Source of the DNA: Rhodobacteraceae bacterium HLUCCA12
GTDB taxonomy: Bacteria; Pseudomonadota; Alphaproteobacteria; Rhodobacterales; Rhodobacteraceae
Length of the DNA: 64,000 nucleotides
Direction: 5' to 3'
NCBI GenBank assembly: GCA_001314715.1
Contig: LJSV01000002.1
Span: 62,001-126,000, forward strand
Shown here: positions 1-64,000 of the stretch, one piece after another
Position numbering within the stretch: the stretch's first letter is position 1
Layout: each line of letters begins with the position of its first letter
Translations under genes and position numbers: made by a program
Notes under the pieces: model-generated
Told to the model about the DNA's origin: nothing
Databases searched by the model: none
What the model saw: the letters and a program-made list of their open reading frames with translations, nothing else

Positions 1-1
1 G

Positions 2-322
2 ATGCAATGCGCCAGGGCGCATTGCTATCTGAGCGTGCCGTTCGTCCTGTCATGGTCGATGCTGGAAGCGATGAGCGCGGGCGCGCTGGTTGTGGGCTCG
101 CGCACCCCGCCGGTGGAAGAGCTGATCACCGACGGGGTGAACGGGCGGCTGGTGAATTTCTTCGACACCGCAGAACTGGCGGAAACGCTGGTCGATGCCC
201 TGGCCCGGCCGCTGGAGCATCGCCACCTGCGCGCGGCCGGGCGCGCGCATATCGTGGAGAACTACGACCTGCAAAGCCTGTGCCTGCCGCGCGCCGTCGA
301 TTTCGTCGAGGGCAGGATCTGA
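2..322 (+). CDS. Glycosyltransferase family 1-like, C-terminal part (truncated by window start)
   Basis: Open from the window edge; EAMSAGALVVGSRTPPVEELITDGVNGRLV is the typical GT-B C-terminal motif. Confidence 0.75.
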   Translation: MQCARAHCYLSVPFVLSWSMLEAMSAGALVVGSRTPPVEELITDGVNGRLVNFFDTAELAETLVDALARPLEHRHLRAAGRAHIVENYDLQSLCLPRAVDFVEGRI

Positions 323-430
323 CGACGGCAAAGGGGGCTCCCGCCCGTCGTCACGCGCGGGCTGGCGCCCGCACGTTCCTCCCGTTGGGCCGGGCCGCGA
401 CCCGGCGGGTCGCGGCGCAGCAGCGCAAGA

Positions 431-1207
431 TCACGCCTGCCGGCGCCGGGTGCCGGGGCTGCGCGGAATGCCGCCGATCATCGGCAGGCCGATCCCGGCT
501 GATGCCGCGTCGGGGTCGGGGCCGTCGATCAACAGGTCGGGCTGCACCAGGGCGGTCAGTTTTGCGCGGTCGGTGATGATCACGCGCATGCCGTCGATCT
601 TGACGCCGTCCTTTTCCAGCATCCGCAGGGTCCGAGACAGGTTTTCGGGCGTCATGCCGAGATAAGACGCCAGAAGCCGCTTTTCGACCGGCAGGATATA
701 GCTGACGACATCGCCCGCCAGGCGGGACTGGCGCAACAGATACGAGGCGACGCGCTCGCGCGAATTGCGCAGCTTCAGGCTTTTGGCGTTGCGCACCATG
801 GTGCGATAACAGGCGGCCAGTTCGTTGATCACCGAGACCGCGAAATCAGGATCACCGCGAAAGACCTGCCGCAGATCACCGGACGGAACAAGGATCAGGC
901 GCGATCGCTCCAGCGTGCGCGCCGACATCAGATAGGGCGCGTCCTTGATGCAGGCGGCAAGGATGAAGGTCGACACCGGATGCACCACCGCCATGGTGCA
1001 GTCGCGGTCGGACCAGCTGGCGAACAGCTCCACCGACCCTTCAAGCACGACATGCAGAAAATCGGCAGGATCGCCCTGGCGGATCAGTTCCAGCCCGGCC
1101 GGGAAATTCTGCGCATAGGACTTTTCCATCAGCGCTTCGAAATTCTCGTGCGCCATGGCGCGAAACAGGGGCAGCTGTCGGATTTCGGGCAGGTCTTCCT
1201 GACGCAT
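431..1207 (-). CDS. Crp/Fnr-family transcriptional regulator lacking an N-terminal Fe-S cysteine cluster (NarR/DNR-like)
   Basis: cNMP-binding-like domain plus Crp-type HTH (RERVASYLLRQ...LASYLGMTPENLSRTLRML); adjacent to the nar operon. Start chosen at MRQEDLP because the longer ORF reads through an FNR box. Confidence 0.85.
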   Translation of the reverse strand: MRQEDLPEIRQLPLFRAMAHENFEALMEKSYAQNFPAGLELIRQGDPADFLHVVLEGSVELFASWSDRDCTMAVVHPVSTFILAACIKDAPYLMSARTLERSRLILVPSGDLRQVFRGDPDFAVSVINELAACYRTMVRNAKSLKLRNSRERVASYLLRQSRLAGDVVSYILPVEKRLLASYLGMTPENLSRTLRMLEKDGVKIDGMRVIITDRAKLTALVQPDLLIDGPDPDAASAGIGLPMIGGIPRSPGTRRRQA

Positions 1208-1232
1208 GGGCGATACTCGCGCGATTCGGCAT

Positions 1233-1246
1233 TTGATTTTTATCAA
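1233..1246. promoter_or_regulatory. FNR/Crp-type box TTGATTTTTATCAA
   Basis: Perfect TTGAT-N4-ATCAA palindrome just upstream of the Crp/Fnr regulator start. Confidence 0.85.
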
Positions 1247-1367
1247 TCATATACCAGAAGTTTGCAATCTGTGCCTTGCGAAGGGTCAAGTTCATCGCGG
1301 TCAACCCTCAAGGCGATCATCCAAGAATTCGAATTCCTGTCGCTTTCTCGGCCCCGGCCGCGCCAGC

Positions 1368-1381
1368 TTGATCTGCGTCAA
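1368..1381. promoter_or_regulatory. FNR/NNR-type box TTGATCTGCGTCAA
   Basis: TTGAT-N4-GTCAA, about 75 nt upstream of the USP start that leads into the nar genes. Confidence 0.7.
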
Positions 1382-1456
1382 GTTTCCGTCAATCGGCCTG
1401 TGTCCCGGTGTCCGCAGGGAACCAGCCTTGCCCATGAAAGCCAACTGGGGACGCAG

Positions 1457-1930
1457 ATGGATGTGATGCTTGCCTATGACAATTCCCGCAATGCGCGGAT
1501 CGCGCTGAGTGCGGTGAAATCGCTTCTGGGGCCGCTGAAGCCCACGATCATCCTGATTACCGTCGTCGAGGATGTCGGCAGCGCCACCGCCGGTGCCGAC
1601 GATCTGTTCAACGACCAATTCGCCGAGCAGAAAGCCGGCGCCGAGGCCGCGGCGGCCGAACTGGCCGAATCCGGGTTCGAGGCGCATGTGCTGATCGCCG
1701 AGGGCGATGCGCGCAAGATGATCCTGCGCGCCATCGACGAGCGGCAGCCCGACCTTCTGGTCATGGCGCGTCACAGCCACAAGCCCGATCCGGGCCCCTT
1801 CAGCTTTCTCACACGCAAGCTCGATGCCCTGGTCGAAGAGTTCGACCACATGACCTTTGGCTCGGTCAGCGCCTTTCTGGCGCGTCGGGCGACCTGTCCG
1901 CTGCTGATCATTCCCACGCATGCGGATTGA
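1457..1930 (+). CDS. Universal stress protein (UspA family)
   Basis: MDVMLAYDNSRNARIALSAVKSL and terminal CPLLIIPTHAD; USP fold pattern. Confidence 0.85.
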   Translation: MDVMLAYDNSRNARIALSAVKSLLGPLKPTIILITVVEDVGSATAGADDLFNDQFAEQKAGAEAAAAELAESGFEAHVLIAEGDARKMILRAIDERQPDLLVMARHSHKPDPGPFSFLTRKLDALVEEFDHMTFGSVSAFLARRATCPLLIIPTHAD

Positions 1931-1971
1931 GACGTTTTTGAAGCAACGCCAACCCTATCGCAGGTTCGACA

Positions 1972-3615
1972 ATGCAGGTCAGTGACATCTTCCGCTTCCG
2001 AAATCAGGAGATCAAGGCGCTTCACCTGACGTGGATCGCGTTTTTCATCTGCTTCTATGTCTGGTTCAACATGGCGCCGCTGGCATCGTCGATGCTGCGT
2101 TCGGTCGACTGGCTGACGCGCGACGACATTCGGCTGTTCGCCATCGCCAACGTGGCGCTGACAATACCGGCGCGCATCATCGTCGGCATGGCGCTGGACC
2201 GGTTCGGGCCGCGGCGCGTATTCTCGGTGCTGATGGTCCTCATGGCCATTCCCACCTTTGTCTTTGCCTTCGGCGACACCCGCGAGGTGTTGTTCGTGTC
2301 GCGGCTGGTGTTGTCTTCGGTCGGGGCCAGTTTCGTGGTCGGGATCCACATGACGGCGTTGTGGTTCAAACCGCGCGACATCGGCTTTGCCGAAGGGTTC
2401 TATGCCGGATGGGGCAATTTCGGCTCGGCGGCGGCGGCGATGACGCTGCCGACCATCGCGCTGACGGTCTATGGCGGCGACGAGGGCTGGCGCTGGGCGA
2501 TCGCCACGTCAGGCGTGGTCATGGCGGTCTATGGCGTGTTCTACTGGTTCGCCATCACCGACGGGGCAACCCGCGACACCCACAAGAAACCCCGCAAGGC
2601 GGCCGCGCTGGAAGTGTCGAGCTGGCGCGACCTCGTGCTTTTGTGCCTGTTCATCGTGCCGATGGTCGGGGTGCTGTCGATCGTCGTCTATCGGCTACAA
2701 CTTGCGGGGTATGTCGATGGTCTGACGGCGGCGATCTGTTACGGGGCGATCGCCGTGGTCGTGGCGTATCAGATCGCCATGGCGATCCGCGTCAATCGCC
2801 CGATCCTGGCCCGCGGCGTGCCCGAGGATGACCGCTATCCGTTCAAGTCGGTTGCCGCGCTCAACATCACCTATTTCGCCAATTTCGGGGCCGAACTGGC
2901 GGTGGTGTCGATGCTGCCCATGTTTTTCGAGGAGACATGGGGCCTCAACGCCGCCGCCGCCGGCCTGATCGCCGCCTCCTTTGCCTTCGTCAACCTGTTC
3001 GCGCGGCCGATGGGCGGGCTTGTGTCGGATCGCTTTGGCAACCGCCGGTTCGTCATGCTGGCCTATATGTTCGGCATCGGTGTCGGTTTTGTCCTGATGG
3101 GTCTGCTGAATTCCAACTGGCCGCTGATCGTCGCCATCGGTTTTACCATCGCCTGCTCGTTCTTCGTGCAGGGCGCCGAGGGCGCGACCTTCGGGATCAT
3201 TCCGTCGATCAAGCGGCGCGTGACCGGACAGATCTCGGGCATGGCGGGCGCATACGGGAACGTGGGTGCGGTGGTGTATCTGTTCGTCTTCATGTTCGTG
3301 ACCCCGTCGCAGTTCTTTTTCATCATCGCGGCAGGTGCCTTTGTCAGCTGGCTTGTGTGCCTGTTCTGGCTCAAGGAACCCGAGGGCGGATTCGGCGACG
3401 AATATGTCATCTCGTCGGTGGATCGCGCGATCGCGCGCGAAGGCCAGCTCAGACGTCAGGCCGAGACTGCGATTGCAGCACTCTTCGCGGGCTCCGAAAA
3501 GGTCGAATTGTCCGAGCGCGGCACCGGCCTGACGCTGACCGCGCGATTCAAGTCGCTGGACGATCTGCGCGCATCGCTTGCCGCGCTCAGTCCGCCACCC
3601 GTCGAAGCCAAGTGA
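1972..3615 (+). CDS. narK: NarK-type MFS nitrate/nitrite transporter, with C-terminal soluble extension
   Basis: 12-TM MFS protein, NarK-like FGNRR/SDRFG motifs, directly upstream of a second NarK and narG. Confidence 0.85.
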   Translation: MQVSDIFRFRNQEIKALHLTWIAFFICFYVWFNMAPLASSMLRSVDWLTRDDIRLFAIANVALTIPARIIVGMALDRFGPRRVFSVLMVLMAIPTFVFAFGDTREVLFVSRLVLSSVGASFVVGIHMTALWFKPRDIGFAEGFYAGWGNFGSAAAAMTLPTIALTVYGGDEGWRWAIATSGVVMAVYGVFYWFAITDGATRDTHKKPRKAAALEVSSWRDLVLLCLFIVPMVGVLSIVVYRLQLAGYVDGLTAAICYGAIAVVVAYQIAMAIRVNRPILARGVPEDDRYPFKSVAALNITYFANFGAELAVVSMLPMFFEETWGLNAAAAGLIAASFAFVNLFARPMGGLVSDRFGNRRFVMLAYMFGIGVGFVLMGLLNSNWPLIVAIGFTIACSFFVQGAEGATFGIIPSIKRRVTGQISGMAGAYGNVGAVVYLFVFMFVTPSQFFFIIAAGAFVSWLVCLFWLKEPEGGFGDEYVISSVDRAIAREGQLRRQAETAIAALFAGSEKVELSERGTGLTLTARFKSLDDLRASLAALSPPPVEAK

Positions 3616-3667
3616 CCTCAGGGCGATAGCGTTCGCGCGCGCCCGAACAACGCAAGGAAATCATTCG

Positions 3668-5029
3668 ATGACCGCAGAAAACACAAACGCAGTTTCGGCC
3701 AAGGGAAGCTGGCTGAACCGATGGGAACCCGAAGACGGTGCATTCTGGTCACAAGGCGGCGCACGCCAGGCCTGGTTGACGCTGATCCTGACGACCGCGG
3801 CCCTGACCATGGCCTTCATCACCTGGTTTCTGGTGTCAGCCCTGGTCGTCCGCCTGCCGCAGATCGGCTTTCAGATCAGCGGCAGCCAGCTTTTCTGGCT
3901 GGCGGCCATGCCGGGGCTGGCAGGGGGCACGTTGCGGCTGATCCATATGTTCCTGGTGCCGATCTATGGCACGCGGCATGTGGTAAGTCTGTCAACGCTG
4001 TCGTTGCTTATCCCGCTGGTGGGCTGGTTCTATGCGGTGCAAGACCCCACGACACCCTATTGGGTGCTGATGGTGCTGGCCTTTCTGGCCGGGCTGGGCG
4101 GGGGGAATTTCAGCTCGTTCATGCCCTCGACCTCGATGTTCTTTCCAAAACGCCTGCAAGGCACGGCGCTGGCGATCCAGGCCGGGATCGGCAATTTCGG
4201 GGTGTCGGTCGTGCAGTTCGTCACGCCCTGGGTGATCGGCTTTGCGCTGATCGGTGGCATGGCCTGGGTCGGCGAGCCGCAAACCATGGTGCGCGGCGGA
4301 GTGGAAAGCCAGATCTACCTGCAGAACGCCCCGCTGGTGATGATCCCGTTCGTTGCCGTCTTCGGCATCACAGCCTGGATCTTTCTGCGATCGGTGCCGA
4401 TCACGGCGAATTTCTCGGAACAGTTCGACATCTTTCGCTCGGGCCACACCTGGGCGCAGACCTCGCTCTATATCATGACCTTCGGCGGGTTCTCGGGTCT
4501 TGCGGCAACCTTTCCGCTGCTCATCCGCGAGGTCTATGGCAGTTTCGAGGGCGCACCCGATCCGCTGGCCTGGGCCTTCTGGGGGCCGCTGGTGGGGTCG
4601 GCCAGCCGGGTGCTTGCCGGGCCGATCTCGGACCGGTTCGGTGGTGCGCGCGTGACCCACTGGGCGGGCCTGGGGATGCTGGTGTCGGCGTTTCTGGTCA
4701 CGCTGACGGTCAGTCCGACCTCGCTTGACAGCTTCTGGTTGTTCGTCGCGGCGATGCTGGCGCTGTTCTTCTTTGCCGGGGTTGGCAATGCCTCGACCTT
4801 CAAGCAGATGCCGATGCTGTTCGCACCGCGTCAGGCAGGCGGGGTTATCGGCTTCACGGCGGCGATCGCGGCCTATGGGCCCTTCATTTTCGGCATGCTT
4901 TTCGCCTGGTCGTTTGCGGCCTGGCAGTCCGCCGCGCCGGTCTTCTACGGGCTGATCGTGTTCTTTGCCGTCAACGTGGCGCTGAACTGGGCGCTCTATG
5001 CCCGCAAGAACGCCCCCTTCCCCTGTTGA
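3668..5029 (+). CDS. narK: NarK-type MFS nitrate/nitrite transporter (second paralogue)
   Basis: MFS motifs (GLGGGNFSSFMPSTSMFFPKRLQGTALAIQAGIGNFGVS is the nitrate signature region); directly upstream of narG. Confidence 0.9.
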   Translation: MTAENTNAVSAKGSWLNRWEPEDGAFWSQGGARQAWLTLILTTAALTMAFITWFLVSALVVRLPQIGFQISGSQLFWLAAMPGLAGGTLRLIHMFLVPIYGTRHVVSLSTLSLLIPLVGWFYAVQDPTTPYWVLMVLAFLAGLGGGNFSSFMPSTSMFFPKRLQGTALAIQAGIGNFGVSVVQFVTPWVIGFALIGGMAWVGEPQTMVRGGVESQIYLQNAPLVMIPFVAVFGITAWIFLRSVPITANFSEQFDIFRSGHTWAQTSLYIMTFGGFSGLAATFPLLIREVYGSFEGAPDPLAWAFWGPLVGSASRVLAGPISDRFGGARVTHWAGLGMLVSAFLVTLTVSPTSLDSFWLFVAAMLALFFFAGVGNASTFKQMPMLFAPRQAGGVIGFTAAIAAYGPFIFGMLFAWSFAAWQSAAPVFYGLIVFFAVNVALNWALYARKNAPFPC

Positions 5030-5090
5030 GTCTTTCGGCGAGACCGCGCCCGGCGCGGCCTCGCCCAACCCACCCAAATCGGAGAGAGCG

Positions 5091-8000
5091 ATGAGCCATC
5101 TTCTAGACCGTCTGAACTTTCTCAAGAGCCTGCGCAAGGACAGCTTTGCCGGCGGGCACGGGCAGACCACCGTCGAAAGCCGCGCCTGGGAGGACACGTA
5201 TCGCGGGCGCTGGCGGCATGACAAGATCGTGCGCTCGACCCACGGGGTGAACTGCACCGGATCGTGCAGCTGGAAGATCTATGTCAAGTCGGGGATCGTC
5301 ACCTGGGAAACCCAGCAGACCGATTACCCGCGCACCCGCCCCGACCTGCCGAACCATGAACCGCGCGGCTGTGCCCGCGGTGCCAGCTATTCCTGGTATC
5401 TCTATTCTGCCAACCGCGTGAAGACGCCCCTGGTGCGCGGGCGCCTGCTGAAGCTGTGGCGCGAGAAGCGCAAGACCTTGAGCCCGATCAAGGCCTGGGA
5501 GGCCATTCAGACCGACCCGGCCGCGCGCGCAAGCTATACCCGCAAGCGCGGCTCGGGCGGGTTCGTGCGCGCAAGCTGGGACGAGGTGACGGAAATCACC
5601 GCCGCCGCCAACGCCTGGACCGCGCGCAAATACGGGCCCGACCGGGTGTTTGGCTTCTCGCCGATCCCGGCGATGTCGATGGTCTCCTATGCCGCCGGGT
5701 CGCGCTACCTGTCGCTTCTGGGTGGCACCTGCATGTCGTTCTACGACTGGTATTGCGACCTGCCGCCCGCCTCGCCGATGACCTGGGGCGAACAGACCGA
5801 CGTGCCCGAAAGCGCCGATTGGTACAACGCGGGCTATCTGCTGCTTTGGGGGTCGAATGTGCCGCAGACGCGCACGCCCGATGCGCATTTCTATACCGAG
5901 GCGCGCTATCGCGGCGCCAAGTCCGCCGTCATCTGCCCCGACTATTCCGAGGCCGCGAAATTCGGCGATGTGTGGCTCAACGCCAAGCAAGGCACCGATG
6001 CGGCGCTGGGCATGGCCTTTGGTCATGTGATCTTGCGCGAGTTCCACCTCGACCGGCAGGTGCCCTATTTCGAGGATTACTGCCGCAAGTATTCCGACAT
6101 GCCGATGCTGGTGAAGCTTGAGGACAAGGACGGCGTTCTGGTCCCCGGACGGCAATTGCGCGCGGCCGATTTCGACGATGCGCTGGGCCAGTCGAACAAC
6201 CCGGAATGGAAAACCGTCACCATCGACGAGGCAACCGGCGAGATCGTGGTGCCCAACGGATCGATCGGGTTTCGCTGGGGCGAGCAGGGCCGCTGGAATC
6301 TTGAGGAAAGATCGGGCGAGGCCGACATCCGCCCCAAGCTGAGCCTGATCCTGGACACCGACCACGACGCGGTCGCCGAGGTTGCGTTTCCCTGGTTCGG
6401 CGGCGCCGCCACCAACGGCTGGGAGGTCGATCGCCGCGACGCCACGCTGGTGCGCAACGTCCCTGTCAGGAAACTGAAACTGGCCGACGGGCAGGAAGCC
6501 CTGGTCACCACGGTCTTTGACCTTTTGTGCGCCAATTACAGTCTGGACCGGGGGCTGGGCGGGGCGAACGTCGCAAACAACTATGACGCCGATGTGCCGT
6601 TCACGCCCGCATGGGCCGAGCGCATCACCGGGGTCAGCCGCGACAAGATCATTCACGTCGCGCGGGAATTCGCCACCAATGCCGAAAAGACCAATGGCAA
6701 GTCCATGGTCATCATCGGCGCGGCGATGAACCACTGGTATCACATGGACATGAACTACCGTGCCGTCATCAACATGTTGGTGATGTGCGGATGCGTCGGC
6801 CAGTCGGGCGGCGGCTGGGCGCATTACGTGGGGCAGGAAAAGTTGCGCCCGCAGACCGGCTGGACGGCGCTGGCCTTTGCGCTGGACTGGGCCCGCCCGC
6901 CGCGGCACATGAACTCGACGAGCGCCTGGTACGCCCATACCAACCAGTGGCGTTATGAAACCGTGACGGCGAAAGAAATTCTTTCCCCCACTGCGCCGGC
7001 GGGTGATTGGGAAGACCTGAGCCTGATCGATTTCAACATCCGTGCCGAGCGGATGGGCTGGTTGCCCTCGGCGCCGCAGCTGAAGACCAACCCGCTTGAG
7101 GTGGGAAGGGCGGCAAAAGCGGCGGGCAGAGAGATCAAGGATTACGTCGCCGAGGCGCTGAAATCCGGCTCTCTGGAAATGTCCTGCCAGGATCCGGATG
7201 CGCCCGAAAACTGGCCGCGCAACCTGTTCGTCTGGCGCTCGAACCTGCTGGGTTCCTCGGGCAAGGGGCATGAGTATTTCCTCAAGCACCTTCTGGGCAC
7301 CGATCACGGGGTGCAGGGCAAGGATCTGGGTGAGGAAGGCCGCCAGAAACCCATCGAGGCCAAGTGGCATGACCGGGCGCCCGAGGGCAAACTGGACCTG
7401 CTGGTCACCATCGACTTTCGGATGTCAACCACGGCCGTTTACTCGGACATCGTGCTGCCGACGGCAAGCTGGTATGAAAAGGATGACCTCAACACGTCGG
7501 ACATGCACCCGTTCATCCACCCGCTTCAGGCGGCGGTGGACCCGGCCTATGAGTCGAAAACCGATTGGGAGATCTTCAAGGCGATCGCCAGCAAGTTTTC
7601 CGAGGTTGCGCCCGAAATTCTGGGCGTCGAAACCGACGTGGTGCAGTTGCCCCTCCAGCACGACAGCGCGATGGAGATCGCCCAGCCCGAGGTGCGCGAC
7701 TGGAAACAGGGCGAATGCGACCTGATCCCCGGCACGACTGCCCCGGCCTATATCGCGGTCGAGCGTGATTATCCCAACCTCTACAAGCGGTTCACCGCGC
7801 TGGGCCCGCTGATGGAAAAGATCGGCAATGGCGGCAAGGGCATTGCCTGGGACACCGAGGCCGAGGTGCAGCACCTCAAGGCGCTCAACGGGACGGTCAG
7901 CGAGGATGGCCCGACCAAGGGGCTGGCCCGGATCAACACGGCGATCGACGCGGCCGAGGTTGTTCTGATGCTTGCGCCCGAAACCAACGGCGAGGTTGCC

Positions 8001-8836
8001 GTCAAGGCCTGGCATGCGCTGGAAAGGGCGACCGGGCGTGAGCATGCACACCTGGCCGAGGTCAAGCACGATGAGAAGATCCGCTTTCGCGACATCGCCG
8101 CGCAACCGCGCAAGATCATCTCGTCGCCCACCTGGTCAGGGATCGAAAGCGAAGAGGTCTGCTATAACGCCGGCTGGACCAATGTGCATGAGTTGATCCC
8201 CTGGCGCACGCTGTCGGGGCGCCAACAGCTGTATCAAGATCACGCGTGGATGCGGGCCTTTGGCGAATTCTTCGTCACCTGGCGTCCGCCGGTGGACCTC
8301 AAGACAATCGGCGCGGATGCGACCGACGCCCTCAAGGATGGTGAAAAGCATGTCGTGCTGAACTTCATCACGCCGCACCAGAAATGGGGCATCCATTCGA
8401 CCTATTCCGACAACCTGCTGATGCTGACGCTCAATCGTGGGGGGCCGGTGGTGTGGCTCAGCGAGACTGACGCGAAAACGGCCGGGATCGTCGATAACGA
8501 CTGGGTCGAGGTGTTCAATACCAACGGTGCGATCGTTGCGCGCGCGGTGGTCAGCCAACGCATGAAGGATGGCACGATGTTCATGTATCACGCGCAGGAA
8601 AAGATCGTGAACACGCCGGGCAGTCAGATCACCGGCAAGCGTGGCGGCATCCACAATTCGGTTACGCGGACGGTCCCGAAACCCACCCATATGATCGGCG
8701 GCTATGCGCAGCAATGCTACGGCTTCAACTACTATGGCACCGTGGGCGCGAACCGTGACGAGTTCGTGATCGTGCGCAAGATGGACAAGGTCGACTGGCT
8801 CGACCGTCCCGCAACCCAAACTTCGGAGGCAGCGGA

Positions 8837-8840
<4 letters not shown>
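5091..8840 (+). CDS. narG: Respiratory nitrate reductase alpha subunit
   Basis: HGVNCTGSCSWKIYVKSGIVTWETQQTDYP and NHEPRGCARGASYSWYLYS; about 1249 aa. Confidence 0.98.
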
Positions 8841-10353
<1,513 letters not shown>

Positions 10354-10357
<4 letters not shown>

Positions 10358-11058
10358 AGACCTTTCGCGCACTTTCCGCACTTCTGTGCTATCCGTCGCT
10401 CGACCTTCAGGCTGCGATCCCCGCGATCCGCGATATCCTGGGCGAAGGGGTCGTCCCATCAAGCCATCTGAGCGGGCTCGATGTCTTGCTTAACGAGCTT
10501 GAAAGCCGCGATATCTACGATCTTCAGGAACGCTATGTCCTGTTGTTCGACCGCTCGCGCACGCTCAGCCTGAACCTTTTCGAACATATCCACGGCGAAA
10601 GCCGCGACCGAGGCGGCGCCATGGTGGATCTGCTGGAGACCTATCGCGCCGGCGGGTTCGACCTGGTCGGGCCGGAATTGCCGGATCATCTGCCGGTGCT
10701 GCTGGAATTCCTGTCCACCCGCCCGCTGGACGAGGCGCGCGCGATCCTGGCCGATGCCGGGCATATCCTGGTCGCGCTGGGCGAACGGCTGAAACGGCGC
10801 GATTCCAGCTATGCGCCGGTGCTTGCCGCCCTTGTGGCAATCGCCGAGGCGACACCGGCCAGCGACGCGGCGCAGGCCCTGTTGTCCGAGGTGGACGACG
10901 ACCCCGAAGACCTTGCCGCGCTCGATGCGGTCTGGGAAGAGGCGCAGGTCACCTTTGGCCCCGATCCGAATGCCGGCTGCCCGGTCGGCCGCGACATCCT
11001 TGCCCGTATGGACATGCCCCCCGCCCGTGCCGCCAACCCGGCACCGGCCGCCAAGTGA
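10354..11058 (+). CDS. narJ: Nitrate reductase molybdenum cofactor assembly chaperone
   Basis: LLVPS-type NarJ (MKTFRALSALLCYPS..., LFEHIHGESRDRG); overlaps the narH stop. Confidence 0.95.
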
Positions 11059-11070
11059 CAGGAGGCTGAA

Positions 11071-11763
11071 ATGCACGACTTCGTTTTCGGGATCTTCCCC
11101 TATATTGCGCTTACGGTGATGATCCTCGGTTCGATCGCACGATATGAACGCGATCCGTTCACCTGGAAATCCAAATCCAGCCAGTTGCTGCGCAAGCGCC
11201 AGTTCGTGGTCGGATCGGTGCTGTTTCATGTCGGCGTGCTGATCATCTTTTTCGGCCATGCCGCCGGCTTGCTGCTGCCTGCCGGGGTGTTTTATGCGCT
11301 GGGCATCACCAGCGGGGCGAAACAGATCCTTGCGGTCAGTGTCGGCGGGCTGGCGGGGATCATGGCTCTTGTCGGTGGACTGATCCTGCTCAACCGTCGC
11401 CTGAACGATCCGCGCATTCGCGCCAATTCCAGCTTTGGCGACACGGCGATCCTGATCCTGCTGGTGGCCCAACTGGTTTTGGGGCTGGGCACGATCATTC
11501 CGACGCTGGGCCATCTGGACGGGTCCGAGATGCTCAAGTTCATGGCCTGGGCGCAGGGGATCGTCTATTTCCGCGCGGGCGCGGCGGCGCATATCGCGGA
11601 TGTCAGCTGGATCTTCAAGACCCACATCTTTCTGGGCTTGCTGATCTTTCTGGTGTTTCCCTTCACCCGGCTGGTCCATATCGTCTCGGCGCCCGTGCGC
11701 TATCTGTGGCGCCCCGGCTATCAGATCGTGCGCAGCCGCAAGCGCGGCCATCCGGCGGAGTAG
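11071..11763 (+). CDS. narI: Respiratory nitrate reductase gamma subunit
   Basis: FGIFPYIALTVMILGSIARYERDPFTWKSKSSQLL; 5 TM helices. Confidence 0.97.
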   Translation: MHDFVFGIFPYIALTVMILGSIARYERDPFTWKSKSSQLLRKRQFVVGSVLFHVGVLIIFFGHAAGLLLPAGVFYALGITSGAKQILAVSVGGLAGIMALVGGLILLNRRLNDPRIRANSSFGDTAILILLVAQLVLGLGTIIPTLGHLDGSEMLKFMAWAQGIVYFRAGAAAHIADVSWIFKTHIFLGLLIFLVFPFTRLVHIVSAPVRYLWRPGYQIVRSRKRGHPAE

Positions 11764-11768
11764 GGACC

Positions 11769-12554
11769 ATGGAACCGCTCTTGCCCGATGTCACCGTGAA
11801 CGGAACCCGTATCAGCGCCGAACGCATCGCCGCCGAGGCCCAGAACCACCCCGCCCCGAAGGGAAAGCCGGGGCAGGCGTGGAAGTCCGCGGCGCGGGCG
11901 CTGGCCATGCGCGAGCTGCTGTTGCAGGCGGCGCGTGAACGGGGGCTCATGCCCGAACCGGTCGAGATTGCGCCGGGACAGGTCGAAACCCCGGACGAGG
12001 CGCTGGTGCGTCAACTGCTGGATGCGGCGGTCACGCCGCGCCCTGTCGAAGAGGGCAAATTGCGCGCGCATTATGACGCCGATCCGGGCCGGTACCGGGC
12101 CCCCTGCCTTTATGAGGCGGCGCATATCCTGATCCCGGTCGATCCCGCCGCGCCCGATCAAGCCTTTGAAACCGCGCAGGCGCTTTGTGCCGAACTGGCG
12201 CGCGACCCGGCGCGGTTTGCGGCGCTGGCACGTCAGCACAGCGCCTGTTCATCGCGCGAGAATGGCGGGCTGTTGGGTCAGGTCGCATCGGGCGATACCG
12301 TGCCTGAATTCGAAGCCGCACTGAGCGCGATGCGGGTTGGCGCCGTCACCGAAGACCCCGTCAGAACCCGCTATGGCTTTCATGTGATCCGGCTCGATGC
12401 CCGCGCCGAGGGCGCTGTGCTGCCGTTCGAGGCGGTCTTGCCGCGTTTGCGCGAGGCGGCGGAAAAGGCCGCCTGGCTGCAAGCGGCGCGCGATTTCGGC
12501 GTGGCGCTGGCGGCTGAAGCCTCGGTCACGGGCGTGCGACTGGCTGTTGTCTGA
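11769..12554 (+). CDS. Parvulin-type peptidyl-prolyl cis-trans isomerase (PpiC domain)
   Basis: HILIPVDP...LARQHSACSSRENGGLLGQVASGDTVPEFE...VRTRYGFHVIRLD. Confidence 0.9.
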   Translation: MEPLLPDVTVNGTRISAERIAAEAQNHPAPKGKPGQAWKSAARALAMRELLLQAARERGLMPEPVEIAPGQVETPDEALVRQLLDAAVTPRPVEEGKLRAHYDADPGRYRAPCLYEAAHILIPVDPAAPDQAFETAQALCAELARDPARFAALARQHSACSSRENGGLLGQVASGDTVPEFEAALSAMRVGAVTEDPVRTRYGFHVIRLDARAEGAVLPFEAVLPRLREAAEKAAWLQAARDFGVALAAEASVTGVRLAVV

Positions 12555-12691
12555 AGGGAAACGCGCATGGGCACGGATAACATGGCTGGGCACGCGTTCC
12601 GCGATTGCCGGAACCCGCAGCGCGTTTCAGTCCTTGCGAACGCCGTTTTCCTGCCGTCGCGGGGGCGGATGACATCCGAAGGAGACCTGGG

Positions 12692-13957
12692 ATGAATGAA
12701 CTGGCCCCGTTGGGCAAACCCGATCCGCTGCGTTGCGGCTGCGACGACGCGCGGGGTTTGCCGGTCGATGTGGCGCTGGCGCGCGGGCTTGCGGCCCTGC
12801 CAAGGATGCGCGGCGTCGAAGACTTGCCCTTGTCGCTGGCAACCGGGCGCGTGCTGGCGCATCGCGTTTGCTGCCCGCAGCCATTGCCGCCGTTCGACAA
12901 TGCGGCGATGGACGGCTATGCGATCGCCGGTTCGTCCTTGCCGGGTGCCGGGCCATGGGTCTTGCCGGTTTCCGGGCGCGTTCGCGCCGGCGACGCACCA
13001 GGCCGCCTGCAACCCGGCACGGCATGTCGCATTCTGACCGGGGCGCCCCTTCCCGCCGGTGCCGACACCGTGGTCGCCCAGGAGGCGGTGCGCGTCCAGG
13101 GGGGCAGGGTCATCCTGGCGTTTCGCCCGCGTTCGGGCGCGCATATCCGCCGTGCGGGCGAGGATATCGCCCAGGGTGCCGAGATCCTGGGCGCGGGCCG
13201 TGTCATCGGCTCGCGCGAGGCGGCAGCGCTGGCATCGGCGGGATGCGCAGGGGTGGCCGTGCACCCGCGCGTGCGGGTGACGCTGCTGGCGACCGGATCC
13301 GAGCTGGTCGAACCCGGCGCGCCGCTGGCGCCCGGCCAGATCTGGAACTCCAACCGCTATCAGCTTGCCGCGGCGTTGGCGCAGCCCTGGATCGCCTTGA
13401 CGGACCGGGAGGCATTGCCCGACACGCCCGATGCCCTGCTGCAGTTCTTTGGCCAGACCGCGGCACACGCCGAACTGATCGTGACGACCGGCGGCGTCTC
13501 GGTCGGTGACGAGGACCATATGCGCGCGTTGTTCCAACAGGCCGGCGGGACGATCCTTGCCAGCGATCTGGCGATGAAGCCGGGCAAGCCGGTTACGCTG
13601 GGCCGGTTGGGGCAGGCGCTGTGGCTGGGTCTGCCGGGCAACCCGGTGGCGGCGCATGTGGGCTGGATGGTTCTGGGCGCGCCGCTGGCGCAGGTCATGG
13701 CCGGCCTGTCCGAACCGGGTCCACGAAAGATCGTGGCGCGGCTTGCCGAAACCGTCGAGCACCGGCCGGGACGCTGTGAGTATCGGCTGGCCCGCCTGCT
13801 GGGTCACGATGCGCGCGGCGCGCTGCAAGTGCGGTGTCTGCCGGCGCCGGGCTCGCACCGCGTCGCCCAGATGGCGCAGGCCGACGGGCTTGTCGCGCTT
13901 CCTGCCGATGCCGAGGTGCTGGCCGCTGACGCGCTGGTGGATTTCTTGCCATTCTGA
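12692..13957 (+). CDS. moeA: Molybdopterin molybdenumtransferase MoeA
   Basis: PPFDNAAMDGYAI, TGAPLPAGADTVV, TGGVSVGDEDHM, GLPGNPVAAHV. Confidence 0.95.
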   Translation: MNELAPLGKPDPLRCGCDDARGLPVDVALARGLAALPRMRGVEDLPLSLATGRVLAHRVCCPQPLPPFDNAAMDGYAIAGSSLPGAGPWVLPVSGRVRAGDAPGRLQPGTACRILTGAPLPAGADTVVAQEAVRVQGGRVILAFRPRSGAHIRRAGEDIAQGAEILGAGRVIGSREAAALASAGCAGVAVHPRVRVTLLATGSELVEPGAPLAPGQIWNSNRYQLAAALAQPWIALTDREALPDTPDALLQFFGQTAAHAELIVTTGGVSVGDEDHMRALFQQAGGTILASDLAMKPGKPVTLGRLGQALWLGLPGNPVAAHVGWMVLGAPLAQVMAGLSEPGPRKIVARLAETVEHRPGRCEYRLARLLGHDARGALQVRCLPAPGSHRVAQMAQADGLVALPADAEVLAADALVDFLPF

Positions 13958-14018
13958 CGGGATTGCCCGCTCCGGTCATCGATGCGGTCCCGAAGCGAAA
14001 ACGTGAACGGAGAGCTTC

Positions 14019-14552
14019 ATGCAACTTGGATATGTCACCACGAATGGACGCGGCGATACCGATGCCTGCCTGTGGCAAGCGGTGCAGGCCCTGCAACGTG
14101 CGGGTGTCGCCCTTGCGGGAACGATCCAAAGCAATCCGCGACGCGATGATCGCACCCGATGCGACATGGATCTGCATGTCCTGCCCGATGGCCCGGTGCT
14201 GCGGATCAGCCAGGATCTGGGTGTCGATGCGCGCGGCTGCCGGCTGGATGGCGCGGCGCTGGAAAGCGCGGTCGCCGCCTGTCAGGCGCGCTTGCCGCGG
14301 GCTTCGCTGGTGGTGATCAACAAGTTCGGCAAACATGAGGCCCAGGGGCGTGGGTTCGTGCCCGTGATCGCCGCCGCGCTGGATCGTGATCTGCCGGTCC
14401 TGGTCGGCGTGAGCGCCATGAACCTGCCGGCTTTTCTGGATTTTGCGGGCGGTTTGGCCCGTCCGCTGCCTGCCGGTCCCAAGCCGATACTGCGTTGGGC
14501 GTGCAAGGCGATCACGCCCGGATCGGGGCAACCCGCCGGGTGCGCGGCCTGA
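14019..14552 (+). CDS. DUF2478 family protein (putative NTPase, molybdenum-locus associated)
   Basis: LGYVTTNGRGDTDACLWQAVQALQRAGVALAGTIQ...LVVINKFGKHEAQGRGF. Confidence 0.8.
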   Translation: MQLGYVTTNGRGDTDACLWQAVQALQRAGVALAGTIQSNPRRDDRTRCDMDLHVLPDGPVLRISQDLGVDARGCRLDGAALESAVAACQARLPRASLVVINKFGKHEAQGRGFVPVIAAALDRDLPVLVGVSAMNLPAFLDFAGGLARPLPAGPKPILRWACKAITPGSGQPAGCAA

Positions 14553-14660
14553 CAGGCGCGCGGCGCCGGTTGCATCGAAGCCGTTCCGCGCCGTCGCTGG
14601 CTGTGTCTTTGCGCGCCCTGTCGGCGGGCTGTTCGATCACGCGTGGAACGCTCTACGAAC

Positions 14661-14690
14661 AACGCCCCCTGCCGGGGCAGGGGGCGTGTT
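14661..14690. terminator. Bidirectional hairpin between convergent genes
   Basis: AACGCCCCCTGCCGGGGCAGGGGGCGTGTT inverted repeat; no long T tract. Confidence 0.5.
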
Positions 14691-14702
14691 GATCAAAGTC
14701 AA
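14689..14702. promoter_or_regulatory. Orphan FNR/NNR-type box TTGATCAAAGTCAA
   Basis: TTGAT-N4-GTCAA in a convergent intergenic gap, same half-site arrangement as 1368-1381. Confidence 0.5.
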
Positions 14703-14756
14703 ACTGGAAAAGTACCATCAATGGCCTCAGATTAGACCTGCGGGGCCGGCACACGC

Positions 14757-14776
14757 AACTGTGACAAGTTACAGGT
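14757..14776. promoter_or_regulatory. lux-box-like palindrome AACTGTGACAAGTTACAGGT
   Basis: CTGT-N8-ACAG core with flanks similar to the 20-bp lux box; nested in CTGTGAC-N9-GTCACAG (14759-14781). Confidence 0.35.
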
Positions 14777-15546
14777 CACAGCGTCAGCAAGTGCAGGTTG
14801 ATAGCCGTGGCAATCGCCTCGGACCGGCTGCGCGCACCGATCTTGCGTCGGGCGTTGTCGAAATGGAACCGGACGGTACGGATGCGAATGTCGATGGCCG
14901 CCGCGATTTCCTCGTCGGTAAGCCCGCGCGCGGCCAGTATCAGAACCTCGATCTCGCGTGCCGACAGGACGGGGCCGGGCGTGTCGGACCTTGGCGCAAG
15001 CAGCTGGCGCATCCGGTCGTGCGCGTGTTCACCCAGAAAGCGCAGGATCGTCCGGGTCTGCTCGTCCGGGTCGGGGCCGGGTCCGGTCAGGGCGGCGGCA
15101 CCGCGATAGCCCTGGGCGCGATAGATCGGCACCAGAAGGCCATGGCGTTGTCCGAACGACGCAGCCAGATCCAGCACGGCAAGCGCGTCGGCATCGGGGG
15201 TAAACCCGGCCCGGCCATCGCGGATATCCTGGAACGAAACCGGCTTGCTGGCCATCTTCATCGCGCGGGGCGCGGGGTCATGGCGCGCCATGTCGCGATC
15301 CATGTAGATTTCCCAAAAGCCGGGCTTCAGGTTATCCACCGTGAAAGGCGTCGGGTTGGGGTCGTTCGGGGGCGGCATGGTGCCGATCACATAGGTGTCG
15401 AACCCCAGCGGCCGGATCACGCGCAGGAGGGCCGCGCCCACGTCCCCGACCACGCGCGCCTGGGCAAGGGTTTTGGGAAAGTCGAACAGTGACGATTCGG
15501 GCGACCGCGTGCCCCGTCCGATGTGTTCTTCGCTCCGTCCCACCAT
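14776..15546 (-). CDS. LuxR-family transcriptional regulator with autoinducer-binding-type N-terminus (LuxR solo)
   Basis: C-terminal HTH LSAREIEVLILAARGLTDEEIAAAIDIRIRTVRFHFDNARRKIGARSRSEAI; N-terminal Autoind_bind-like GFDTYVIG...YMDRDMARHDP. Confidence 0.85.
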   Translation of the reverse strand: MVGRSEEHIGRGTRSPESSLFDFPKTLAQARVVGDVGAALLRVIRPLGFDTYVIGTMPPPNDPNPTPFTVDNLKPGFWEIYMDRDMARHDPAPRAMKMASKPVSFQDIRDGRAGFTPDADALAVLDLAASFGQRHGLLVPIYRAQGYRGAAALTGPGPDPDEQTRTILRFLGEHAHDRMRQLLAPRSDTPGPVLSAREIEVLILAARGLTDEEIAAAIDIRIRTVRFHFDNARRKIGARSRSEAIATAINLHLLTL

Positions 15547-15796
15547 TTGAACAGCCTAACCCGGCGTGCCCGTGTTTCAATATGTGCAAAAGCCCTGATT
15601 CGGGGCGCTGCCTGATCCGGGGTTTTGCCCGGTCGTGGGGCTGCGGCGGCGCACAGGTTGACGAGGCGGGAACCGTGCGCGATGGATGTTGACTCTGTAA
15701 TCAAAGCATAGAACTGTTAACGCATTGCGGGCTGGGCGGCTCTGCGCCGCGCCTTGCTAAACGCATGAAAAAAAACAAACTGAATGGGAGTCTGTC

Positions 15797-17395
15797 ATGT
15801 CCGTGACAAACAGGATGAAATCGCTGCGTCCGAGCCTTATGGCGGGCGTCGCTGCCGCCGCCATGACCCTTGCCGCCGCGCCGGGCGCGGCCGAGACCTT
15901 GCGCTGGGCGCGTGTGGCCGATGCGCTGACGCTGGATCCGCACAGCCAGAACGAGGGGCCGACCTCGACGCTGCTACACCACATCTATGAAACGCTGGTC
16001 AGCCGCGCCACCGACGGCTCGCTTGAGCCGCGCCTGGCGACCGACTGGTATATCCACCCCGATGACGACACGGTCTGGGTACTTGAGTTGCGCGAGGGCG
16101 TGACCTTCCACAACGGCAACGAGTTCACGGCCGAGGACGTGGTCTTTTCGCTGGAGCGCGTGCGCCATGACAGTTCGGGCTTCAAGGCGTTGCATTCGGC
16201 CGTGACCGGCGCCGAGGCCGTCGATGAGCACACCGTTCATATCCAGATGTCCGGCCCCTCGCCGCTGTATGTCCAGAACCTGACCAACTTCTTCATCATG
16301 GACAGCGACTGGTCGGCCGAGAACGACGTCGAGGACCCGCAGAACTTTGCCGCGGGCGAGGAAAACTATGCGGTGCGCAACAGCAATGGCACCGGCCCCT
16401 ACATGCTGTCCGAGCGCGATCCCGAAGTGCGGACCGTCCTGACCCTGAACGAGGATCACTGGGACGATGCGCCCGAAGTGACCGAGATCATCTATACCCC
16501 GATCTCAGAGGCCGCGACCCGCGTTGCCGCGCTTTTGTCGGGCGAGGTCGATCTGGTGCAGGATGTGCCCGTTCAGGACATTGCGCGGCTGGAAGAGACC
16601 GATGGCGTCACCGTCACCACCGGGCCCGAGAACCGCAACATCTTCTTCTCGTATGACATGACGTCGGAAACGCTGGATTCGGCCAATGTCGACGACAACC
16701 CCTTTGCCAAGCCCGAAATCCGCGAGGCACTGGCGCTGGCGATCGACCGTGATGCCATTCGCCAGGTCGTGATGCGCGGACAGTCGCAGCCCTCGGCGGC
16801 GCCGCTGCCGCCCTTCGTCAACGGCTGGACCGAAGAAATGGACGAGTATTCGGCTCCCGATTACGAGCGCGCGGCACAACTGGTGCGCGATGCGGGCTAT
16901 CCGGACGGGTTCTCGGTCGATCTGCATTGCCCGAATGACCGTTACCTGAACGACGAGGCGATCTGCCAGGCGCTGGTGGGGATGCTGGGTCGCATCGAGA
17001 TCGACGTGAACCTGGTGTCGCAGACCCGTTCGCTGCACTTCCCGCTGATCGAAAACTGGGAAACCGATTTCTATCTGCTGGGCTGGGGCGTTCCGACCTT
17101 CGATTCGGCCTATATCTTCAACTTCCTGGTTCACAGCCGCGAAGGCGCGTTCGGTGCCTATAACGGGTCGCGCTATTCGAACCCCGAGATGGACGAGAAG
17201 ATCGAGGCCCTGGCAACCATGACCGACCTGGAAGAACGCGATGCACTGATTGCGGAAATCTGGGACGAGATCATGGAGGACCGCGTCTTCCTGAACGTGC
17301 ACAACCAGCTCTTGGCCTATGCCTCGCGCGATGGCATCAATGTCGAGGTGCACCCCGAGAACCAGCCGCACATGGCGGACGTGACGTTCGATTGA
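15797..17395 (+). CDS. Peptide/dipeptide ABC transporter substrate-binding protein (SBP family 5)
   Basis: Signal peptide; LRWARVADALTLDPHSQNEGPTSTLLHHIYETLV, SBP_bac_5 pattern. Confidence 0.93.
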   Translation: MSVTNRMKSLRPSLMAGVAAAAMTLAAAPGAAETLRWARVADALTLDPHSQNEGPTSTLLHHIYETLVSRATDGSLEPRLATDWYIHPDDDTVWVLELREGVTFHNGNEFTAEDVVFSLERVRHDSSGFKALHSAVTGAEAVDEHTVHIQMSGPSPLYVQNLTNFFIMDSDWSAENDVEDPQNFAAGEENYAVRNSNGTGPYMLSERDPEVRTVLTLNEDHWDDAPEVTEIIYTPISEAATRVAALLSGEVDLVQDVPVQDIARLEETDGVTVTTGPENRNIFFSYDMTSETLDSANVDDNPFAKPEIREALALAIDRDAIRQVVMRGQSQPSAAPLPPFVNGWTEEMDEYSAPDYERAAQLVRDAGYPDGFSVDLHCPNDRYLNDEAICQALVGMLGRIEIDVNLVSQTRSLHFPLIENWETDFYLLGWGVPTFDSAYIFNFLVHSREGAFGAYNGSRYSNPEMDEKIEALATMTDLEERDALIAEIWDEIMEDRVFLNVHNQLLAYASRDGINVEVHPENQPHMADVTFD

Positions 17396-17414
17396 ACGCC
17401 GACTTGACGCATGC

Positions 17415-17440
17415 GCCTGCGCGGGGTAACCCGCGCGGGC
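17415..17440 (+). terminator. Stable hairpin between SBP and permease genes (attenuator/processing hairpin)
   Basis: GCCTGCGCGGG-GTAA-CCCGCGCGGGC, 11-bp stem (one G-T wobble) with a GNRA loop, followed by GTTTCC. Confidence 0.75.
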
Positions 17441-17500
17441 GTTTCCATTTGGGTCTGCATTGCTGACCCATAGGGAGCGCCCCTTTCCGGAGGTCCCCAG

Positions 17501-18487
17501 ATGCTTGCCTTCATAATCCGCAGGGTGTTGCAGTCGATCCTCGTCATGCTTGTCGTGGCGCTGGTGTCGTTCTCGCTGTTCCGTTTCGTCGGCGATCCGA
17601 TCAACTCGATGGTGGGCCAGGAAGCCTCGATCGAGGATCGGGCCGCGCTGCGCGAGGCGCTCGGGCTGAACGACCCGTTCCTGATGCAGTTCATGCGCTT
17701 CATCGGCAATGCTGCCCAGGGCGATTTCGGGATCTCGTACCGGCTGCAGCAGCCGGTGATGGAACTGATCCTGTCGCGCCTGCCCGCCACACTGGAACTG
17801 GCGCTGGTCTCGGGCGTGGTCGCCTTTATCTTTGGCGTCGGCTTCGGGGTCTATACCGCGCTGCGCCGCCGGGGGTGGGTGTCAAATTCCATCATGACCT
17901 TATCGCTGATCGGCGTGTCCTTGCCCACGTTTCTGATCGGGGTCCTGCTGATCTGGGTCTTTGCCGTCGAGTTCCAGATGCTGCCGTCGTTCGGGCGCGG
18001 CGACGTGGTCCGTGTCGGCGATTGGTGGAGCACCGGGTTTCTGACCCATTCGGGCCGCCTGTCGCTGATCCTGCCTGCGTTCACGCTGGGGCTTTACCAG
18101 ATGACGCTGATCATGCGGCTCGTGCGTGCCGAGATGCTGGAAGTCCTGCGCACCGATTACATCAAGTTCGCGCGCGCACGCGGGCTGACCAACCGTGCCG
18201 TCCATTTCGGCCATGCGCTGAAGAATACGATGGTGCCGGTCATCACCATTACCGGCCTGCAACTGGGTTCGATCATCGCCTTTGCCATCATCACGGAAAC
18301 CGTGTTCCAGTGGCCGGGCGTGGGGGCATTGTTCATCAACTCGGTGCGGTTCGTGGATGTGCCGGTGATGGCCGCCTATCTGCTGCTGATCGCCCTGATC
18401 TTCGTGCTGATCAACCTGGTCGTCGATCTGCTGTATTACGTCGTCGATCCGCGCCTGCGCGCCGATCGCGCCGCCGCCCGACATTGA
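17501..18487 (+). CDS. dppB: Peptide ABC transporter permease (DppB/OppB type)
   Basis: MLAFIIRRVLQSILVMLVVALVSFSLFRFVGDP; binding-protein-dependent transport motif. Confidence 0.93.
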   Translation: MLAFIIRRVLQSILVMLVVALVSFSLFRFVGDPINSMVGQEASIEDRAALREALGLNDPFLMQFMRFIGNAAQGDFGISYRLQQPVMELILSRLPATLELALVSGVVAFIFGVGFGVYTALRRRGWVSNSIMTLSLIGVSLPTFLIGVLLIWVFAVEFQMLPSFGRGDVVRVGDWWSTGFLTHSGRLSLILPAFTLGLYQMTLIMRLVRAEMLEVLRTDYIKFARARGLTNRAVHFGHALKNTMVPVITITGLQLGSIIAFAIITETVFQWPGVGALFINSVRFVDVPVMAAYLLLIALIFVLINLVVDLLYYVVDPRLRADRAAARH

Positions 18488-18497
18488 GGGAAACCGC

Positions 18498-19442
18498 ATG
18501 AGCGAGAAGACCGAACCGAACGCACCGCGCGGATGGCTGTATCGGGCCTGGGACAGCGATGTGTCCTATTCGTTTCGCACCTCGCCTGTGGCCATCTCGG
18601 CCGGGCTGGTTGCGGTGATCATCATCCTGATGGCCATATTCGCGCCGTGGCTTGCGCCTTATGATCCCTACGACCCCTCAAGCCTGGACCTGATGGACGG
18701 GTTCACGCCGCCGATGGAACCCAACGCCTTTACCGGCAATGTCTACTGGCTGGGCACCGATAATCAGGGCCGTGACATCTTTTCGACGATCCTTTACGGC
18801 GCCCGCATTTCGCTGTTCGTGGGCTTTGCGGCGGTTGTCTTTGCGATGGTGCTGGGCATCGCGGCGGGGCTGGCGGCGGGCTATCGGGGCGGCTGGCTGG
18901 ACAGCCTGCTGATGCGGGTGGCCGATGTTCAGTTGTCGTTCCCCTCGATCCTGATCGCGCTTCTGATCTTTGGCGTGGCGCGTGGCTTTATCCCGCCAGC
19001 TTATCGGGAAACCATGGCAATCTGGGTCTTGATCGTCGCGATCGGGCTTTCGGACTGGGTGCAATACGCCCGCGTCGTGCGCGGCGCCACGATGGTGGAA
19101 AAGAACAAGGAATATGTGCAGGCAGCGCGGGTGATCGGGGCGCATCCGTTCAAGATCCTGGTGCGCCATATCCTGCCCAACGTGATGGGCCCGGTTCTGG
19201 TGATCGCCACCATCGGCCTGGCGCTGGCGATCATCGCCGAGGCGACTCTGTCGTTTCTGGGCGTGGGTGTGCCGCCGACCCAGCCCAGCCTGGGCACGCT
19301 GATCCGGATCGGGCAGCAATATCTCTTCTCGGGCGAATGGTGGATTCTGCTGTTTCCGGCGGTGACGCTGCTGGCGCTTGCGCTGGCGGTGAACCTGCTG
19401 GGCGACTGGCTGCGCGACGCCCTGAACCCCCGACTGCGTTAA
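18498..19442 (+). CDS. dppC: Peptide ABC transporter permease (DppC/OppC type)
   Basis: GTDNQGRDIFSTILYGARISLFVGF; EATLSFLGVGVPPTQPSLG. Confidence 0.95.
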   Translation: MSEKTEPNAPRGWLYRAWDSDVSYSFRTSPVAISAGLVAVIIILMAIFAPWLAPYDPYDPSSLDLMDGFTPPMEPNAFTGNVYWLGTDNQGRDIFSTILYGARISLFVGFAAVVFAMVLGIAAGLAAGYRGGWLDSLLMRVADVQLSFPSILIALLIFGVARGFIPPAYRETMAIWVLIVAIGLSDWVQYARVVRGATMVEKNKEYVQAARVIGAHPFKILVRHILPNVMGPVLVIATIGLALAIIAEATLSFLGVGVPPTQPSLGTLIRIGQQYLFSGEWWILLFPAVTLLALALAVNLLGDWLRDALNPRLR

Positions 19443-19454
19443 GGAGCCGCTGAC

Positions 19455-20450
19455 ATGGCGCAACCGCTTCTATCGGTCCGCGATCTGGTCGTGGAATTTC
19501 CTACCCGGCGCGGCACCCTGCGCGCCATCGACAAGGTATCCTTCGATATCCAGGAGGGCGAGGTGCTGGGCATGGTCGGTGAATCCGGCGCCGGCAAGTC
19601 CATCACCGGCGCCGCGATCATCGGCCTGATCGAGCCGCCGGGGCGCATCGCGGGCGGCGAGATCCGCTTGCGCGGCGAGCGGATCGACAACCTCCGCCCC
19701 GAGGCCCTGCGCCGGATCCGCGGCAGGCGCATCGGCATGGTCTTTCAGGATCCGCTGACCTCGCTCAATCCGCTCTACACGGTCGCCCAGCAACTGATCG
19801 AGACGATCCGCACCCATATCGACCTCAGCGAGAGAGAGGCGCGCGCCCGCGCCGTGGCCCTGCTGGATCGCGTGGGCATTCCCGCCGCCGCCCGCCGGAT
19901 CGACGATTATCCGCATCACTTCTCGGGCGGCATGCGCCAGCGCGTGGTGATCGCCCTGGCGCTTGCCGCCGAGCCCGAACTCGTCATCGCCGATGAGCCG
20001 ACCACCGCGCTCGATGTCTCGGTCCAGGCGCAGATCATCGACGTTCTCAAGGAAATCTGTGCCGAACGCGGCGCGGCGGTGATGCTGATCACCCACGACA
20101 TGGGGGTGATCGCCGAAACCGCCGATCGCGTGGCCGTCCTTTATGCCGGGCGCCTGGCCGAGATAGGTCCCGTGCGCGATGTCATTACCGCGGCTGAACA
20201 TCCCTATACGCGCGGGCTCATGGGGTCGATTCCGACTCTGACACAGACCGCCGACCGGCTGGTGCAGATACCCGGTTCGATGCCGCGGTTGAACGCGATC
20301 CCGCAGGGTTGCGCCTTCAATCCGCGCTGCCCCGAGGTGTTCGGCCGCTGCCGCGTGGAACGGCCCGATCCCATCGACCGGGGCAGCCGCCGGCAGGTGG
20401 CCTGCTGGCTTTACGACACGGCCAAGGCCGAGGAGGCGGGCAATGTCTGA
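19455..20450 (+). CDS. dppD: Peptide ABC transporter ATP-binding protein (DppD type)
   Basis: Walker A GESGAGKS, signature FSGGMRQRV, C-terminal CAFNPRCP. Confidence 0.95.
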   Translation: MAQPLLSVRDLVVEFPTRRGTLRAIDKVSFDIQEGEVLGMVGESGAGKSITGAAIIGLIEPPGRIAGGEIRLRGERIDNLRPEALRRIRGRRIGMVFQDPLTSLNPLYTVAQQLIETIRTHIDLSEREARARAVALLDRVGIPAAARRIDDYPHHFSGGMRQRVVIALALAAEPELVIADEPTTALDVSVQAQIIDVLKEICAERGAAVMLITHDMGVIAETADRVAVLYAGRLAEIGPVRDVITAAEHPYTRGLMGSIPTLTQTADRLVQIPGSMPRLNAIPQGCAFNPRCPEVFGRCRVERPDPIDRGSRRQVACWLYDTAKAEEAGNV

Positions 20451-21432
20451 TGTCTTGCTCAAGGTCGAGGGGCTGACACGTTATTTCGACGTGTCCAAAC
20501 CCTGGCTCAATCGCGTGATCGAGCGCGAGGACCGGCAGTTCCTGACCGCGACCGCCGATGTGAACTTCGAGATCCGCAGGGGCGAAACCTTTGCGCTGGT
20601 CGGTGAATCGGGTTCGGGAAAATCGACCATCGCCAAGATGATCGTCGGTTTGCTGGAGCCCTCGGCGGGCAGGATCACCTTTGACGACCAGGAGATGAAC
20701 TTCGCTTCCGGGGCCGCGATGCGGACCTTGCGACGCCGGTTCCAGATGATCTTTCAGGATCCGTATGCCAGCCTCAACCCTCGCTGGCATGTCGGAGACA
20801 TCATTGCCGAACCGATCCGCACCTTCGGCCTTGCATCGGGGAATGCGATCTCGCGCGAGGTGGGGCGCCTGCTCGACACGGTGGGTTTGTCGGCCTCGGA
20901 TGCGGGCAAGTTCCCGCACGAGTTTTCGGGCGGTCAGCGTCAGCGGATCGCCATCGCCCGCGCATTGTCTTCCCGGCCCGAGTTCATCGTCTGCGACGAG
21001 CCGACATCGGCGCTCGATGTATCGGTGCAGGCGCAGATCCTCAATCTGATGCGCGACCTTCAGGACGAATTCGGCCTGACCTATCTGCTGATCAGCCATG
21101 ACCTGTCGGTGGTGCGCCATATGTCCAACCGCATCGGCGTTCTGTATCTGGGCCGCCTGGTCGAGGTCGCCGACGGAAAGACCCTGTTCACCCATCCGCG
21201 CCATCCCTATTCGCGGATGCTGCTGGACGCGGTGCCCGATCTGACGCTGTCGGGGCGCCGCCGCCGGCAGGTCGAGGGCGAGATCCCGAATCCGATCAAT
21301 CCGCCGCCGGGCTGCGCCTTTCATCCGCGCTGTCCGCATGCCTTTGATCGCTGCAGGCAGGAAATCCCGCAACCCGTGGATGCCGACGGCAGCCTGGCGG
21401 CCTGTTTCGCGGTCGAGGAAGGGCGGATCTGA
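20443..21432 (+). CDS. dppF: Peptide ABC transporter ATP-binding protein (DppF type)
   Basis: Walker A GESGSGKST, signature FSGGQRQRI, CAFHPRCPHAFDRC. Confidence 0.95.
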   Translation: MSDVLLKVEGLTRYFDVSKPWLNRVIEREDRQFLTATADVNFEIRRGETFALVGESGSGKSTIAKMIVGLLEPSAGRITFDDQEMNFASGAAMRTLRRRFQMIFQDPYASLNPRWHVGDIIAEPIRTFGLASGNAISREVGRLLDTVGLSASDAGKFPHEFSGGQRQRIAIARALSSRPEFIVCDEPTSALDVSVQAQILNLMRDLQDEFGLTYLLISHDLSVVRHMSNRIGVLYLGRLVEVADGKTLFTHPRHPYSRMLLDAVPDLTLSGRRRRQVEGEIPNPINPPPGCAFHPRCPHAFDRCRQEIPQPVDADGSLAACFAVEEGRI

Positions 21433-21448
21433 CACCGCCCGACCAAGC

Positions 21449-21514
21449 TTCATCTTGCTGAAAATACGCTGGGGGTGAATGGGCGCGAGCGCCCAGAGGG
21501 GGCAACGCCCCCTC
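21449..21514 (+). repeat. Intergenic double-hairpin repeat, copy 1
   Basis: TTCATCTTGCTGAAAATACGCTGGGGGTGAAT + hairpins GGGCGCGAGCGCCC and GAGGGGGCAACGCCCCCTC. Confidence 0.85.
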
Positions 21515-21523
21515 CTGCCCGGC

Positions 21524-22726
21524 TCAGGCTTTGCGCGCGCGTTTCGGCGCGGCGCGCGGACGCAGCAGGATCGGCGCATAAAGCGCCGCGAACCCGGCCA
21601 TCCCCGCGATCCACAAGGTCGCCGACAGATGCAATACGCCCGGTAGCGCGGGCCACCACCCGGCCAGTGCGCGCGCCACGACCGCGCCGATCACCGCCAG
21701 ATAGATCGCGCTGGTTCCGCCACCGGCTGTCAGTGGCAGGCCGGAATGGCCCAGGCTCGCACGGCTCATGACGGCCAAAGTCGTCAGGCCGACCGCGCCC
21801 GCCATCCAGACATGTTTCGCGGCGCTTTCGGGGCCGATCCCCAGCGCTGCTAGCCCGACCGCGGCAAAGCCCAACGGGATGAAGCCAAAGGCCGCGTGCA
21901 AGACCCAGACCAGGGGTTCCGCGTGACAACGCAGGCCGCGCCAGCGCGCCAGCCGGGCCAGGTTGGCCAACGCCGCGGCCAGGCACGCGATCCCGGTCAG
22001 CGGGGCGCCCGGCCAAAGCATCCAGCCGATCACGGCAAGGATGGTCAGGGCCATTATGCCATTGTCGATCCGGTCGGGCGGTGCCGGCAGGACGGGCGAC
22101 TTGCGCCCGGCCAGCCAGTTGCGCGTGAAACTGGGGATGATCCGCCCCCCGATCAGCGTGATCAGGATGACCAGCGCCCCCAACGCCGTGCGCGCGGAAA
22201 GGCCGCTTGCGGCATAGCCGGTCGCCGCCTCGGCGTGGTAGCCCGCATTCGCCGCGCCCAGCACCATCAGAACGCCCAGAACCTTCAGGTTGCGCCAGTT
22301 CCGCCCGGCGATCACCTCGCGCGCGATGGCGGCCATCAGGGCCAGCGGAAAGGCAAGATCGGCGCCAACCACGATCCAACCCGGCAGCCAGGCAGAAACC
22401 GACAGGACCGCCCGCCCGATCAGCCAAAGACCGACCAGGGCCGCCAACGGCCAGCCCACGATCGGAAACCGGCCCGTCCAGTTGGGAACGGCGGTCATCA
22501 GGAAACCGGCGATAACCGCCCAGCTGTAACCGAACAGCAGGGCATTTGCGTGCCATGAGACCGCGTCCATGGTCACGGGCAGCGCGGCCTGGCCCGTCAG
22601 CATGAAAAGCCATGCCACCATCGCCACCGCGGCCCAGATTGCCGACAAAAGGAAAAAGGGGCGATAGCCATAGCTCAGGATGGCGGGTCCCTTCCAGGCC
22701 CGGATCCGTTCCGCCGATGTCGTCAT
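21524..22726 (-). CDS. nnrS: NnrS family protein (heme/copper membrane protein linked to NO stress/denitrification)
   Basis: ILSYGYRPFFLLSAIWAAVAM..., multi-TM; NnrS N-terminal signature. Confidence 0.92.
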   Translation of the reverse strand: MTTSAERIRAWKGPAILSYGYRPFFLLSAIWAAVAMVAWLFMLTGQAALPVTMDAVSWHANALLFGYSWAVIAGFLMTAVPNWTGRFPIVGWPLAALVGLWLIGRAVLSVSAWLPGWIVVGADLAFPLALMAAIAREVIAGRNWRNLKVLGVLMVLGAANAGYHAEAATGYAASGLSARTALGALVILITLIGGRIIPSFTRNWLAGRKSPVLPAPPDRIDNGIMALTILAVIGWMLWPGAPLTGIACLAAALANLARLARWRGLRCHAEPLVWVLHAAFGFIPLGFAAVGLAALGIGPESAAKHVWMAGAVGLTTLAVMSRASLGHSGLPLTAGGGTSAIYLAVIGAVVARALAGWWPALPGVLHLSATLWIAGMAGFAALYAPILLRPRAAPKRARKA

Positions 22727-23376
22727 GGTTTTGCCTCGTATTGAAGGCCCGCCTCGGTCACGATCGCGCTCAGGCCGATGTCGTGGGGCTGGGGAAAGAT
22801 GGTGGACAGGCGCGCCGATTGCAGCCCGACCCCGATCGCGCGCGGCGGCGGCGTGCGCGCGGCCAGCGTCCGGTCGAAATAGCCGCCGCCATGGCCCAGC
22901 CGATAGCCGGCCGCGTCCCATCCGACCAGCGGGGCCAGCACGATATCCGGCATCAGCGTCGCGGCATCGGCCGGGGGCTCGGGGATGCGCCAGTGACCCG
23001 GTTGCAGGCGCGCGCCCGGCTCCCAGTGGCGAAACACCAGGGGGCAGCGCGGCGTTTCCACCACGGGCAGCGCCAGCGTCGCGCCCTTCGCGTGCAGCGC
23101 ATACAACCAGAACCGCAGATCGGGCTCACCGCGGATCGGCCAGTATCCGGCGATCACGTGGCCTGTCACATCGCCCAGAACCGTATCCAGATGCGCCGCG
23201 ATGGCCTGGGCCAGTGCCGTCCGCTCGGCCAGGGGCAGCGCGGCGCGCGCCGCGATCAGGCGCGCACGCTCGGCCCGGCGCCAGCGCGCAACCTCCAGCG
23301 CCTGTTGGGGGTCCGCCAGATCCGCCGCCATGCAGGGGGATGACGCATAGGCCTTGTCCGGCATGTTCCGTGTCAT
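22723..23376 (-). CDS. fthC: 5-formyltetrahydrofolate cyclo-ligase
   Basis: PDIVLAPLVGWDAAGYRLGHGGGYFDRTLA motif; start uncertain (23376, 23385 or 23406). Confidence 0.9.
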   Translation of the reverse strand: MTRNMPDKAYASSPCMAADLADPQQALEVARWRRAERARLIAARAALPLAERTALAQAIAAHLDTVLGDVTGHVIAGYWPIRGEPDLRFWLYALHAKGATLALPVVETPRCPLVFRHWEPGARLQPGHWRIPEPPADAATLMPDIVLAPLVGWDAAGYRLGHGGGYFDRTLAARTPPPRAIGVGLQSARLSTIFPQPHDIGLSAIVTEAGLQYEAKP

Positions 23377-23390
23377 CGACTGCATTCTCC

Positions 23391-23457
23391 CTTCATCTTG
23401 CCCCAAATACGCCGGGGGTGAATTGGCCGCAGGCCAAGGGGGGGCAGCGCCCCCCTC
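23391..23457 (+). repeat. Intergenic double-hairpin repeat, copy 2
   Basis: CTTCATCTTGCCCCAAATACGCCGGGGGTGAAT + TTGGCCGCAGGCCAA + GGGGGGCAGCGCCCCCC. Confidence 0.85.
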
Positions 23458-23521
23458 TACGCTGCGGGGCCTTGTCGGTGCGGAACCGATGGAAAGCTAT
23501 CCGCCATGAAGGGCGCATGAG

Positions 23522-23535
23522 TTGATATATGTCAA
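23522..23535. promoter_or_regulatory. FNR/NNR-type box TTGATATATGTCAA
   Basis: TTGAT-N4-GTCAA upstream of the fthC-nnrS operon. Confidence 0.65.
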
Positions 23536-23569
23536 GCATCGGCGATGCCCGAGTACTAGTCAGCAAGGC

Positions 23570-23722
23570 ATCCGGATGCCCGGTGCAATGTCGCCTGCCA
23601 CCGTTTCCCGCCCTGCATACCAGGCGCCGTGGGGTCTGGCGTATCGGGACAGCACGGCTTCTCTCACCCGGATGGGTGCGGCTGTGGTGCTGCCAAAGGT
23701 GGCATGTGACCCGTGCCCGGTG
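23570..23722 (-). ncRNA. ssrS: Candidate 6S RNA (ssrS)
   Basis: Non-coding gap of about 370 nt directly upstream of fthC (known ssrS neighbourhood); minus-strand closing stem GCCACC...GGTGGC plus GTC...GAC; apical half contains GAGAAGCC as in E. coli 6S. Confidence 0.5.
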
Positions 23723-23753
23723 ACCACCCGATCAAGGCGTCAGTGGCCGGCGA

Positions 23754-24308
23754 TTACGCTGGTCGCCATTTGATCGAACAGCCTATTGAGGGCGTTTGTT
23801 CGCGCGGGCCTTCGCCGGTCTGGGAAATCTGTCGCATGGCTTCGAATAATTCGCGCTGCGTCTCGCCTTCGGGCGGATTGCGGCCGTGCGCGTCCAGCCT
23901 GCCTCGGTACTGCAGCTCTCCAGCCGCGTTGAAGCCGAAAAAGTCGGGGGTGCAGGCCGCGCCATAGGCCGCGGCCACGGCCTGGGTTTCGTCATGCAGA
24001 TAGGGAAAGGGCAGGTCATGCTCGCGCGCCATTTCCCGCATCCGCTCGAAACTGTCGGCGGGATAGGCGTTGGCGTCATTCGAGCAGATCGCGGCCGCGC
24101 CGATACCGATTGCCTTCAATTCGCGCACGTCGCGCTTGATCCGGTCGAGCGCGGCCAGAACATAGGGGCAGTGATTGCAAAGGAACATGATCAGCGTTCC
24201 CTTGGACCCGGCAATGTCGATATAGCTCAACATCCGACCGTCGGTTGCGGGCAAGCGGAACGATGGCGCTTTCCAACCAAAATCGCAAACAGGGGGCGAT
24301 GCGGCCAT
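23754..24308 (-). CDS. Thioredoxin-family / AhpC-TSA-like redoxin
   Basis: CDFGWKAPSFRLPATDGRMLSYIDIAGSKGTLIMFLCNHCPYVLA. Confidence 0.85.
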   Translation of the reverse strand: MAASPPVCDFGWKAPSFRLPATDGRMLSYIDIAGSKGTLIMFLCNHCPYVLAALDRIKRDVRELKAIGIGAAAICSNDANAYPADSFERMREMAREHDLPFPYLHDETQAVAAAYGAACTPDFFGFNAAGELQYRGRLDAHGRNPPEGETQRELFEAMRQISQTGEGPREQTPSIGCSIKWRPA

Positions 24309-24363
24309 GATCGACACCTAACATTTTGCAGAGAAAAACAGTGGCCGCAATCGCCGGTCCCTG

Positions 24364-25692
24364 TCAAGTTTCCAGAGCGTGGGCGATGGCGCGCGACAAC
24401 TTGCCGGTCAGCTCGTCAATCTGTGTTTCACTCAGAATGAACGGCGGCGCCAGCAGGACATGATCGCCGCGCACACCGTCGATCGTTCCACCCATCGGAT
24501 AGCAGATCAGCCCCTCGTCCATCGCGGCGGCCTTGATCCGCGCGTGCAGCTTGCGATCGGGGTCGAAGGGTGCCTTGGTGTCGGGATCCGCGACCAGTTC
24601 GATGCCGCGAAACAGCCCGCGCCCGCGAATGTCGCCGACATGCGGATGCTGCCCGAACGTCGCATCAAGGGCGGCATCAAGTTGTGCGCCCCGTTCACGA
24701 ACCTGCGCCAGCAGATCGCGCTCATGGATGGCACGCAGAACCGCGCGGGCCCCGGCCGCCGCCATGGCATGGCCCATATAGGTATGCCCGTGCTGAAAGA
24801 AGCCCGACCCCGCAGCGATCGCGTCATAGATCCGCGCCGAAGTCAGCAGCGCGCCGATCGGCTGATACCCCGCGCCAAGACCCTTGGCGATGGTGATCAT
24901 GTCGGGCGCGACACCGTCCTCGGTGCAGGCGAACAGGTGGCCTGTCCGCCCCATGCCGCACATGACCTCGTCAAGGATCAGCAGCACGCCGTATTGGTCG
25001 CAGATCTCGCGCACGCGCTTCAGATAGCCGGGCACGGCCGGCACCGCGCCCAGCGTGGCCCCGACCACCGGTTCGGCGATGAAGGCCATCACGGTCTCCG
25101 GCCCCAGGCGTTGGATTTCGGCCTCAAGCTCGTTGGCGACGCGCTGGCCGTACTCCCATTGCGTTTCGCCCTCCATGCGGTCGCGGTATTCATAGCAGGG
25201 CGCGATATGGCTCATCTCGGTCAAGAGGGGCGCGAATTGCGCGCGCCTCCAGGCATTGCCGCCCGCCGAAAGCGCGCCCAGGGTATTGCCGTGATAGCTT
25301 TGCCGGCGCGCGATCAGGCGGTGGCGACTGGGTTGGCCGATTTCCAGGAAATACTGGCGCGCCAGTTTAATCGATGCTTCCACGGCCTCGGAGCCGCCCG
25401 AGACCAGATAGACCCGGTCAATGCCCTCGGGCGCCTGCGCGACAAGCATATCCGCCAGGTCCTCGGCCGGTTGCGAGGTGAAAAAACCGGTATGCGCAAA
25501 GGCGAGCCGGTCCAGCTGTTCGTGCAGGGCGGCCCGGACATCCGTATCGGAATGGCCCAGGCACGAGACCGCGGCGCCGCCCGAACCGTCGAGATAGCGT
25601 TTGCCATCGGTGTCGATGATATAGCACCCGTCGCCGCGCTGGGCGATCGGCTGACGACCGCGGGTCGAGCGGCCGAAAATATGGTCGGGCAT
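24364..25692 (-). CDS. Aspartate aminotransferase family protein (class III, PLP-dependent)
   Basis: GSEAVEASIKLARQY, LLILDEVMCGMGRTG, MITIAKGLGAGYQPIGA (PLP Lys). Confidence 0.93.
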   Translation of the reverse strand: MPDHIFGRSTRGRQPIAQRGDGCYIIDTDGKRYLDGSGGAAVSCLGHSDTDVRAALHEQLDRLAFAHTGFFTSQPAEDLADMLVAQAPEGIDRVYLVSGGSEAVEASIKLARQYFLEIGQPSRHRLIARRQSYHGNTLGALSAGGNAWRRAQFAPLLTEMSHIAPCYEYRDRMEGETQWEYGQRVANELEAEIQRLGPETVMAFIAEPVVGATLGAVPAVPGYLKRVREICDQYGVLLILDEVMCGMGRTGHLFACTEDGVAPDMITIAKGLGAGYQPIGALLTSARIYDAIAAGSGFFQHGHTYMGHAMAAAGARAVLRAIHERDLLAQVRERGAQLDAALDATFGQHPHVGDIRGRGLFRGIELVADPDTKAPFDPDRKLHARIKAAAMDEGLICYPMGGTIDGVRGDHVLLAPPFILSETQIDELTGKLSRAIAHALET

Positions 25693-25694
25693 GG

Positions 25695-26126
25695 TCAGCC
25701 TCTTACGACATAGACGGAACAGGGGGCGTGGCGCACGACACGGGCGGCATTCGGCCCCAGCAGATAATCCTTCAACTCGGGCCGGTGCGAGGCCATGACG
25801 ATCACATCGGGTTTCAGCTTATCCGCCGCGCGCAGGATCTCGTCATAGATGGTGCCGTGCAGGATATGGGGATGCACCTCGACGGCGTCGGGGACATTTT
25901 CCGCCACCCAATCCTTGAGGCTCTTGCCCATCGCCTTGAGCGCGTCGCGCTCGAAATCCTTGCGGAAAAAGCCGCTGACCTGAGACAGACCGAAATCGGG
26001 CAGGACGCTGACGACATGCAGCACACCGTTGGCCCCCAGGATGGCCAGGGCCTCGGCCAGGGGTTTTTGCCAGCTGTTGGCATCCGACAGGTCGATCGGC
26101 AGAAGCACGGTGCGGGATGTGGGCAT
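25695..26126 (-). CDS. Universal stress protein (UspA family)
   Basis: VLLPIDLSDANSWQKPL...VIVMASHRPELKDYLLGPNAARVVRHAPCSVYVVR. Confidence 0.9.
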   Translation of the reverse strand: MPTSRTVLLPIDLSDANSWQKPLAEALAILGANGVLHVVSVLPDFGLSQVSGFFRKDFERDALKAMGKSLKDWVAENVPDAVEVHPHILHGTIYDEILRAADKLKPDVIVMASHRPELKDYLLGPNAARVVRHAPCSVYVVRG

Positions 26127-26152
26127 GGTCGTGGCTCCGTGTCAGGGCGGGA

Positions 26153-28786
26153 TTAGAAGGCGGGTTTGGTCTGCCGCCGGCGCTGGAAAACGATCACCAG
26201 GCCCAGCAACAGCAGCGCCGGAATATAGAACACCTCTTTCGGCATCCGGTCGGCGCGTCGTTGCACCGCGCTGATCTCGACCGGCTCTTCGCCGTAGAAA
26301 TCGAACCCCGACAGCGCGTCGGCATGGGGCGTGGCGGGCATCGGTTCGTCCATCGCCATGCGGTCGCCGTCAGGCATCAGCCAAAGCCCGGTTTCATCCA
26401 GACGCTCGTCAGACGGTGTGTCCTCGACATTCACCAGAAGTGTGGTGCTGGTGGGGGCGCCGGTATTGAAATCCGGTCCCGTGACCAGCAACCGCAATTG
26501 TGTGCCGGGATCGGCCTCTTGCAAGATTTCCTCGAACTGCGCGGGCGGCAAATCGACAAAGGGGGGATGCACCCGGTCGAGCCAGAAGTTTGGCACGAAC
26601 AGCGTAAACGCCACCAAAAGCAGCGCCGCGGTTTCCCAAAGCCGTGACGGCGCCAGGAAATACCCTTGGGTCGCGGCAGCAAACAGCAGCATGGCAAAAG
26701 TCGCCGTGACAAAGACGACAGCAGCCTCGAACAGGCCTGCCGCGGTGCCAAGGTCGATCCCGTAAAGGATCAGGGCCGGATTGTAGATGAACAGAAACGG
26801 CAGCGCGACGGTGCGCAGGCTGTAGAAAAACGCAGTGATGCCCGTCTTGATCGGATCGCCGCCTGAGACGGCAGCGGCGGCGAAGCTGGCCAGACCCACC
26901 GGTGGCGTCACATCGGCCATGATGCCGAAATAGAAGACAAAGAGATGCGCTGCGATCAGCGGAACGATGAGCCCTTCCTGGGCGCCGAGCGAGACAACGA
27001 CCGAGGCCATGAGCGACGAGACAACGATGTAATTGGCCGTGGTCGGCAGGCCCAGCCCCAGGACCAGCGAAAACAGACCCACGAGAATCAGCATGAGGAA
27101 CAGGTTGCCCATCGACAAGACTTCCACAAGGCTGGCAAGCTCGGTGCCGATCGGTGTGCGCGTCACTGTCGCCACGATGATGCCGGCGGCACCTGTGGCC
27201 ACGGCAATGCCGATCATGTTGCGCGACCCGGCGATCATGCCGTCGAACAGGTCGCCGATACCGCCGCGCAATTCGGGCAGCCAGGATTGCCCGCGCATCA
27301 GTGCCTTGATGGGCCGCTGGGTCATGATGATGAGCACCATCACCAGCACCGCGTAGAAAGCCGATTTCGCCGGCGACTGACGCTCGACCATCAGATACCA
27401 GACCAGAACCAGGATCGGCAGCAGGAAGTGCAGGCCGGTCGGCACGACCTCGCCCATGACAGGCAGTTTGATCTGCTTTTCGTTCGGGTCGTCCATTTCC
27501 AGGTCGGGCTTGCCCGAGGCGATCGCCAGGGCGCCCAGATAGAGCGCCAGAACCACGCCACCGATGACCCAGCCTGCGATGGCGGGAACGCTGGCGCGCA
27601 GCATGTCCACCGCCCAGATCGCGCCATAGAACACGACGCCTGCTACGGCGAATCCGATGATTGCCTTCAGGAACATGGCAAGCAGGCTTTTTGATTCACC
27701 CAGCGCAGGCATGTTCTTTTTCAGCGCCTCAAGGTGAACGATATAGACCAGCGCAATGTACGAGATTACGGCGGGCACGAAGGCGTGCTTGATGACATCG
27801 AGATAGGAAATACCGATGAACTCGACCATCAGAAACGCGGCGGCGCCCATGACCGGCGGCATGATCTGTCCGTTGACCGAACTGGCCACCTCGACCGCGC
27901 CGGCCTTTTCGTTGGAAAAGCCCACACGCTTCATCAGCGGGATGGTGAATGTCCCAGTGGTCACGACATTGGCGATCGACGAGCCCGAGATCAGCCCGGT
28001 GGCCGCCGAGCCGACGACCGCTGCTTTGGCCGGGCCGCCGCGCAAATGGCCCAGGCCGGCGAAAGCCATCTTGATGAAGTAGTTGCCGGCACCTGCCTTG
28101 TCCAACAGCGATCCGAACAGGACGAAAAGGAACACGAAGGCCGTGGAGACGCCCAGCGGAATGCCGAAAACGCCCTCGGTCGAAAGCCATTGCGTGTTGA
28201 CAACGGCCGTGAACGACCGGCCCTGATGCGCGATCAGGTCGGGGATCAGCCAGCCCTGTCCGAAATAGCTGTAGGCCAGGAACACCCCGGCCACCACCGA
28301 CAGCGCCGGTCCCAACGAGCGGCGACTGGCCTCAAGCAAGACGATCACCCCGATCGCGCCGATCCAGATCTGGCTTTGCGTGGGCAGGCCCGATCGCGCC
28401 GTCCTGGCCAGTTCGTCCGAGAACCAGAATACGTAAAGCGCGCAGCCCGCGCCGAGGATGGCCAGAATCCAGTCATAGAGCGGGATGTGATCGCGGGGCG
28501 CGGTCTTGGCGGCCGGATAGGCCAGGAACGCCAGCGCAAGGCCCAGTGCCAGATGCATCGGGCGGGTCTGGTCGGAGCCCATGATCTTGACGAAGGGCAA
28601 CTCGCCGAACCAGAACTGCGGTTCGGAAATCCAGACCTGGAACAGCGCCCAGAACAGCGACAATCCGGCGATCAGCAGGGCGACGGCCCGACTGCGCGGG
28701 TTGCGCGCGCCACTGTCCGACGAGGCCAGCAGATCCTGCAGTTCATCGTCGCTGAAGTCCTTGGCGCGCTTGTTCTCGTCGCTCAT
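26153..28786 (-). CDS. TRAP transporter fused permease (4TM/12TM, TAXI type)
   Basis: DctM-type motifs (GSSIANVVTTGTFTIPLMKRVGFSNEKAGAVEVASSVNGQIMPPVMGAAAFLM). Confidence 0.93.
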   Translation of the reverse strand: MSDENKRAKDFSDDELQDLLASSDSGARNPRSRAVALLIAGLSLFWALFQVWISEPQFWFGELPFVKIMGSDQTRPMHLALGLALAFLAYPAAKTAPRDHIPLYDWILAILGAGCALYVFWFSDELARTARSGLPTQSQIWIGAIGVIVLLEASRRSLGPALSVVAGVFLAYSYFGQGWLIPDLIAHQGRSFTAVVNTQWLSTEGVFGIPLGVSTAFVFLFVLFGSLLDKAGAGNYFIKMAFAGLGHLRGGPAKAAVVGSAATGLISGSSIANVVTTGTFTIPLMKRVGFSNEKAGAVEVASSVNGQIMPPVMGAAAFLMVEFIGISYLDVIKHAFVPAVISYIALVYIVHLEALKKNMPALGESKSLLAMFLKAIIGFAVAGVVFYGAIWAVDMLRASVPAIAGWVIGGVVLALYLGALAIASGKPDLEMDDPNEKQIKLPVMGEVVPTGLHFLLPILVLVWYLMVERQSPAKSAFYAVLVMVLIIMTQRPIKALMRGQSWLPELRGGIGDLFDGMIAGSRNMIGIAVATGAAGIIVATVTRTPIGTELASLVEVLSMGNLFLMLILVGLFSLVLGLGLPTTANYIVVSSLMASVVVSLGAQEGLIVPLIAAHLFVFYFGIMADVTPPVGLASFAAAAVSGGDPIKTGITAFFYSLRTVALPFLFIYNPALILYGIDLGTAAGLFEAAVVFVTATFAMLLFAAATQGYFLAPSRLWETAALLLVAFTLFVPNFWLDRVHPPFVDLPPAQFEEILQEADPGTQLRLLVTGPDFNTGAPTSTTLLVNVEDTPSDERLDETGLWLMPDGDRMAMDEPMPATPHADALSGFDFYGEEPVEISAVQRRADRMPKEVFYIPALLLLGLVIVFQRRRQTKPAF

Positions 28787-28901
28787 TGCCGGGCCCTCCC
28801 TGTCCGCTGGCCGGTCACTGTTGGTGCCTGCCCTTTGCCGGGTCAGGCAAGGCCGCGCCCCCACAAGGGGACGCGGCCATGACATTCAAGCGATGGCGCG
28901 A

Positions 28902-29867
28902 TCAGTCCATCAGGCCCGCTTCGCGGTAGTAGCGCGCGGCACCGTCATGCAGCGGGGCCGACAGGCCGTCGGTGATCATTTCCTCGGGGTCCAGGTTGGC
29001 CAGGGCCGGGTGCAGCCCTTGGAACACCTCAAGGTTGTCGAAGACCGCCTTGGCGACCTCGTAGACGATGTCGTCGGACACTTCGGCCGAGCTGACGACG
29101 GTGGCGCCGACGCCAAAGGTGGTCACGTCCTCGTCGTTGCCGCGATAGGTGCCACCGGGGATGGTGGCCATGCGGTAATAGGGGTTTTCGTCCACCAGGG
29201 CGCGGATCTCGTCATTATCGACGGTGACCAGCACCGCATCGCATCCGGTCGTGGCTTCCTGAATGTTGCCCGACGGATGGCCGACCGGATAGACGAAGGC
29301 GTCGATGTTGTTGTCGCACAGCGCCTGCGAATGTTCGCCCGGGGGCAGTTCCGAGGCGACGGCGAAGTCGTCCATGGTCCAGCCCATGGCTTCCATCACC
29401 ACTTCCATGGTTCCGCGCGAGCCCGATCCGGGGTTGCCGACGTTCACGCGCTTGCCGACCAGGTCTTCCAGCGTCTCGATGTCGGCATCGGCGCGGGCCA
29501 CGATGGTAAAGGGCTCAGGGTGCAGCGAGAAGACGGCGCGCAGATCCTCGAAGGCGCCCTGCTCCTCGAAGTCCGAACTGCCGTTATGGGCGTGATACTG
29601 CCAGTCGGACTGGGCAACGCCGAATTCCAGCTCGCCCGAGCGCAGCGCATTGATGTTGAAGATCGAGCCGCCGGTCGATTCCACGCCGCAGCGGATGCCG
29701 TGCTCGGAACGGTCGCGGTTGACCAGGCGGCAGATGGCGCCGCCCGCCGGATAATAGACCCCGGTCACACCGCCGGTACCGATGGCGACGAAGGTTTGCT
29801 GGGCAAAGGCAGGACCGGTGGCCAGAGCGGCCGCGGCGGCGATGCCGGAAAGAATCACTTTGTTCAT
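28902..29867 (-). CDS. TAXI family TRAP transporter solute-binding protein
   Basis: FVAIGTGGVTGVYYPAGGAICRLVNRDRSEHGIRCGVESTGGSIFNINALRSGELEFG. Confidence 0.95.
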   Translation of the reverse strand: MNKVILSGIAAAAALATGPAFAQQTFVAIGTGGVTGVYYPAGGAICRLVNRDRSEHGIRCGVESTGGSIFNINALRSGELEFGVAQSDWQYHAHNGSSDFEEQGAFEDLRAVFSLHPEPFTIVARADADIETLEDLVGKRVNVGNPGSGSRGTMEVVMEAMGWTMDDFAVASELPPGEHSQALCDNNIDAFVYPVGHPSGNIQEATTGCDAVLVTVDNDEIRALVDENPYYRMATIPGGTYRGNDEDVTTFGVGATVVSSAEVSDDIVYEVAKAVFDNLEVFQGLHPALANLDPEEMITDGLSAPLHDGAARYYREAGLMD

Positions 29868-29964
29868 GGGAACCCCCCAATGGTTGGCACGAAAGTTGCA
29901 CCCGATCACACAGCGAGCCCGCGCGACCGGATCACTCTTGAAAGGAAACATATGTGTTGCGAAA

Positions 29965-29981
29965 GTCAACTTGATAATCAA
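29965..29981. promoter_or_regulatory. Half-site cluster GTCAACTTGATAATCAA in a divergent promoter region
   Basis: Three alternating half-sites between TAXI SBP (-) and RpiR regulator (+). Confidence 0.4.
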
Positions 29982-30036
29982 ATGTGTCCTCTTTGCAGGG
30001 CCGAACCTTGCCGGATATCCGCACGGTGATCATGCC

Positions 30037-30948
30037 ATGACCCCCGACCCGTCATCACAGACCGCGCCAGTTTTTGCGCATGCCGACGATCTGGTCGCGC
30101 GGCTGCGGCGGCTGTCCGAGACGGGAACGCCCCAGGTCGGCGCCCTTGCCGCCTGGCTGGCCGACCGCCCCGAGGAACTGGCCTTTCATTCGGTGCGCAC
30201 GCTGGCGACGCGGGCAGAGACGAATGCCAACACGGTGATCCGGCTGGCGCGCGCCCTTGGCTTTGCCGGCTTCGAACCATGCCGGGCAGCCGCGCAGCAG
30301 GCGTTGCGGGGCCGGGCGCTGACCTATGGTGCGCGCGTCGGTGCCCTGGCCGGGCGCGATGGTTCGGAACTTGAGGACGAGTTGTTGCAAGCCGCGCGCG
30401 CGACCGTCGAGGGCGTATTCGCGCCGGAACTGGCCGCGGCGATCCGCGCCAGCGTGCCGCTGATCCGGCAGGCGCGACAGGTGCATTGCGTCGGCGTGCG
30501 CGGCTGTTTCGGTCTGGCAAGCTATTTCACCTATATCGGCTCGCTGGCGCATGCCAATATCATGCCCACGCCCGGCCAGCCGGGGCTGATCATGGACTCG
30601 CTGGCCGAATGCGATTCACGCGATGTGGTGATTGCCATCACCTTTCCGCATTACTCGTCCGAGGTGGTGCGCGCGGCCGGGGTCGCGCGCGCGCAGGGCA
30701 GCGCGTTGATTGCCATCACCGACAGCCACAGCGCCCCGATCGCGCGCGGCGCGACGGTTGTGCTGCGCCCGCCCATGCTGGGCCCGCATGTCATGCCCAG
30801 CCTGTCGGGGGCGTTCCTGCTGATCGAAACACTTCTGGCGCATCTGGCGGCGCAGGATCCACAGGCACAGACCCGTGTGCGCCGGTTCGAGGAGCGGCTT
30901 TTGCGCTTGGGTGCCTATGTTTCCGGTGCACCCGACGGTTCCGCGTGA
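30037..30948 (+). CDS. MurR/RpiR-family transcriptional regulator
   Basis: N-terminal HTH (SVRTLATRAETNANTVIRLARALGFAGFEPCR) plus SIS domain (VHCVGVRGCFGLASYFTYIG...DVVIAITFPHYSSEVVRAAGVARAQG). Confidence 0.9.
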   Translation: MTPDPSSQTAPVFAHADDLVARLRRLSETGTPQVGALAAWLADRPEELAFHSVRTLATRAETNANTVIRLARALGFAGFEPCRAAAQQALRGRALTYGARVGALAGRDGSELEDELLQAARATVEGVFAPELAAAIRASVPLIRQARQVHCVGVRGCFGLASYFTYIGSLAHANIMPTPGQPGLIMDSLAECDSRDVVIAITFPHYSSEVVRAAGVARAQGSALIAITDSHSAPIARGATVVLRPPMLGPHVMPSLSGAFLLIETLLAHLAAQDPQAQTRVRRFEERLLRLGAYVSGAPDGSA

Positions 30949-30996
30949 CATCCATGCGCCTGGGCCGGGCGCCAAGGGCCTGCGCGAGGCTGAGAG

Positions 30997-32262
30997 TCAG
31001 CGGCTTGCGCGTTCCAGAAAGTCGATCAGCGCCGCACGGTCGCGCGGATCGCTGATGCGCTGGTCGGGCATGCGGCTGCCGGGGGTGTAGACCTCGGGTC
31101 CGTGTTCGAACAGGGCCGAGACGGTCTCGCGCGTCCAGACGATATCCATCGACCGCAGCGCTTGCGAATAGGCGTACCCCGGTGCGCTGGCGATGCGGCG
31201 GCCCAGAACGCCGTGCAGCGTTGGACCCGCGCGGCTGTTGTCGCCCGGCGACAGGCTGTGACACACGGCGCAGGCCCGCCAGACCCGCGCGCCGCGACTG
31301 CCGTCGTCGTGGTCGCCGGATGCCTGCGTGGCGCTTTGCCCCTGTCGTTCGCCATCCCTGGCCGACCATCGCCGGATCGTGCCATCGTTGCCGGCGCCCA
31401 GAAGGGTGTCGCGATCCAGCGCCAGCGCCCAGACCGGGTCGGCCCCGGCTGAAACGGTGAACCGTTCCGACAGATCTTGGTCCTCAAGCACCCAGACCGT
31501 CCCGTCGATTGCGGCCGCTGCGACGGCACCTGTGCCCGCCGCAACCGCGACCAACGGACGGTCGGTCAGGAACCGCTGGGGAAGTTGTGAACCATCGGCC
31601 GCATAGAGCCGTAAGGCGCCATCGGCAAAGACCACGGCCAGCCGACCTTCGGTCACGGCCAGCCCGTTGGGGCGGGCTGCCAGCCCGGCACGCGCCGCAA
31701 GCTGCGAAGCTCTGTCCCAGATACTCAGACGCAGATCGTCGCCCACGCTGGCCAGATGCCCGTCCGGCAGATACGCCAGACCGGTCAGTTGCCCCTGGTG
31801 CGCCTGATGGTCCTGCACGCTGTGATCATCCAGTGACATGCGCGCGATGCGCCCGTCGCCAAAGCCCGCGGCCAGTGTTGCGTCATCGGGGGCCAAGGAC
31901 AACGCCACGATCGGTGCATTGGTGTCGGGGGTGGCGAATGTCGGCCGTTCGACCGCACCCTGCCAAAGTGCGATGCGCCCGTCCTGACCGCCCGTGGCCA
32001 GCATCCCGCCAGGCAGGAATGCGACGGCGGTCACGTTCCCTTCGTGAAAGTGCTGGATCTGGCGGGCCGCGCCGGTGTCGAGATCCCAAAGGATCGAACG
32101 TGTGTCGAACCCGCCCGACAGGACCTGCCCGTCACGTATGGCCAGTGCGCCCACCGGGCCGCCATGTCCGGCAAGGTCTTGTGCCGATGCAGCCATGCCT
32201 TGCAGCGTGGCGCAAAGGGCAAGCCCGCGCATTCCGGTCAGGATCCAGCGTCGCCTAGTCAC
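30997..32262 (-). CDS. WD40-repeat beta-propeller fused to a C-terminal class I cytochrome c domain, exported
   Basis: Signal peptide, repeated ...GGFDTRSILWDL/GGQDGRIALWQ/GNDGTIRRWS blades, then CAVCHSL...GPTLHGVLGR...MP; GTG start at 32262. Confidence 0.88.
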   Translation of the reverse strand: MTRRRWILTGMRGLALCATLQGMAASAQDLAGHGGPVGALAIRDGQVLSGGFDTRSILWDLDTGAARQIQHFHEGNVTAVAFLPGGMLATGGQDGRIALWQGAVERPTFATPDTNAPIVALSLAPDDATLAAGFGDGRIARMSLDDHSVQDHQAHQGQLTGLAYLPDGHLASVGDDLRLSIWDRASQLAARAGLAARPNGLAVTEGRLAVVFADGALRLYAADGSQLPQRFLTDRPLVAVAAGTGAVAAAAIDGTVWVLEDQDLSERFTVSAGADPVWALALDRDTLLGAGNDGTIRRWSARDGERQGQSATQASGDHDDGSRGARVWRACAVCHSLSPGDNSRAGPTLHGVLGRRIASAPGYAYSQALRSMDIVWTRETVSALFEHGPEVYTPGSRMPDQRISDPRDRAALIDFLERASR

Positions 32263-32410
32263 CGATCAGGTTGGACCCCGGATCACTGACCCGCGCGCCC
32301 TCGGTGGTGAAGACGGCATGGCTGGGCTGCTGGTAATTCTGGTTGAGAACGTAGTGGGCGGCAAAGCCCAGAACGATGGCAATGACGGCGGCAGAGAGAA
32401 AGGCTTTCAT
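32255..32410 (-). CDS. Small (51 aa) single-TM protein, not in the supplied ORF track
   Basis: MKAFLSAAVIAIVLGFAAHYVLNQNYQQPSHAVFTTEGARVSDPGSNLIGD*; stop overlaps the GTG start of the WD40-cytochrome c gene. Confidence 0.75.
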   Translation of the reverse strand: MKAFLSAAVIAIVLGFAAHYVLNQNYQQPSHAVFTTEGARVSDPGSNLIGD

Positions 32411-32457
32411 GGCGGGTTTCCTCCTGTAGGAACGATACGGATTCCGGGGCGTGGTTG

Positions 32458-33546
32458 CTATCGTTTTTGATCGTTCAGAGAGTCAATCATGCCGCGCGCG
32501 ATTGCGCCGAACGCCCCTCCTATCGGGCCGTCGGGTTGGCTGGCGACAACGGGGCGGCCACGATCCGAGGCCTCGCGCAGTTCCATCGTCAGCGGAACGG
32601 CGCCCAGAAAGGGTACGCCCAGGCGTGCGGCCTCGTCACGTGCGCCACCCTGGCCAAAGATGGCGTGTTCGCCGCCGCAATCGGGGCAGACGAAATGGGC
32701 CATGTTCTCGACCAGACCCAGAATCGGCACATCGACCTTGCGGAACATGGCGATCCCGCGCCGCGCGTCGATCAGCGACAGATCCTGCGGCGTCGAGACG
32801 ATCACCGCACCGGCAAGTTGCGTGCCTTGCGCCAGCGCCAGTTGCGCATCGCCCGTGCCCGGCGGCATGTCGACGATCAGCATGTCCAGCGCCCCCCAGT
32901 CGACATCCGCGATCATCTGGGTGATCGCCGACATGACCATGGGGCCGCGCCAGATCATGGCGGTCTCTGGATCGACCAGAAGGCCGATCGACATCGCCTT
33001 CAGGCCATAGGCATCCATCGGCCTGAGCTTGCGTCCCTGGGTCGTTTGCGGCTTGCCGGTCAGGCCCAGCAACGTGGGCAGTGACGGGCCGTAGATATCG
33101 GCGTCCAGAACGCCCACCGTGTAGCCCAGGGCGCGAACGGCAAGTGCCAGGTTGACGGCGGTGGTGGATTTGCCCACGCCGCCTTTGCCCGAGGCCACGG
33201 CGATCACATGGCGCACGTCCGCCAGTGGGCGGGGCGCGGGGGACGGGGCATCCAGTGTCGGAGGGGTTTTCGGCGGTGGCGGCGCGGCGGATTCGGCGGT
33301 CAGGACGACCATGGCTTGCGTCACACCCGCCAGCTCACGCAGGGTGACTTCAGCGGCCGCGCGCACCGGGGCGAATGCCGCCGCCTCATCGGGTCGAATG
33401 CGAATGGCCAGGCTGATCTTTCCGTTGGTGGCTGAAAGCCCCTCGATCCGGCCCGAACCCGCCAGATCGCCGCCGTCAGGCATGGCGACCGTGGCCAGCA
33501 CGTCGCGGGCACGATCAATGAGCGAGGGCGCGAAACGGGGTGTCAT
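32458..33546 (-). CDS. Mrp/NBP35-family Fe-S carrier ATPase (ApbC)
   Basis: VIAVASGKGGVGKSTTAVNLALA, DADIYGPSLPTLLG, DMPPGTGDAQLAL, VCPDCGG. Confidence 0.95.
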   Translation of the reverse strand: MTPRFAPSLIDRARDVLATVAMPDGGDLAGSGRIEGLSATNGKISLAIRIRPDEAAAFAPVRAAAEVTLRELAGVTQAMVVLTAESAAPPPPKTPPTLDAPSPAPRPLADVRHVIAVASGKGGVGKSTTAVNLALAVRALGYTVGVLDADIYGPSLPTLLGLTGKPQTTQGRKLRPMDAYGLKAMSIGLLVDPETAMIWRGPMVMSAITQMIADVDWGALDMLIVDMPPGTGDAQLALAQGTQLAGAVIVSTPQDLSLIDARRGIAMFRKVDVPILGLVENMAHFVCPDCGGEHAIFGQGGARDEAARLGVPFLGAVPLTMELREASDRGRPVVASQPDGPIGGAFGAIARGMIDSLNDQKR

Positions 33547-33642
33547 GCGGTGCGTCGGTCCGGGGCTGGGAAGAAACGGCCCGGCACTTGGTTGGTGCCG
33601 GGCCTGCATGACCCGCGCCGCGCGGGTCGACAATGGGCGGCG

Positions 33643-34629
33643 CTACTCGGCCGGGCTGATCTGTGCGTCGTTGCGGGCCTTGGTGTCCTTGACGTCCTCG
33701 ACCCAGAGCGAGTGATGCTCCTTGGCCCAGTTCTCATCGACCTCGCCGGTGCCCATGGCGTCGAATGCGCCCTCCATGCCGACCGAACCGATATAGATAT
33801 GCGCCAGGATCAGCGCCGACATGGCCGCCGCCACCAGCGCGTGGATCACCTGAAAGAACTGCCAGTCGGTGGCACTGCCGGCTTCGGCCGGGAACAGCAG
33901 CATCACCCCGGTAAAGGACATGATCGCCCCGCCCACAATGACCGACCAGAACACCACCTTCTGGCCAAAGTTGAACTTGCGCGCCGGCGGATGAACGCCT
34001 TTCTTGAACAGCCCGCCGCCTTGCTTGATCCATTCCAGATCCAGTTTCGACGGAATGTTGTGGATCACCCACAGCAGGAACACCATGATCAGCGCAGCCA
34101 TGAACGGCCAGGCCAGGTAGTTGTGCGCGATCTTGCCCCAGGCGGTCAGCGTGCCGAACGCGCCTTCGCCCAGAAGCGGCAGTACGACGGTGCGCCCGAT
34201 CACCAGGTTCAGCCCGGTCAGGGCAAGAACGATGAACGTGCTGGCCAGCATCCAGTGGGCAAAGCGCTCAATGGCATTGAAGCGCAGGATCTTGCGGCCC
34301 GAAAAACCGCCGTCGATGCGGATACGACCCCGGATCAGGTAGAACAGGACCAGGATGGCCAGCGTCCCCAACACGGCGACGATCGACAGGGTCTGCAAGG
34401 TATCGCCCTGCATCGCGGCCCATAGCTTGTTGTCTGGCGAAATCAGGCTGGCCGCCCCGTCATCGGGGATCGAGGCGCGACCCCCCACGGCCTCGCCCGA
34501 TTGCAGGGCGCGCAGCAGCGCGTCCTCGTTAACGGATTCGGCGGTCGGGTTGACCTGCGCCAGCGCCGTTCCGGCCCAGACCAGCGGGACTGCCGCGACG
34601 GTGGCGAGGCGCGATAGCGTGTTCGTCAT
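33643..34629 (-). CDS. Formate dehydrogenase subunit gamma (cytochrome b556)
   Basis: RFNAIERFAHWMLASTFIVLALTGLNL...HIYIGSVGMEGAFDAMGTGEVDENWAKEHHSLW. Confidence 0.95.
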   Translation of the reverse strand: MTNTLSRLATVAAVPLVWAGTALAQVNPTAESVNEDALLRALQSGEAVGGRASIPDDGAASLISPDNKLWAAMQGDTLQTLSIVAVLGTLAILVLFYLIRGRIRIDGGFSGRKILRFNAIERFAHWMLASTFIVLALTGLNLVIGRTVVLPLLGEGAFGTLTAWGKIAHNYLAWPFMAALIMVFLLWVIHNIPSKLDLEWIKQGGGLFKKGVHPPARKFNFGQKVVFWSVIVGGAIMSFTGVMLLFPAEAGSATDWQFFQVIHALVAAAMSALILAHIYIGSVGMEGAFDAMGTGEVDENWAKEHHSLWVEDVKDTKARNDAQISPAE

Positions 34630-34654
34630 GGGTTCATCCTCCCGGTTGCGGCGC

Positions 34655-35251
34655 TCATACGGAGACCGTCTCGCCATAGGCCGTGCGCCAGCCCCAGGCG
34701 CCCGAACCATAGCCGCGCGTGACCACGCGCTCGCGGTAGATATCGGCGATGATGTCGCCGTCGCCAGCCAGCAGCGCCTTGGTCGAGCACATCTCGGCGC
34801 ACAGCGGCAGCTTGCCTTCGGCCAGGCGGTTGGCGCCGTATTTTTCATACTCCGCCGCGCTCAGATCGGCCTCGGGCCCGCCCGAGCAATAGGTGCATTT
34901 GTCCATCTTGCCGCGCGTGCCGAAATTGGCGGTCTGCGGATACTGCGGCGCACCGAAGGGGCAGGCATAGCTGCAATAGCCGCACCCGATGCAGGTGTCC
35001 TTGTTGTGCAGGACCACCGCATCCTCGGTGGTGTAGAAGCAATCGACCGGGCAGACCGCGGCGCAGGGCGCATCGGTGCAGTGCATGCAGGCCATCGACA
35101 CCGAGCGTTCGCCCGGCAGGCCGTCATTGATGGTGATCACCCGCCGCCGGTTGATGCCCCAGGGCACCTCGTGCTCGTTCTTGCAGGCGGTAACGCAGGC
35201 GTTGCACTCGATGCAGCGGTCGGCGTCGCAAAGGAATTTCATCCGTGCCAT
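34655..35251 (-). CDS. Formate dehydrogenase beta subunit (4Fe-4S)
   Basis: CIECNACVTACKNEHEVPWGINRRRVITINDG...four Cys clusters. Confidence 0.96.
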   Translation of the reverse strand: MARMKFLCDADRCIECNACVTACKNEHEVPWGINRRRVITINDGLPGERSVSMACMHCTDAPCAAVCPVDCFYTTEDAVVLHNKDTCIGCGYCSYACPFGAPQYPQTANFGTRGKMDKCTYCSGGPEADLSAAEYEKYGANRLAEGKLPLCAEMCSTKALLAGDGDIIADIYRERVVTRGYGSGAWGWRTAYGETVSV

Positions 35252-35267
35252 TGTTGCGTCCCCTCCG

Positions 35268-38225
35268 TTACGCGGCTTCGATCTGGCAAAGCGTGACCTT
35301 GCCTTCGTGCATGCCGGTCACCGGGTCATAGCCGTAGGTGGTGATGACATTGACGGATTCGCCCAGCACGATCGGGTCTGCCCCCTCGGGGTATTTGCCC
35401 CGCTGATCCTCGCCCTGGAACCAGCCGGCAAAATGAAAGGGCATGAACGCCAGCCCCGGATTCACCCGCTCGGTCACCAGTGCCTTGACCCTGGCGCGCG
35501 ATTCCCCCTCGGCCCCGGTCACCCAGACCCAGCCGCCATCGACGATGCCGCGCTCCTCGGCGTCCTGCGGATTGATCTCGACGAACATGTCCTGCTGAAG
35601 CTCGGCCAGCCAAGGGTTCGAGCGCGTTTCCTCGCCGCCCCCCTCGTATTCCACCAGCCGCCCCGAGGTCAGCACGATCGGGAAGTTTTCTGCGACCCGG
35701 TTGTCCACATTGGCCATCTGGATTGTGTGGCCGATGTTGGGCATCCGCTGGTGGCGGCTGTCGTCGCGCGTCGGATAATCGGCGACCAGGTCGGGACGCG
35801 GCGAATAGATCGGTTCGCGGTGCACTGGGATCGGGTCGGGCAGATTCCACGCCACGGCGCGGGCCTTGCCGTTGCCGAAGGGCACGCAGCCGTGTTCGAT
35901 CGCCACGCGCTGAATGCCGCCCGACAGGTCGATCGACCAGCTGACGGCGCCGGGATCGTCGCCGCCGATGCGTTCGATCGTGGCGCGTTCCTCGTCGGTC
36001 AGGTCGGCGTCCCAGCCCAGCTGTTGCAGCAGGGCATAGGTGAACTGCGGATACCCGTCCTCGATATCCGATTCCGGGGGCCAGTTGCCCTCGGCCAGAA
36101 GGGTTTCGCCATCACGCTCCAGCCCGAAGCGCGGCCGGAAGGCGCCGCCGCCGTCCTTGACCGGAATGTTGGGGTTGTAAAGGATATGGGTGCCCGGATG
36201 GCGGAACTCGGGCGTGCCCCAGCAGGGCCAAGGCAGGCCATAGTAATCGCCGCGCACCTCTTCGGGGGCGTCATCGCCGGCGCGCAGGGTCACCAGGTCG
36301 AAATGTTCCTGGTATGCGATATGGGCCTTCAGCCGCTCGGGCGACTGGCCGGTATAGCCGGTGGACCAGCCGCCGCGATTGATCTCGCGCAGGATCGACT
36401 CGGCCGAGGGTTCCGGTCCGAACTTGCCCTCGATCATGTCATAGGGTTTGAACATCTCGTCGGCGAAGCCCAGCTTTTCGGACAGGCGGTAGATGACCGC
36501 GAAATCGTTGTCCGATTCAAAGATCGGATCGACGATCTTTTCGCCCCACTGGACGGATCGGTTGGACGCCGTGCGCGAGCCGTTCACTTCGAACTGGGTG
36601 CAGACCGGCAACAGATAGGTGTTGTCGCTGCGTGAATGCAGCGCGGCAAAAGTGGTCGGGTGCGGGTCGGCCACGACCAGCAGGTCCAGCGCATCCATGC
36701 CGCGCTGGGCGTCCTGCATCCGTGGCACGGTGTTGCCGCCGTGCCCCATGACGATCATCGCCTTGATGTTGTCGCGCTGATCGACCTCTTCGGCATCCAG
36801 AAGCGCGGCATCGAACCAGCGCGTCGAGGTGATGCCGGGCACACCCATGTTCTGTTCGGGGGTGCGCGCATCGCGACCGCCCTTGGCGGGCACTTCGTCA
36901 AAGCGGCTGACGAAATAGTCATAGGGCACGTCCCAGACCCGCGACCAGTGGCGCCACGCCCCTTCGCCCAGGCCGTAATAGCAGGGCAGGTTGGCCACAT
37001 CGAGTCCGAAGTCCGTCGCCCCCTGAACGTTGCAGTGGCCGCGGAAGATATTGGCGCCGGTGCCGGGGAAGCCCACATTGCCGGTTGCCAGCAAGAGGTT
37101 GCAATAGGCGCGCACGTTCGCGGTGCCGACCGTGTGCTGCGTGCCCCCCATGCACCAGATGAAGGTCGAGGGCTTTTGCGTGGCAAAGGTTTCTGCCACC
37201 CGTGCCAGCGTGTCGCCGGGGATGCCGGAGATGTCTTCGACGACATCCGGGGTATAGGCCTGCACCGCCTCGCGGATCTGGTCCATGCCCCAGACCCGCT
37301 GATCCAGGAATTCCTGATCTTCCCAGCCGTTCTCGAAGATGTGCCACATGATCCCCCAGATCACCGCGATGTCGGTGCCGGGGCGGAAGCGGACATATTC
37401 GGTGGCATGGGCCGCGGTGCGGGTGAAGCGCGGGTCCAGCACGATGACGTTGGCGCGGTTGAGCTCCTTGCCCTCAAGGATGTGCTGCAACGAGACCGGG
37501 TGCGCCTCGGCCGCGTTGGAGCCCATGAAGATCACGGTCTTCGAGTTGCGGATGTCGTTGTAGCTGTTGGTCATCGCGCCGTAGCCCCAGGTATTGGCCA
37601 CGCCGGCGACGGTGGTCGAATGGCAGATCCGCGCCTGGTGATCGACATTGTTCGTGCCCCAGAAGGCCGCGAACTTGCGGAACAGATACGACCCCTCGTT
37701 CGAGAACTTCGCCGACCCCAGCAGATAGACGCTGTCGGCGCCCGAATTCTCGCGGATATCCAGTAGCTTGTCGCCGATCTCGTCGATCGCGTCTTCCCAG
37801 CTGATGCGCTGCCATTCGCCGCCCACCTTCTTCATCGGGTATTTCAGGCGACGATCGCCGTGGACCAGTTCACGCACCGATGCGCCCTTGGCGCAATGGG
37901 TGCCGCGGTTGATCGGGCTGTGCCAGCTGGGTTCCTGGCCGACCCAGACCCCGTTCTGCACTTCGGCGGTCACGGTGCAACCGACCGAGCAATGGGTGCA
38001 GATGTTCTTGCGGCGCTCGATGTCCTGGCTGTGGTCGGTCGGCCCGGCCTCGGCCCGGCGGGTCATTCCGGCGCCGATGCCGCCAAGGGCGGCAAGCCCG
38101 GCCACGCCCAGCCCGGACGACCGAAGGAAGCTGCGCCGGTCGATCGGCTTTGCCGACAGCCCCGCCGCCATCTGCGACAGACGGCCGCCCTGCGCGGCCT
38201 CACGGGTTCTGCGTTTGACCAGCAT
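35268..38225 (-). CDS. Formate dehydrogenase alpha subunit (TAT-exported, Mo/W-bisPGD, Cys-type)
   Basis: RRSFLRSSGLG TAT motif; CTHCSVGCTVTAEVQNGVWVGQEP; active-site RICHSTTVAG (Cys rather than Sec). Confidence 0.96.
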   Translation of the reverse strand: MLVKRRTREAAQGGRLSQMAAGLSAKPIDRRSFLRSSGLGVAGLAALGGIGAGMTRRAEAGPTDHSQDIERRKNICTHCSVGCTVTAEVQNGVWVGQEPSWHSPINRGTHCAKGASVRELVHGDRRLKYPMKKVGGEWQRISWEDAIDEIGDKLLDIRENSGADSVYLLGSAKFSNEGSYLFRKFAAFWGTNNVDHQARICHSTTVAGVANTWGYGAMTNSYNDIRNSKTVIFMGSNAAEAHPVSLQHILEGKELNRANVIVLDPRFTRTAAHATEYVRFRPGTDIAVIWGIMWHIFENGWEDQEFLDQRVWGMDQIREAVQAYTPDVVEDISGIPGDTLARVAETFATQKPSTFIWCMGGTQHTVGTANVRAYCNLLLATGNVGFPGTGANIFRGHCNVQGATDFGLDVANLPCYYGLGEGAWRHWSRVWDVPYDYFVSRFDEVPAKGGRDARTPEQNMGVPGITSTRWFDAALLDAEEVDQRDNIKAMIVMGHGGNTVPRMQDAQRGMDALDLLVVADPHPTTFAALHSRSDNTYLLPVCTQFEVNGSRTASNRSVQWGEKIVDPIFESDNDFAVIYRLSEKLGFADEMFKPYDMIEGKFGPEPSAESILREINRGGWSTGYTGQSPERLKAHIAYQEHFDLVTLRAGDDAPEEVRGDYYGLPWPCWGTPEFRHPGTHILYNPNIPVKDGGGAFRPRFGLERDGETLLAEGNWPPESDIEDGYPQFTYALLQQLGWDADLTDEERATIERIGGDDPGAVSWSIDLSGGIQRVAIEHGCVPFGNGKARAVAWNLPDPIPVHREPIYSPRPDLVADYPTRDDSRHQRMPNIGHTIQMANVDNRVAENFPIVLTSGRLVEYEGGGEETRSNPWLAELQQDMFVEINPQDAEERGIVDGGWVWVTGAEGESRARVKALVTERVNPGLAFMPFHFAGWFQGEDQRGKYPEGADPIVLGESVNVITTYGYDPVTGMHEGKVTLCQIEAA

Positions 38226-38228
38226 GAC

Positions 38229-38438
38229 TCATTCCTCCGGGCGGTAGTAGCGATTGGTGCGGTAGAACGTCTCGACGTGCTCGGTTTCGCGGTAGCGCGC
38301 GCGGGTGCGCTCGTCGCCGGTTTCCCGGGCCATGACCGGCCGGGCCCCGCCAACGCTCAGCGCCGAGGCTGCCCCCGCACCAAGGGCCGCGCCAAAAAGG
38401 CCGCGCCGGCTGATGCGGTTTTCACGATGCTTCGTCAT
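38229..38438 (-). CDS. Small TAT-signal formate dehydrogenase accessory protein (FdhX-like)
   Basis: RISRRGLFGAALGAGAASALSVGGA...YRETEHVETFYRTNRYY directly upstream of fdhA. Confidence 0.85.
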   Translation of the reverse strand: MTKHRENRISRRGLFGAALGAGAASALSVGGARPVMARETGDERTRARYRETEHVETFYRTNRYYRPEE

Positions 38439-38494
38439 GTCCAACCTCCCTGGGTTTCGGGCTGTCGTCGCGCCCGATGACGTCGTCTGTCCAG

Positions 38495-39100
38495 TCATGC
38501 CGCCAGGGCAAAGGCCCTGGCGTCGATATCCACAAGCAGTCGCCCGATCTCGGCCATCGGGCGATAGAAGGCCGCGCTGGGCGCAACGGCCAGATCGTCA
38601 AAGAAGCGGCCGGCCCAGGGGGCAAGGTGGCGCTGAAAGAACGCGGACTGTTCGACGGGATCGGTGTCGATCTCGCCCGCGGCCATGGCGCCCATCACCT
38701 CGAACAAAAGGGCGATATGGTCCTCGGGTTCATGCCGATCCCTGGCGCGGGCGATGCCCAGCCGCGCCAGATCGCCGCGCAGTTCGGCCAGCGGCCGTTC
38801 GTTCAGAAATCCGGTCATGTAGAAACTGGCATAGGGCAGCAGTTCGCCGCGGCCGACACCGATGAACAGCTCGAAATACTCGCGCTCGACGGTCCTGGCG
38901 TCGGTTTCGCGGGCGGCGCGTGCCAACGCCCCATAGGCCTGACCCAGCGGCGTCGCATCGCCCTGAAGGGCGGCGGCGGCGTCAAGCATGGCCTGATCGG
39001 GGGGGGCGGCAAGAAGGCGGGACAGGAAGCGATATTGCGCGCTTCGCAGCAGATCGACCGTATCGCTCGCTGGCCCGGAGCCGGGCTGGCTTGCCGTCAT
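38495..39100 (-). CDS. TorD/DmsD-family molybdoenzyme chaperone
   Basis: REYFELFIGVGRGELLPYASFYMTGFLNERPLAELR...EPEDHIALLFEVM. Confidence 0.92.
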   Translation of the reverse strand: MTASQPGSGPASDTVDLLRSAQYRFLSRLLAAPPDQAMLDAAAALQGDATPLGQAYGALARAARETDARTVEREYFELFIGVGRGELLPYASFYMTGFLNERPLAELRGDLARLGIARARDRHEPEDHIALLFEVMGAMAAGEIDTDPVEQSAFFQRHLAPWAGRFFDDLAVAPSAAFYRPMAEIGRLLVDIDARAFALAA

Positions 39101-39168
39101 CTGAGACTCTCCCGAAACGCCTCGTTGGGCGGGCAGGGCGGTTTTCCGCGTTGTCCTGCAACTGTTTC

Positions 39169-39198
39169 ACTATACCGTCAGGTCAAGAGCCCGGTCAA
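39169..39198 (-). promoter_or_regulatory. Sigma70-like promoter for the fdh operon
   Basis: Minus strand TTGACC-N18-TATAGT, about 70 nt upstream of the TorD-type ORF. Confidence 0.6.
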
Positions 39199-39230
39199 AT
39201 GAATCCGGCGGCTACGCATACGACCTTTGT

Positions 39231-39884
39231 CTAGCTGGGCATCGCCCCGCCATGGCGCCGGCGGGACCGGTCCGGTGCAGGCTGCGCCGCGCCAGTTTCA
39301 CGCCCTTTGGGGTCATCAGATTGTCCCGTCGCCTGACCTTGGGGTTCGGGCGCGGCGGTCTTGTGCGGATCGCGTTCGCCGGTGTCGGATTGCGCAGGCG
39401 GTGCACCGGGCTGATCTGCGACTGGCTCGGTCTCGCGAATTGCGGGGCGCGGCGCCTTGAGAGCCTGGGCCATCTTGCGAATGCTGTCTGCCGTCAGGAT
39501 GCCGCCATCGCCCGGCACCCCACCCGGCGTGTTCCAATCCCAGGCGTAATCGACCGCGCAATCGACATGATCGCGGATGGCCGGCGTCAGAAGCCACATC
39601 TTGCGCATGGCGGCATTCCTGAGGGGGGCCGGGACACCGGGGCGCAGGAAGGGGCGCAAGTCGCTCTCGGCGGTCAAGGTCTCGATCCTGGGCAGGGCGG
39701 CCAGTTCCGCCTCGCTCACGGGGGGCGGTTCGTCGGGCAGGAATGGATCGCCGGGCGTGGGGGCCTCGGTCTCGTCATCCTCGGGCCGCTGTGACGGGTC
39801 TGCCCGGCGGTCCAGGGCCTTGCGCTGCGACCAGCGATCCAGGAACGATCCGCCGCTCATGTCTGACCCTCGGGTTTGTGCCAT
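39231..39884 (-). CDS. DUF3306 protein
   Basis: FLDRWSQRKALDRR...RPFLRPGVPAPLRNAAMRKMWLLTPAIRDHVDCAVDYAWDWNTPGGVPG. Confidence 0.88.
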   Translation of the reverse strand: MAQTRGSDMSGGSFLDRWSQRKALDRRADPSQRPEDDETEAPTPGDPFLPDEPPPVSEAELAALPRIETLTAESDLRPFLRPGVPAPLRNAAMRKMWLLTPAIRDHVDCAVDYAWDWNTPGGVPGDGGILTADSIRKMAQALKAPRPAIRETEPVADQPGAPPAQSDTGERDPHKTAAPEPQGQATGQSDDPKGRETGAAQPAPDRSRRRHGGAMPS

Positions 39885-40387
39885 TTCTGTTCGGGCGGCA
39901 GGATGCGGGGCGCGCGGGCCTGCAAGGCGTTCGGATCGCTGGGCTGGCGCTTGCGTTTCTTGAACGGGATGTCGACATGGTGGCGCGCCACGAAAGCTGC
40001 CAGCGCGTCGCGGATCGCGGCGGGCATCGGCACGGCCTCGACCGTGGCGTCGTCGTCGCCGGCGAACCCCTCGCCCTCATAGGGATCGACCGTGATGCAC
40101 GCCAGTTCGGCGGTGGCCGGGTCCTGCCCGCGCAGCGCCACCCAGACCGAAGGACGGCCAGAGTTCAGATTGTCCATGTGATGCGAGGTGTCGCCCGAGA
40201 ACAGCACCATTTCCGCGGCACCCAGATACCAGGTCTCGGTGCCGCTTTCATCGGTGATCAGGGTGCGGGGCGCCAGCGCGGGCACTTGCGGCAACACCGC
40301 CGACGGGCGCAACTGCGCCTGCCCCCAGCGCGTGACCGGTGGGCGGCGCATCGCCAGAACGCCCAGATGCAAGACCTCTTGCGGCAT
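39857..40387 (-). CDS. DUF3305 protein
   Basis: MRRPPVTRWGQAQLRPSAVLP...TWYLGAAEMVLFSGDTSHHMDNLNSGRPSVWVALR. Confidence 0.87.
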   Translation of the reverse strand: MPQEVLHLGVLAMRRPPVTRWGQAQLRPSAVLPQVPALAPRTLITDESGTETWYLGAAEMVLFSGDTSHHMDNLNSGRPSVWVALRGQDPATAELACITVDPYEGEGFAGDDDATVEAVPMPAAIRDALAAFVARHHVDIPFKKRKRQPSDPNALQARAPRILPPEQKWHKPEGQT

Positions 40388-40401
40388 CGTTTCCCCCCTT
40401 G

Positions 40402-41394
40402 TCATCCCGCCGCGGTTGGCGCGGCCAGCGGCAACCCCGTCAGCAGGTTTTGCGGCTTGACCCTGATCGACATGTCGGGCGCCAGCCCCAGGATCAACCA
40501 GACAGGGTGCCCGGCCACATCTGGCAGCACCGCCGACGACCCGGCGAATTGCAACTCGAACAGCCCGACCAGGGTATCGCGCGGGCTCTGCCCTTTCCAG
40601 AGCGCATTTCCGATGGCGGTTCCGGCCTGGTCCAGCCCGACGAACCAGCGCAGGTCGATGCCATCGGCGCGGGTGTGCGGCGTAACCGTCACCGCATACC
40701 CGGTCATGTGGGTGACAAAGGCTTGCAGCGCGCGGGCCAGACCCTGACGTGCCAGCGGATCGCCGCCGAAGTTCAGCACCGTGGTATGCGCATCCGATCG
40801 TGACCAATAGGTCCATTCGTTGCCGCCACCCAGCACATCCAGCCCGTCAATCCCGCCCGAAAACATCGCGGTCAGCGGCGAGCTGTGCATCTCGGCCTCG
40901 AACGCCTGTGTCAATTCCTCGTCGGCCAGGAGCAGGGTGCCGTCCCTGACATGCGCGCGCTGGGGCCGGAACAGCAGTTCGGCGGCGCGCAGCACCTGGG
41001 CATCGCCACATCCGTCAAGGGCGTTGCGCAGGATCAGCTGCACCAGCTGGTTCATGAACACGATCGGCAGACGCATCCTGCGGTGCACGATATCGGCATA
41101 TCCCCCCTCGATCGTGCTTGCCGCGACCAGGGCGTCGCGCAACGCCAGCAGGAAGCCCCAGTTTTCGCGGGCGTCGGGGTCGGCCATGGCCGCCAGATCG
41201 CCCGGTTCGACCTGCGCACGCGGATCTGCCATGAGCCGGGCATAAACCGCGCGTTCGACGGCGCAGGCGTCCGTCGGTGGCACCACCTCGGGTCGGGCAA
41301 GCCAGGCAAGCAGCAACTCGTCGGTGACGATCATGCGACCCGACCGGTCCAGCCGGGTCAGATGATGGCCGCTTGCAACCCAGAATTCCGGCAT
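40402..41394 (-). CDS. DUF6352-like protein of FDH-associated cluster
   Basis: FWVASGHHLTRLDRSGRMIVTDELLLAWLARPEVVPP; conserved neighbour of DUF3305/3306; family name from memory. Confidence 0.7.
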   Translation of the reverse strand: MPEFWVASGHHLTRLDRSGRMIVTDELLLAWLARPEVVPPTDACAVERAVYARLMADPRAQVEPGDLAAMADPDARENWGFLLALRDALVAASTIEGGYADIVHRRMRLPIVFMNQLVQLILRNALDGCGDAQVLRAAELLFRPQRAHVRDGTLLLADEELTQAFEAEMHSSPLTAMFSGGIDGLDVLGGGNEWTYWSRSDAHTTVLNFGGDPLARQGLARALQAFVTHMTGYAVTVTPHTRADGIDLRWFVGLDQAGTAIGNALWKGQSPRDTLVGLFELQFAGSSAVLPDVAGHPVWLILGLAPDMSIRVKPQNLLTGLPLAAPTAAG

Positions 41395-41942
41395 CAATCG
41401 CCCCCGCGCAGGGCAAACAGGTCGATCGCGGCGTCCGCATCTTCCTCGACGATGTGAAAGGCGCGGTCGTGTCCTTGCAGATAACCCTGACCAAAGGCGG
41501 TTTCACGGCGCGGCGTCAGCGTGCGGAACTGTTCGCGGATATTGCCACCCTCGAACCGGCGGTAAAGGGCGATCAGCGTGTTTTCGGGGTGGTCGCGGCA
41601 CAGGCTTTCGGCCAGCGCCACCTCTTCCTCGGCGGCGGGCAGCGCGGTGGCCAGATCGGGCGCGCCCAGCCGTTCGACCAGCTGGCCCGCCAGTTGGCGC
41701 ACCATGGCTGCGCGTTCGGCCGTGCTGGCGGGCTGCACCACCACGAGGGTGGAGTGGCCAAAGCTTGCCAAACCCAGAAACCCGCTGCGAAAGGCGATGG
41801 CCTCCTTGCGGGTCAGGCTTTCGGCATCGCGGCCCCAAAACAGGAACGTCCCCGGCACGGCCCATTCGCCGGGTTCGGCGGCATGGGCGAAGACCACGGT
41901 ATCCGACGCGTCAAGGCGGATCGTGCGCGGCAAACGGGTCAC
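41394..41942 (-). CDS. DUF6505-like protein of FDH-associated cluster
   Basis: LPRTIRLDASDTVVFAHAAEPGEWAVPGTFLFW; overlaps its neighbours by 1-4 nt; family name from memory. Confidence 0.65.
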   Translation of the reverse strand: MTRLPRTIRLDASDTVVFAHAAEPGEWAVPGTFLFWGRDAESLTRKEAIAFRSGFLGLASFGHSTLVVVQPASTAERAAMVRQLAGQLVERLGAPDLATALPAAEEEVALAESLCRDHPENTLIALYRRFEGGNIREQFRTLTPRRETAFGQGYLQGHDRAFHIVEEDADAAIDLFALRGGD

Positions 41943-42649
41943 AGGTTCGGCCCCTTCTTGCCGCGCCAGCCGGTCTGGCCCAGCGCCGCCATCAGCGGCG
42001 GATGGCGGCGCCCGCCGGATGGCGTGATCTCGACCAGCCGGTCCCCTTCGAACCGGCGGACACCGCGCAAAAGCGGCGGATCGATGCGCATCAGATAGCG
42101 GTTCGTGACCGACTCCAACCCCTCATGGGTCCAGCGGTCGAAATAAAGCATCATGTAGGAGGCGAATGTCGCGACGATCATGTCAGCCGGGTCGAACCCC
42201 TCTTCCTTGAGCGAGAGGCTGTCGGGGCAGTCGCCGGGATGCGCCAGGTGGTCGCGGTCGGCGATCAGTTCGGCGGCAAAGACCATCCAGTCGGGCACCG
42301 CGTCCGGCCCGCAGCCCGGCGCAACCCGAAACCGCCCGCCACCCAGTCGCGCCCCGTCAAAGCGCACCTCGTCCGGCCAGACAAAGCGCACCGGGCGTTC
42401 GGGCGGGCAGTGCGCTGCGAGCGCGTCGCCCAGCGCGGTCATGCCCAGAATGAACGCCATCTGCGCCTGTTCCAGCGGCGCGTCGGGTTCCAGAACCACC
42501 GCGAAGGCCAGCAGGCCCGGCCCCTCATGCAGGACCAGCGTGCCCGCGCCATGTTCGTCGGCCAGGGCGGCCGCTTCCTCCAGCACGTCCTCGCCCGATG
42601 CGCGGATCGGGGTGAACGGCGGTGGCAGCATCAATGTCTCTTGCACCAT
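41939..42649 (-). CDS. Biotin/lipoate A/B protein ligase-like protein
   Basis: LLAFAVVLEPDAPLEQAQMAFILGMTALGDALAAHCPPERPVRFVWPDEVRFDGARLGGGR resembles the LplA/BirA catalytic fold. Confidence 0.75.
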   Translation of the reverse strand: MVQETLMLPPPFTPIRASGEDVLEEAAALADEHGAGTLVLHEGPGLLAFAVVLEPDAPLEQAQMAFILGMTALGDALAAHCPPERPVRFVWPDEVRFDGARLGGGRFRVAPGCGPDAVPDWMVFAAELIADRDHLAHPGDCPDSLSLKEEGFDPADMIVATFASYMMLYFDRWTHEGLESVTNRYLMRIDPPLLRGVRRFEGDRLVEITPSGGRRHPPLMAALGQTGWRGKKGPNL

Positions 42650-42782
42650 GGCGATCCTCTTCCCAGTCGCAGTCTTGCGCGTTGCGCAGTTCACGGCAAG
42701 GCGTTCTTTCGGGTGGCTATCCAAGACGCCGGTCGCGGGCTATATCGGAAGAAATAAGCCATGCGCCAGCCAGGGGAAGCCC

Positions 42783-44768
42783 ATGCCAGTGACGCCGCGA
42801 CGGATTCTGACCTGCACCTGCGAAGGCACCATGCCCATCGACACCGCCGCCATGGAGCAGGCCGGGCTGTCCGTGACGGGAAAGCCCGCCCATCAGCTTT
42901 GCCGCGCCGAACTGGCACATTTCAAAAAGGCGCTGGGTGAATTCGCCGCCGTCACCGTGACCTGCACGCAAGAGGCCCCGCTTTTCACCGAGATCGCCGA
43001 GGAAGCGGGATTCGAGGGTGATCTGTCCTTCGTCAATATCCGCGAAAACGCCGGCTGGTCGGACGCGGCAGACCAGTCAGGGCCAAAGATGGCGGCGCTG
43101 GCGGCCATGGGCGCGGTCACACCGGCGCCGTTCGACCTTGTCACGATGGAAAGCGCAGGTGTCGCGCTGATCCTGGGGGCGGGACCCGAGGCGCTGGAGG
43201 TCGCCGAGACGCTGGCCGAGACGCTGGATATGACCGTGCTCCTGACCCCCGGCGCACGGGTTGCGCCGCCGCGCCAGACCGTCTTTCCGGTGCTGCAGGG
43301 GCGTGTGCGTCGCGCGCAGGGGCATCTTGGCGCCTTTGAACTGGTGGTCGATGACTACGCCGCCCCGGCGCCGTCCTCGCGCGATGAGTTGCGGTTCGAG
43401 GTTGGCCGCGATGGGGCGGTTTCGCGATGCGATCTGGTGATCGATCTGACGGGCGCGCCACCGCTTTTTCCGGCGGCCGACCTGCGGCCGGGCTATTTTC
43501 GCGCCGATCCGCGCGATCCCGTGGGCCTGTCGCGCACAACCCTGCAGGCCGCGCAGATGGTCGGCACGTTCGACAAGCCACGCCACATCGCGTTTTCGCC
43601 CGAGTTGTGCGCGCATTCGCGCAACCGGATCACCGGGTGCACGCGCTGTCTGGATCTGTGCCCGACCGGTGCCATTACCCCGGCGGGCGACAGCGTCGCC
43701 ATCGATGCCGAGATTTGCGCGGGCTGCGGGCAATGCGCTGCGGCCTGCCCGACCGGCGCGGCCGCCTATGCGCTACCACCGGTCGAAACCCTGGCCGAAC
43801 GGCTGCGCACGGGATTGGGCGCATGGTTTGCCGCCGGGGGCAGATCGGCGCCGGTCATCGTGCTGCATGACGCCGATCATGGCGCGGCCCTTGTCGAGGC
43901 CAGCGCACGCCATGGCCGCGGGTTGCCTGCCCACGCGATCCCCGTGCAGGTCAACGAACCCACGCAGATCGGCCCCGAGGGTCTGGCAGCAGCGCTGGCC
44001 TATGGCGCGGGGGGCGTGCGCATCGTGACCCGCGCGCGACCGACGCATCCCGTTGACGGGCTCGAGGAAACGCTGGCGCTGATCGACGTGATCTGCGCCG
44101 AAACCGGGTATCCGGCCGAAACCTGCGCGCTGATCCAGACCGACGACCCCGACGCGCTGGAGGACGCATTGTGGCGCCCCGCGGCGCGAGCGCGTGCCAC
44201 GCGCTCGACGTTCCTGCCGCCCGCCGACAAGCGCGGATTGCTGGTTCTGGCAATGTCGGAAATGAACCGCACGGCGCCCGAGCCCGCGCAAGACATCGAA
44301 TTGCCACCGGGCGCGCCCTTCGGCACGGTCGTGCTGGATGCGCAAGCCTGCACCCTGTGCATGGCCTGTGTCGGGGCCTGCCCGGCCGGCGCGCTGCACG
44401 ACAACCCCGATCTGCCGATGCTGCGCTTTACCGAAAGCGCCTGCGTGCAATGCGGGATCTGTGCCGCCACATGCCCCGAAGACGCGATCGGCCTGACACC
44501 ACGCATCGACATCGCCGCCTGGGACACGCCGCGCCGCCTTCTCAAGCAGGAAGAGCCGTTTTGCTGCACCGCCTGCGGCAAGCCGTTCGGCACGCGCTCG
44601 GCCATCGCGCGCATTCAGGACAGGTTGCAGGACCACTGGATGTTCGCGGGTCAAGACGGCGCCAGGCGCCGCGCGCTTCTGACCATGTGCGACGATTGTC
44701 GCGCGCGTCAGGTCGTTGAAGATGGTTTCGACCCGATCGACAAGGAAAAGACGACCGGGCCGCGCTGA
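42783..44768 (+). CDS. Large 4Fe-4S polyferredoxin-like protein of FDH-associated cluster
   Basis: CTRCLDLCPTGAI...CAGCGQCAAACPTGA and CTLCMACVGACPAGAL...CVQCGICAATCPEDAI; C-terminal CCTACGKPFG...CDDCRARQ. Confidence 0.9.
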   Translation: MPVTPRRILTCTCEGTMPIDTAAMEQAGLSVTGKPAHQLCRAELAHFKKALGEFAAVTVTCTQEAPLFTEIAEEAGFEGDLSFVNIRENAGWSDAADQSGPKMAALAAMGAVTPAPFDLVTMESAGVALILGAGPEALEVAETLAETLDMTVLLTPGARVAPPRQTVFPVLQGRVRRAQGHLGAFELVVDDYAAPAPSSRDELRFEVGRDGAVSRCDLVIDLTGAPPLFPAADLRPGYFRADPRDPVGLSRTTLQAAQMVGTFDKPRHIAFSPELCAHSRNRITGCTRCLDLCPTGAITPAGDSVAIDAEICAGCGQCAAACPTGAAAYALPPVETLAERLRTGLGAWFAAGGRSAPVIVLHDADHGAALVEASARHGRGLPAHAIPVQVNEPTQIGPEGLAAALAYGAGGVRIVTRARPTHPVDGLEETLALIDVICAETGYPAETCALIQTDDPDALEDALWRPAARARATRSTFLPPADKRGLLVLAMSEMNRTAPEPAQDIELPPGAPFGTVVLDAQACTLCMACVGACPAGALHDNPDLPMLRFTESACVQCGICAATCPEDAIGLTPRIDIAAWDTPRRLLKQEEPFCCTACGKPFGTRSAIARIQDRLQDHWMFAGQDGARRRALLTMCDDCRARQVVEDGFDPIDKEKTTGPR

Positions 44769-44791
44769 TCCGCCCGGCGAATGGCTTGCGG

Positions 44792-45238
44792 TCAGGCGAG
44801 GGCCAGCTTGTCGCGCACGAACCGTTCGATCTCGGCCGCCGGGCGCGCGCCTGACAGTCGCGCCACCTCGCGCCCGCGATGAAACAGGATGAAGGCCGGG
44901 ATGCCGCGAATGCTGTAGCGGATCGCCGCGTCCGGGTGGCTTTGCGTGTCGATCTTGGCCAGCCGCACCTGCGGGGCCAGATTGCGCGCGGCGCGTTCGA
45001 ACTCAGGCGCCATCGCCCGGCACGGGCCGCACCAGGGCGCCCAGAAATCGACCAGCAGCGGCAGATCGTCGGCCTTGGCCGCCTTTTCCAGTGTCTTGAG
45101 GTCGAGCGAGGCCACCTTTCCGCTATTCAGCGCATGGCCGCAGACACCGCATTGCGGGTTCGCGGCGGCCTTGACGGCGGGGAACTGGTTGGTCTGGCCG
45201 CATTCGGGGCAGGTCAGGCGGATCTTGCGGTCGGTCAT
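44792..45238 (-). CDS. trxC: Thioredoxin 2 (zinc-ribbon + thioredoxin)
   Basis: CPECGQTNQFP...CGVCGHAL and WCGPCRAMAPEFE. Confidence 0.94.
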   Translation of the reverse strand: MTDRKIRLTCPECGQTNQFPAVKAAANPQCGVCGHALNSGKVASLDLKTLEKAAKADDLPLLVDFWAPWCGPCRAMAPEFERAARNLAPQVRLAKIDTQSHPDAAIRYSIRGIPAFILFHRGREVARLSGARPAAEIERFVRDKLALA

Positions 45239-45306
45239 GGCGCGCTCCTACGCATTCACGTGTTGGAATGCATAATGGGGATTGGCGCGCGCCGCTTCAA
45301 GGCCCG

Positions 45307-45930
45307 TCAGTTGCGCGGCGGGCGCGGCTTGTAGACCGGCAGGCGCCAGCCGAACCGCATCGAGCCTGAGCGCAGCAGGAACGTCACCGCCGCGCAGGCC
45401 ATAAGCCCGGCCTGAAAGCCCAGTCCAAGCCAGATCATGCCCAGGGCGCTCAGCGCCCCGAAAAAGGCCGCGCTGAGATACAATTCGCCCTGGCGCAGCA
45501 CCATCGGCACCTCGTTGCAGACCACATCGCGCATCAGCCCGCCAAATGCGCCGGTGGCCATGCCCATCATCACCACGACCGCGGGGGCCTGGTCCATGCT
45601 GAGCGCCACGCCCGTCCCGGCCGGCACGGCGACGGCCAGGGCGCCGGCATCCAGGCAGTCCAGGGCGCGCCGCCGCGATTCCAGCAGATGCGCGGTAAAG
45701 AAAACCAGCACGGCAGCACTGCAGGCGGTGCCGATATACCACGGGTCGGCAACCCAGAAGACCATGTCGCGATTGAGAAGAAGATCGCGCACCGTCCCGC
45801 CGCCGACCGCCGTCAGGCTGGCGATGAACAGAAAGCCCACGAGATCCAGTTGCGCCCGGCTTGCCGCCAGCGCCCCGGTCAGCGCAAAGATGAAGACCGA
45901 CAGATAATCGAGCGCGGGCAGCAGCGTCAT
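45307..45930 (-). CDS. TRIC/UPF0126 cation channel family membrane protein
   Basis: [37 protein letters not shown]. Confidence 0.9.
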
Positions 45931-46397
45931 CCGGCGCCCCCCTTGACGGGTTTGAAGGGCGCCATGCCCTGGCGTGCCAGTTCGTCGGCACGTTCGTTTT
46001 CGGGGTGGCCGGCATGCCCCTTGATCCAGTGCCATGTCACCTGGTGACGCGCCTGCGTCGCATCCAGCCGTTGCCAGAGATCCGCGTTCTTGACGGGCTT
46101 CTTGCCGGCGGTGCGCCAGCCGTTCCGTTTCCAGCCGTGAATCCAGTCGGTAACGCCGTTCTTCACATAGGCTGAATCGGTGGTGATGGTGACATGCGCG
46201 GGCCGGCTCAACGCCTCAAGCGCCCGGATCGCGGCCATCAGTTCCATACGGTTGTTGGTGGTATCGGCCTCACCGCCCGACAGCGTGCGTTCTTTCAGAA
46301 CCCGGTCGCCGTCATTGGCGCGCAGCAAGACCCCCCAGCCGCCCGGTCCGGGGTTGCCCGAGCAGGCGCCATCGGTCCAGGCGTAGATTTCAGGCAT
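45927..46397 (-). CDS. rnhA: Ribonuclease HI
   Basis: [21 protein letters not shown]...[14 protein letters not shown]...[14 protein letters not shown]. Confidence 0.97.
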
Positions 46398-46812
46398 GAC
46401 GCGCGACCCACAGGCACGCCAGAACGACCGCCGTGGCCGGGATGCGCAGGGTCAGCCACCAGCGCGGGGCAAGGGCCTTGGCCTGAAAGACCATGTCCAG
46501 CACCAGCACGCCCAGGAAACCGGCAATCAGATGGGAAAGTGCCTGCCCCTCCATCGCCCAGGGGTGGCGCAGGGCAAAGAAGAACGCATAGAGCGCGGGC
46601 AGAACACTGAGTCCATAGGCCCATGCCACGCTGCCGGTGCGACTGGCAAAGCCCCAAAGGACGCCCGACATGAACGACAGGATCACGACGCCATAGGCAA
46701 CGATCAGCGCGCGCCCCTCGCCGGGCCAGAAGCCCAGCACCATGGCCGCGCCCATCAGGAACGGCAGCGCGCCCGCACCCGTCAGCACGATGGCCATGCG
46801 CGGCGGTCTCAT
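46390..46812 (-). CDS. DUF3429 membrane protein
   Basis: [19 protein letters not shown]; 5 TM. Confidence 0.8.
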
Positions 46813-47762
46813 GCCGGAACCCTGAGCGCGCGCGGCACCTTGAACTCAACCCGCTCGACCGCGGTTTCGACCAACTCGCGTGTCAGGTCGAAACGGTCGG
46901 CGAAGGCGTCGATCACCTCGTTGACCAGCACCTCGGGGGCGCTGGCCCCTGCCGTCAGGCCGACAGCGCGCACACCGTCGAGCGCGCGCCAGTCGATGTC
47001 GGCGGCGCGCTGGATGAGCTGGGAATAGCCGCAACCGGCGGCCCGCCCGACTTCGACCAGGCGTTGGGAGTTCGACGAATTCGGCGCGCCGATCACCAGC
47101 AGCGCGTCGATCTTGCCCGCGATTTCCTTGACCGCCGCCTGGCGGTTGGTGGTCGCATAGCAGATGTCTTCCTTGTGCGGGCCGATGATCGACGGAAACC
47201 GCGCCTTGAGCGCGGCGACGATGTCGATCGTGTCATCGACCGAAAGCGTTGTCTGGGTGATGAAGGCCAGCCGTTCGGGGGCGCGCGGGGTGATGCGGGC
47301 CACGTCCGCGACGGTTTCCACCAGCAACACCTCGCCCTCGGGCAACTGCCCCATGGTGCCGACCGTCTCAGGGTGGCCGGCATGGCCGATCATCACCATC
47401 TGCAAGCCGTTCTCGTGGTGGCGCTCGGCCTCGATATGGACCTTCGACACCAGCGGGCAGGTGGCATCGATATAGATCATGCGCCGCGCTTCGGCCGCGG
47501 CGGGGACCGATTTGGGAACCCCGTGCGCCGAAAAGATCACCGGACGATCATCGGGGCATTCGTCCAGTTCCTCGACAAAGACCGCGCCCTGCGCCCGCAG
47601 GCTGTCGACAACGAATTTGTTGTGCACGATCTCGTGGCGGACATAGACCGGCGCCCCCCATTTCTGGATCGCCATTTCGACGATCTTGATGGCGCGGTCT
47701 ACACCGGCGCAAAAACCGCGCGGTGCCGCCAGGTAAAGCGTCAACGGAGATTTCTCAGGCAT
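46809..47762 (-). CDS. ispH: 4-hydroxy-3-methylbut-2-enyl diphosphate reductase
   Basis: [43 protein letters not shown]. Confidence 0.97.
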
Positions 47763-47790
47763 TGTCGGGCTCCATTCGTCTGAGCCAGAC

Positions 47791-48246
47791 CTAAGGCCCA
47801 AGGTCCGGCCCGTCCAGCCCAAAGGCGCGCGCCGAAAGCCACGCCAGTGCCGCAAAACGCCCGGTCTTGGCCAGCGTGACCAGAAGCGCGAATTGCCACA
47901 GCGGGGTGCGCATCGCCCCTGCCACGACGGTAAACCAGCCCAGGACCGGCGCCCAACTCAACAGCAGCGACCAGACCCCCCAGCGGCCCCACCAGCGGCG
48001 CGCCCGCTGGAAACGGGCATCGTCGATGCGCAACCAGCGATGCGCGTCCGCGTCCTCAAGCCGCGCGCCGATCCAGTAGTTGACGAATGCCCCCAATGTG
48101 TTGCCTCCGCTGGCGATGACAATCAACAGCCACAGGGGGGCAATGGCGGCATATTGCAATCCGACGAACACCACTTCCGACTGGAAGGGAATGATCGTTG
48201 CCGCCAGAAAGGTGGCGCCGAACAGCGCCGCAAGTGCCGCCAGCAC
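47791..48246 (-). CDS. YqaA-family membrane protein (DedA-like)
   Basis: [11 protein letters not shown]...[19 protein letters not shown]. Confidence 0.88.
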
Positions 48247-48252
48247 CGGCGG

Positions 48253-48843
48253 TCAACTGTCGTCGTCTTCGCCGTTGTCGCGCTCGAACCGATTGTCGCG
48301 CGGTTCACGGGGCTCGCGGGGTGGGCGGCCGATCACGTCGCGCAATTCGTCGAGTTCGATGAAATTGTCAGCCTGACGGCGCAGTTCATCGGCGATCATC
48401 GGCGGTTGACTGCGGATCGTGGACACGACCGAAACCCTGACCCCCTGGCGCTGAAGCGATTCCACCAGCGGCCGAAAATCGCCATCACCGGAAAACAGCA
48501 CGGCATGGTCCAGGCGCGGTGCCAGTTCCATGGCGTTCACGGCCAGTTCGATATCCATGTTGCCCTTGACCTTACGCCGCCCGGCACTGTCGGTGTATTC
48601 CTTGGCGGGCTTGGTCACCATGGTATAGCCGTTGTAGTTCAGCCAGTCGATGAGCGGGCGGATGGGCGAGTATTCCTCGCTTTCCAGAAGCGCGGTGTAA
48701 TAGAAGGCACGCACCAGCTTGCCCCGGCGCATGAATTCCTGGCGCAGCAGCTTGTAGTCGATGTCGAAGCCCAGCGCCTTGCCTGCGGCGAAAAGATTGG
48801 CTCCGTCAATGAACAGCGCAAGCCGTTCGTCTTTGTAAAACAT
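48253..48843 (-). CDS. NYN-domain (LabA/DUF88-like) putative RNase
   Basis: LALFIDGANLFAAGKALGFDIDYKLL...DHAVLFSGDGDFRPLVESLQRQGVRVSV. Confidence 0.92.
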   Translation of the reverse strand: MFYKDERLALFIDGANLFAAGKALGFDIDYKLLRQEFMRRGKLVRAFYYTALLESEEYSPIRPLIDWLNYNGYTMVTKPAKEYTDSAGRRKVKGNMDIELAVNAMELAPRLDHAVLFSGDGDFRPLVESLQRQGVRVSVVSTIRSQPPMIADELRRQADNFIELDELRDVIGRPPREPREPRDNRFERDNGEDDDS

Positions 48844-48979
48844 TATGCTTCCTCTCGAAGCCGTGCCATGGGACGGTGCCCTGAGACTTCCGAGTGCCCT
48901 GCCTCTGTTTCGGTCTCAGGCAAGTGTCGCTCGAAGGGGTCTTCATGGGGCAACAGGCACGGGCACGGACTTCATAGGT

Positions 48980-49552
48980 ATGCAAATTGCAAACTGCAAC
49001 TGTTTCCTGATTGCCCTTGGCGCGAATCTGGGTGGGACCCCGGAAAAGAACGCGAGTGTGATATATGCCGCTATCGGCATGATTGCGGCCGCCGGGATCA
49101 AGGTTACCAGAACGAGTAATTTCTGGCAGACACCGGCCTATCCGGCCGATTCGGGCCCCGATTTCGTCAATGCCTGCGCCTGCGTGGACTCGGACCTTGA
49201 GCCGGACATGTTATTGGCGGTTCTGCATGAGGTCGAGGCGCGGTTGGGACGGGTGCGCCGGGTGCGCTGGGGGGCGCGCGCGATCGACATCGACCTTCTG
49301 GCGGCGGGGTCGCGGATTCTGCCGGATGCCGTGACGTTGCGTTCCTGGATGGACCTTGGCGCCGCCGACCAGCGCCGGCTGGCCCCCGACCGCCTGATTC
49401 TGCCCCATCCACGGCTGCATGAGCGCGCTTTTGTGCTGGTGCCGCTGGCGCAAATCGCCCCGGATTGGGTGCATCCCGTCCTGAAAAAAAGCGCGCGCGA
49501 GCTGGAACAGGCCCTCGATCCGGCTGAAAAGGCGCAAATCAGGCCGATTTGA
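48980..49552 (+). CDS. folK: 2-amino-4-hydroxy-6-hydroxymethyldihydropteridine diphosphokinase
   Basis: [15 protein letters not shown]...[16 protein letters not shown]...[21 protein letters not shown]. Confidence 0.96.
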
Positions 49553-49574
49553 AGGGCCAATCGGGCGCTTTCGC

Positions 49575-49603
49575 TTGTCAATCCGCGCCAATGTCGCTAG
49601 ATA
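49575..49603 (+). promoter_or_regulatory. Sigma70-like promoter for rpoZ-rsh
   Basis: TTGTCA-N17-TAGATA, 41 nt upstream of the rpoZ ATG. Confidence 0.6.
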
Positions 49604-49643
49604 CCACAGGCTGATCCTCCCCAAGACGGAATTGGAGTGTTGC

Positions 49644-50000
49644 ATGGCCCGCGTGACGGTCGAAGATTGCGTTGACAAAGTCCCGAACCGGTTCGAGCTG
49701 GTGATCCTGGCCGCGCATCGTGCGCGCGAGCTGGCATCCGGCGCGCCGATCACGGTTGATCGCGACAACGACAAGAACCCGGTGGTCGCCCTGCGCGAAA
49801 TCGCCGACGAGACCCAGTCGGCCGACAGCCTGCGCGAGCGGCTGATCGAGAGCATGCAGACCCAGATCGAGGTCGATGTGCCGGAAGAGGACGACATGGC
49901 CATGCTGATGAGCACCCAGATCGACCGTCCGGCGACCGACGACATGAGCGAGGAGCAGATGCTGCGCCAGCTTCTTGAAGCACAGAGCCAGCAAGGGTGA
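49644..50000 (+). CDS. rpoZ: DNA-directed RNA polymerase omega subunit
   Basis: [33 protein letters not shown]. Confidence 0.97.
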
Positions 50001-50024
50001 CGATGATGCGCACAGGGTCAGGCC

Positions 50025-52145
50025 GTGATTACGCCCGATGACCTTGTTGCGCTGGTTCGCAACTATAATCCCGACTGCGACGAAGCCCTGATCCGCCGCG
50101 CCTGGGCCTATGGCGCGTCGATGCACGAGGGGCAGACACGCCATTCCGGCGAACCCTATTTCACCCATCCCGTGGCGGTGGCGTCGATCCTGACCGAAAT
50201 GCGGCTGGATGACGCGACCATCGTGACCGCCCTCTTGCACGATACGATCGAGGACACGCGCTCGACCCATGATGAGGTCGCGCGGCTTTTCAGCCCCGAG
50301 ATCGCCGAACTGGTCGATGGCGTCACCAAGCTGACGAACCTGCAGCTGTCATCCTCGGAAGCCAAGCAGGCCGAGAATTTCCGCAAGCTTCTGATCGCCA
50401 TGTCACGCGATCTGCGGGTGATTCTGGTCAAGCTGGCGGACCGTTTGCACAACATGCGCACGATCCGGTCCATGCGGCCGGACAAGCAGGCCCAGAAGGC
50501 CCGCGAAACCATGGACATCTATGCCCCGCTGGCCGGTCGCATGGGCATGCAGTGGATGCGCGAAGAGCTTGAGGATCTGGCCTTTCGCGTGCTCAACCCC
50601 GAGGCGCGCAATTCCATCCTGCGCCGCTTCATCACCTTGCAGCGCGAATCGGGCGACATCATCGCCCGCATTACCGCCGATATCCGGCTGGAGCTGGAAA
50701 AGGCCGGTCTGGACGGCACCGTGTATGGCCGCGCCAAGAAGCCATATTCGATCTGGCGCAAGATGCAGGAAAAGGATCTGGCGTTTTCGCGCCTGTCCGA
50801 CATTTACGGCTTTCGTATCATCGTCGATGACGTCGCCCAGTGTTATCAGGTGCTTGGGCTGATCCACCAACGCTGGCGGGCCGTGCCGGGACGGTTCAAG
50901 GATTACATCAGCCAACCGAAAACGAACGGCTACCGCTCGATCCATACGACGGTGTCGGGGCGCGACGGCAAGCGCGTCGAGGTCCAGATCCGCACCCGCG
51001 AGATGCACGAGGTCGCCGAGGCCGGGGTCGCCGCCCACTGGGCCTACAAGGACGGCACCCGCACCGCCAACCCGTTTGCCGTCGATCCCGCGAAATGGAT
51101 CGCGGCGCTGACCGAGCGGCTCGACGGTGGCGAGGATCACGACGAATTCCTGGAGCATGTCAAGCTCGAGATGTATTCGGATCAGGTCTTCTGCTTCACG
51201 CCCAAGGGCGACGTGGTCCAGTTGCCCCGCGGCGCCACCCCCCTGGATTTCGCCTATGCGATCCATACCCGCATCGGCAATGCCACGGTTTCGGCCAAGG
51301 TCGACGGGTTGCGGGTGCCGCTCTGGACCCGGCTGCGCAATGGCCAATCGGTCGAGATCATCACCGCCGAGGGCCAGCGCCCGCAGGCAAGCTGGATCGA
51401 ACTGGTGCATACCGGCCGCGCCAAGGCCGCGATCCGCCGCAGCCTGCGCGAGGAGGATCGCGAGCGATTCATCCGGCTGGGCCGCGAACTGACGCGCGTC
51501 GCCTTCGAAAACCTGGGGCGCCGGCTGACCGAAAAGGCCCTGGATACGGCCGCGCGCCAGATGGGGCTCAAGGGGCCGCAAGACCTGTTGGCGCGCGTCG
51601 GCAGCGCAGAGATCAGCGCGCGCGGGGTGGCCGAACAGCTTTATCCCGAGCTTGCAGCCGTCCAGACCGAAGAGATCGACGGCGCCCGCCCGGTTGTCGG
51701 CCTTGAACCCGGCCAGACATTTCGGCGCGCGAACTGTTGCCAGCCCGTTCCGGGCGAGCGGATCGTGGGCATCACCTATCGCGGCAAGGGGGTGGTGGCC
51801 CATGCCATCGACTGTGCGGTTCTCGCCGCGCTTGAGGACCAGCCCGAACGCTGGATCGATCTGCGCTGGAACGACGGGCGCCACCCGGCCATCCACACTG
51901 TCGCCCTGGAACTGACGATTTCGAACAGCGCCGGCGTCCTGGGTCGGGTCTGCACCTTGATCGGCGAGCAAAAGGCCAATATCTCGGACCTCCGGTTTCT
52001 GGATCGAAAGCCGGACTATTTTCGCCTCTTCGTCGAGGTGGATGTGCGCGATGCCGAACATCTGCACCGTATCCTGACGATGCTGAATGCGGAAAGCGAT
52101 GTGGCGCAGGTCATCCGGTTGCGCGATCCCAACAGACAGCCCTGA
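50025..52145 (+). CDS. rsh: Bifunctional (p)ppGpp synthetase/hydrolase (RelA/SpoT homologue)
   Basis: HD hydrolase (LLHDTIEDT), synthetase YGFRIIVDDVAQCYQVLGLIH, TGS and ACT domains. Confidence 0.97.
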   Translation: MITPDDLVALVRNYNPDCDEALIRRAWAYGASMHEGQTRHSGEPYFTHPVAVASILTEMRLDDATIVTALLHDTIEDTRSTHDEVARLFSPEIAELVDGVTKLTNLQLSSSEAKQAENFRKLLIAMSRDLRVILVKLADRLHNMRTIRSMRPDKQAQKARETMDIYAPLAGRMGMQWMREELEDLAFRVLNPEARNSILRRFITLQRESGDIIARITADIRLELEKAGLDGTVYGRAKKPYSIWRKMQEKDLAFSRLSDIYGFRIIVDDVAQCYQVLGLIHQRWRAVPGRFKDYISQPKTNGYRSIHTTVSGRDGKRVEVQIRTREMHEVAEAGVAAHWAYKDGTRTANPFAVDPAKWIAALTERLDGGEDHDEFLEHVKLEMYSDQVFCFTPKGDVVQLPRGATPLDFAYAIHTRIGNATVSAKVDGLRVPLWTRLRNGQSVEIITAEGQRPQASWIELVHTGRAKAAIRRSLREEDRERFIRLGRELTRVAFENLGRRLTEKALDTAARQMGLKGPQDLLARVGSAEISARGVAEQLYPELAAVQTEEIDGARPVVGLEPGQTFRRANCCQPVPGERIVGITYRGKGVVAHAIDCAVLAALEDQPERWIDLRWNDGRHPAIHTVALELTISNSAGVLGRVCTLIGEQKANISDLRFLDRKPDYFRLFVEVDVRDAEHLHRILTMLNAESDVAQVIRLRDPNRQP

Positions 52146-52163
52146 CGGTGGGGGCGGCAGCGC

Positions 52164-52811
52164 GTGGTTTTCAAGCGGCGAACCAGACGGGGCATCTTTC
52201 GCGCGATCGGCGAGTTCTTCTACCCGCGCGGCGGCTGGCGGCGCGCCACGTCGTATGTCCTGCATCGCCTGCGCCGCCTGCCCGATACGCCGCATCGTAT
52301 CTGCCTGGGGATTGCCTGCGGGGCCTTCGTGTCGTTCCTGCCGCTCTACGGGCTGCATTTCACCACCGCCGCACTGCTGGCCTGGCTCTTGCGGGGCAAC
52401 ATCCTGGCCGCGCTTCTGGGAACGTTTTACGGCAATCCCATCACCTTTCCGATCATGGCGGTCACGGCGCTGGAACTGGGAAACTGGATCATGGGCGCAC
52501 CGGGGGGGATGTCGTTTTCGGCGGTGATGGCCTCGATCGGGCGCGCCAGTTCGGAACTGTCCCATAACCTGATGGCGGTGTTCACCATAGAAACCGTGCA
52601 TTGGGGGCGGCTTGAGGCCTTCTTGTGGCGCGTCTTTCTGCCGTTCATGATTGGCGGTACGATTATCGGTATCCCCAGTGCCGTGGCGATCTATTTCGCC
52701 CATTTGCCGCTGGTGCATGCCTATCAGCGCAGCCGGCAGAACCGGCTGCGACAACGGTTCGAGGCGGCGCGCAATCGCCAGCGCGCCCATGAAAACGGAG
52801 GGGATCCATGA
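52164..52811 (+). CDS. DUF2062 membrane protein
   Basis: [52 protein letters not shown]. Confidence 0.9.
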
Positions 52812-53554
52812 CCAGACCGCCGCTCAGGCTGGGTGTGAACATCGACCATGTCGCGACGCTGCGCAACGCGCGCGGCTCGGCCTATCCCGATCCGGTGCGC
52901 GCGGCGCTCATGGCGCAAGAGGCCGGCGCCGACGGGATCACCGCGCATCTGCGCGAGGATCGGCGCCATATCGTTGATCTGGATATCGAACGGCTGATGG
53001 CCGCGATCACATTGCCGCTCAATTTCGAGATGGCGGCAACGCGGGAAATGCAGACAATCGCGCTGCGCCATCGGCCACACGCGGTGTGCCTCGTGCCCGA
53101 AAAGCGCGAGGAACGCACGACCGAAGGCGGGCTCGACGTTGCCGGCGATGCCGAACGCCTGGCCGATTTCATCGCGCCGCTGCGCGAGGCCGGCTCGCGC
53201 GTGTCGCTGTTCATCGGCCATGACCCGCACCAGATCGACGCCTCTGCCCGCATCGGTGCGGCGGTGGTCGAACTGCACACCGGGCACTATTGCGACCTGA
53301 TCGCCCAGGGCCGGCCCGATGCCGCCGCCCAAGAGCTGGAGGCGCTGCGCATGGGCGCCACGCGCGCGCAGGCCGCGGGGCTTGAGGTGCATGCCGGTCA
53401 TGGCCTGAGTTTCGACACCGTCGCGCCCTTCGCGGCGATGGACGCGCTGCGCGAGTTGAACATCGGTCACTTTCTGGTGTCCGAGGCCGTGTTCATGGGG
53501 CTCGGCCCCGCGATTGCGAAGATGCGCCGAGTGATGGATGATGCGCGCCGCTGA
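52808..53554 (+). CDS. pdxJ: Pyridoxine 5'-phosphate synthase
   Basis: [48 protein letters not shown]. Confidence 0.98.
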
Positions 53555-53576
53555 ACCCGCCGCCGAAGGTCTGGCC

Positions 53577-54053
53577 ATGCCCTTGTTCGCCTTTGCACGA
53601 ACCACCTGTCTGATCGCGCTCGCGTTGGCGGCTGCGGCCTTGCCGGGCCGCGCGGCGGCGCAGGTCATCGACCGCTGCGGAAGGATGGCGAGCCCGGCCA
53701 GCATTGCCGAACCATGGGCGCAATACTCGCGCCGCTTCGCCAACGGCGCGATCCGCATCGCGCTTCTTGACACCGGCGGAGAGCCGGTTTGCTGCGCGGT
53801 GCATCTGCTGATCCTGTCGCCCATGCCCGAGGGACCGGGCCGCCAATGCCATGTCGCCTCGGATGCGCCGGGCACGGGGTTTCTGGACATCGACTTCGAC
53901 GGCATCGAGTCCAGCTACGACCCGGCGCGCGGCCTGGGGCTGGATGTTCCGGTGTCGCGCTGGGATCCGGGCGCGGAAACGGGCGGCGTCGGTGTCGGCG
54001 ATCGCATGACGATCCGCATCAACCAGGCCACCGGCGCCGTGACGGTCGAATAG
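53577..54053 (+). CDS. Hypothetical exported protein
   Basis: Signal peptide MPLFAFARTTCLIALALAAAALPGRAAA; sits between pdxJ and acpS; ORF could start at 53538, overlapping pdxJ. Confidence 0.75.
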   Translation: MPLFAFARTTCLIALALAAAALPGRAAAQVIDRCGRMASPASIAEPWAQYSRRFANGAIRIALLDTGGEPVCCAVHLLILSPMPEGPGRQCHVASDAPGTGFLDIDFDGIESSYDPARGLGLDVPVSRWDPGAETGGVGVGDRMTIRINQATGAVTVE

Positions 54054-54056
54054 CGC

Positions 54057-54467
54057 ATGATCCTGGGCATTGGCACAGATCTGGCGAATATCGAGCGTGT
54101 CGCGCGCACCCTCGATCGTTTCGGCGATCGGTTCCGCCACCGTGTCTTTACCGAAACCGAATTGCGCAAGGCCGCGCGCCGGCGCGACGAGGCCGGAACC
54201 CTGGCCAAACGCTGGGCGGCCAAGGAGGCCTGTTCCAAGGCGCTCGGCACCGGCCTGCGCATGGGAATCAGCTGGCGCGACATGGCCGTCAGCAATCTGC
54301 ACACGGGCCAGCCGGTCATGGCCCTGACGGGCTGGGCCGCCGACCGGCTGGATGCGATGACCCCGGCCGGGTTTCAGGCCGTGGTGCATGTCAGCCTGAC
54401 CGACGATCACCCTTGGGCGCAGGCTTTTGTCGTGATCGCGGCGCATCCGATCGTCGTCCGGGCCTGA
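54057..54467 (+). CDS. acpS: Holo-[acyl-carrier-protein] synthase
   Basis: [14 protein letters not shown]...[16 protein letters not shown]. Confidence 0.97.
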
Positions 54468-54476
54468 CCCGCGGGT

Positions 54477-54503
54477 TTCATCTTGCCAGAAATACGCAGA
54501 GTC
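54477..54503 (+). repeat. Head-only copy of the intergenic double-hairpin repeat (copy 3)
   Basis: TTCATCTTGCCAGAAATACGCAGAGTC matches the conserved head; hairpins missing or degenerate. Confidence 0.55.
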
Positions 54504-54526
54504 CGGCACCGGCCACGGACGCCGCG

Positions 54527-55561
54527 TTATTTTCCGGTTTCGAACAGCTCGGATTGTCCCGGCATCTTCGGCGGGTCCAGCCCCAGGTGCCGCCAGGCAT
54601 TCGCCGTCAGCATCCGCCCGCGCGGGGTGCGCGCGATCAGGCCCTGTTGCAGCAGGTAGGGCTCGATCACCTCCTCGATCGCGTCGCGCGATTCCGACAG
54701 CGCGGCGGCGATGGTTTCCACCCCGACAGGGCCGCCGCCATAGCCTTCGGCCAGCAGCCGCAAATAGCGCCGGTCGGCGCCGTCCAGGCCCAGATGATCG
54801 ACCCCCAGTCGGGTCAGCGCATCGTCGGCCAGCGACCGGGTCAGTCGCCCGTCCCCCTCGACCAGGGCGAAGTCGATCACCCGGCGCAGCAGCCGCCCCG
54901 CGATGCGCGGCGTGCCGCGCGCACGGCGCGCGATCTCCTGCACGCCGGCGTCCTCGGTCGTGACGCCCAGAAGCCGGGCGCCGCGTTCGACGATCAGGCA
55001 CAGTTCCGCGTCGGTATAGAATTGCAGCCGCGTCGGAATGCCGAAACGGTCGCGCAGCGGCGTGGTCAGCAAGCCAAGGCGGGTCGTTGCGCCGACCAGG
55101 GTAAAGGGTTGCAACTCGATGCGGACGGTGCGCGCGGCCGGCCCCTCGCCGATCACGAGGTCGAGCTGGAAATCCTCCATCGCGGGATAGAGAACTTCCT
55201 CGACCACGGGGTTCAGGCGATGGATCTCGTCGATGAACAGAACGTCGCGCGCCTCCAGATTCGTCAGGATCGCAGCCAGATCGCCGGCCTTGGCCAGAAC
55301 CGGCCCCGAGGTCATGCGAAACCCGACACCCAGCTCGCGCGCCATGATCTGCGCCAGCGTCGTCTTGCCCAGTCCCGGCGGGCCATAGAACAGGGTGTGA
55401 TCCATCGCCTCGCCCCGCATCCGCGCCGATTGTACGAAAACGCGCAGGTTCGCGCGCGCCTCTTGCTGGCCGATGAATTCGTCCAGCATCTGTGGGCGCA
55501 GGGCGCGATCGGCGTCTTCGGGCTGGCGATCTGCGCGCAGGGTGGGGTCGGATGTCGTCAT
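54527..55561 (-). CDS. ruvB: Holliday junction branch migration helicase RuvB
   Basis: [25 protein letters not shown]...[16 protein letters not shown]. Confidence 0.98.
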
Positions 55562-55610
55562 GGGCGCAGTGTGGTTCCGTTGGCCGGGGCTGGCAAGGGT
55601 TGCGAACGGC

Positions 55611-56312
55611 TCATGCCTGGCCTTTCGGCGCCAGCAGGCGCAGCGCGGCCCGGATCAGCGCCGGGGTTTCGGTTTCTTGCTCGGCGGCCTGTGCCACCGC
55701 CCCGGCGGCCTCGGACGGGCCATAGCCCAGGTTGGTGAGTGCCGACAGCGCATCGGCCTGCGCCTGCGCCGAACGGCGCGCCGGGCTGGCAGGGCGGCCG
55801 GCGGTGACGCCGGGCTGCGGCGCGGGCTGGTCCGCCTTGTCGGATTCGATGACGGGCATGGCGTCGGTTTCGGTGTCGAGATCGGGTGCGGCCGTGGTCA
55901 TGGCCATCACCGCCGGCGCCTTTTCCTTGAGTTCCATGACCACCCGTTGCGCCAGCTTTGGTCCGACGCCCGGTGCCTTGCGGATCGCGCCCGCATCGCC
56001 AATGGCCAGAGCGCGCGCCACGCCGTCGGGTCCCAGCGTGCCCAGGATCGCCATCGCGGCCTTGGCCCCGACACCCTGAACCGAGATCAGCAGCCGGTGC
56101 CATTCTTTCTCGGTGAGCGTCGTGAAGCCGAACAGCTGCAACAGGTCTTCGCGCACCAGAAGCTCGGTATATAGCGCGGCGAAACCGCCTGGGCCGGGTA
56201 GCGCCGCAAGGGTCCGTTCCGAGACATGCACGACATAGCCAACGCCGTGCACGTCGATCAGGACATGATCGCTGCCGCGATAGTCGATCCGGCCAGACAG
56301 CTTGCCAATCAT
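55611..56312 (-). CDS. ruvA: Holliday junction branch migration protein RuvA
   Basis: [35 protein letters not shown]. Confidence 0.97.
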
Positions 56313-56812
56313 TGTGCGGCCCTCATCGCGGCAGCCCAGCGACCGGAGGATTGCACATGGTGCGCATGGCAGATCGCGATGGCAAGCGCGTCGGCGGCGT
56401 CGGGTCCGGCGATGACCACCCCCGGCAACTGCATCCGCACCATGTGATCCACCTGCTGTTTCGCGGCCTTGCCGACGCCGACGACCGTTTTCTTGACCGC
56501 ATTCGGGGCGTACTCGCCAACCGCCAGACCGGCCTGCGCCGGCACCAGCAACGCGATGGCGCGCGCATGTCCCAGTTTCAGCGTGGCGACCGCGTCCTTG
56601 TTGACAAAGGTCTGTTCGACGGCGGCGCAATCGGGGGCAAAGCGGGCAAGAACATCGGCCAGTTGTTCATGCAGGCTGAGCAGGCGCATCGCCAGATCCG
56701 TGCCTTCGGACCGGCACACGCCGTTGCCGACATGGGCAAGCCGGGTGCCGGACACATCGATCATCCCCCAGCCCATGTTTCTAAGCCCGGGATCGATCCC
56801 CAATACCCGCAT
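56309..56812 (-). CDS. ruvC: Crossover junction endodeoxyribonuclease RuvC
   Basis: [20 protein letters not shown]...[23 protein letters not shown]. Confidence 0.98.
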
Positions 56813-57135
56813 CTGCCGCGTCCTGCCCTTGTCGTTGATCGTTTCCAGCGCCTGATGACTGCCCTGCGATTAGCACGAAAAGTGAACATGTGCCAGTTGG
56901 AAACGCCGAACGCCGAATTTTTCCGGTCGCAGGGTTGTGATGGGGCGCAAATCCTCATAAAAGCGTCGCAATCGGGCCGCAACCGTGGGCGGCCCCGTCT
57001 TGCTGTGCTCGTCATGCGAATTCTGCATGGCGGGGTTGCAGTTTATCCGTCTTCCCGCTGCCTGATTTTCAGCCTATCTGGGGCGCAGAAGCACACGGCT
57101 TCATCAGGATCAATACAGTTTGTCAGGAGCCTCAA

Positions 57136-57345
57136 ATGGCCTTCTTCGCTCACACCCGCCCCGTCGCCGACGGTGTGTTCGGCGGTGGTTTCCGCCTGTC
57201 GTTCGGCGATTTCTTTGCCGCGATCGCAGCTTGGAATGACCGGCGCATCACCCGCCGCGAACTGTCCAAGCTCTCGGATCGCGAGCTGGACGATATCGGC
57301 CTGTGCCGCGCCGATATCGACACGGTGGTAAGCCAGCTGCGCTGA
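57136..57345 (+). CDS. DUF1127 (YjiS-like) small protein
   Basis: RRITRRELSKLSDRELDDIGLCRADIDTVV. Confidence 0.9.
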   Translation: MAFFAHTRPVADGVFGGGFRLSFGDFFAAIAAWNDRRITRRELSKLSDRELDDIGLCRADIDTVVSQLR

Positions 57346-57383
57346 TCGCAGCGCAAGCCGCCCTGCGCGCACCACGTCTATGG

Positions 57384-57415
57384 AACGCCGTCCCGCTTGG
57401 TCGGGGCGGCGTTTT
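57384..57415 (+). terminator. Rho-independent terminator downstream of DUF1127 gene
   Basis: ACGCCGTCCCG-CTTGGT-CGGGGCGGCGTTTT. Confidence 0.8.
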
Positions 57416-57429
57416 CCGTGGTGCGGCAA

Positions 57430-57735
57430 TCACGTGCGTGCAGGCGTCAAAACGTCGGCAATCAGGCGCGTCAGCGGGTCAGGCCCGGTCAGCCAAAGGC
57501 GCAGGATATGTGCATCCGGCGCGGTGGCGGATGCGGCAAAGACCTCTTCGCCCTGCCAGGCAAGGGCCGCGCCCTTGAGCAGGAAGAAACATGCCAGCGT
57601 GGCGGCGAAGGCGCCGATCAGGGCAACGAGCCGCCGTGCGCCCCGGCGCTGATCTGAACGGCGTGTCGTTGCGTGACTTGCCAGAACCCGCGCCCTGCGT
57701 TTTTCGAACCCGGTGCGTTCCATGGGCGACCCCAT
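57430..57735 (-). CDS. Hypothetical single-TM protein
   Basis: Central TM LVALIGAFAATLACFFLLKGAALA; co-oriented with prmA downstream. Confidence 0.6.
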   Translation of the reverse strand: MGSPMERTGFEKRRARVLASHATTRRSDQRRGARRLVALIGAFAATLACFFLLKGAALAWQGEEVFAASATAPDAHILRLWLTGPDPLTRLIADVLTPART

Positions 57736-57795
57736 CCCTTGTTTCCCCTTTTGCCCGGCATAGCGCGCGAAGGGGGCGGAATTTGGGCACCCAGA

Positions 57796-58665
57796 TCACT
57801 GGCGGCGCAGGGTCAGCGTGCTCCATTCGCCGATATCCTCGCGGTGGTCGAGGGCGAAGCCTGCAGATGTATAGGCCGCCAGGATGTCATCGGCCTGCGT
57901 GACCAGAAGGCCGGACAGAATGGCGATGGCGCCGGGCGCGGTATGCCGGGCCATGTCCGGGGCCAGCGCGATCAGCGGACCCTTCAGGATATTGGCGAAC
58001 ACCAGATCGAACGGCGCCCGCGCGGCGATGTCGGGGTGTTCGAACCCGGCGGCCTCGAGGCAGTGCACCCGCCCGTCCAGACCGTTGGCCGCGACATTGG
58101 CGCGCGCCACATCGACCGCGACCGTGTCGATGTCGCTGGCCAGAACCTCTTCGGGCCACAGGCGGGCGGCGGCCATGGCCAGAACGGCGGTGCCACACCC
58201 CACGTCAATGGTGTTTCGCCCGTGAAACCCGGCGTCGGCCAGCCGGTCAAGCGCGCGCAGGCACCCCAGGGTGGTGCCATGATGCCCGGTCCCGAAGGCC
58301 ATCGCGGCCTCGATCAGAAGGCCGATCCGGCCGGAGGGCAGCTTGTCGGCGTCATGGCTGCCATGGACGAAGAAGCGACCGGCCTCGACCGGCTTCAGCT
58401 CGCGCCGGACATGCGCGACCCAGTCGATTTCGGGCAGTTCCGAAACCGCGAAATCGGATGCGCCATGTGCCGCGGCCAACAGGGCCAGCGCGATCTCGTC
58501 GGGCGATTGCGTGAAATAGGCGCCGACCTCCCACAGGCCAGAGCCGTCTTCGAGCTCGAATACGCCGACCCCGACCGGCTCCGGCTCAAGCGTCTCTAGC
58601 GCCTCGCCAAGCGCATTGGCGCGGGTTTCGTCGGGCAGCGTGGTGAGGGCTGTATAGGTGGGCAT
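57796..58665 (-). CDS. prmA: Ribosomal protein L11 methyltransferase
   Basis: AFGTGHHGTTLGCLRALD...TIDVGCGTAVLAMAAARL...FDLVFANILKGPL. Confidence 0.95.
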   Translation of the reverse strand: MPTYTALTTLPDETRANALGEALETLEPEPVGVGVFELEDGSGLWEVGAYFTQSPDEIALALLAAAHGASDFAVSELPEIDWVAHVRRELKPVEAGRFFVHGSHDADKLPSGRIGLLIEAAMAFGTGHHGTTLGCLRALDRLADAGFHGRNTIDVGCGTAVLAMAAARLWPEEVLASDIDTVAVDVARANVAANGLDGRVHCLEAAGFEHPDIAARAPFDLVFANILKGPLIALAPDMARHTAPGAIAILSGLLVTQADDILAAYTSAGFALDHREDIGEWSTLTLRRQ

Positions 58666-58742
58666 CGGGGCGCCTTTCGCTGTTGTGCGCGGCTTACTTG
58701 CGGCTGTGATGGCCGTCAAGCGCCCCGGATGGTCCGTCCCGC

Positions 58743-59390
58743 TCAGGCCGTAAGTCCGACCGGGCAGGTGACCCCGGTACCGGCGATCCCGCAATAGCCC
58801 GAGGGATTCTTGGCCAGATACTGCTGGTGATAATCCTCGGCATAAAAGAAATCCGGCGCCGCCACGATCTCGGTTGTGATCGGGCCGAACCCGGCCGCAT
58901 CCAGCCGGTCCTGATACGCCTCGCGGCTGGCAAGGGCGGCGGCTTCCTGGGCCGGGGTCGTCGGATAGAGGCCCGAGCGATACTGCGTACCGCGATCGTT
59001 GCCCTGGCGCATGCCTTGCGTGGGATCGTGGTTTTCCCAAAACACCTTGAGAATGGCGTCATAATCGATGATCGCCGGGTCATGAATCAGCCGGACCAGT
59101 TCGTTGTGCCCGGTCCGACCGGTGCAGACCTCCTGGTAGGTGGGGTTGGGCGTGTAGCCGCCGCCATAGCCGACCATGGTCAGCCAGACACCGTCAAGCG
59201 GCCAGAACAGGCGTTCGACACCCCAAAAGCACCCCATGCCGAGGATCACCACCTCCATCCCGTCGGGCACCGCCGCCTTGAGCGGGCGCCCGGTGATGAA
59301 ATGGGTCTCGGCGGTGGGAATTGGATCGGCGCGGCCGGGCAGCGCCTGATCGGGGGAAACCATGTCATGGAGTTTCGATGAAAAGAGCAT
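58743..59390 (-). CDS. msrA: Peptide-methionine (S)-S-oxide reductase
   Basis: [16 protein letters not shown]...[13 protein letters not shown]...[12 protein letters not shown]. Confidence 0.97.
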
Positions 59391-59455
59391 GGACCTGCCT
59401 TTGTTCGTGGGCCTTCGCAGGGAATGTAGTGCGCGCACCCGGACTTGGCAAAGGG

Positions 59456-59797
59456 TCAGGCGTCGAGTCCCGGCTCATCCAGCAGGTGGCGGCCCTGCCG
59501 ATCCTCGATCTCGATCACCCACAGATCCGGGTCGCGCGCCCGTTCGCGGGCGATCTGCGCGTCGACCTCGGGTTCGGCGCCTTGCGCAAGCGTGTGCCAG
59601 CGGCGACGGTCCTGCGCCAGGTCAAAGACCCGCTGATAGAGCACCGCCTGAGCGTCGAGCGTGGCCAGCTTGACCATGACCGACCCCGCCGTCGCATCGC
59701 CGCGCGCCAGGACATAGGCCGGGATCGCCGCCAGACGCAGGCGGGTGAGATAGGCCTGGACCCAGAATTCGGAGGTGAGTTCGGGCTGCATGCGCAC
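59456..59797 (-). CDS. DUF1491 protein
   Basis: [38 protein letters not shown]. Confidence 0.88.
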
Positions 59798-59819
59798 GAC
59801 CTTGCCGGGGGCGGGGGCA

Positions 59820-59886
59820 GGGGGGCGTTGCCCCCCTCTTGGCCTGCGGCCAATTCACCCCCCAGCGTATTTGGGGCAAGATGAAG
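59820..59886 (-). repeat. Intergenic double-hairpin repeat, copy 4
   Basis: Minus strand CTTCATCTTGCCCCAAATACGCTGGGGGGTGAAT + TTGGCCGCAGGCCAA + GGGGGGCAACGCCCCCC. Confidence 0.85.
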
Positions 59887-59898
59887 GGGCAAGCGGGT

Positions 59899-60819
59899 TC
59901 ACGCGCCGTCGCGGAAATCGAGCCCCATTTCGGAATAGCGCTCGGCCTCGTCGAGCCAGTTCGGCCGGACCTTGACCTGAAGGAACAGATGCACCGGGCA
60001 TCCCAGAAAGGCCGCGATCTCGGCGCGGGCGGCCTGGCCGATGCCCTTGATGGTGTCACCCTTATGGCCCAGAACGATGCCCTTGTGGCCGTCGCGCGCG
60101 ACATAGATCACCTGGTCGATGCGCACCGAGCCGTCCTTGCGCTCTTGCCAGTGCTCGGTCTCGACGGTCAGTTCATAGGGCAGTTCCTGGTGCAGGCGCA
60201 GGGTGCATTTCTCGCGCGTCATCTCGGCGGCGATCATCTTCAGCGGCAGATCGGCGATCTGGTCCTCGGGGTAGAGCCAGGGGCCCTGGGGCAGGGACTG
60301 CGCCAGCCAGCGGCGCAGCTTGTCGATGCCGTGGCCCTTTTCTGCCGAGATCATGAAGGTTTCGGTAAAGGGAAAGGCGGTATTCAGCGATTCGGACAGG
60401 GCCAGCAGCGTATCGGCCTTGACGCGGTCGATCTTGTTGATGGCAAGCGCGACCGGGTGGCCGCGCGGCATGCGTTCGCGCAGCGTGTCGATGATCGCCT
60501 GCACCCCGTCGGTCGGCCCGCGATGGGCCTCGACCAGCAGGACCACGATATCGGCGTCGGCCGCGCCGCCCCAGGCGGCGGCGACCATGGCGCGATCAAG
60601 CCTGCGGCGCGGCCGGAACAGGCCCGGTGTGTCGACAAAGACGATTTGGGCCGCGCCCTCGATGGCCACGCCGCGAATGCGCGCGCGTGTGGTCTGCACC
60701 TTATGGGTGACGATCGAGACCTTGGCGCCGACCATGCGGTTGGTGAGCGTCGACTTGCCGGCATTGGGTTCGCCGATCAGCGCAACGAAACCGGCGCGGG
60801 TGGGGGTGTCGTCGGTCAT
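59899..60819 (-). CDS. era: GTPase Era
   Basis: [37 protein letters not shown] domain. Confidence 0.98.
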
Positions 60820-61505
60820 GGCCTGACTTCCAGCATGTCGAGAAGCGCGCGGGCGGCGGCCTGTTCGGCCTGGCGCTTGGAACCGGCGCTTGCGGCGCTG
60901 GCCTGGCCATCGGCCAGCCGGGCCTCGATGGTAAAGACGGGGGCGTGCGGCGGACCCTCACGCGCGATTTCGTGATAGACGGGGGGCGGGTCGCCACGGG
61001 CCTGGACGAATTCCTGCAAGACGGTCTTGGGATCGCGCGCGTCGATTTCGGCGCTGGCGATGCGTTCGCCCCAGTGGCGCAAGATCACGGCGCGGGCCGC
61101 GTCAAGCCCGCCATCGAGATAGACGGCGGCCAGAACCGCCTCCATCGCGTCGCCCAGAAGGGTCTCCTTGCGCCGCCCGCCGGTCAGCATTTCCGACCGG
61201 CCCAGGCGCAGCACCTCGCCCAGTCCGACCGCGCGGGCGATGTCGGCGCAGGTTTCCTTGCGCACAAGGGCGTTGTAGCGCGGGGCAAGCTGGCCTTCGC
61301 TTGCGGACTTGTCGGCCTTGAGCAGGGTTTCGGCCATCACCAGGCCCAGCACGCGGTCGCCCAGAAATTCCAGCCGCTGGTTGTCCGGCCGGGTTTTCGA
61401 GGCGATCGAGGCATGGGTCAGCGCCCGCGCCAAGAGCTCGGGGCGGGTGAACCGATGCCCCAGGCGTTCGGCAAAAGCCAGCAGTTCGGCCGATACCCGC
61501 ATCAT
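60816..61505 (-). CDS. rnc: Ribonuclease III
   Basis: [18 protein letters not shown]...; dsRBD at C-terminus. Confidence 0.97.
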
Positions 61506-62290
61506 TGCAGCCGATGAAAGAAGCGGTCGCTGCGCCAGGTCCAGAACGCCAGCATCGACGCGCCGGCCGAGGAAAAGATGACACGATCGGCGCGGCCAAT
61601 CAGATGATCGAACGGCACGAAACCGACACCGCCAATGTTGCGCGGGGCGCGGCTGTCGACCGAGTTGTCGCGATTGTCGCCCATGAAGAAGAAATGCCCC
61701 TCGGGCACGGTATAGAGCGGCGTATCGTCGGCGAAGCCGCCATCCTCGATATTGAGGACGCTGTATTCACGCCCGCCGGGCAGGGTTTCGGTGTAGCGCG
61801 ACTTGGTGCAATCGCCGCCCTGGCCGACCGGCGCGTTCTCGCACCGCGGATACTGGCCGCCAGAGCCTTGGCGGGCATAGGTCTCGGTGAACGCCCCGTC
61901 CGGTTCTTGCGGCACCGGATCGCCGTTCAGATGGAGGATGCCGTCACGCATCTGAACGGTGTCGCCGGGCAGGCCGATCACGCGCTTGATGTAGTCGGCC
62001 CCCGAAACCGGATGGCGGAACACCACGATATCGCCGCGTTCGGGTTCGGAGCCAAGCAAGCGGCCGGGAAACGGGCACAGGCCGAAGGGGCAGGACCAGC
62101 GCGAATAGCCATAGGCCATCTTGTTGACGAACAGGAAGTCGCCGATCAGCAGCGTTTCCTTCATCGAGCCGGACGGAATCCAGAACGGCTGAAAGAACAG
62201 GGTGCGGAAGATGCCGGCAATTACCAGCGCCCAGACGATGGTTTTCACCGATTCGAGCCATCCGTCGCTCTTGCCGCTTGCGCTCTTCAT
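61502..62290 (-). CDS. lepB: Signal peptidase I
   Basis: [22 protein letters not shown]...GDIVVFRHP...[14 protein letters not shown]. Confidence 0.97.
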
Positions 62291-62318
62291 GCCTGGTCTG
62301 CCCCGAGGTTTGAAACAA

Positions 62319-62350
62319 TAAAGGCCGCTTGCCCCGCAGGGAGCGGCCAG
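62319..62350 (-). terminator. Rho-independent terminator downstream of scoB
   Basis: Minus strand GGCCGCTCCCTGCGGGGCAAGCGGCCTTTATTGTTT. Confidence 0.75.
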
Positions 62351-62420
62351 CACGAGGCTTCATGCGGTGCGCGGCAGCGCGTGTCAAGCGCCGGTCCCGC
62401 ACCGCAAGGGCAGCGCACGT

Positions 62421-63050
62421 TCAGTTGACGATCGTGGCCTCGGTCGCGGCGCGCACTTCGTCCTCGCTGACGCCCTCGGCCGTTTCGACGATCTTCAGCC
62501 CGCCCTCGACCACATCGAGAACGCCCAGATTGGTGATGATGCGATTCACCACGCCCTGACCGGTCAGCGGCAGCGTGCACTCACGCAAAAGCTTGGACTC
62601 GCCGGCCTTGTTGGTATGGTCCATGACGACGACCACGCGCTTGACGCCGGCGACCAGGTCCATGGCGCCGCCCATGCCCTTGACCAGCTTTCCCGGAATC
62701 ATCCAGTTCGCCAGGTCGCCGTTTTCGGCCACTTCCATGGCGCCCAGGATCGCCATGGCGATCTTGCCGCCGCGGATCATGGCAAAGCTCTGGGCCGAGT
62801 CGAAATAGGCGGTATGGGGCAAGGCCGTCACGGTCTGCTTGCCGGCGTTGATCAGATCGGGGTCGACGGCATCTTCGGTCGGGAAAGGGCCGATGCCCAG
62901 CATCCCGTTTTCGGATTGCAGCGTGACCGAAACCCCGTCGGGGATGTAGTTGGCCACAAGCGTCGGGATGCCGATGCCAAGGTTGACATACATCCCGTCT
63001 TCAAGTTCGCGTGCCGCGCGGGCGGCCATCTGGTTGCGGTCCCATGCCAT
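62421..63050 (-). CDS. scoB: 3-oxoacid CoA-transferase subunit B
   Basis: [38 protein letters not shown]. Confidence 0.96.
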
Positions 63051-63064
63051 GGTCAAACCCTCCT

Positions 63065-63760
63065 TCAAGCCTTGCGCACGGTGCGCTGTTCGATCCGCTT
63101 TTCATGCTCGCCCTGGATCAGGCGGTGCACATAGATGCCCGGCAGATGGATCTGATCCGGGTCAAGCGTGCCGGGCTCGACGATCTCTTCGACCTCCATC
63201 ACGCAAACGCGGCCGCAGGTCGCGGCGGGCGGGTTGAAGTTGCGCGCGGTCTTGCGAAAGATCGCGTTGCCGGTGGTATCGGCCTTCCAGGCCTTGACGA
63301 TCGACAGGTCGGCGACAATCCCGCGTTCGAGGATATGGGGTTCGCCGTCGAAATCCTTGTGTTCCTTGCCTTCGGCGATCACGGTGCCGACACCGGTCTT
63401 GGTGTAGAACCCGGCGATACCTGCGCCGCCGGCGCGCATACGCTCGGCCAGAGTGCCCTGGGGGTTGAATTCCAGTTCCAGTTCGCCCGACAGATACTGA
63501 CGCATGAATTCGGCGTTTTCGCCGACATAGGAGGACATCATCTTCTTGACCTGACGTGTCTGCAACAGCAGGCCGAGACCGAAATCATCGACCCCGGCAT
63601 TGTTCGAGGCGACGGTCAGATCCCTGGTTCCGGCATCACGTATGGCGGCGATGAGAAGCTCGGGAATCCCGCAAAGACCGAAGCCGCCCGCGGCGATGGT
63701 CATTCCGTCGAACAGAAGCCCATCCAGGGCTTCGGCCGCAGAGCCGTAGATTTTCTTCAT
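63065..63760 (-). CDS. scoA: 3-oxoacid CoA-transferase subunit A
   Basis: [47 protein letters not shown]. Confidence 0.96.
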
Positions 63761-63890
63761 GATATCCCCCGCAATCTGTGCGGCGCCCGTTGTGGCGCGC
63801 TGCCGGCGTGAAGTCAATCGCTGTCGCATCCGCGCCCGCGCACTTGCCTAGGTCCAGGCCCGGCGTCATGGTAAGGACGGGACGGCCGGG

Positions 63891-63961
63891 CAGGGGGCTG
63901 CCGCCCCCTCTTTGCGCGTGCCGCGCAAATTCACCCCCGCGCGTATTTGCGGCAAGATGAA
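63891..63961 (-). repeat. Intergenic double-hairpin repeat, copy 5
   Basis: Minus strand TTCATCTTGCCGCAAATACGCGCGGGGGTGAAT + TTTGCGCGGCACGCGCAAA + GGGGGCGGCAGCCCCC. Confidence 0.85.
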
Positions 63962-64000
63962 TGACGGGATCAACGACGGAGGATACGGGTGCGTTTGGTG

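Follow-up and report, generated by a model that had tools for sequence, protein, structure and literature searches.

The described systems closest to the one analysed here are the NapD/NapF proteins of the periplasmic nitrate reductase, the E. coli protein FdhE, the formate dehydrogenase (FDH) operons that include a TorD or DmsD chaperone, and, for one protein, HdrA of heterodisulfide reductase. NapF is required for in vitro Fe-S reconstitution of Rhodobacter NapA, and FdhE is a cytoplasmic maturation factor of periplasmic FDHs that serves exported FDHs only and carries paired CxxC motifs (PMC10609526). The activity of FDH-H is raised by HydN/YsaA (PMC6004506). DUF3305, DUF3306 and a ferredoxin were noted earlier as companions of fdh operons by Bay et al. 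2015 (PMC4464133), whose TorD-fdh and DmsD-fdh loci resemble ours in combining DUF3305, DUF3306, fer4, a small Tat protein, TorD/DmsD and fdhGHI; that study lists the neighbours, whereas the LplA-like gene, DUF6505, DUF6352 and the HdrA domain discussed below lie outside its analysis. In the literature searched, we found nothing on the biochemistry of the DUF3305, DUF3306 and ferredoxin genes, nothing relevant on DUF6352, DUF6505, DUF6494, DUF4444 or fdh3 accessories, and no experimental work on any cluster member.

The window, a stretch of 64,000 nucleotides from Rhodobacteraceae bacterium HLUCCA12, contains the following genes (positions in the window; E-values or bit scores of the family models in brackets):

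32458..33546, minus strand: Mrp/ApbC (NUBPL-type) Fe-S carrier ATPase (PF10609, 1.2e-98)
33643..34629, minus strand: FdhC, membrane cytochrome b subunit with strong hydrophobic segments (TIGR01583, 145.9 bits, cut-off 115.85)
34655..35251, minus strand: FdhB, FDH3-type beta subunit (NF038355 FDH3_beta, 339 bits, cut-off 240)
35268..38225, minus strand: FdhA, Mo/W-bisMGD catalytic subunit with the Tat signal RRSFLRSSG (TIGR01591, 9e-139)
38229..38438, minus strand: small Tat-signal protein, formate_TAT-like (TIGR02811, 2.9e-9, 37.1 bits, below the cut-off of 48.45)
38495..39100, minus strand: TorD/NarJ-type chaperone (PF02613, 1.6e-32)
39231..39860, minus strand: DUF3306, core member (PF11748, 1.6e-17; 64.8 bits, gathering cut-off 25)
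39857..40387, minus strand: DUF3305, core member (PF11749, 4.3e-34; 118.2 bits, gathering cut-off 25)
40402..41394, minus strand: DUF6352, add-on member (PF19879, 1.6e-45; 156.3 bits, gathering cut-off 25)
41394..41942, minus strand: DUF6505, add-on member (PF20115, 1.1e-57; 194.4 bits, gathering cut-off 23.9)
41939..42649, minus strand: BirA/LplA-fold pseudo-ligase, BPL_LplA_LipB_2, add-on member (PF16917, 1.5e-52)
42783..44768, plus strand: polyferredoxin PFd, 661 aa plus stop, core member (Pfam Fer4)

The last six genes had been singled out in a preliminary description, and their positions and families hold, the Pfam cut-offs being passed, apart from the length of the ferredoxin-type protein, which was given as 662 aa. 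The close packing described for the five minus-strand genes is equally real: DUF3306, DUF3305, DUF6352, DUF6505 and the BirA/LplA-like gene form one coupled operon, with overlaps of 4, 1 and 4 nt and a single gap of 14 nt, and a divergent spacer of 133 bp separates the LplA-like gene from that of PFd. The natural unit, however, exceeds positions 39231-44768, and includes the downstream torD-like, formate_TAT-like, fdhA, fdhB, fdhC and mrp/apbC genes. From its sequence, the enzyme is identified as an FDH3-type formate dehydrogenase, with FdhB above the NF038355 equivalog cut-off, a twin-arginine signal in FdhA, and a hydrophobic FdhC above the TIGR01583 cut-off. The arrangement of the cluster is not random because the order PFd/LplA-like/DUF6505/DUF6352/DUF3305/DUF3306/TorD/FdhA is almost constant in the 80 best GTDB loci. 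Of 51 long loci, 28 have a Mrp/ApbC gene beside the cluster, and on plasmids of Sulfitobacter and Tateyamaria this gene adjoins the LplA-like one.

The set follows the enzyme across genomes, as had been anticipated, and the link to formate dehydrogenase passes the co-occurrence test proposed in the preliminary description. In a phylum sample of 150 genomes, with FdhA presence called at E<=1e-100, FDH3-type FdhA, PFd, DUF3305 and DUF3306 are carried by an identical set of 18, an overlap with a chance of 1 in 8e22 if the genes were independent, phylogeny being ignored in such P-values. FdhD is present in 56 of the 150 genomes, including all 18 with FDH3 and 38 that lack the set; the set therefore tracks FDH3 rather than formate dehydrogenases generally. 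The genes were initially viewed as one block, but this divides into two parts. The core comprises PFd, DUF3305, DUF3306, the TorD-like chaperone and the small Tat protein, and the mostly alphaproteobacterial add-on set consists of the pseudo-BirA, DUF6505, DUF6352 and, elsewhere, DUF6494, often with Mrp/ApbC. Within the 18 FDH3 genomes, DUF6505 is found in 12, the LplA-like protein in 11 and DUF6352 in 7.

A class sample of 190 genomes, where the bit scores of FdhA leave a clean gap (lowest FDH3 best match >900 bits, other FDHs <=232 bits), gives 29 genomes with FDH3 FdhA. All 21 genomes with the LplA-like protein are among these 29, and so are 18 of the 19 with DUF6505, the exception (G433, without FDH3) having one diverged DUF6505 relative at an unrelated locus. 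The association survives physical separation: PFd, DUF6352 and DUF6505 are all distant from fdhA in G016, yet retained, and the LplA-like gene lies on a different contig from fdhA with DUF6352 in G420 and with DUF6505 in G449. Specific genetic association with one molybdoenzyme, as expected of system-specific molybdoenzyme maturation factors (REMPs), is thus seen in 18/18 FDH3 genomes of the 150 as well as in the 29-genome class test. The add-ons are dispensable in nature, given that G111 and the gammaproteobacterial FDH3 loci have the core set alone and that the LplA-like gene is missing from 8 of the 29 class genomes. The phylum sample hinted at a strict pairing of the LplA-like protein with DUF6505, which fails in the class sample, several genomes of which (G422, G461, G420, G386, G362) combine the LplA-like gene with DUF6352 in the absence of DUF6505. 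Two LplA-like candidates were rejected as BirA, that of G016 in the phylum sample being the housekeeping enzyme, with GRGR present and nuo genes adjoining, and that of G402 coming from the class search.

PFd is a polyferredoxin, as first described, but it is more than a ferredoxin. Its architecture includes an HdrA-like N-terminal domain with four Cys invariant in the alignment (11, 13, 40, 61), a flavin motif that has degenerated, two ferredoxin domains of the double-cluster type and a C-terminal CxxC...CxxC formed by C595/C598 and C636/C639. The N-terminal part matches HdrA (8rvu) with an E-value of 2.3e-5 in a profile search, and a PDB search with the single sequence of this part found nothing, so the link to HdrA is one of remote homology. 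The N-domain, the start of the flavin domain and the ferredoxin domain are collinear with those of HdrA (PFd 278-341 aligns to HdrA 591-654). Unlike HdrA, PFd has gained a second ferredoxin domain and the CxxC tail and lacks most of the flavin domain, of which a similar stretch of only ~150 residues is left, with the consensus GRDExA at the GxGxxG site. Because this motif is not intact and the full flavin domain is absent, we regard the N-terminus of PFd, newly recognised here, as HdrA-derived, and the protein as not an HdrA.

None of the accessory proteins has a Tat signal or a membrane segment; DUF3305 and DUF3306 contain no hydrophobic segment, in contrast to their description as putative membrane proteins by Bay et al. 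2015 (PMC4464133), and DUF3306, which is acidic and disordered-looking with an N-terminal FLxRWSxRK motif, is predicted to be cytoplasmic. DUF3305 matches NCBIfam NF011058, a model of MobA-DUF3305 fusions, at model positions 221-367 of 382; the fusion is known here from this family model and not from a fusion seen in these genomes. Searched as profiles, neither DUF3305 nor DUF6352 matched an entry of the PDB. The AF2 models of DUF6352 (pLDDT 94.6) and DUF6505 (pLDDT 87, core >95) are confident, and Foldseek returned no usable fold match for either (best E 0.26 in PDB and 0.33 in BFVD for DUF6352, 0.92 for DUF6505); the lack of a PDB counterpart for either model is a new observation.

What the set does for FDH3 can be read in several ways. 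If the LplA-like protein were an active acyl, biotinyl or lipoyl-type ligase, its target would be PFd, FdhA, FdhB or a further protein of the cluster. It is clearly homologous to the BirA/LplA fold (PF16917, as listed; BirA 1bia, E 2e-6 by profile). Its family also has a member of solved, BPL-like structure, PDB 3BFM, deposited as 'Biotin protein ligase-like protein of unknown function' (profile E 6e-89, full length); no link of 3BFM to FDH3 was found in the literature searched. The catalytic apparatus, however, is gone: the GRGRRGR adenylate-binding loop is deleted in 24 of 24 relatives aligned with BirA, and none of 52 aligned family members has a GRGR-type motif, the KWPND lysine or the catalytic lysine (BirA K183), the position of which is occupied by R, L or another residue but never K. 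The BirA of the same genome retains all three, and no protein with a lipoyl or biotinyl domain was identified in the cluster. An active ligase finds no support, as none of the 52 relatives retains any of the catalytic motifs, and we consider it hardly credible; of the possibilities raised for this gene at the outset, the biotinyl- or lipoyl-type ligase falls away, and the repurposed binding fold gains support. Judging by its residues, the 'ligase' is a pseudo-ligase, newly recognised here as such.

Co-occurrence as such would also be expected of an electron-transfer or a regulatory partner. The former idea, that PFd, with Mrp or other proteins, ties formate oxidation to the cytoplasmic redox pool or feeds CO2 reduction, with the DUF proteins as subunits, draws on the HdrA-like N-domain and the two double-cluster ferredoxin domains of PFd, HdrA being an electron-bifurcating subunit, and on the suggestion that FDH-H may use HydN/YsaA as alternative redox partners (PMC6004506). 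We find it unlikely: with FdhA exported by Tat and FdhC a cytochrome b subunit of the quinone type, catalysis is oriented away from PFd, a cytoplasmic protein that has a degenerate GxGxxG and has lost most of the flavin domain, and the gammaproteobacterial PFd wholly lacks the HdrA domain. A regulatory role, in gene expression or in the homeostasis of metals through sensing of formate, Mo or W, to which tungstate-type transporter genes and HTH-PBP_like regulators next to the cluster in several genomes might point, seems very improbable, given that none of the six proteins has a DNA-binding or sensor domain in Pfam, that separate regulators are present instead, and that one-to-one retention of four core proteins with the enzyme better suits assembly.

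The cluster probably encodes a cytoplasmic system dedicated to the assembly of FDH3 (FdhABC), an enzyme exported by Tat and anchored in the membrane. It is linked to Moco and tungstate-type transport genes: on plasmid pB of Sinorhizobium meliloti, the set is surrounded by a complete island with genes for a TupABC-like transporter, MoeA-type proteins, MobA and FdhD, and parts of this island are found at other loci too. The assembly model is inferred in every biochemical step and protein contact, as follows. The TorD-like protein would hold pre-FdhA via its signal and core, while PFd would provide Fe-S clusters and/or electrons, with Mrp as a cluster carrier, as proposed of NapF for NapA. DUF3305 might dock to cofactor enzymes (MobA, FdhD) and aid the handover of Mo/W-bisMGD, with DUF3306 as a flexible adaptor, and the pseudo-ligase, devoid of catalysis, could be a binding module that acts as a scaffold for DUF6505 and DUF6352 on FdhA or its cofactor. 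FdhA would be loaded with Fe-S and Mo/W-bisMGD, and the filled FdhAB then exported via Tat.

Such a system would resemble the nap one in having a cytoplasmic polyferredoxin and dedicated small factors beside a Tat-exported bisMGD enzyme; PFd, however, is about four times longer than NapF, with the HdrA-type N-domain and the CxxC...CxxC tail, and nap systems as described lack the DUF3305/3306 and pseudo-ligase set. As with FdhE, the FDH3 set is confined to an exported FDH, is cytoplasmic and includes a CxxC pair, in PFd, but this is a single CxxC...CxxC unit, and overall homology was not detected. Within the 254 FDH3 loci searched, there is no relative of FdhE (best E 0.86). A more specific proposal, which we put forward tentatively and regard as doubtful in its full form, is that FDH3 maturation relies on several proteins acting as one cofactor-loading machine in place of FdhE. 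Here, the polyferredoxin of HdrA descent would either deliver the Fe-S clusters and the Mo/W-bisMGD site or activate them by reduction, and the dead BirA domain, with DUF6505/DUF6352 as two folds without a PDB match, would have been recruited as a cofactor- or client-binding platform.

Many Bradyrhizobium, Sinorhizobium, Methylobacterium and Rhodobacteraceae oxidise formate with FDH3-type enzymes. Respiratory formate dehydrogenases are wanted for CO2/formate chemistry, and molybdoenzymes made in a foreign host often depend on their cognate factors. Provided that the set is the assembly line that is missing, its co-expression would test this directly and might yield active enzyme. The LplA-like protein presents what seems a clean case of a ligase fold that has become a non-catalytic part. 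Should the assembly reading be true, it would provide the first function for the orphan families DUF3305, DUF3306, DUF6352, DUF6505 and, probably, DUF6494, as well as a function for 3BFM, a structure deposited without one, and hence the first for the pseudo-ligase family.

The window (G000:C48:62001-126000, within a 3.7-Mb genome) holds a locus whose closest named relatives are Rhodobacteraceae, for example, Pararhodobacter, Roseibacterium, Cypionkella, and Paracoccus bogoriensis, and which is laid out as follows:

42649 down to 39231, minus strand: LplA-like protein (PF16917), DUF6505, DUF6352, DUF3305, and DUF3306, in that order
divergent from this five-gene run, across a 133-bp spacer: polyferredoxin (PFd), 661 aa
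minus strand, downstream of the run: TorD/NarJ-type chaperone
minus strand, after the chaperone: Tat-signal protein, 69 aa
minus strand, after the 69-aa protein: FdhA, with the Tat signal RRSFLRSSG
minus strand, after FdhA: FdhB, FdhC, Mrp/ApbC, then a WD40-cytochrome c fusion

The tight packing of the minus-strand run beside the fdh operon, with a divergent ferredoxin gene, which the preliminary description had pointed out, is borne out by the spacer and by overlaps of 4, 1, and 4 nt and a single 14-nt gap between neighboring genes. FdhB passes the NCBI FDH3_beta equivalog cut-off, implying that the enzyme is an exported, membrane-anchored formate dehydrogenase of the FDH3 type. The WD40 beta-propeller with its fused C-terminal cytochrome c domain (30997-32262, minus strand) has relatives beside FDH3 clusters in 16 of 51 long loci and in many loci across the phylum, and is possibly a periplasmic redox partner. 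Elsewhere, the window includes a gene for a MoeA-like molybdopterin enzyme (12605-13957, plus strand) and a tRNA-Ala(ggc) called by ARAGORN (51381-51448, minus strand) that, at 68 nt, is unusually short and possibly spurious.

The set follows one type of formate dehydrogenase, FDH3. Searches of one sample of 150 genomes from across the phylum, run family by family, placed FdhA (E<=1e-100), PFd, DUF3305, and DUF3306 in 18 genomes apiece, and these 18 were identical, as expected if the cluster members co-occur with fdhA. FdhD, which serves formate dehydrogenases generally, is present in 56, including all 18, so that 38 genomes have FdhD without the set. Among the 18, DUF6505 is found in 12, 11 of which carry a genuine LplA-like gene, and DUF6352 in 7; a match to the LplA-like family in genome G016 was rejected, the protein being BirA. 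Among 190 genomes of the class, 29 encode an FDH3-type FdhA, separated by a wide score gap from other formate dehydrogenases; all 21 genomes with the LplA-like gene and 18 of the 19 with DUF6505 fall within these 29. The exception, G433, lacks FDH3 and encodes a diverged DUF6505 relative (L248:5365-5793), adjoining rnd- and aspS-like genes, that either has an unrelated role or is an orphan. Under independence, the probabilities of such co-occurrence are tiny, although the calculation ignores shared ancestry.

Mere hitchhiking in an operon would also keep these genes together. Of the 80 best GTDB matches, 51 are long loci, and in these the genes are indeed neighbors: DUF3305, DUF3306, TorD, and FdhA are each present in all 51, PFd in 50, the LplA-like gene in 47, and DUF6352 in 46, with DUF6505 immediately adjoining the LplA-like gene in 64 of 70 testable loci. 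In G016, however, the genes are dispersed across hundreds of kb and yet retained, the LplA-like gene excepted, and fdhA is on a different contig from the LplA-like gene and DUF6352 in G420 and from DUF6505 and the LplA-like gene in G449; hitchhiking is not the only cause of the co-occurrence. On an FdhA tree, two changes suffice to explain the distribution of these three families, one between gammaproteobacteria (plus G019) and the rest, the other a loss in G111. The counts, the retention, and this pattern together imply that PFd, DUF3305, DUF3306, and the TorD-like chaperone form a core general to FDH3, to which the LplA-like protein, DUF6505, and DUF6352 are a largely alphaproteobacterial addition. 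Plasmid-borne sets occur in Tateyamaria omphalii (pDOK1-4-4, L253), adjoining PQQ biosynthesis genes, and in Sulfitobacter faviae (L255).

For the LplA-like protein, two readings of the ligase fold had been entertained, acyl or biotinyl/lipoyl modification and a repurposed binding fold. The full-length match to PDB 3BFM (E 6e-89), titled 'Biotin protein ligase-like protein of unknown function', attests to the fold. In an alignment with real BirA proteins, including the source genome's own (L137), the adenylate-binding GRGRRGR loop is a gap, KWPND has become xWPDx, and the catalytic lysine is replaced by R, L, or another residue, neither lysine being kept in any of the 52 sequences. On these losses, acyl or biotinyl transfer by canonical chemistry is rejected. 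Newly conserved positions are W91, P92, R106 (48/52), P119 (52/52), and W121 (51/52), and a binding role is favored from the alignment.

PFd, in turn, derives from HdrA, the heterodisulfide reductase subunit. Its first 250 residues have no Pfam match, but a profile of 22 homologues aligns collinearly with HdrA (E 2.3e-5), and the first ferredoxin domain matches the C-terminal ferredoxin of HdrA. Cysteines 11, 13, 40, and 61 are invariant, and the flavin motif GxGxxG has decayed to GRDExA; further along are two ferredoxin domains of the double-cluster type and, at the C terminus, a CxxC...CxxC pair. Gammaproteobacterial versions lack the HdrA domain. The structures of DUF6352 (pLDDT 94.6) and DUF6505 (pLDDT 87, core >95) are predicted with confidence, but Foldseek against the PDB gave best E values of 0.26 and 0.92, respectively, with TM-score <= ~0.2; the most this comparison supports is that the predicted folds have no solved relative. 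Many genomes have one more member, DUF6494 (PF20104; 63-68 aa, motif FNMSxRKFLKxVGVTSQ; L119:13743-13940, L122, L239-L246, L253-L255), whose gene adjoins that of PFd, Mrp, or DUF6352; in the window, DUF6494 was not found even at E 10.

The accessory proteins have neither export signals nor membrane segments, and the Tat pathway carries proteins already folded and cofactor-filled; the set would, therefore, act in the cytoplasm, prior to export of the enzyme. The surroundings point to cofactor supply: several genomes have genes for FdhD, MobA, MoeA, and TupABC-like transporters bordering the set, Sinorhizobium meliloti plasmid pB has all of them around one complete copy, and a family model describes a MobA-DUF3305 fusion. 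In L121:15127-16604, L119:16247-17047, L135:14140-14973, L254, and L255, the genes immediately next to the cluster are those for a TupABC-like ABC transporter and an HTH-PBP_like regulator, which suggests that some FDH3 enzymes use tungsten. The gene for the Fe-S carrier Mrp/ApbC lies within the cluster or next to it in the window, as it does in 28 of 51 long loci. No relative of E. coli FdhE, a factor for exported formate dehydrogenases, was detected in any FDH3 locus compared. Overall, the set probably constitutes an FDH3-specific cytoplasmic assembly line. The individual steps are far more tentative: PFd and Mrp might load Fe-S clusters, DUF3305 could conceivably hand over bisMGD with MobA/FdhD, quality control by TorD is a speculative assignment, and the pseudo-ligase, DUF6505, and DUF6352 might perhaps form an alphaproteobacterial binding platform.

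The association of DUF3305, DUF3306, and fer4 with fdh operons was already listed by Bay et al. 2015 (PMC4464133), and in Shewanella oneidensis, SO_4506 is annotated as an iron-sulfur protein and SO_4507 as the FdhT chaperone (PMC5826389). The literature searched contains no report that the set tracks FDH3 one to one at the level of genomes, that the LplA-like family has lost its catalytic function, that PFd descends from HdrA, that the set divides into a core and add-ons, or that DUF6494 belongs to it as well. Genome G111 (L125), from the same genus as G035, has a rearranged FDH3 locus with the core but without the LplA-like protein, DUF6505, and DUF6352, and so offers a natural test of their dispensability. 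Its closest mechanistic precedents are NapF for NapA (PMC10609526) and HydN/YsaA for FDH-H (PMC6004506). We rate the set as belonging among the system-specific maturation sets of molybdoenzymes.
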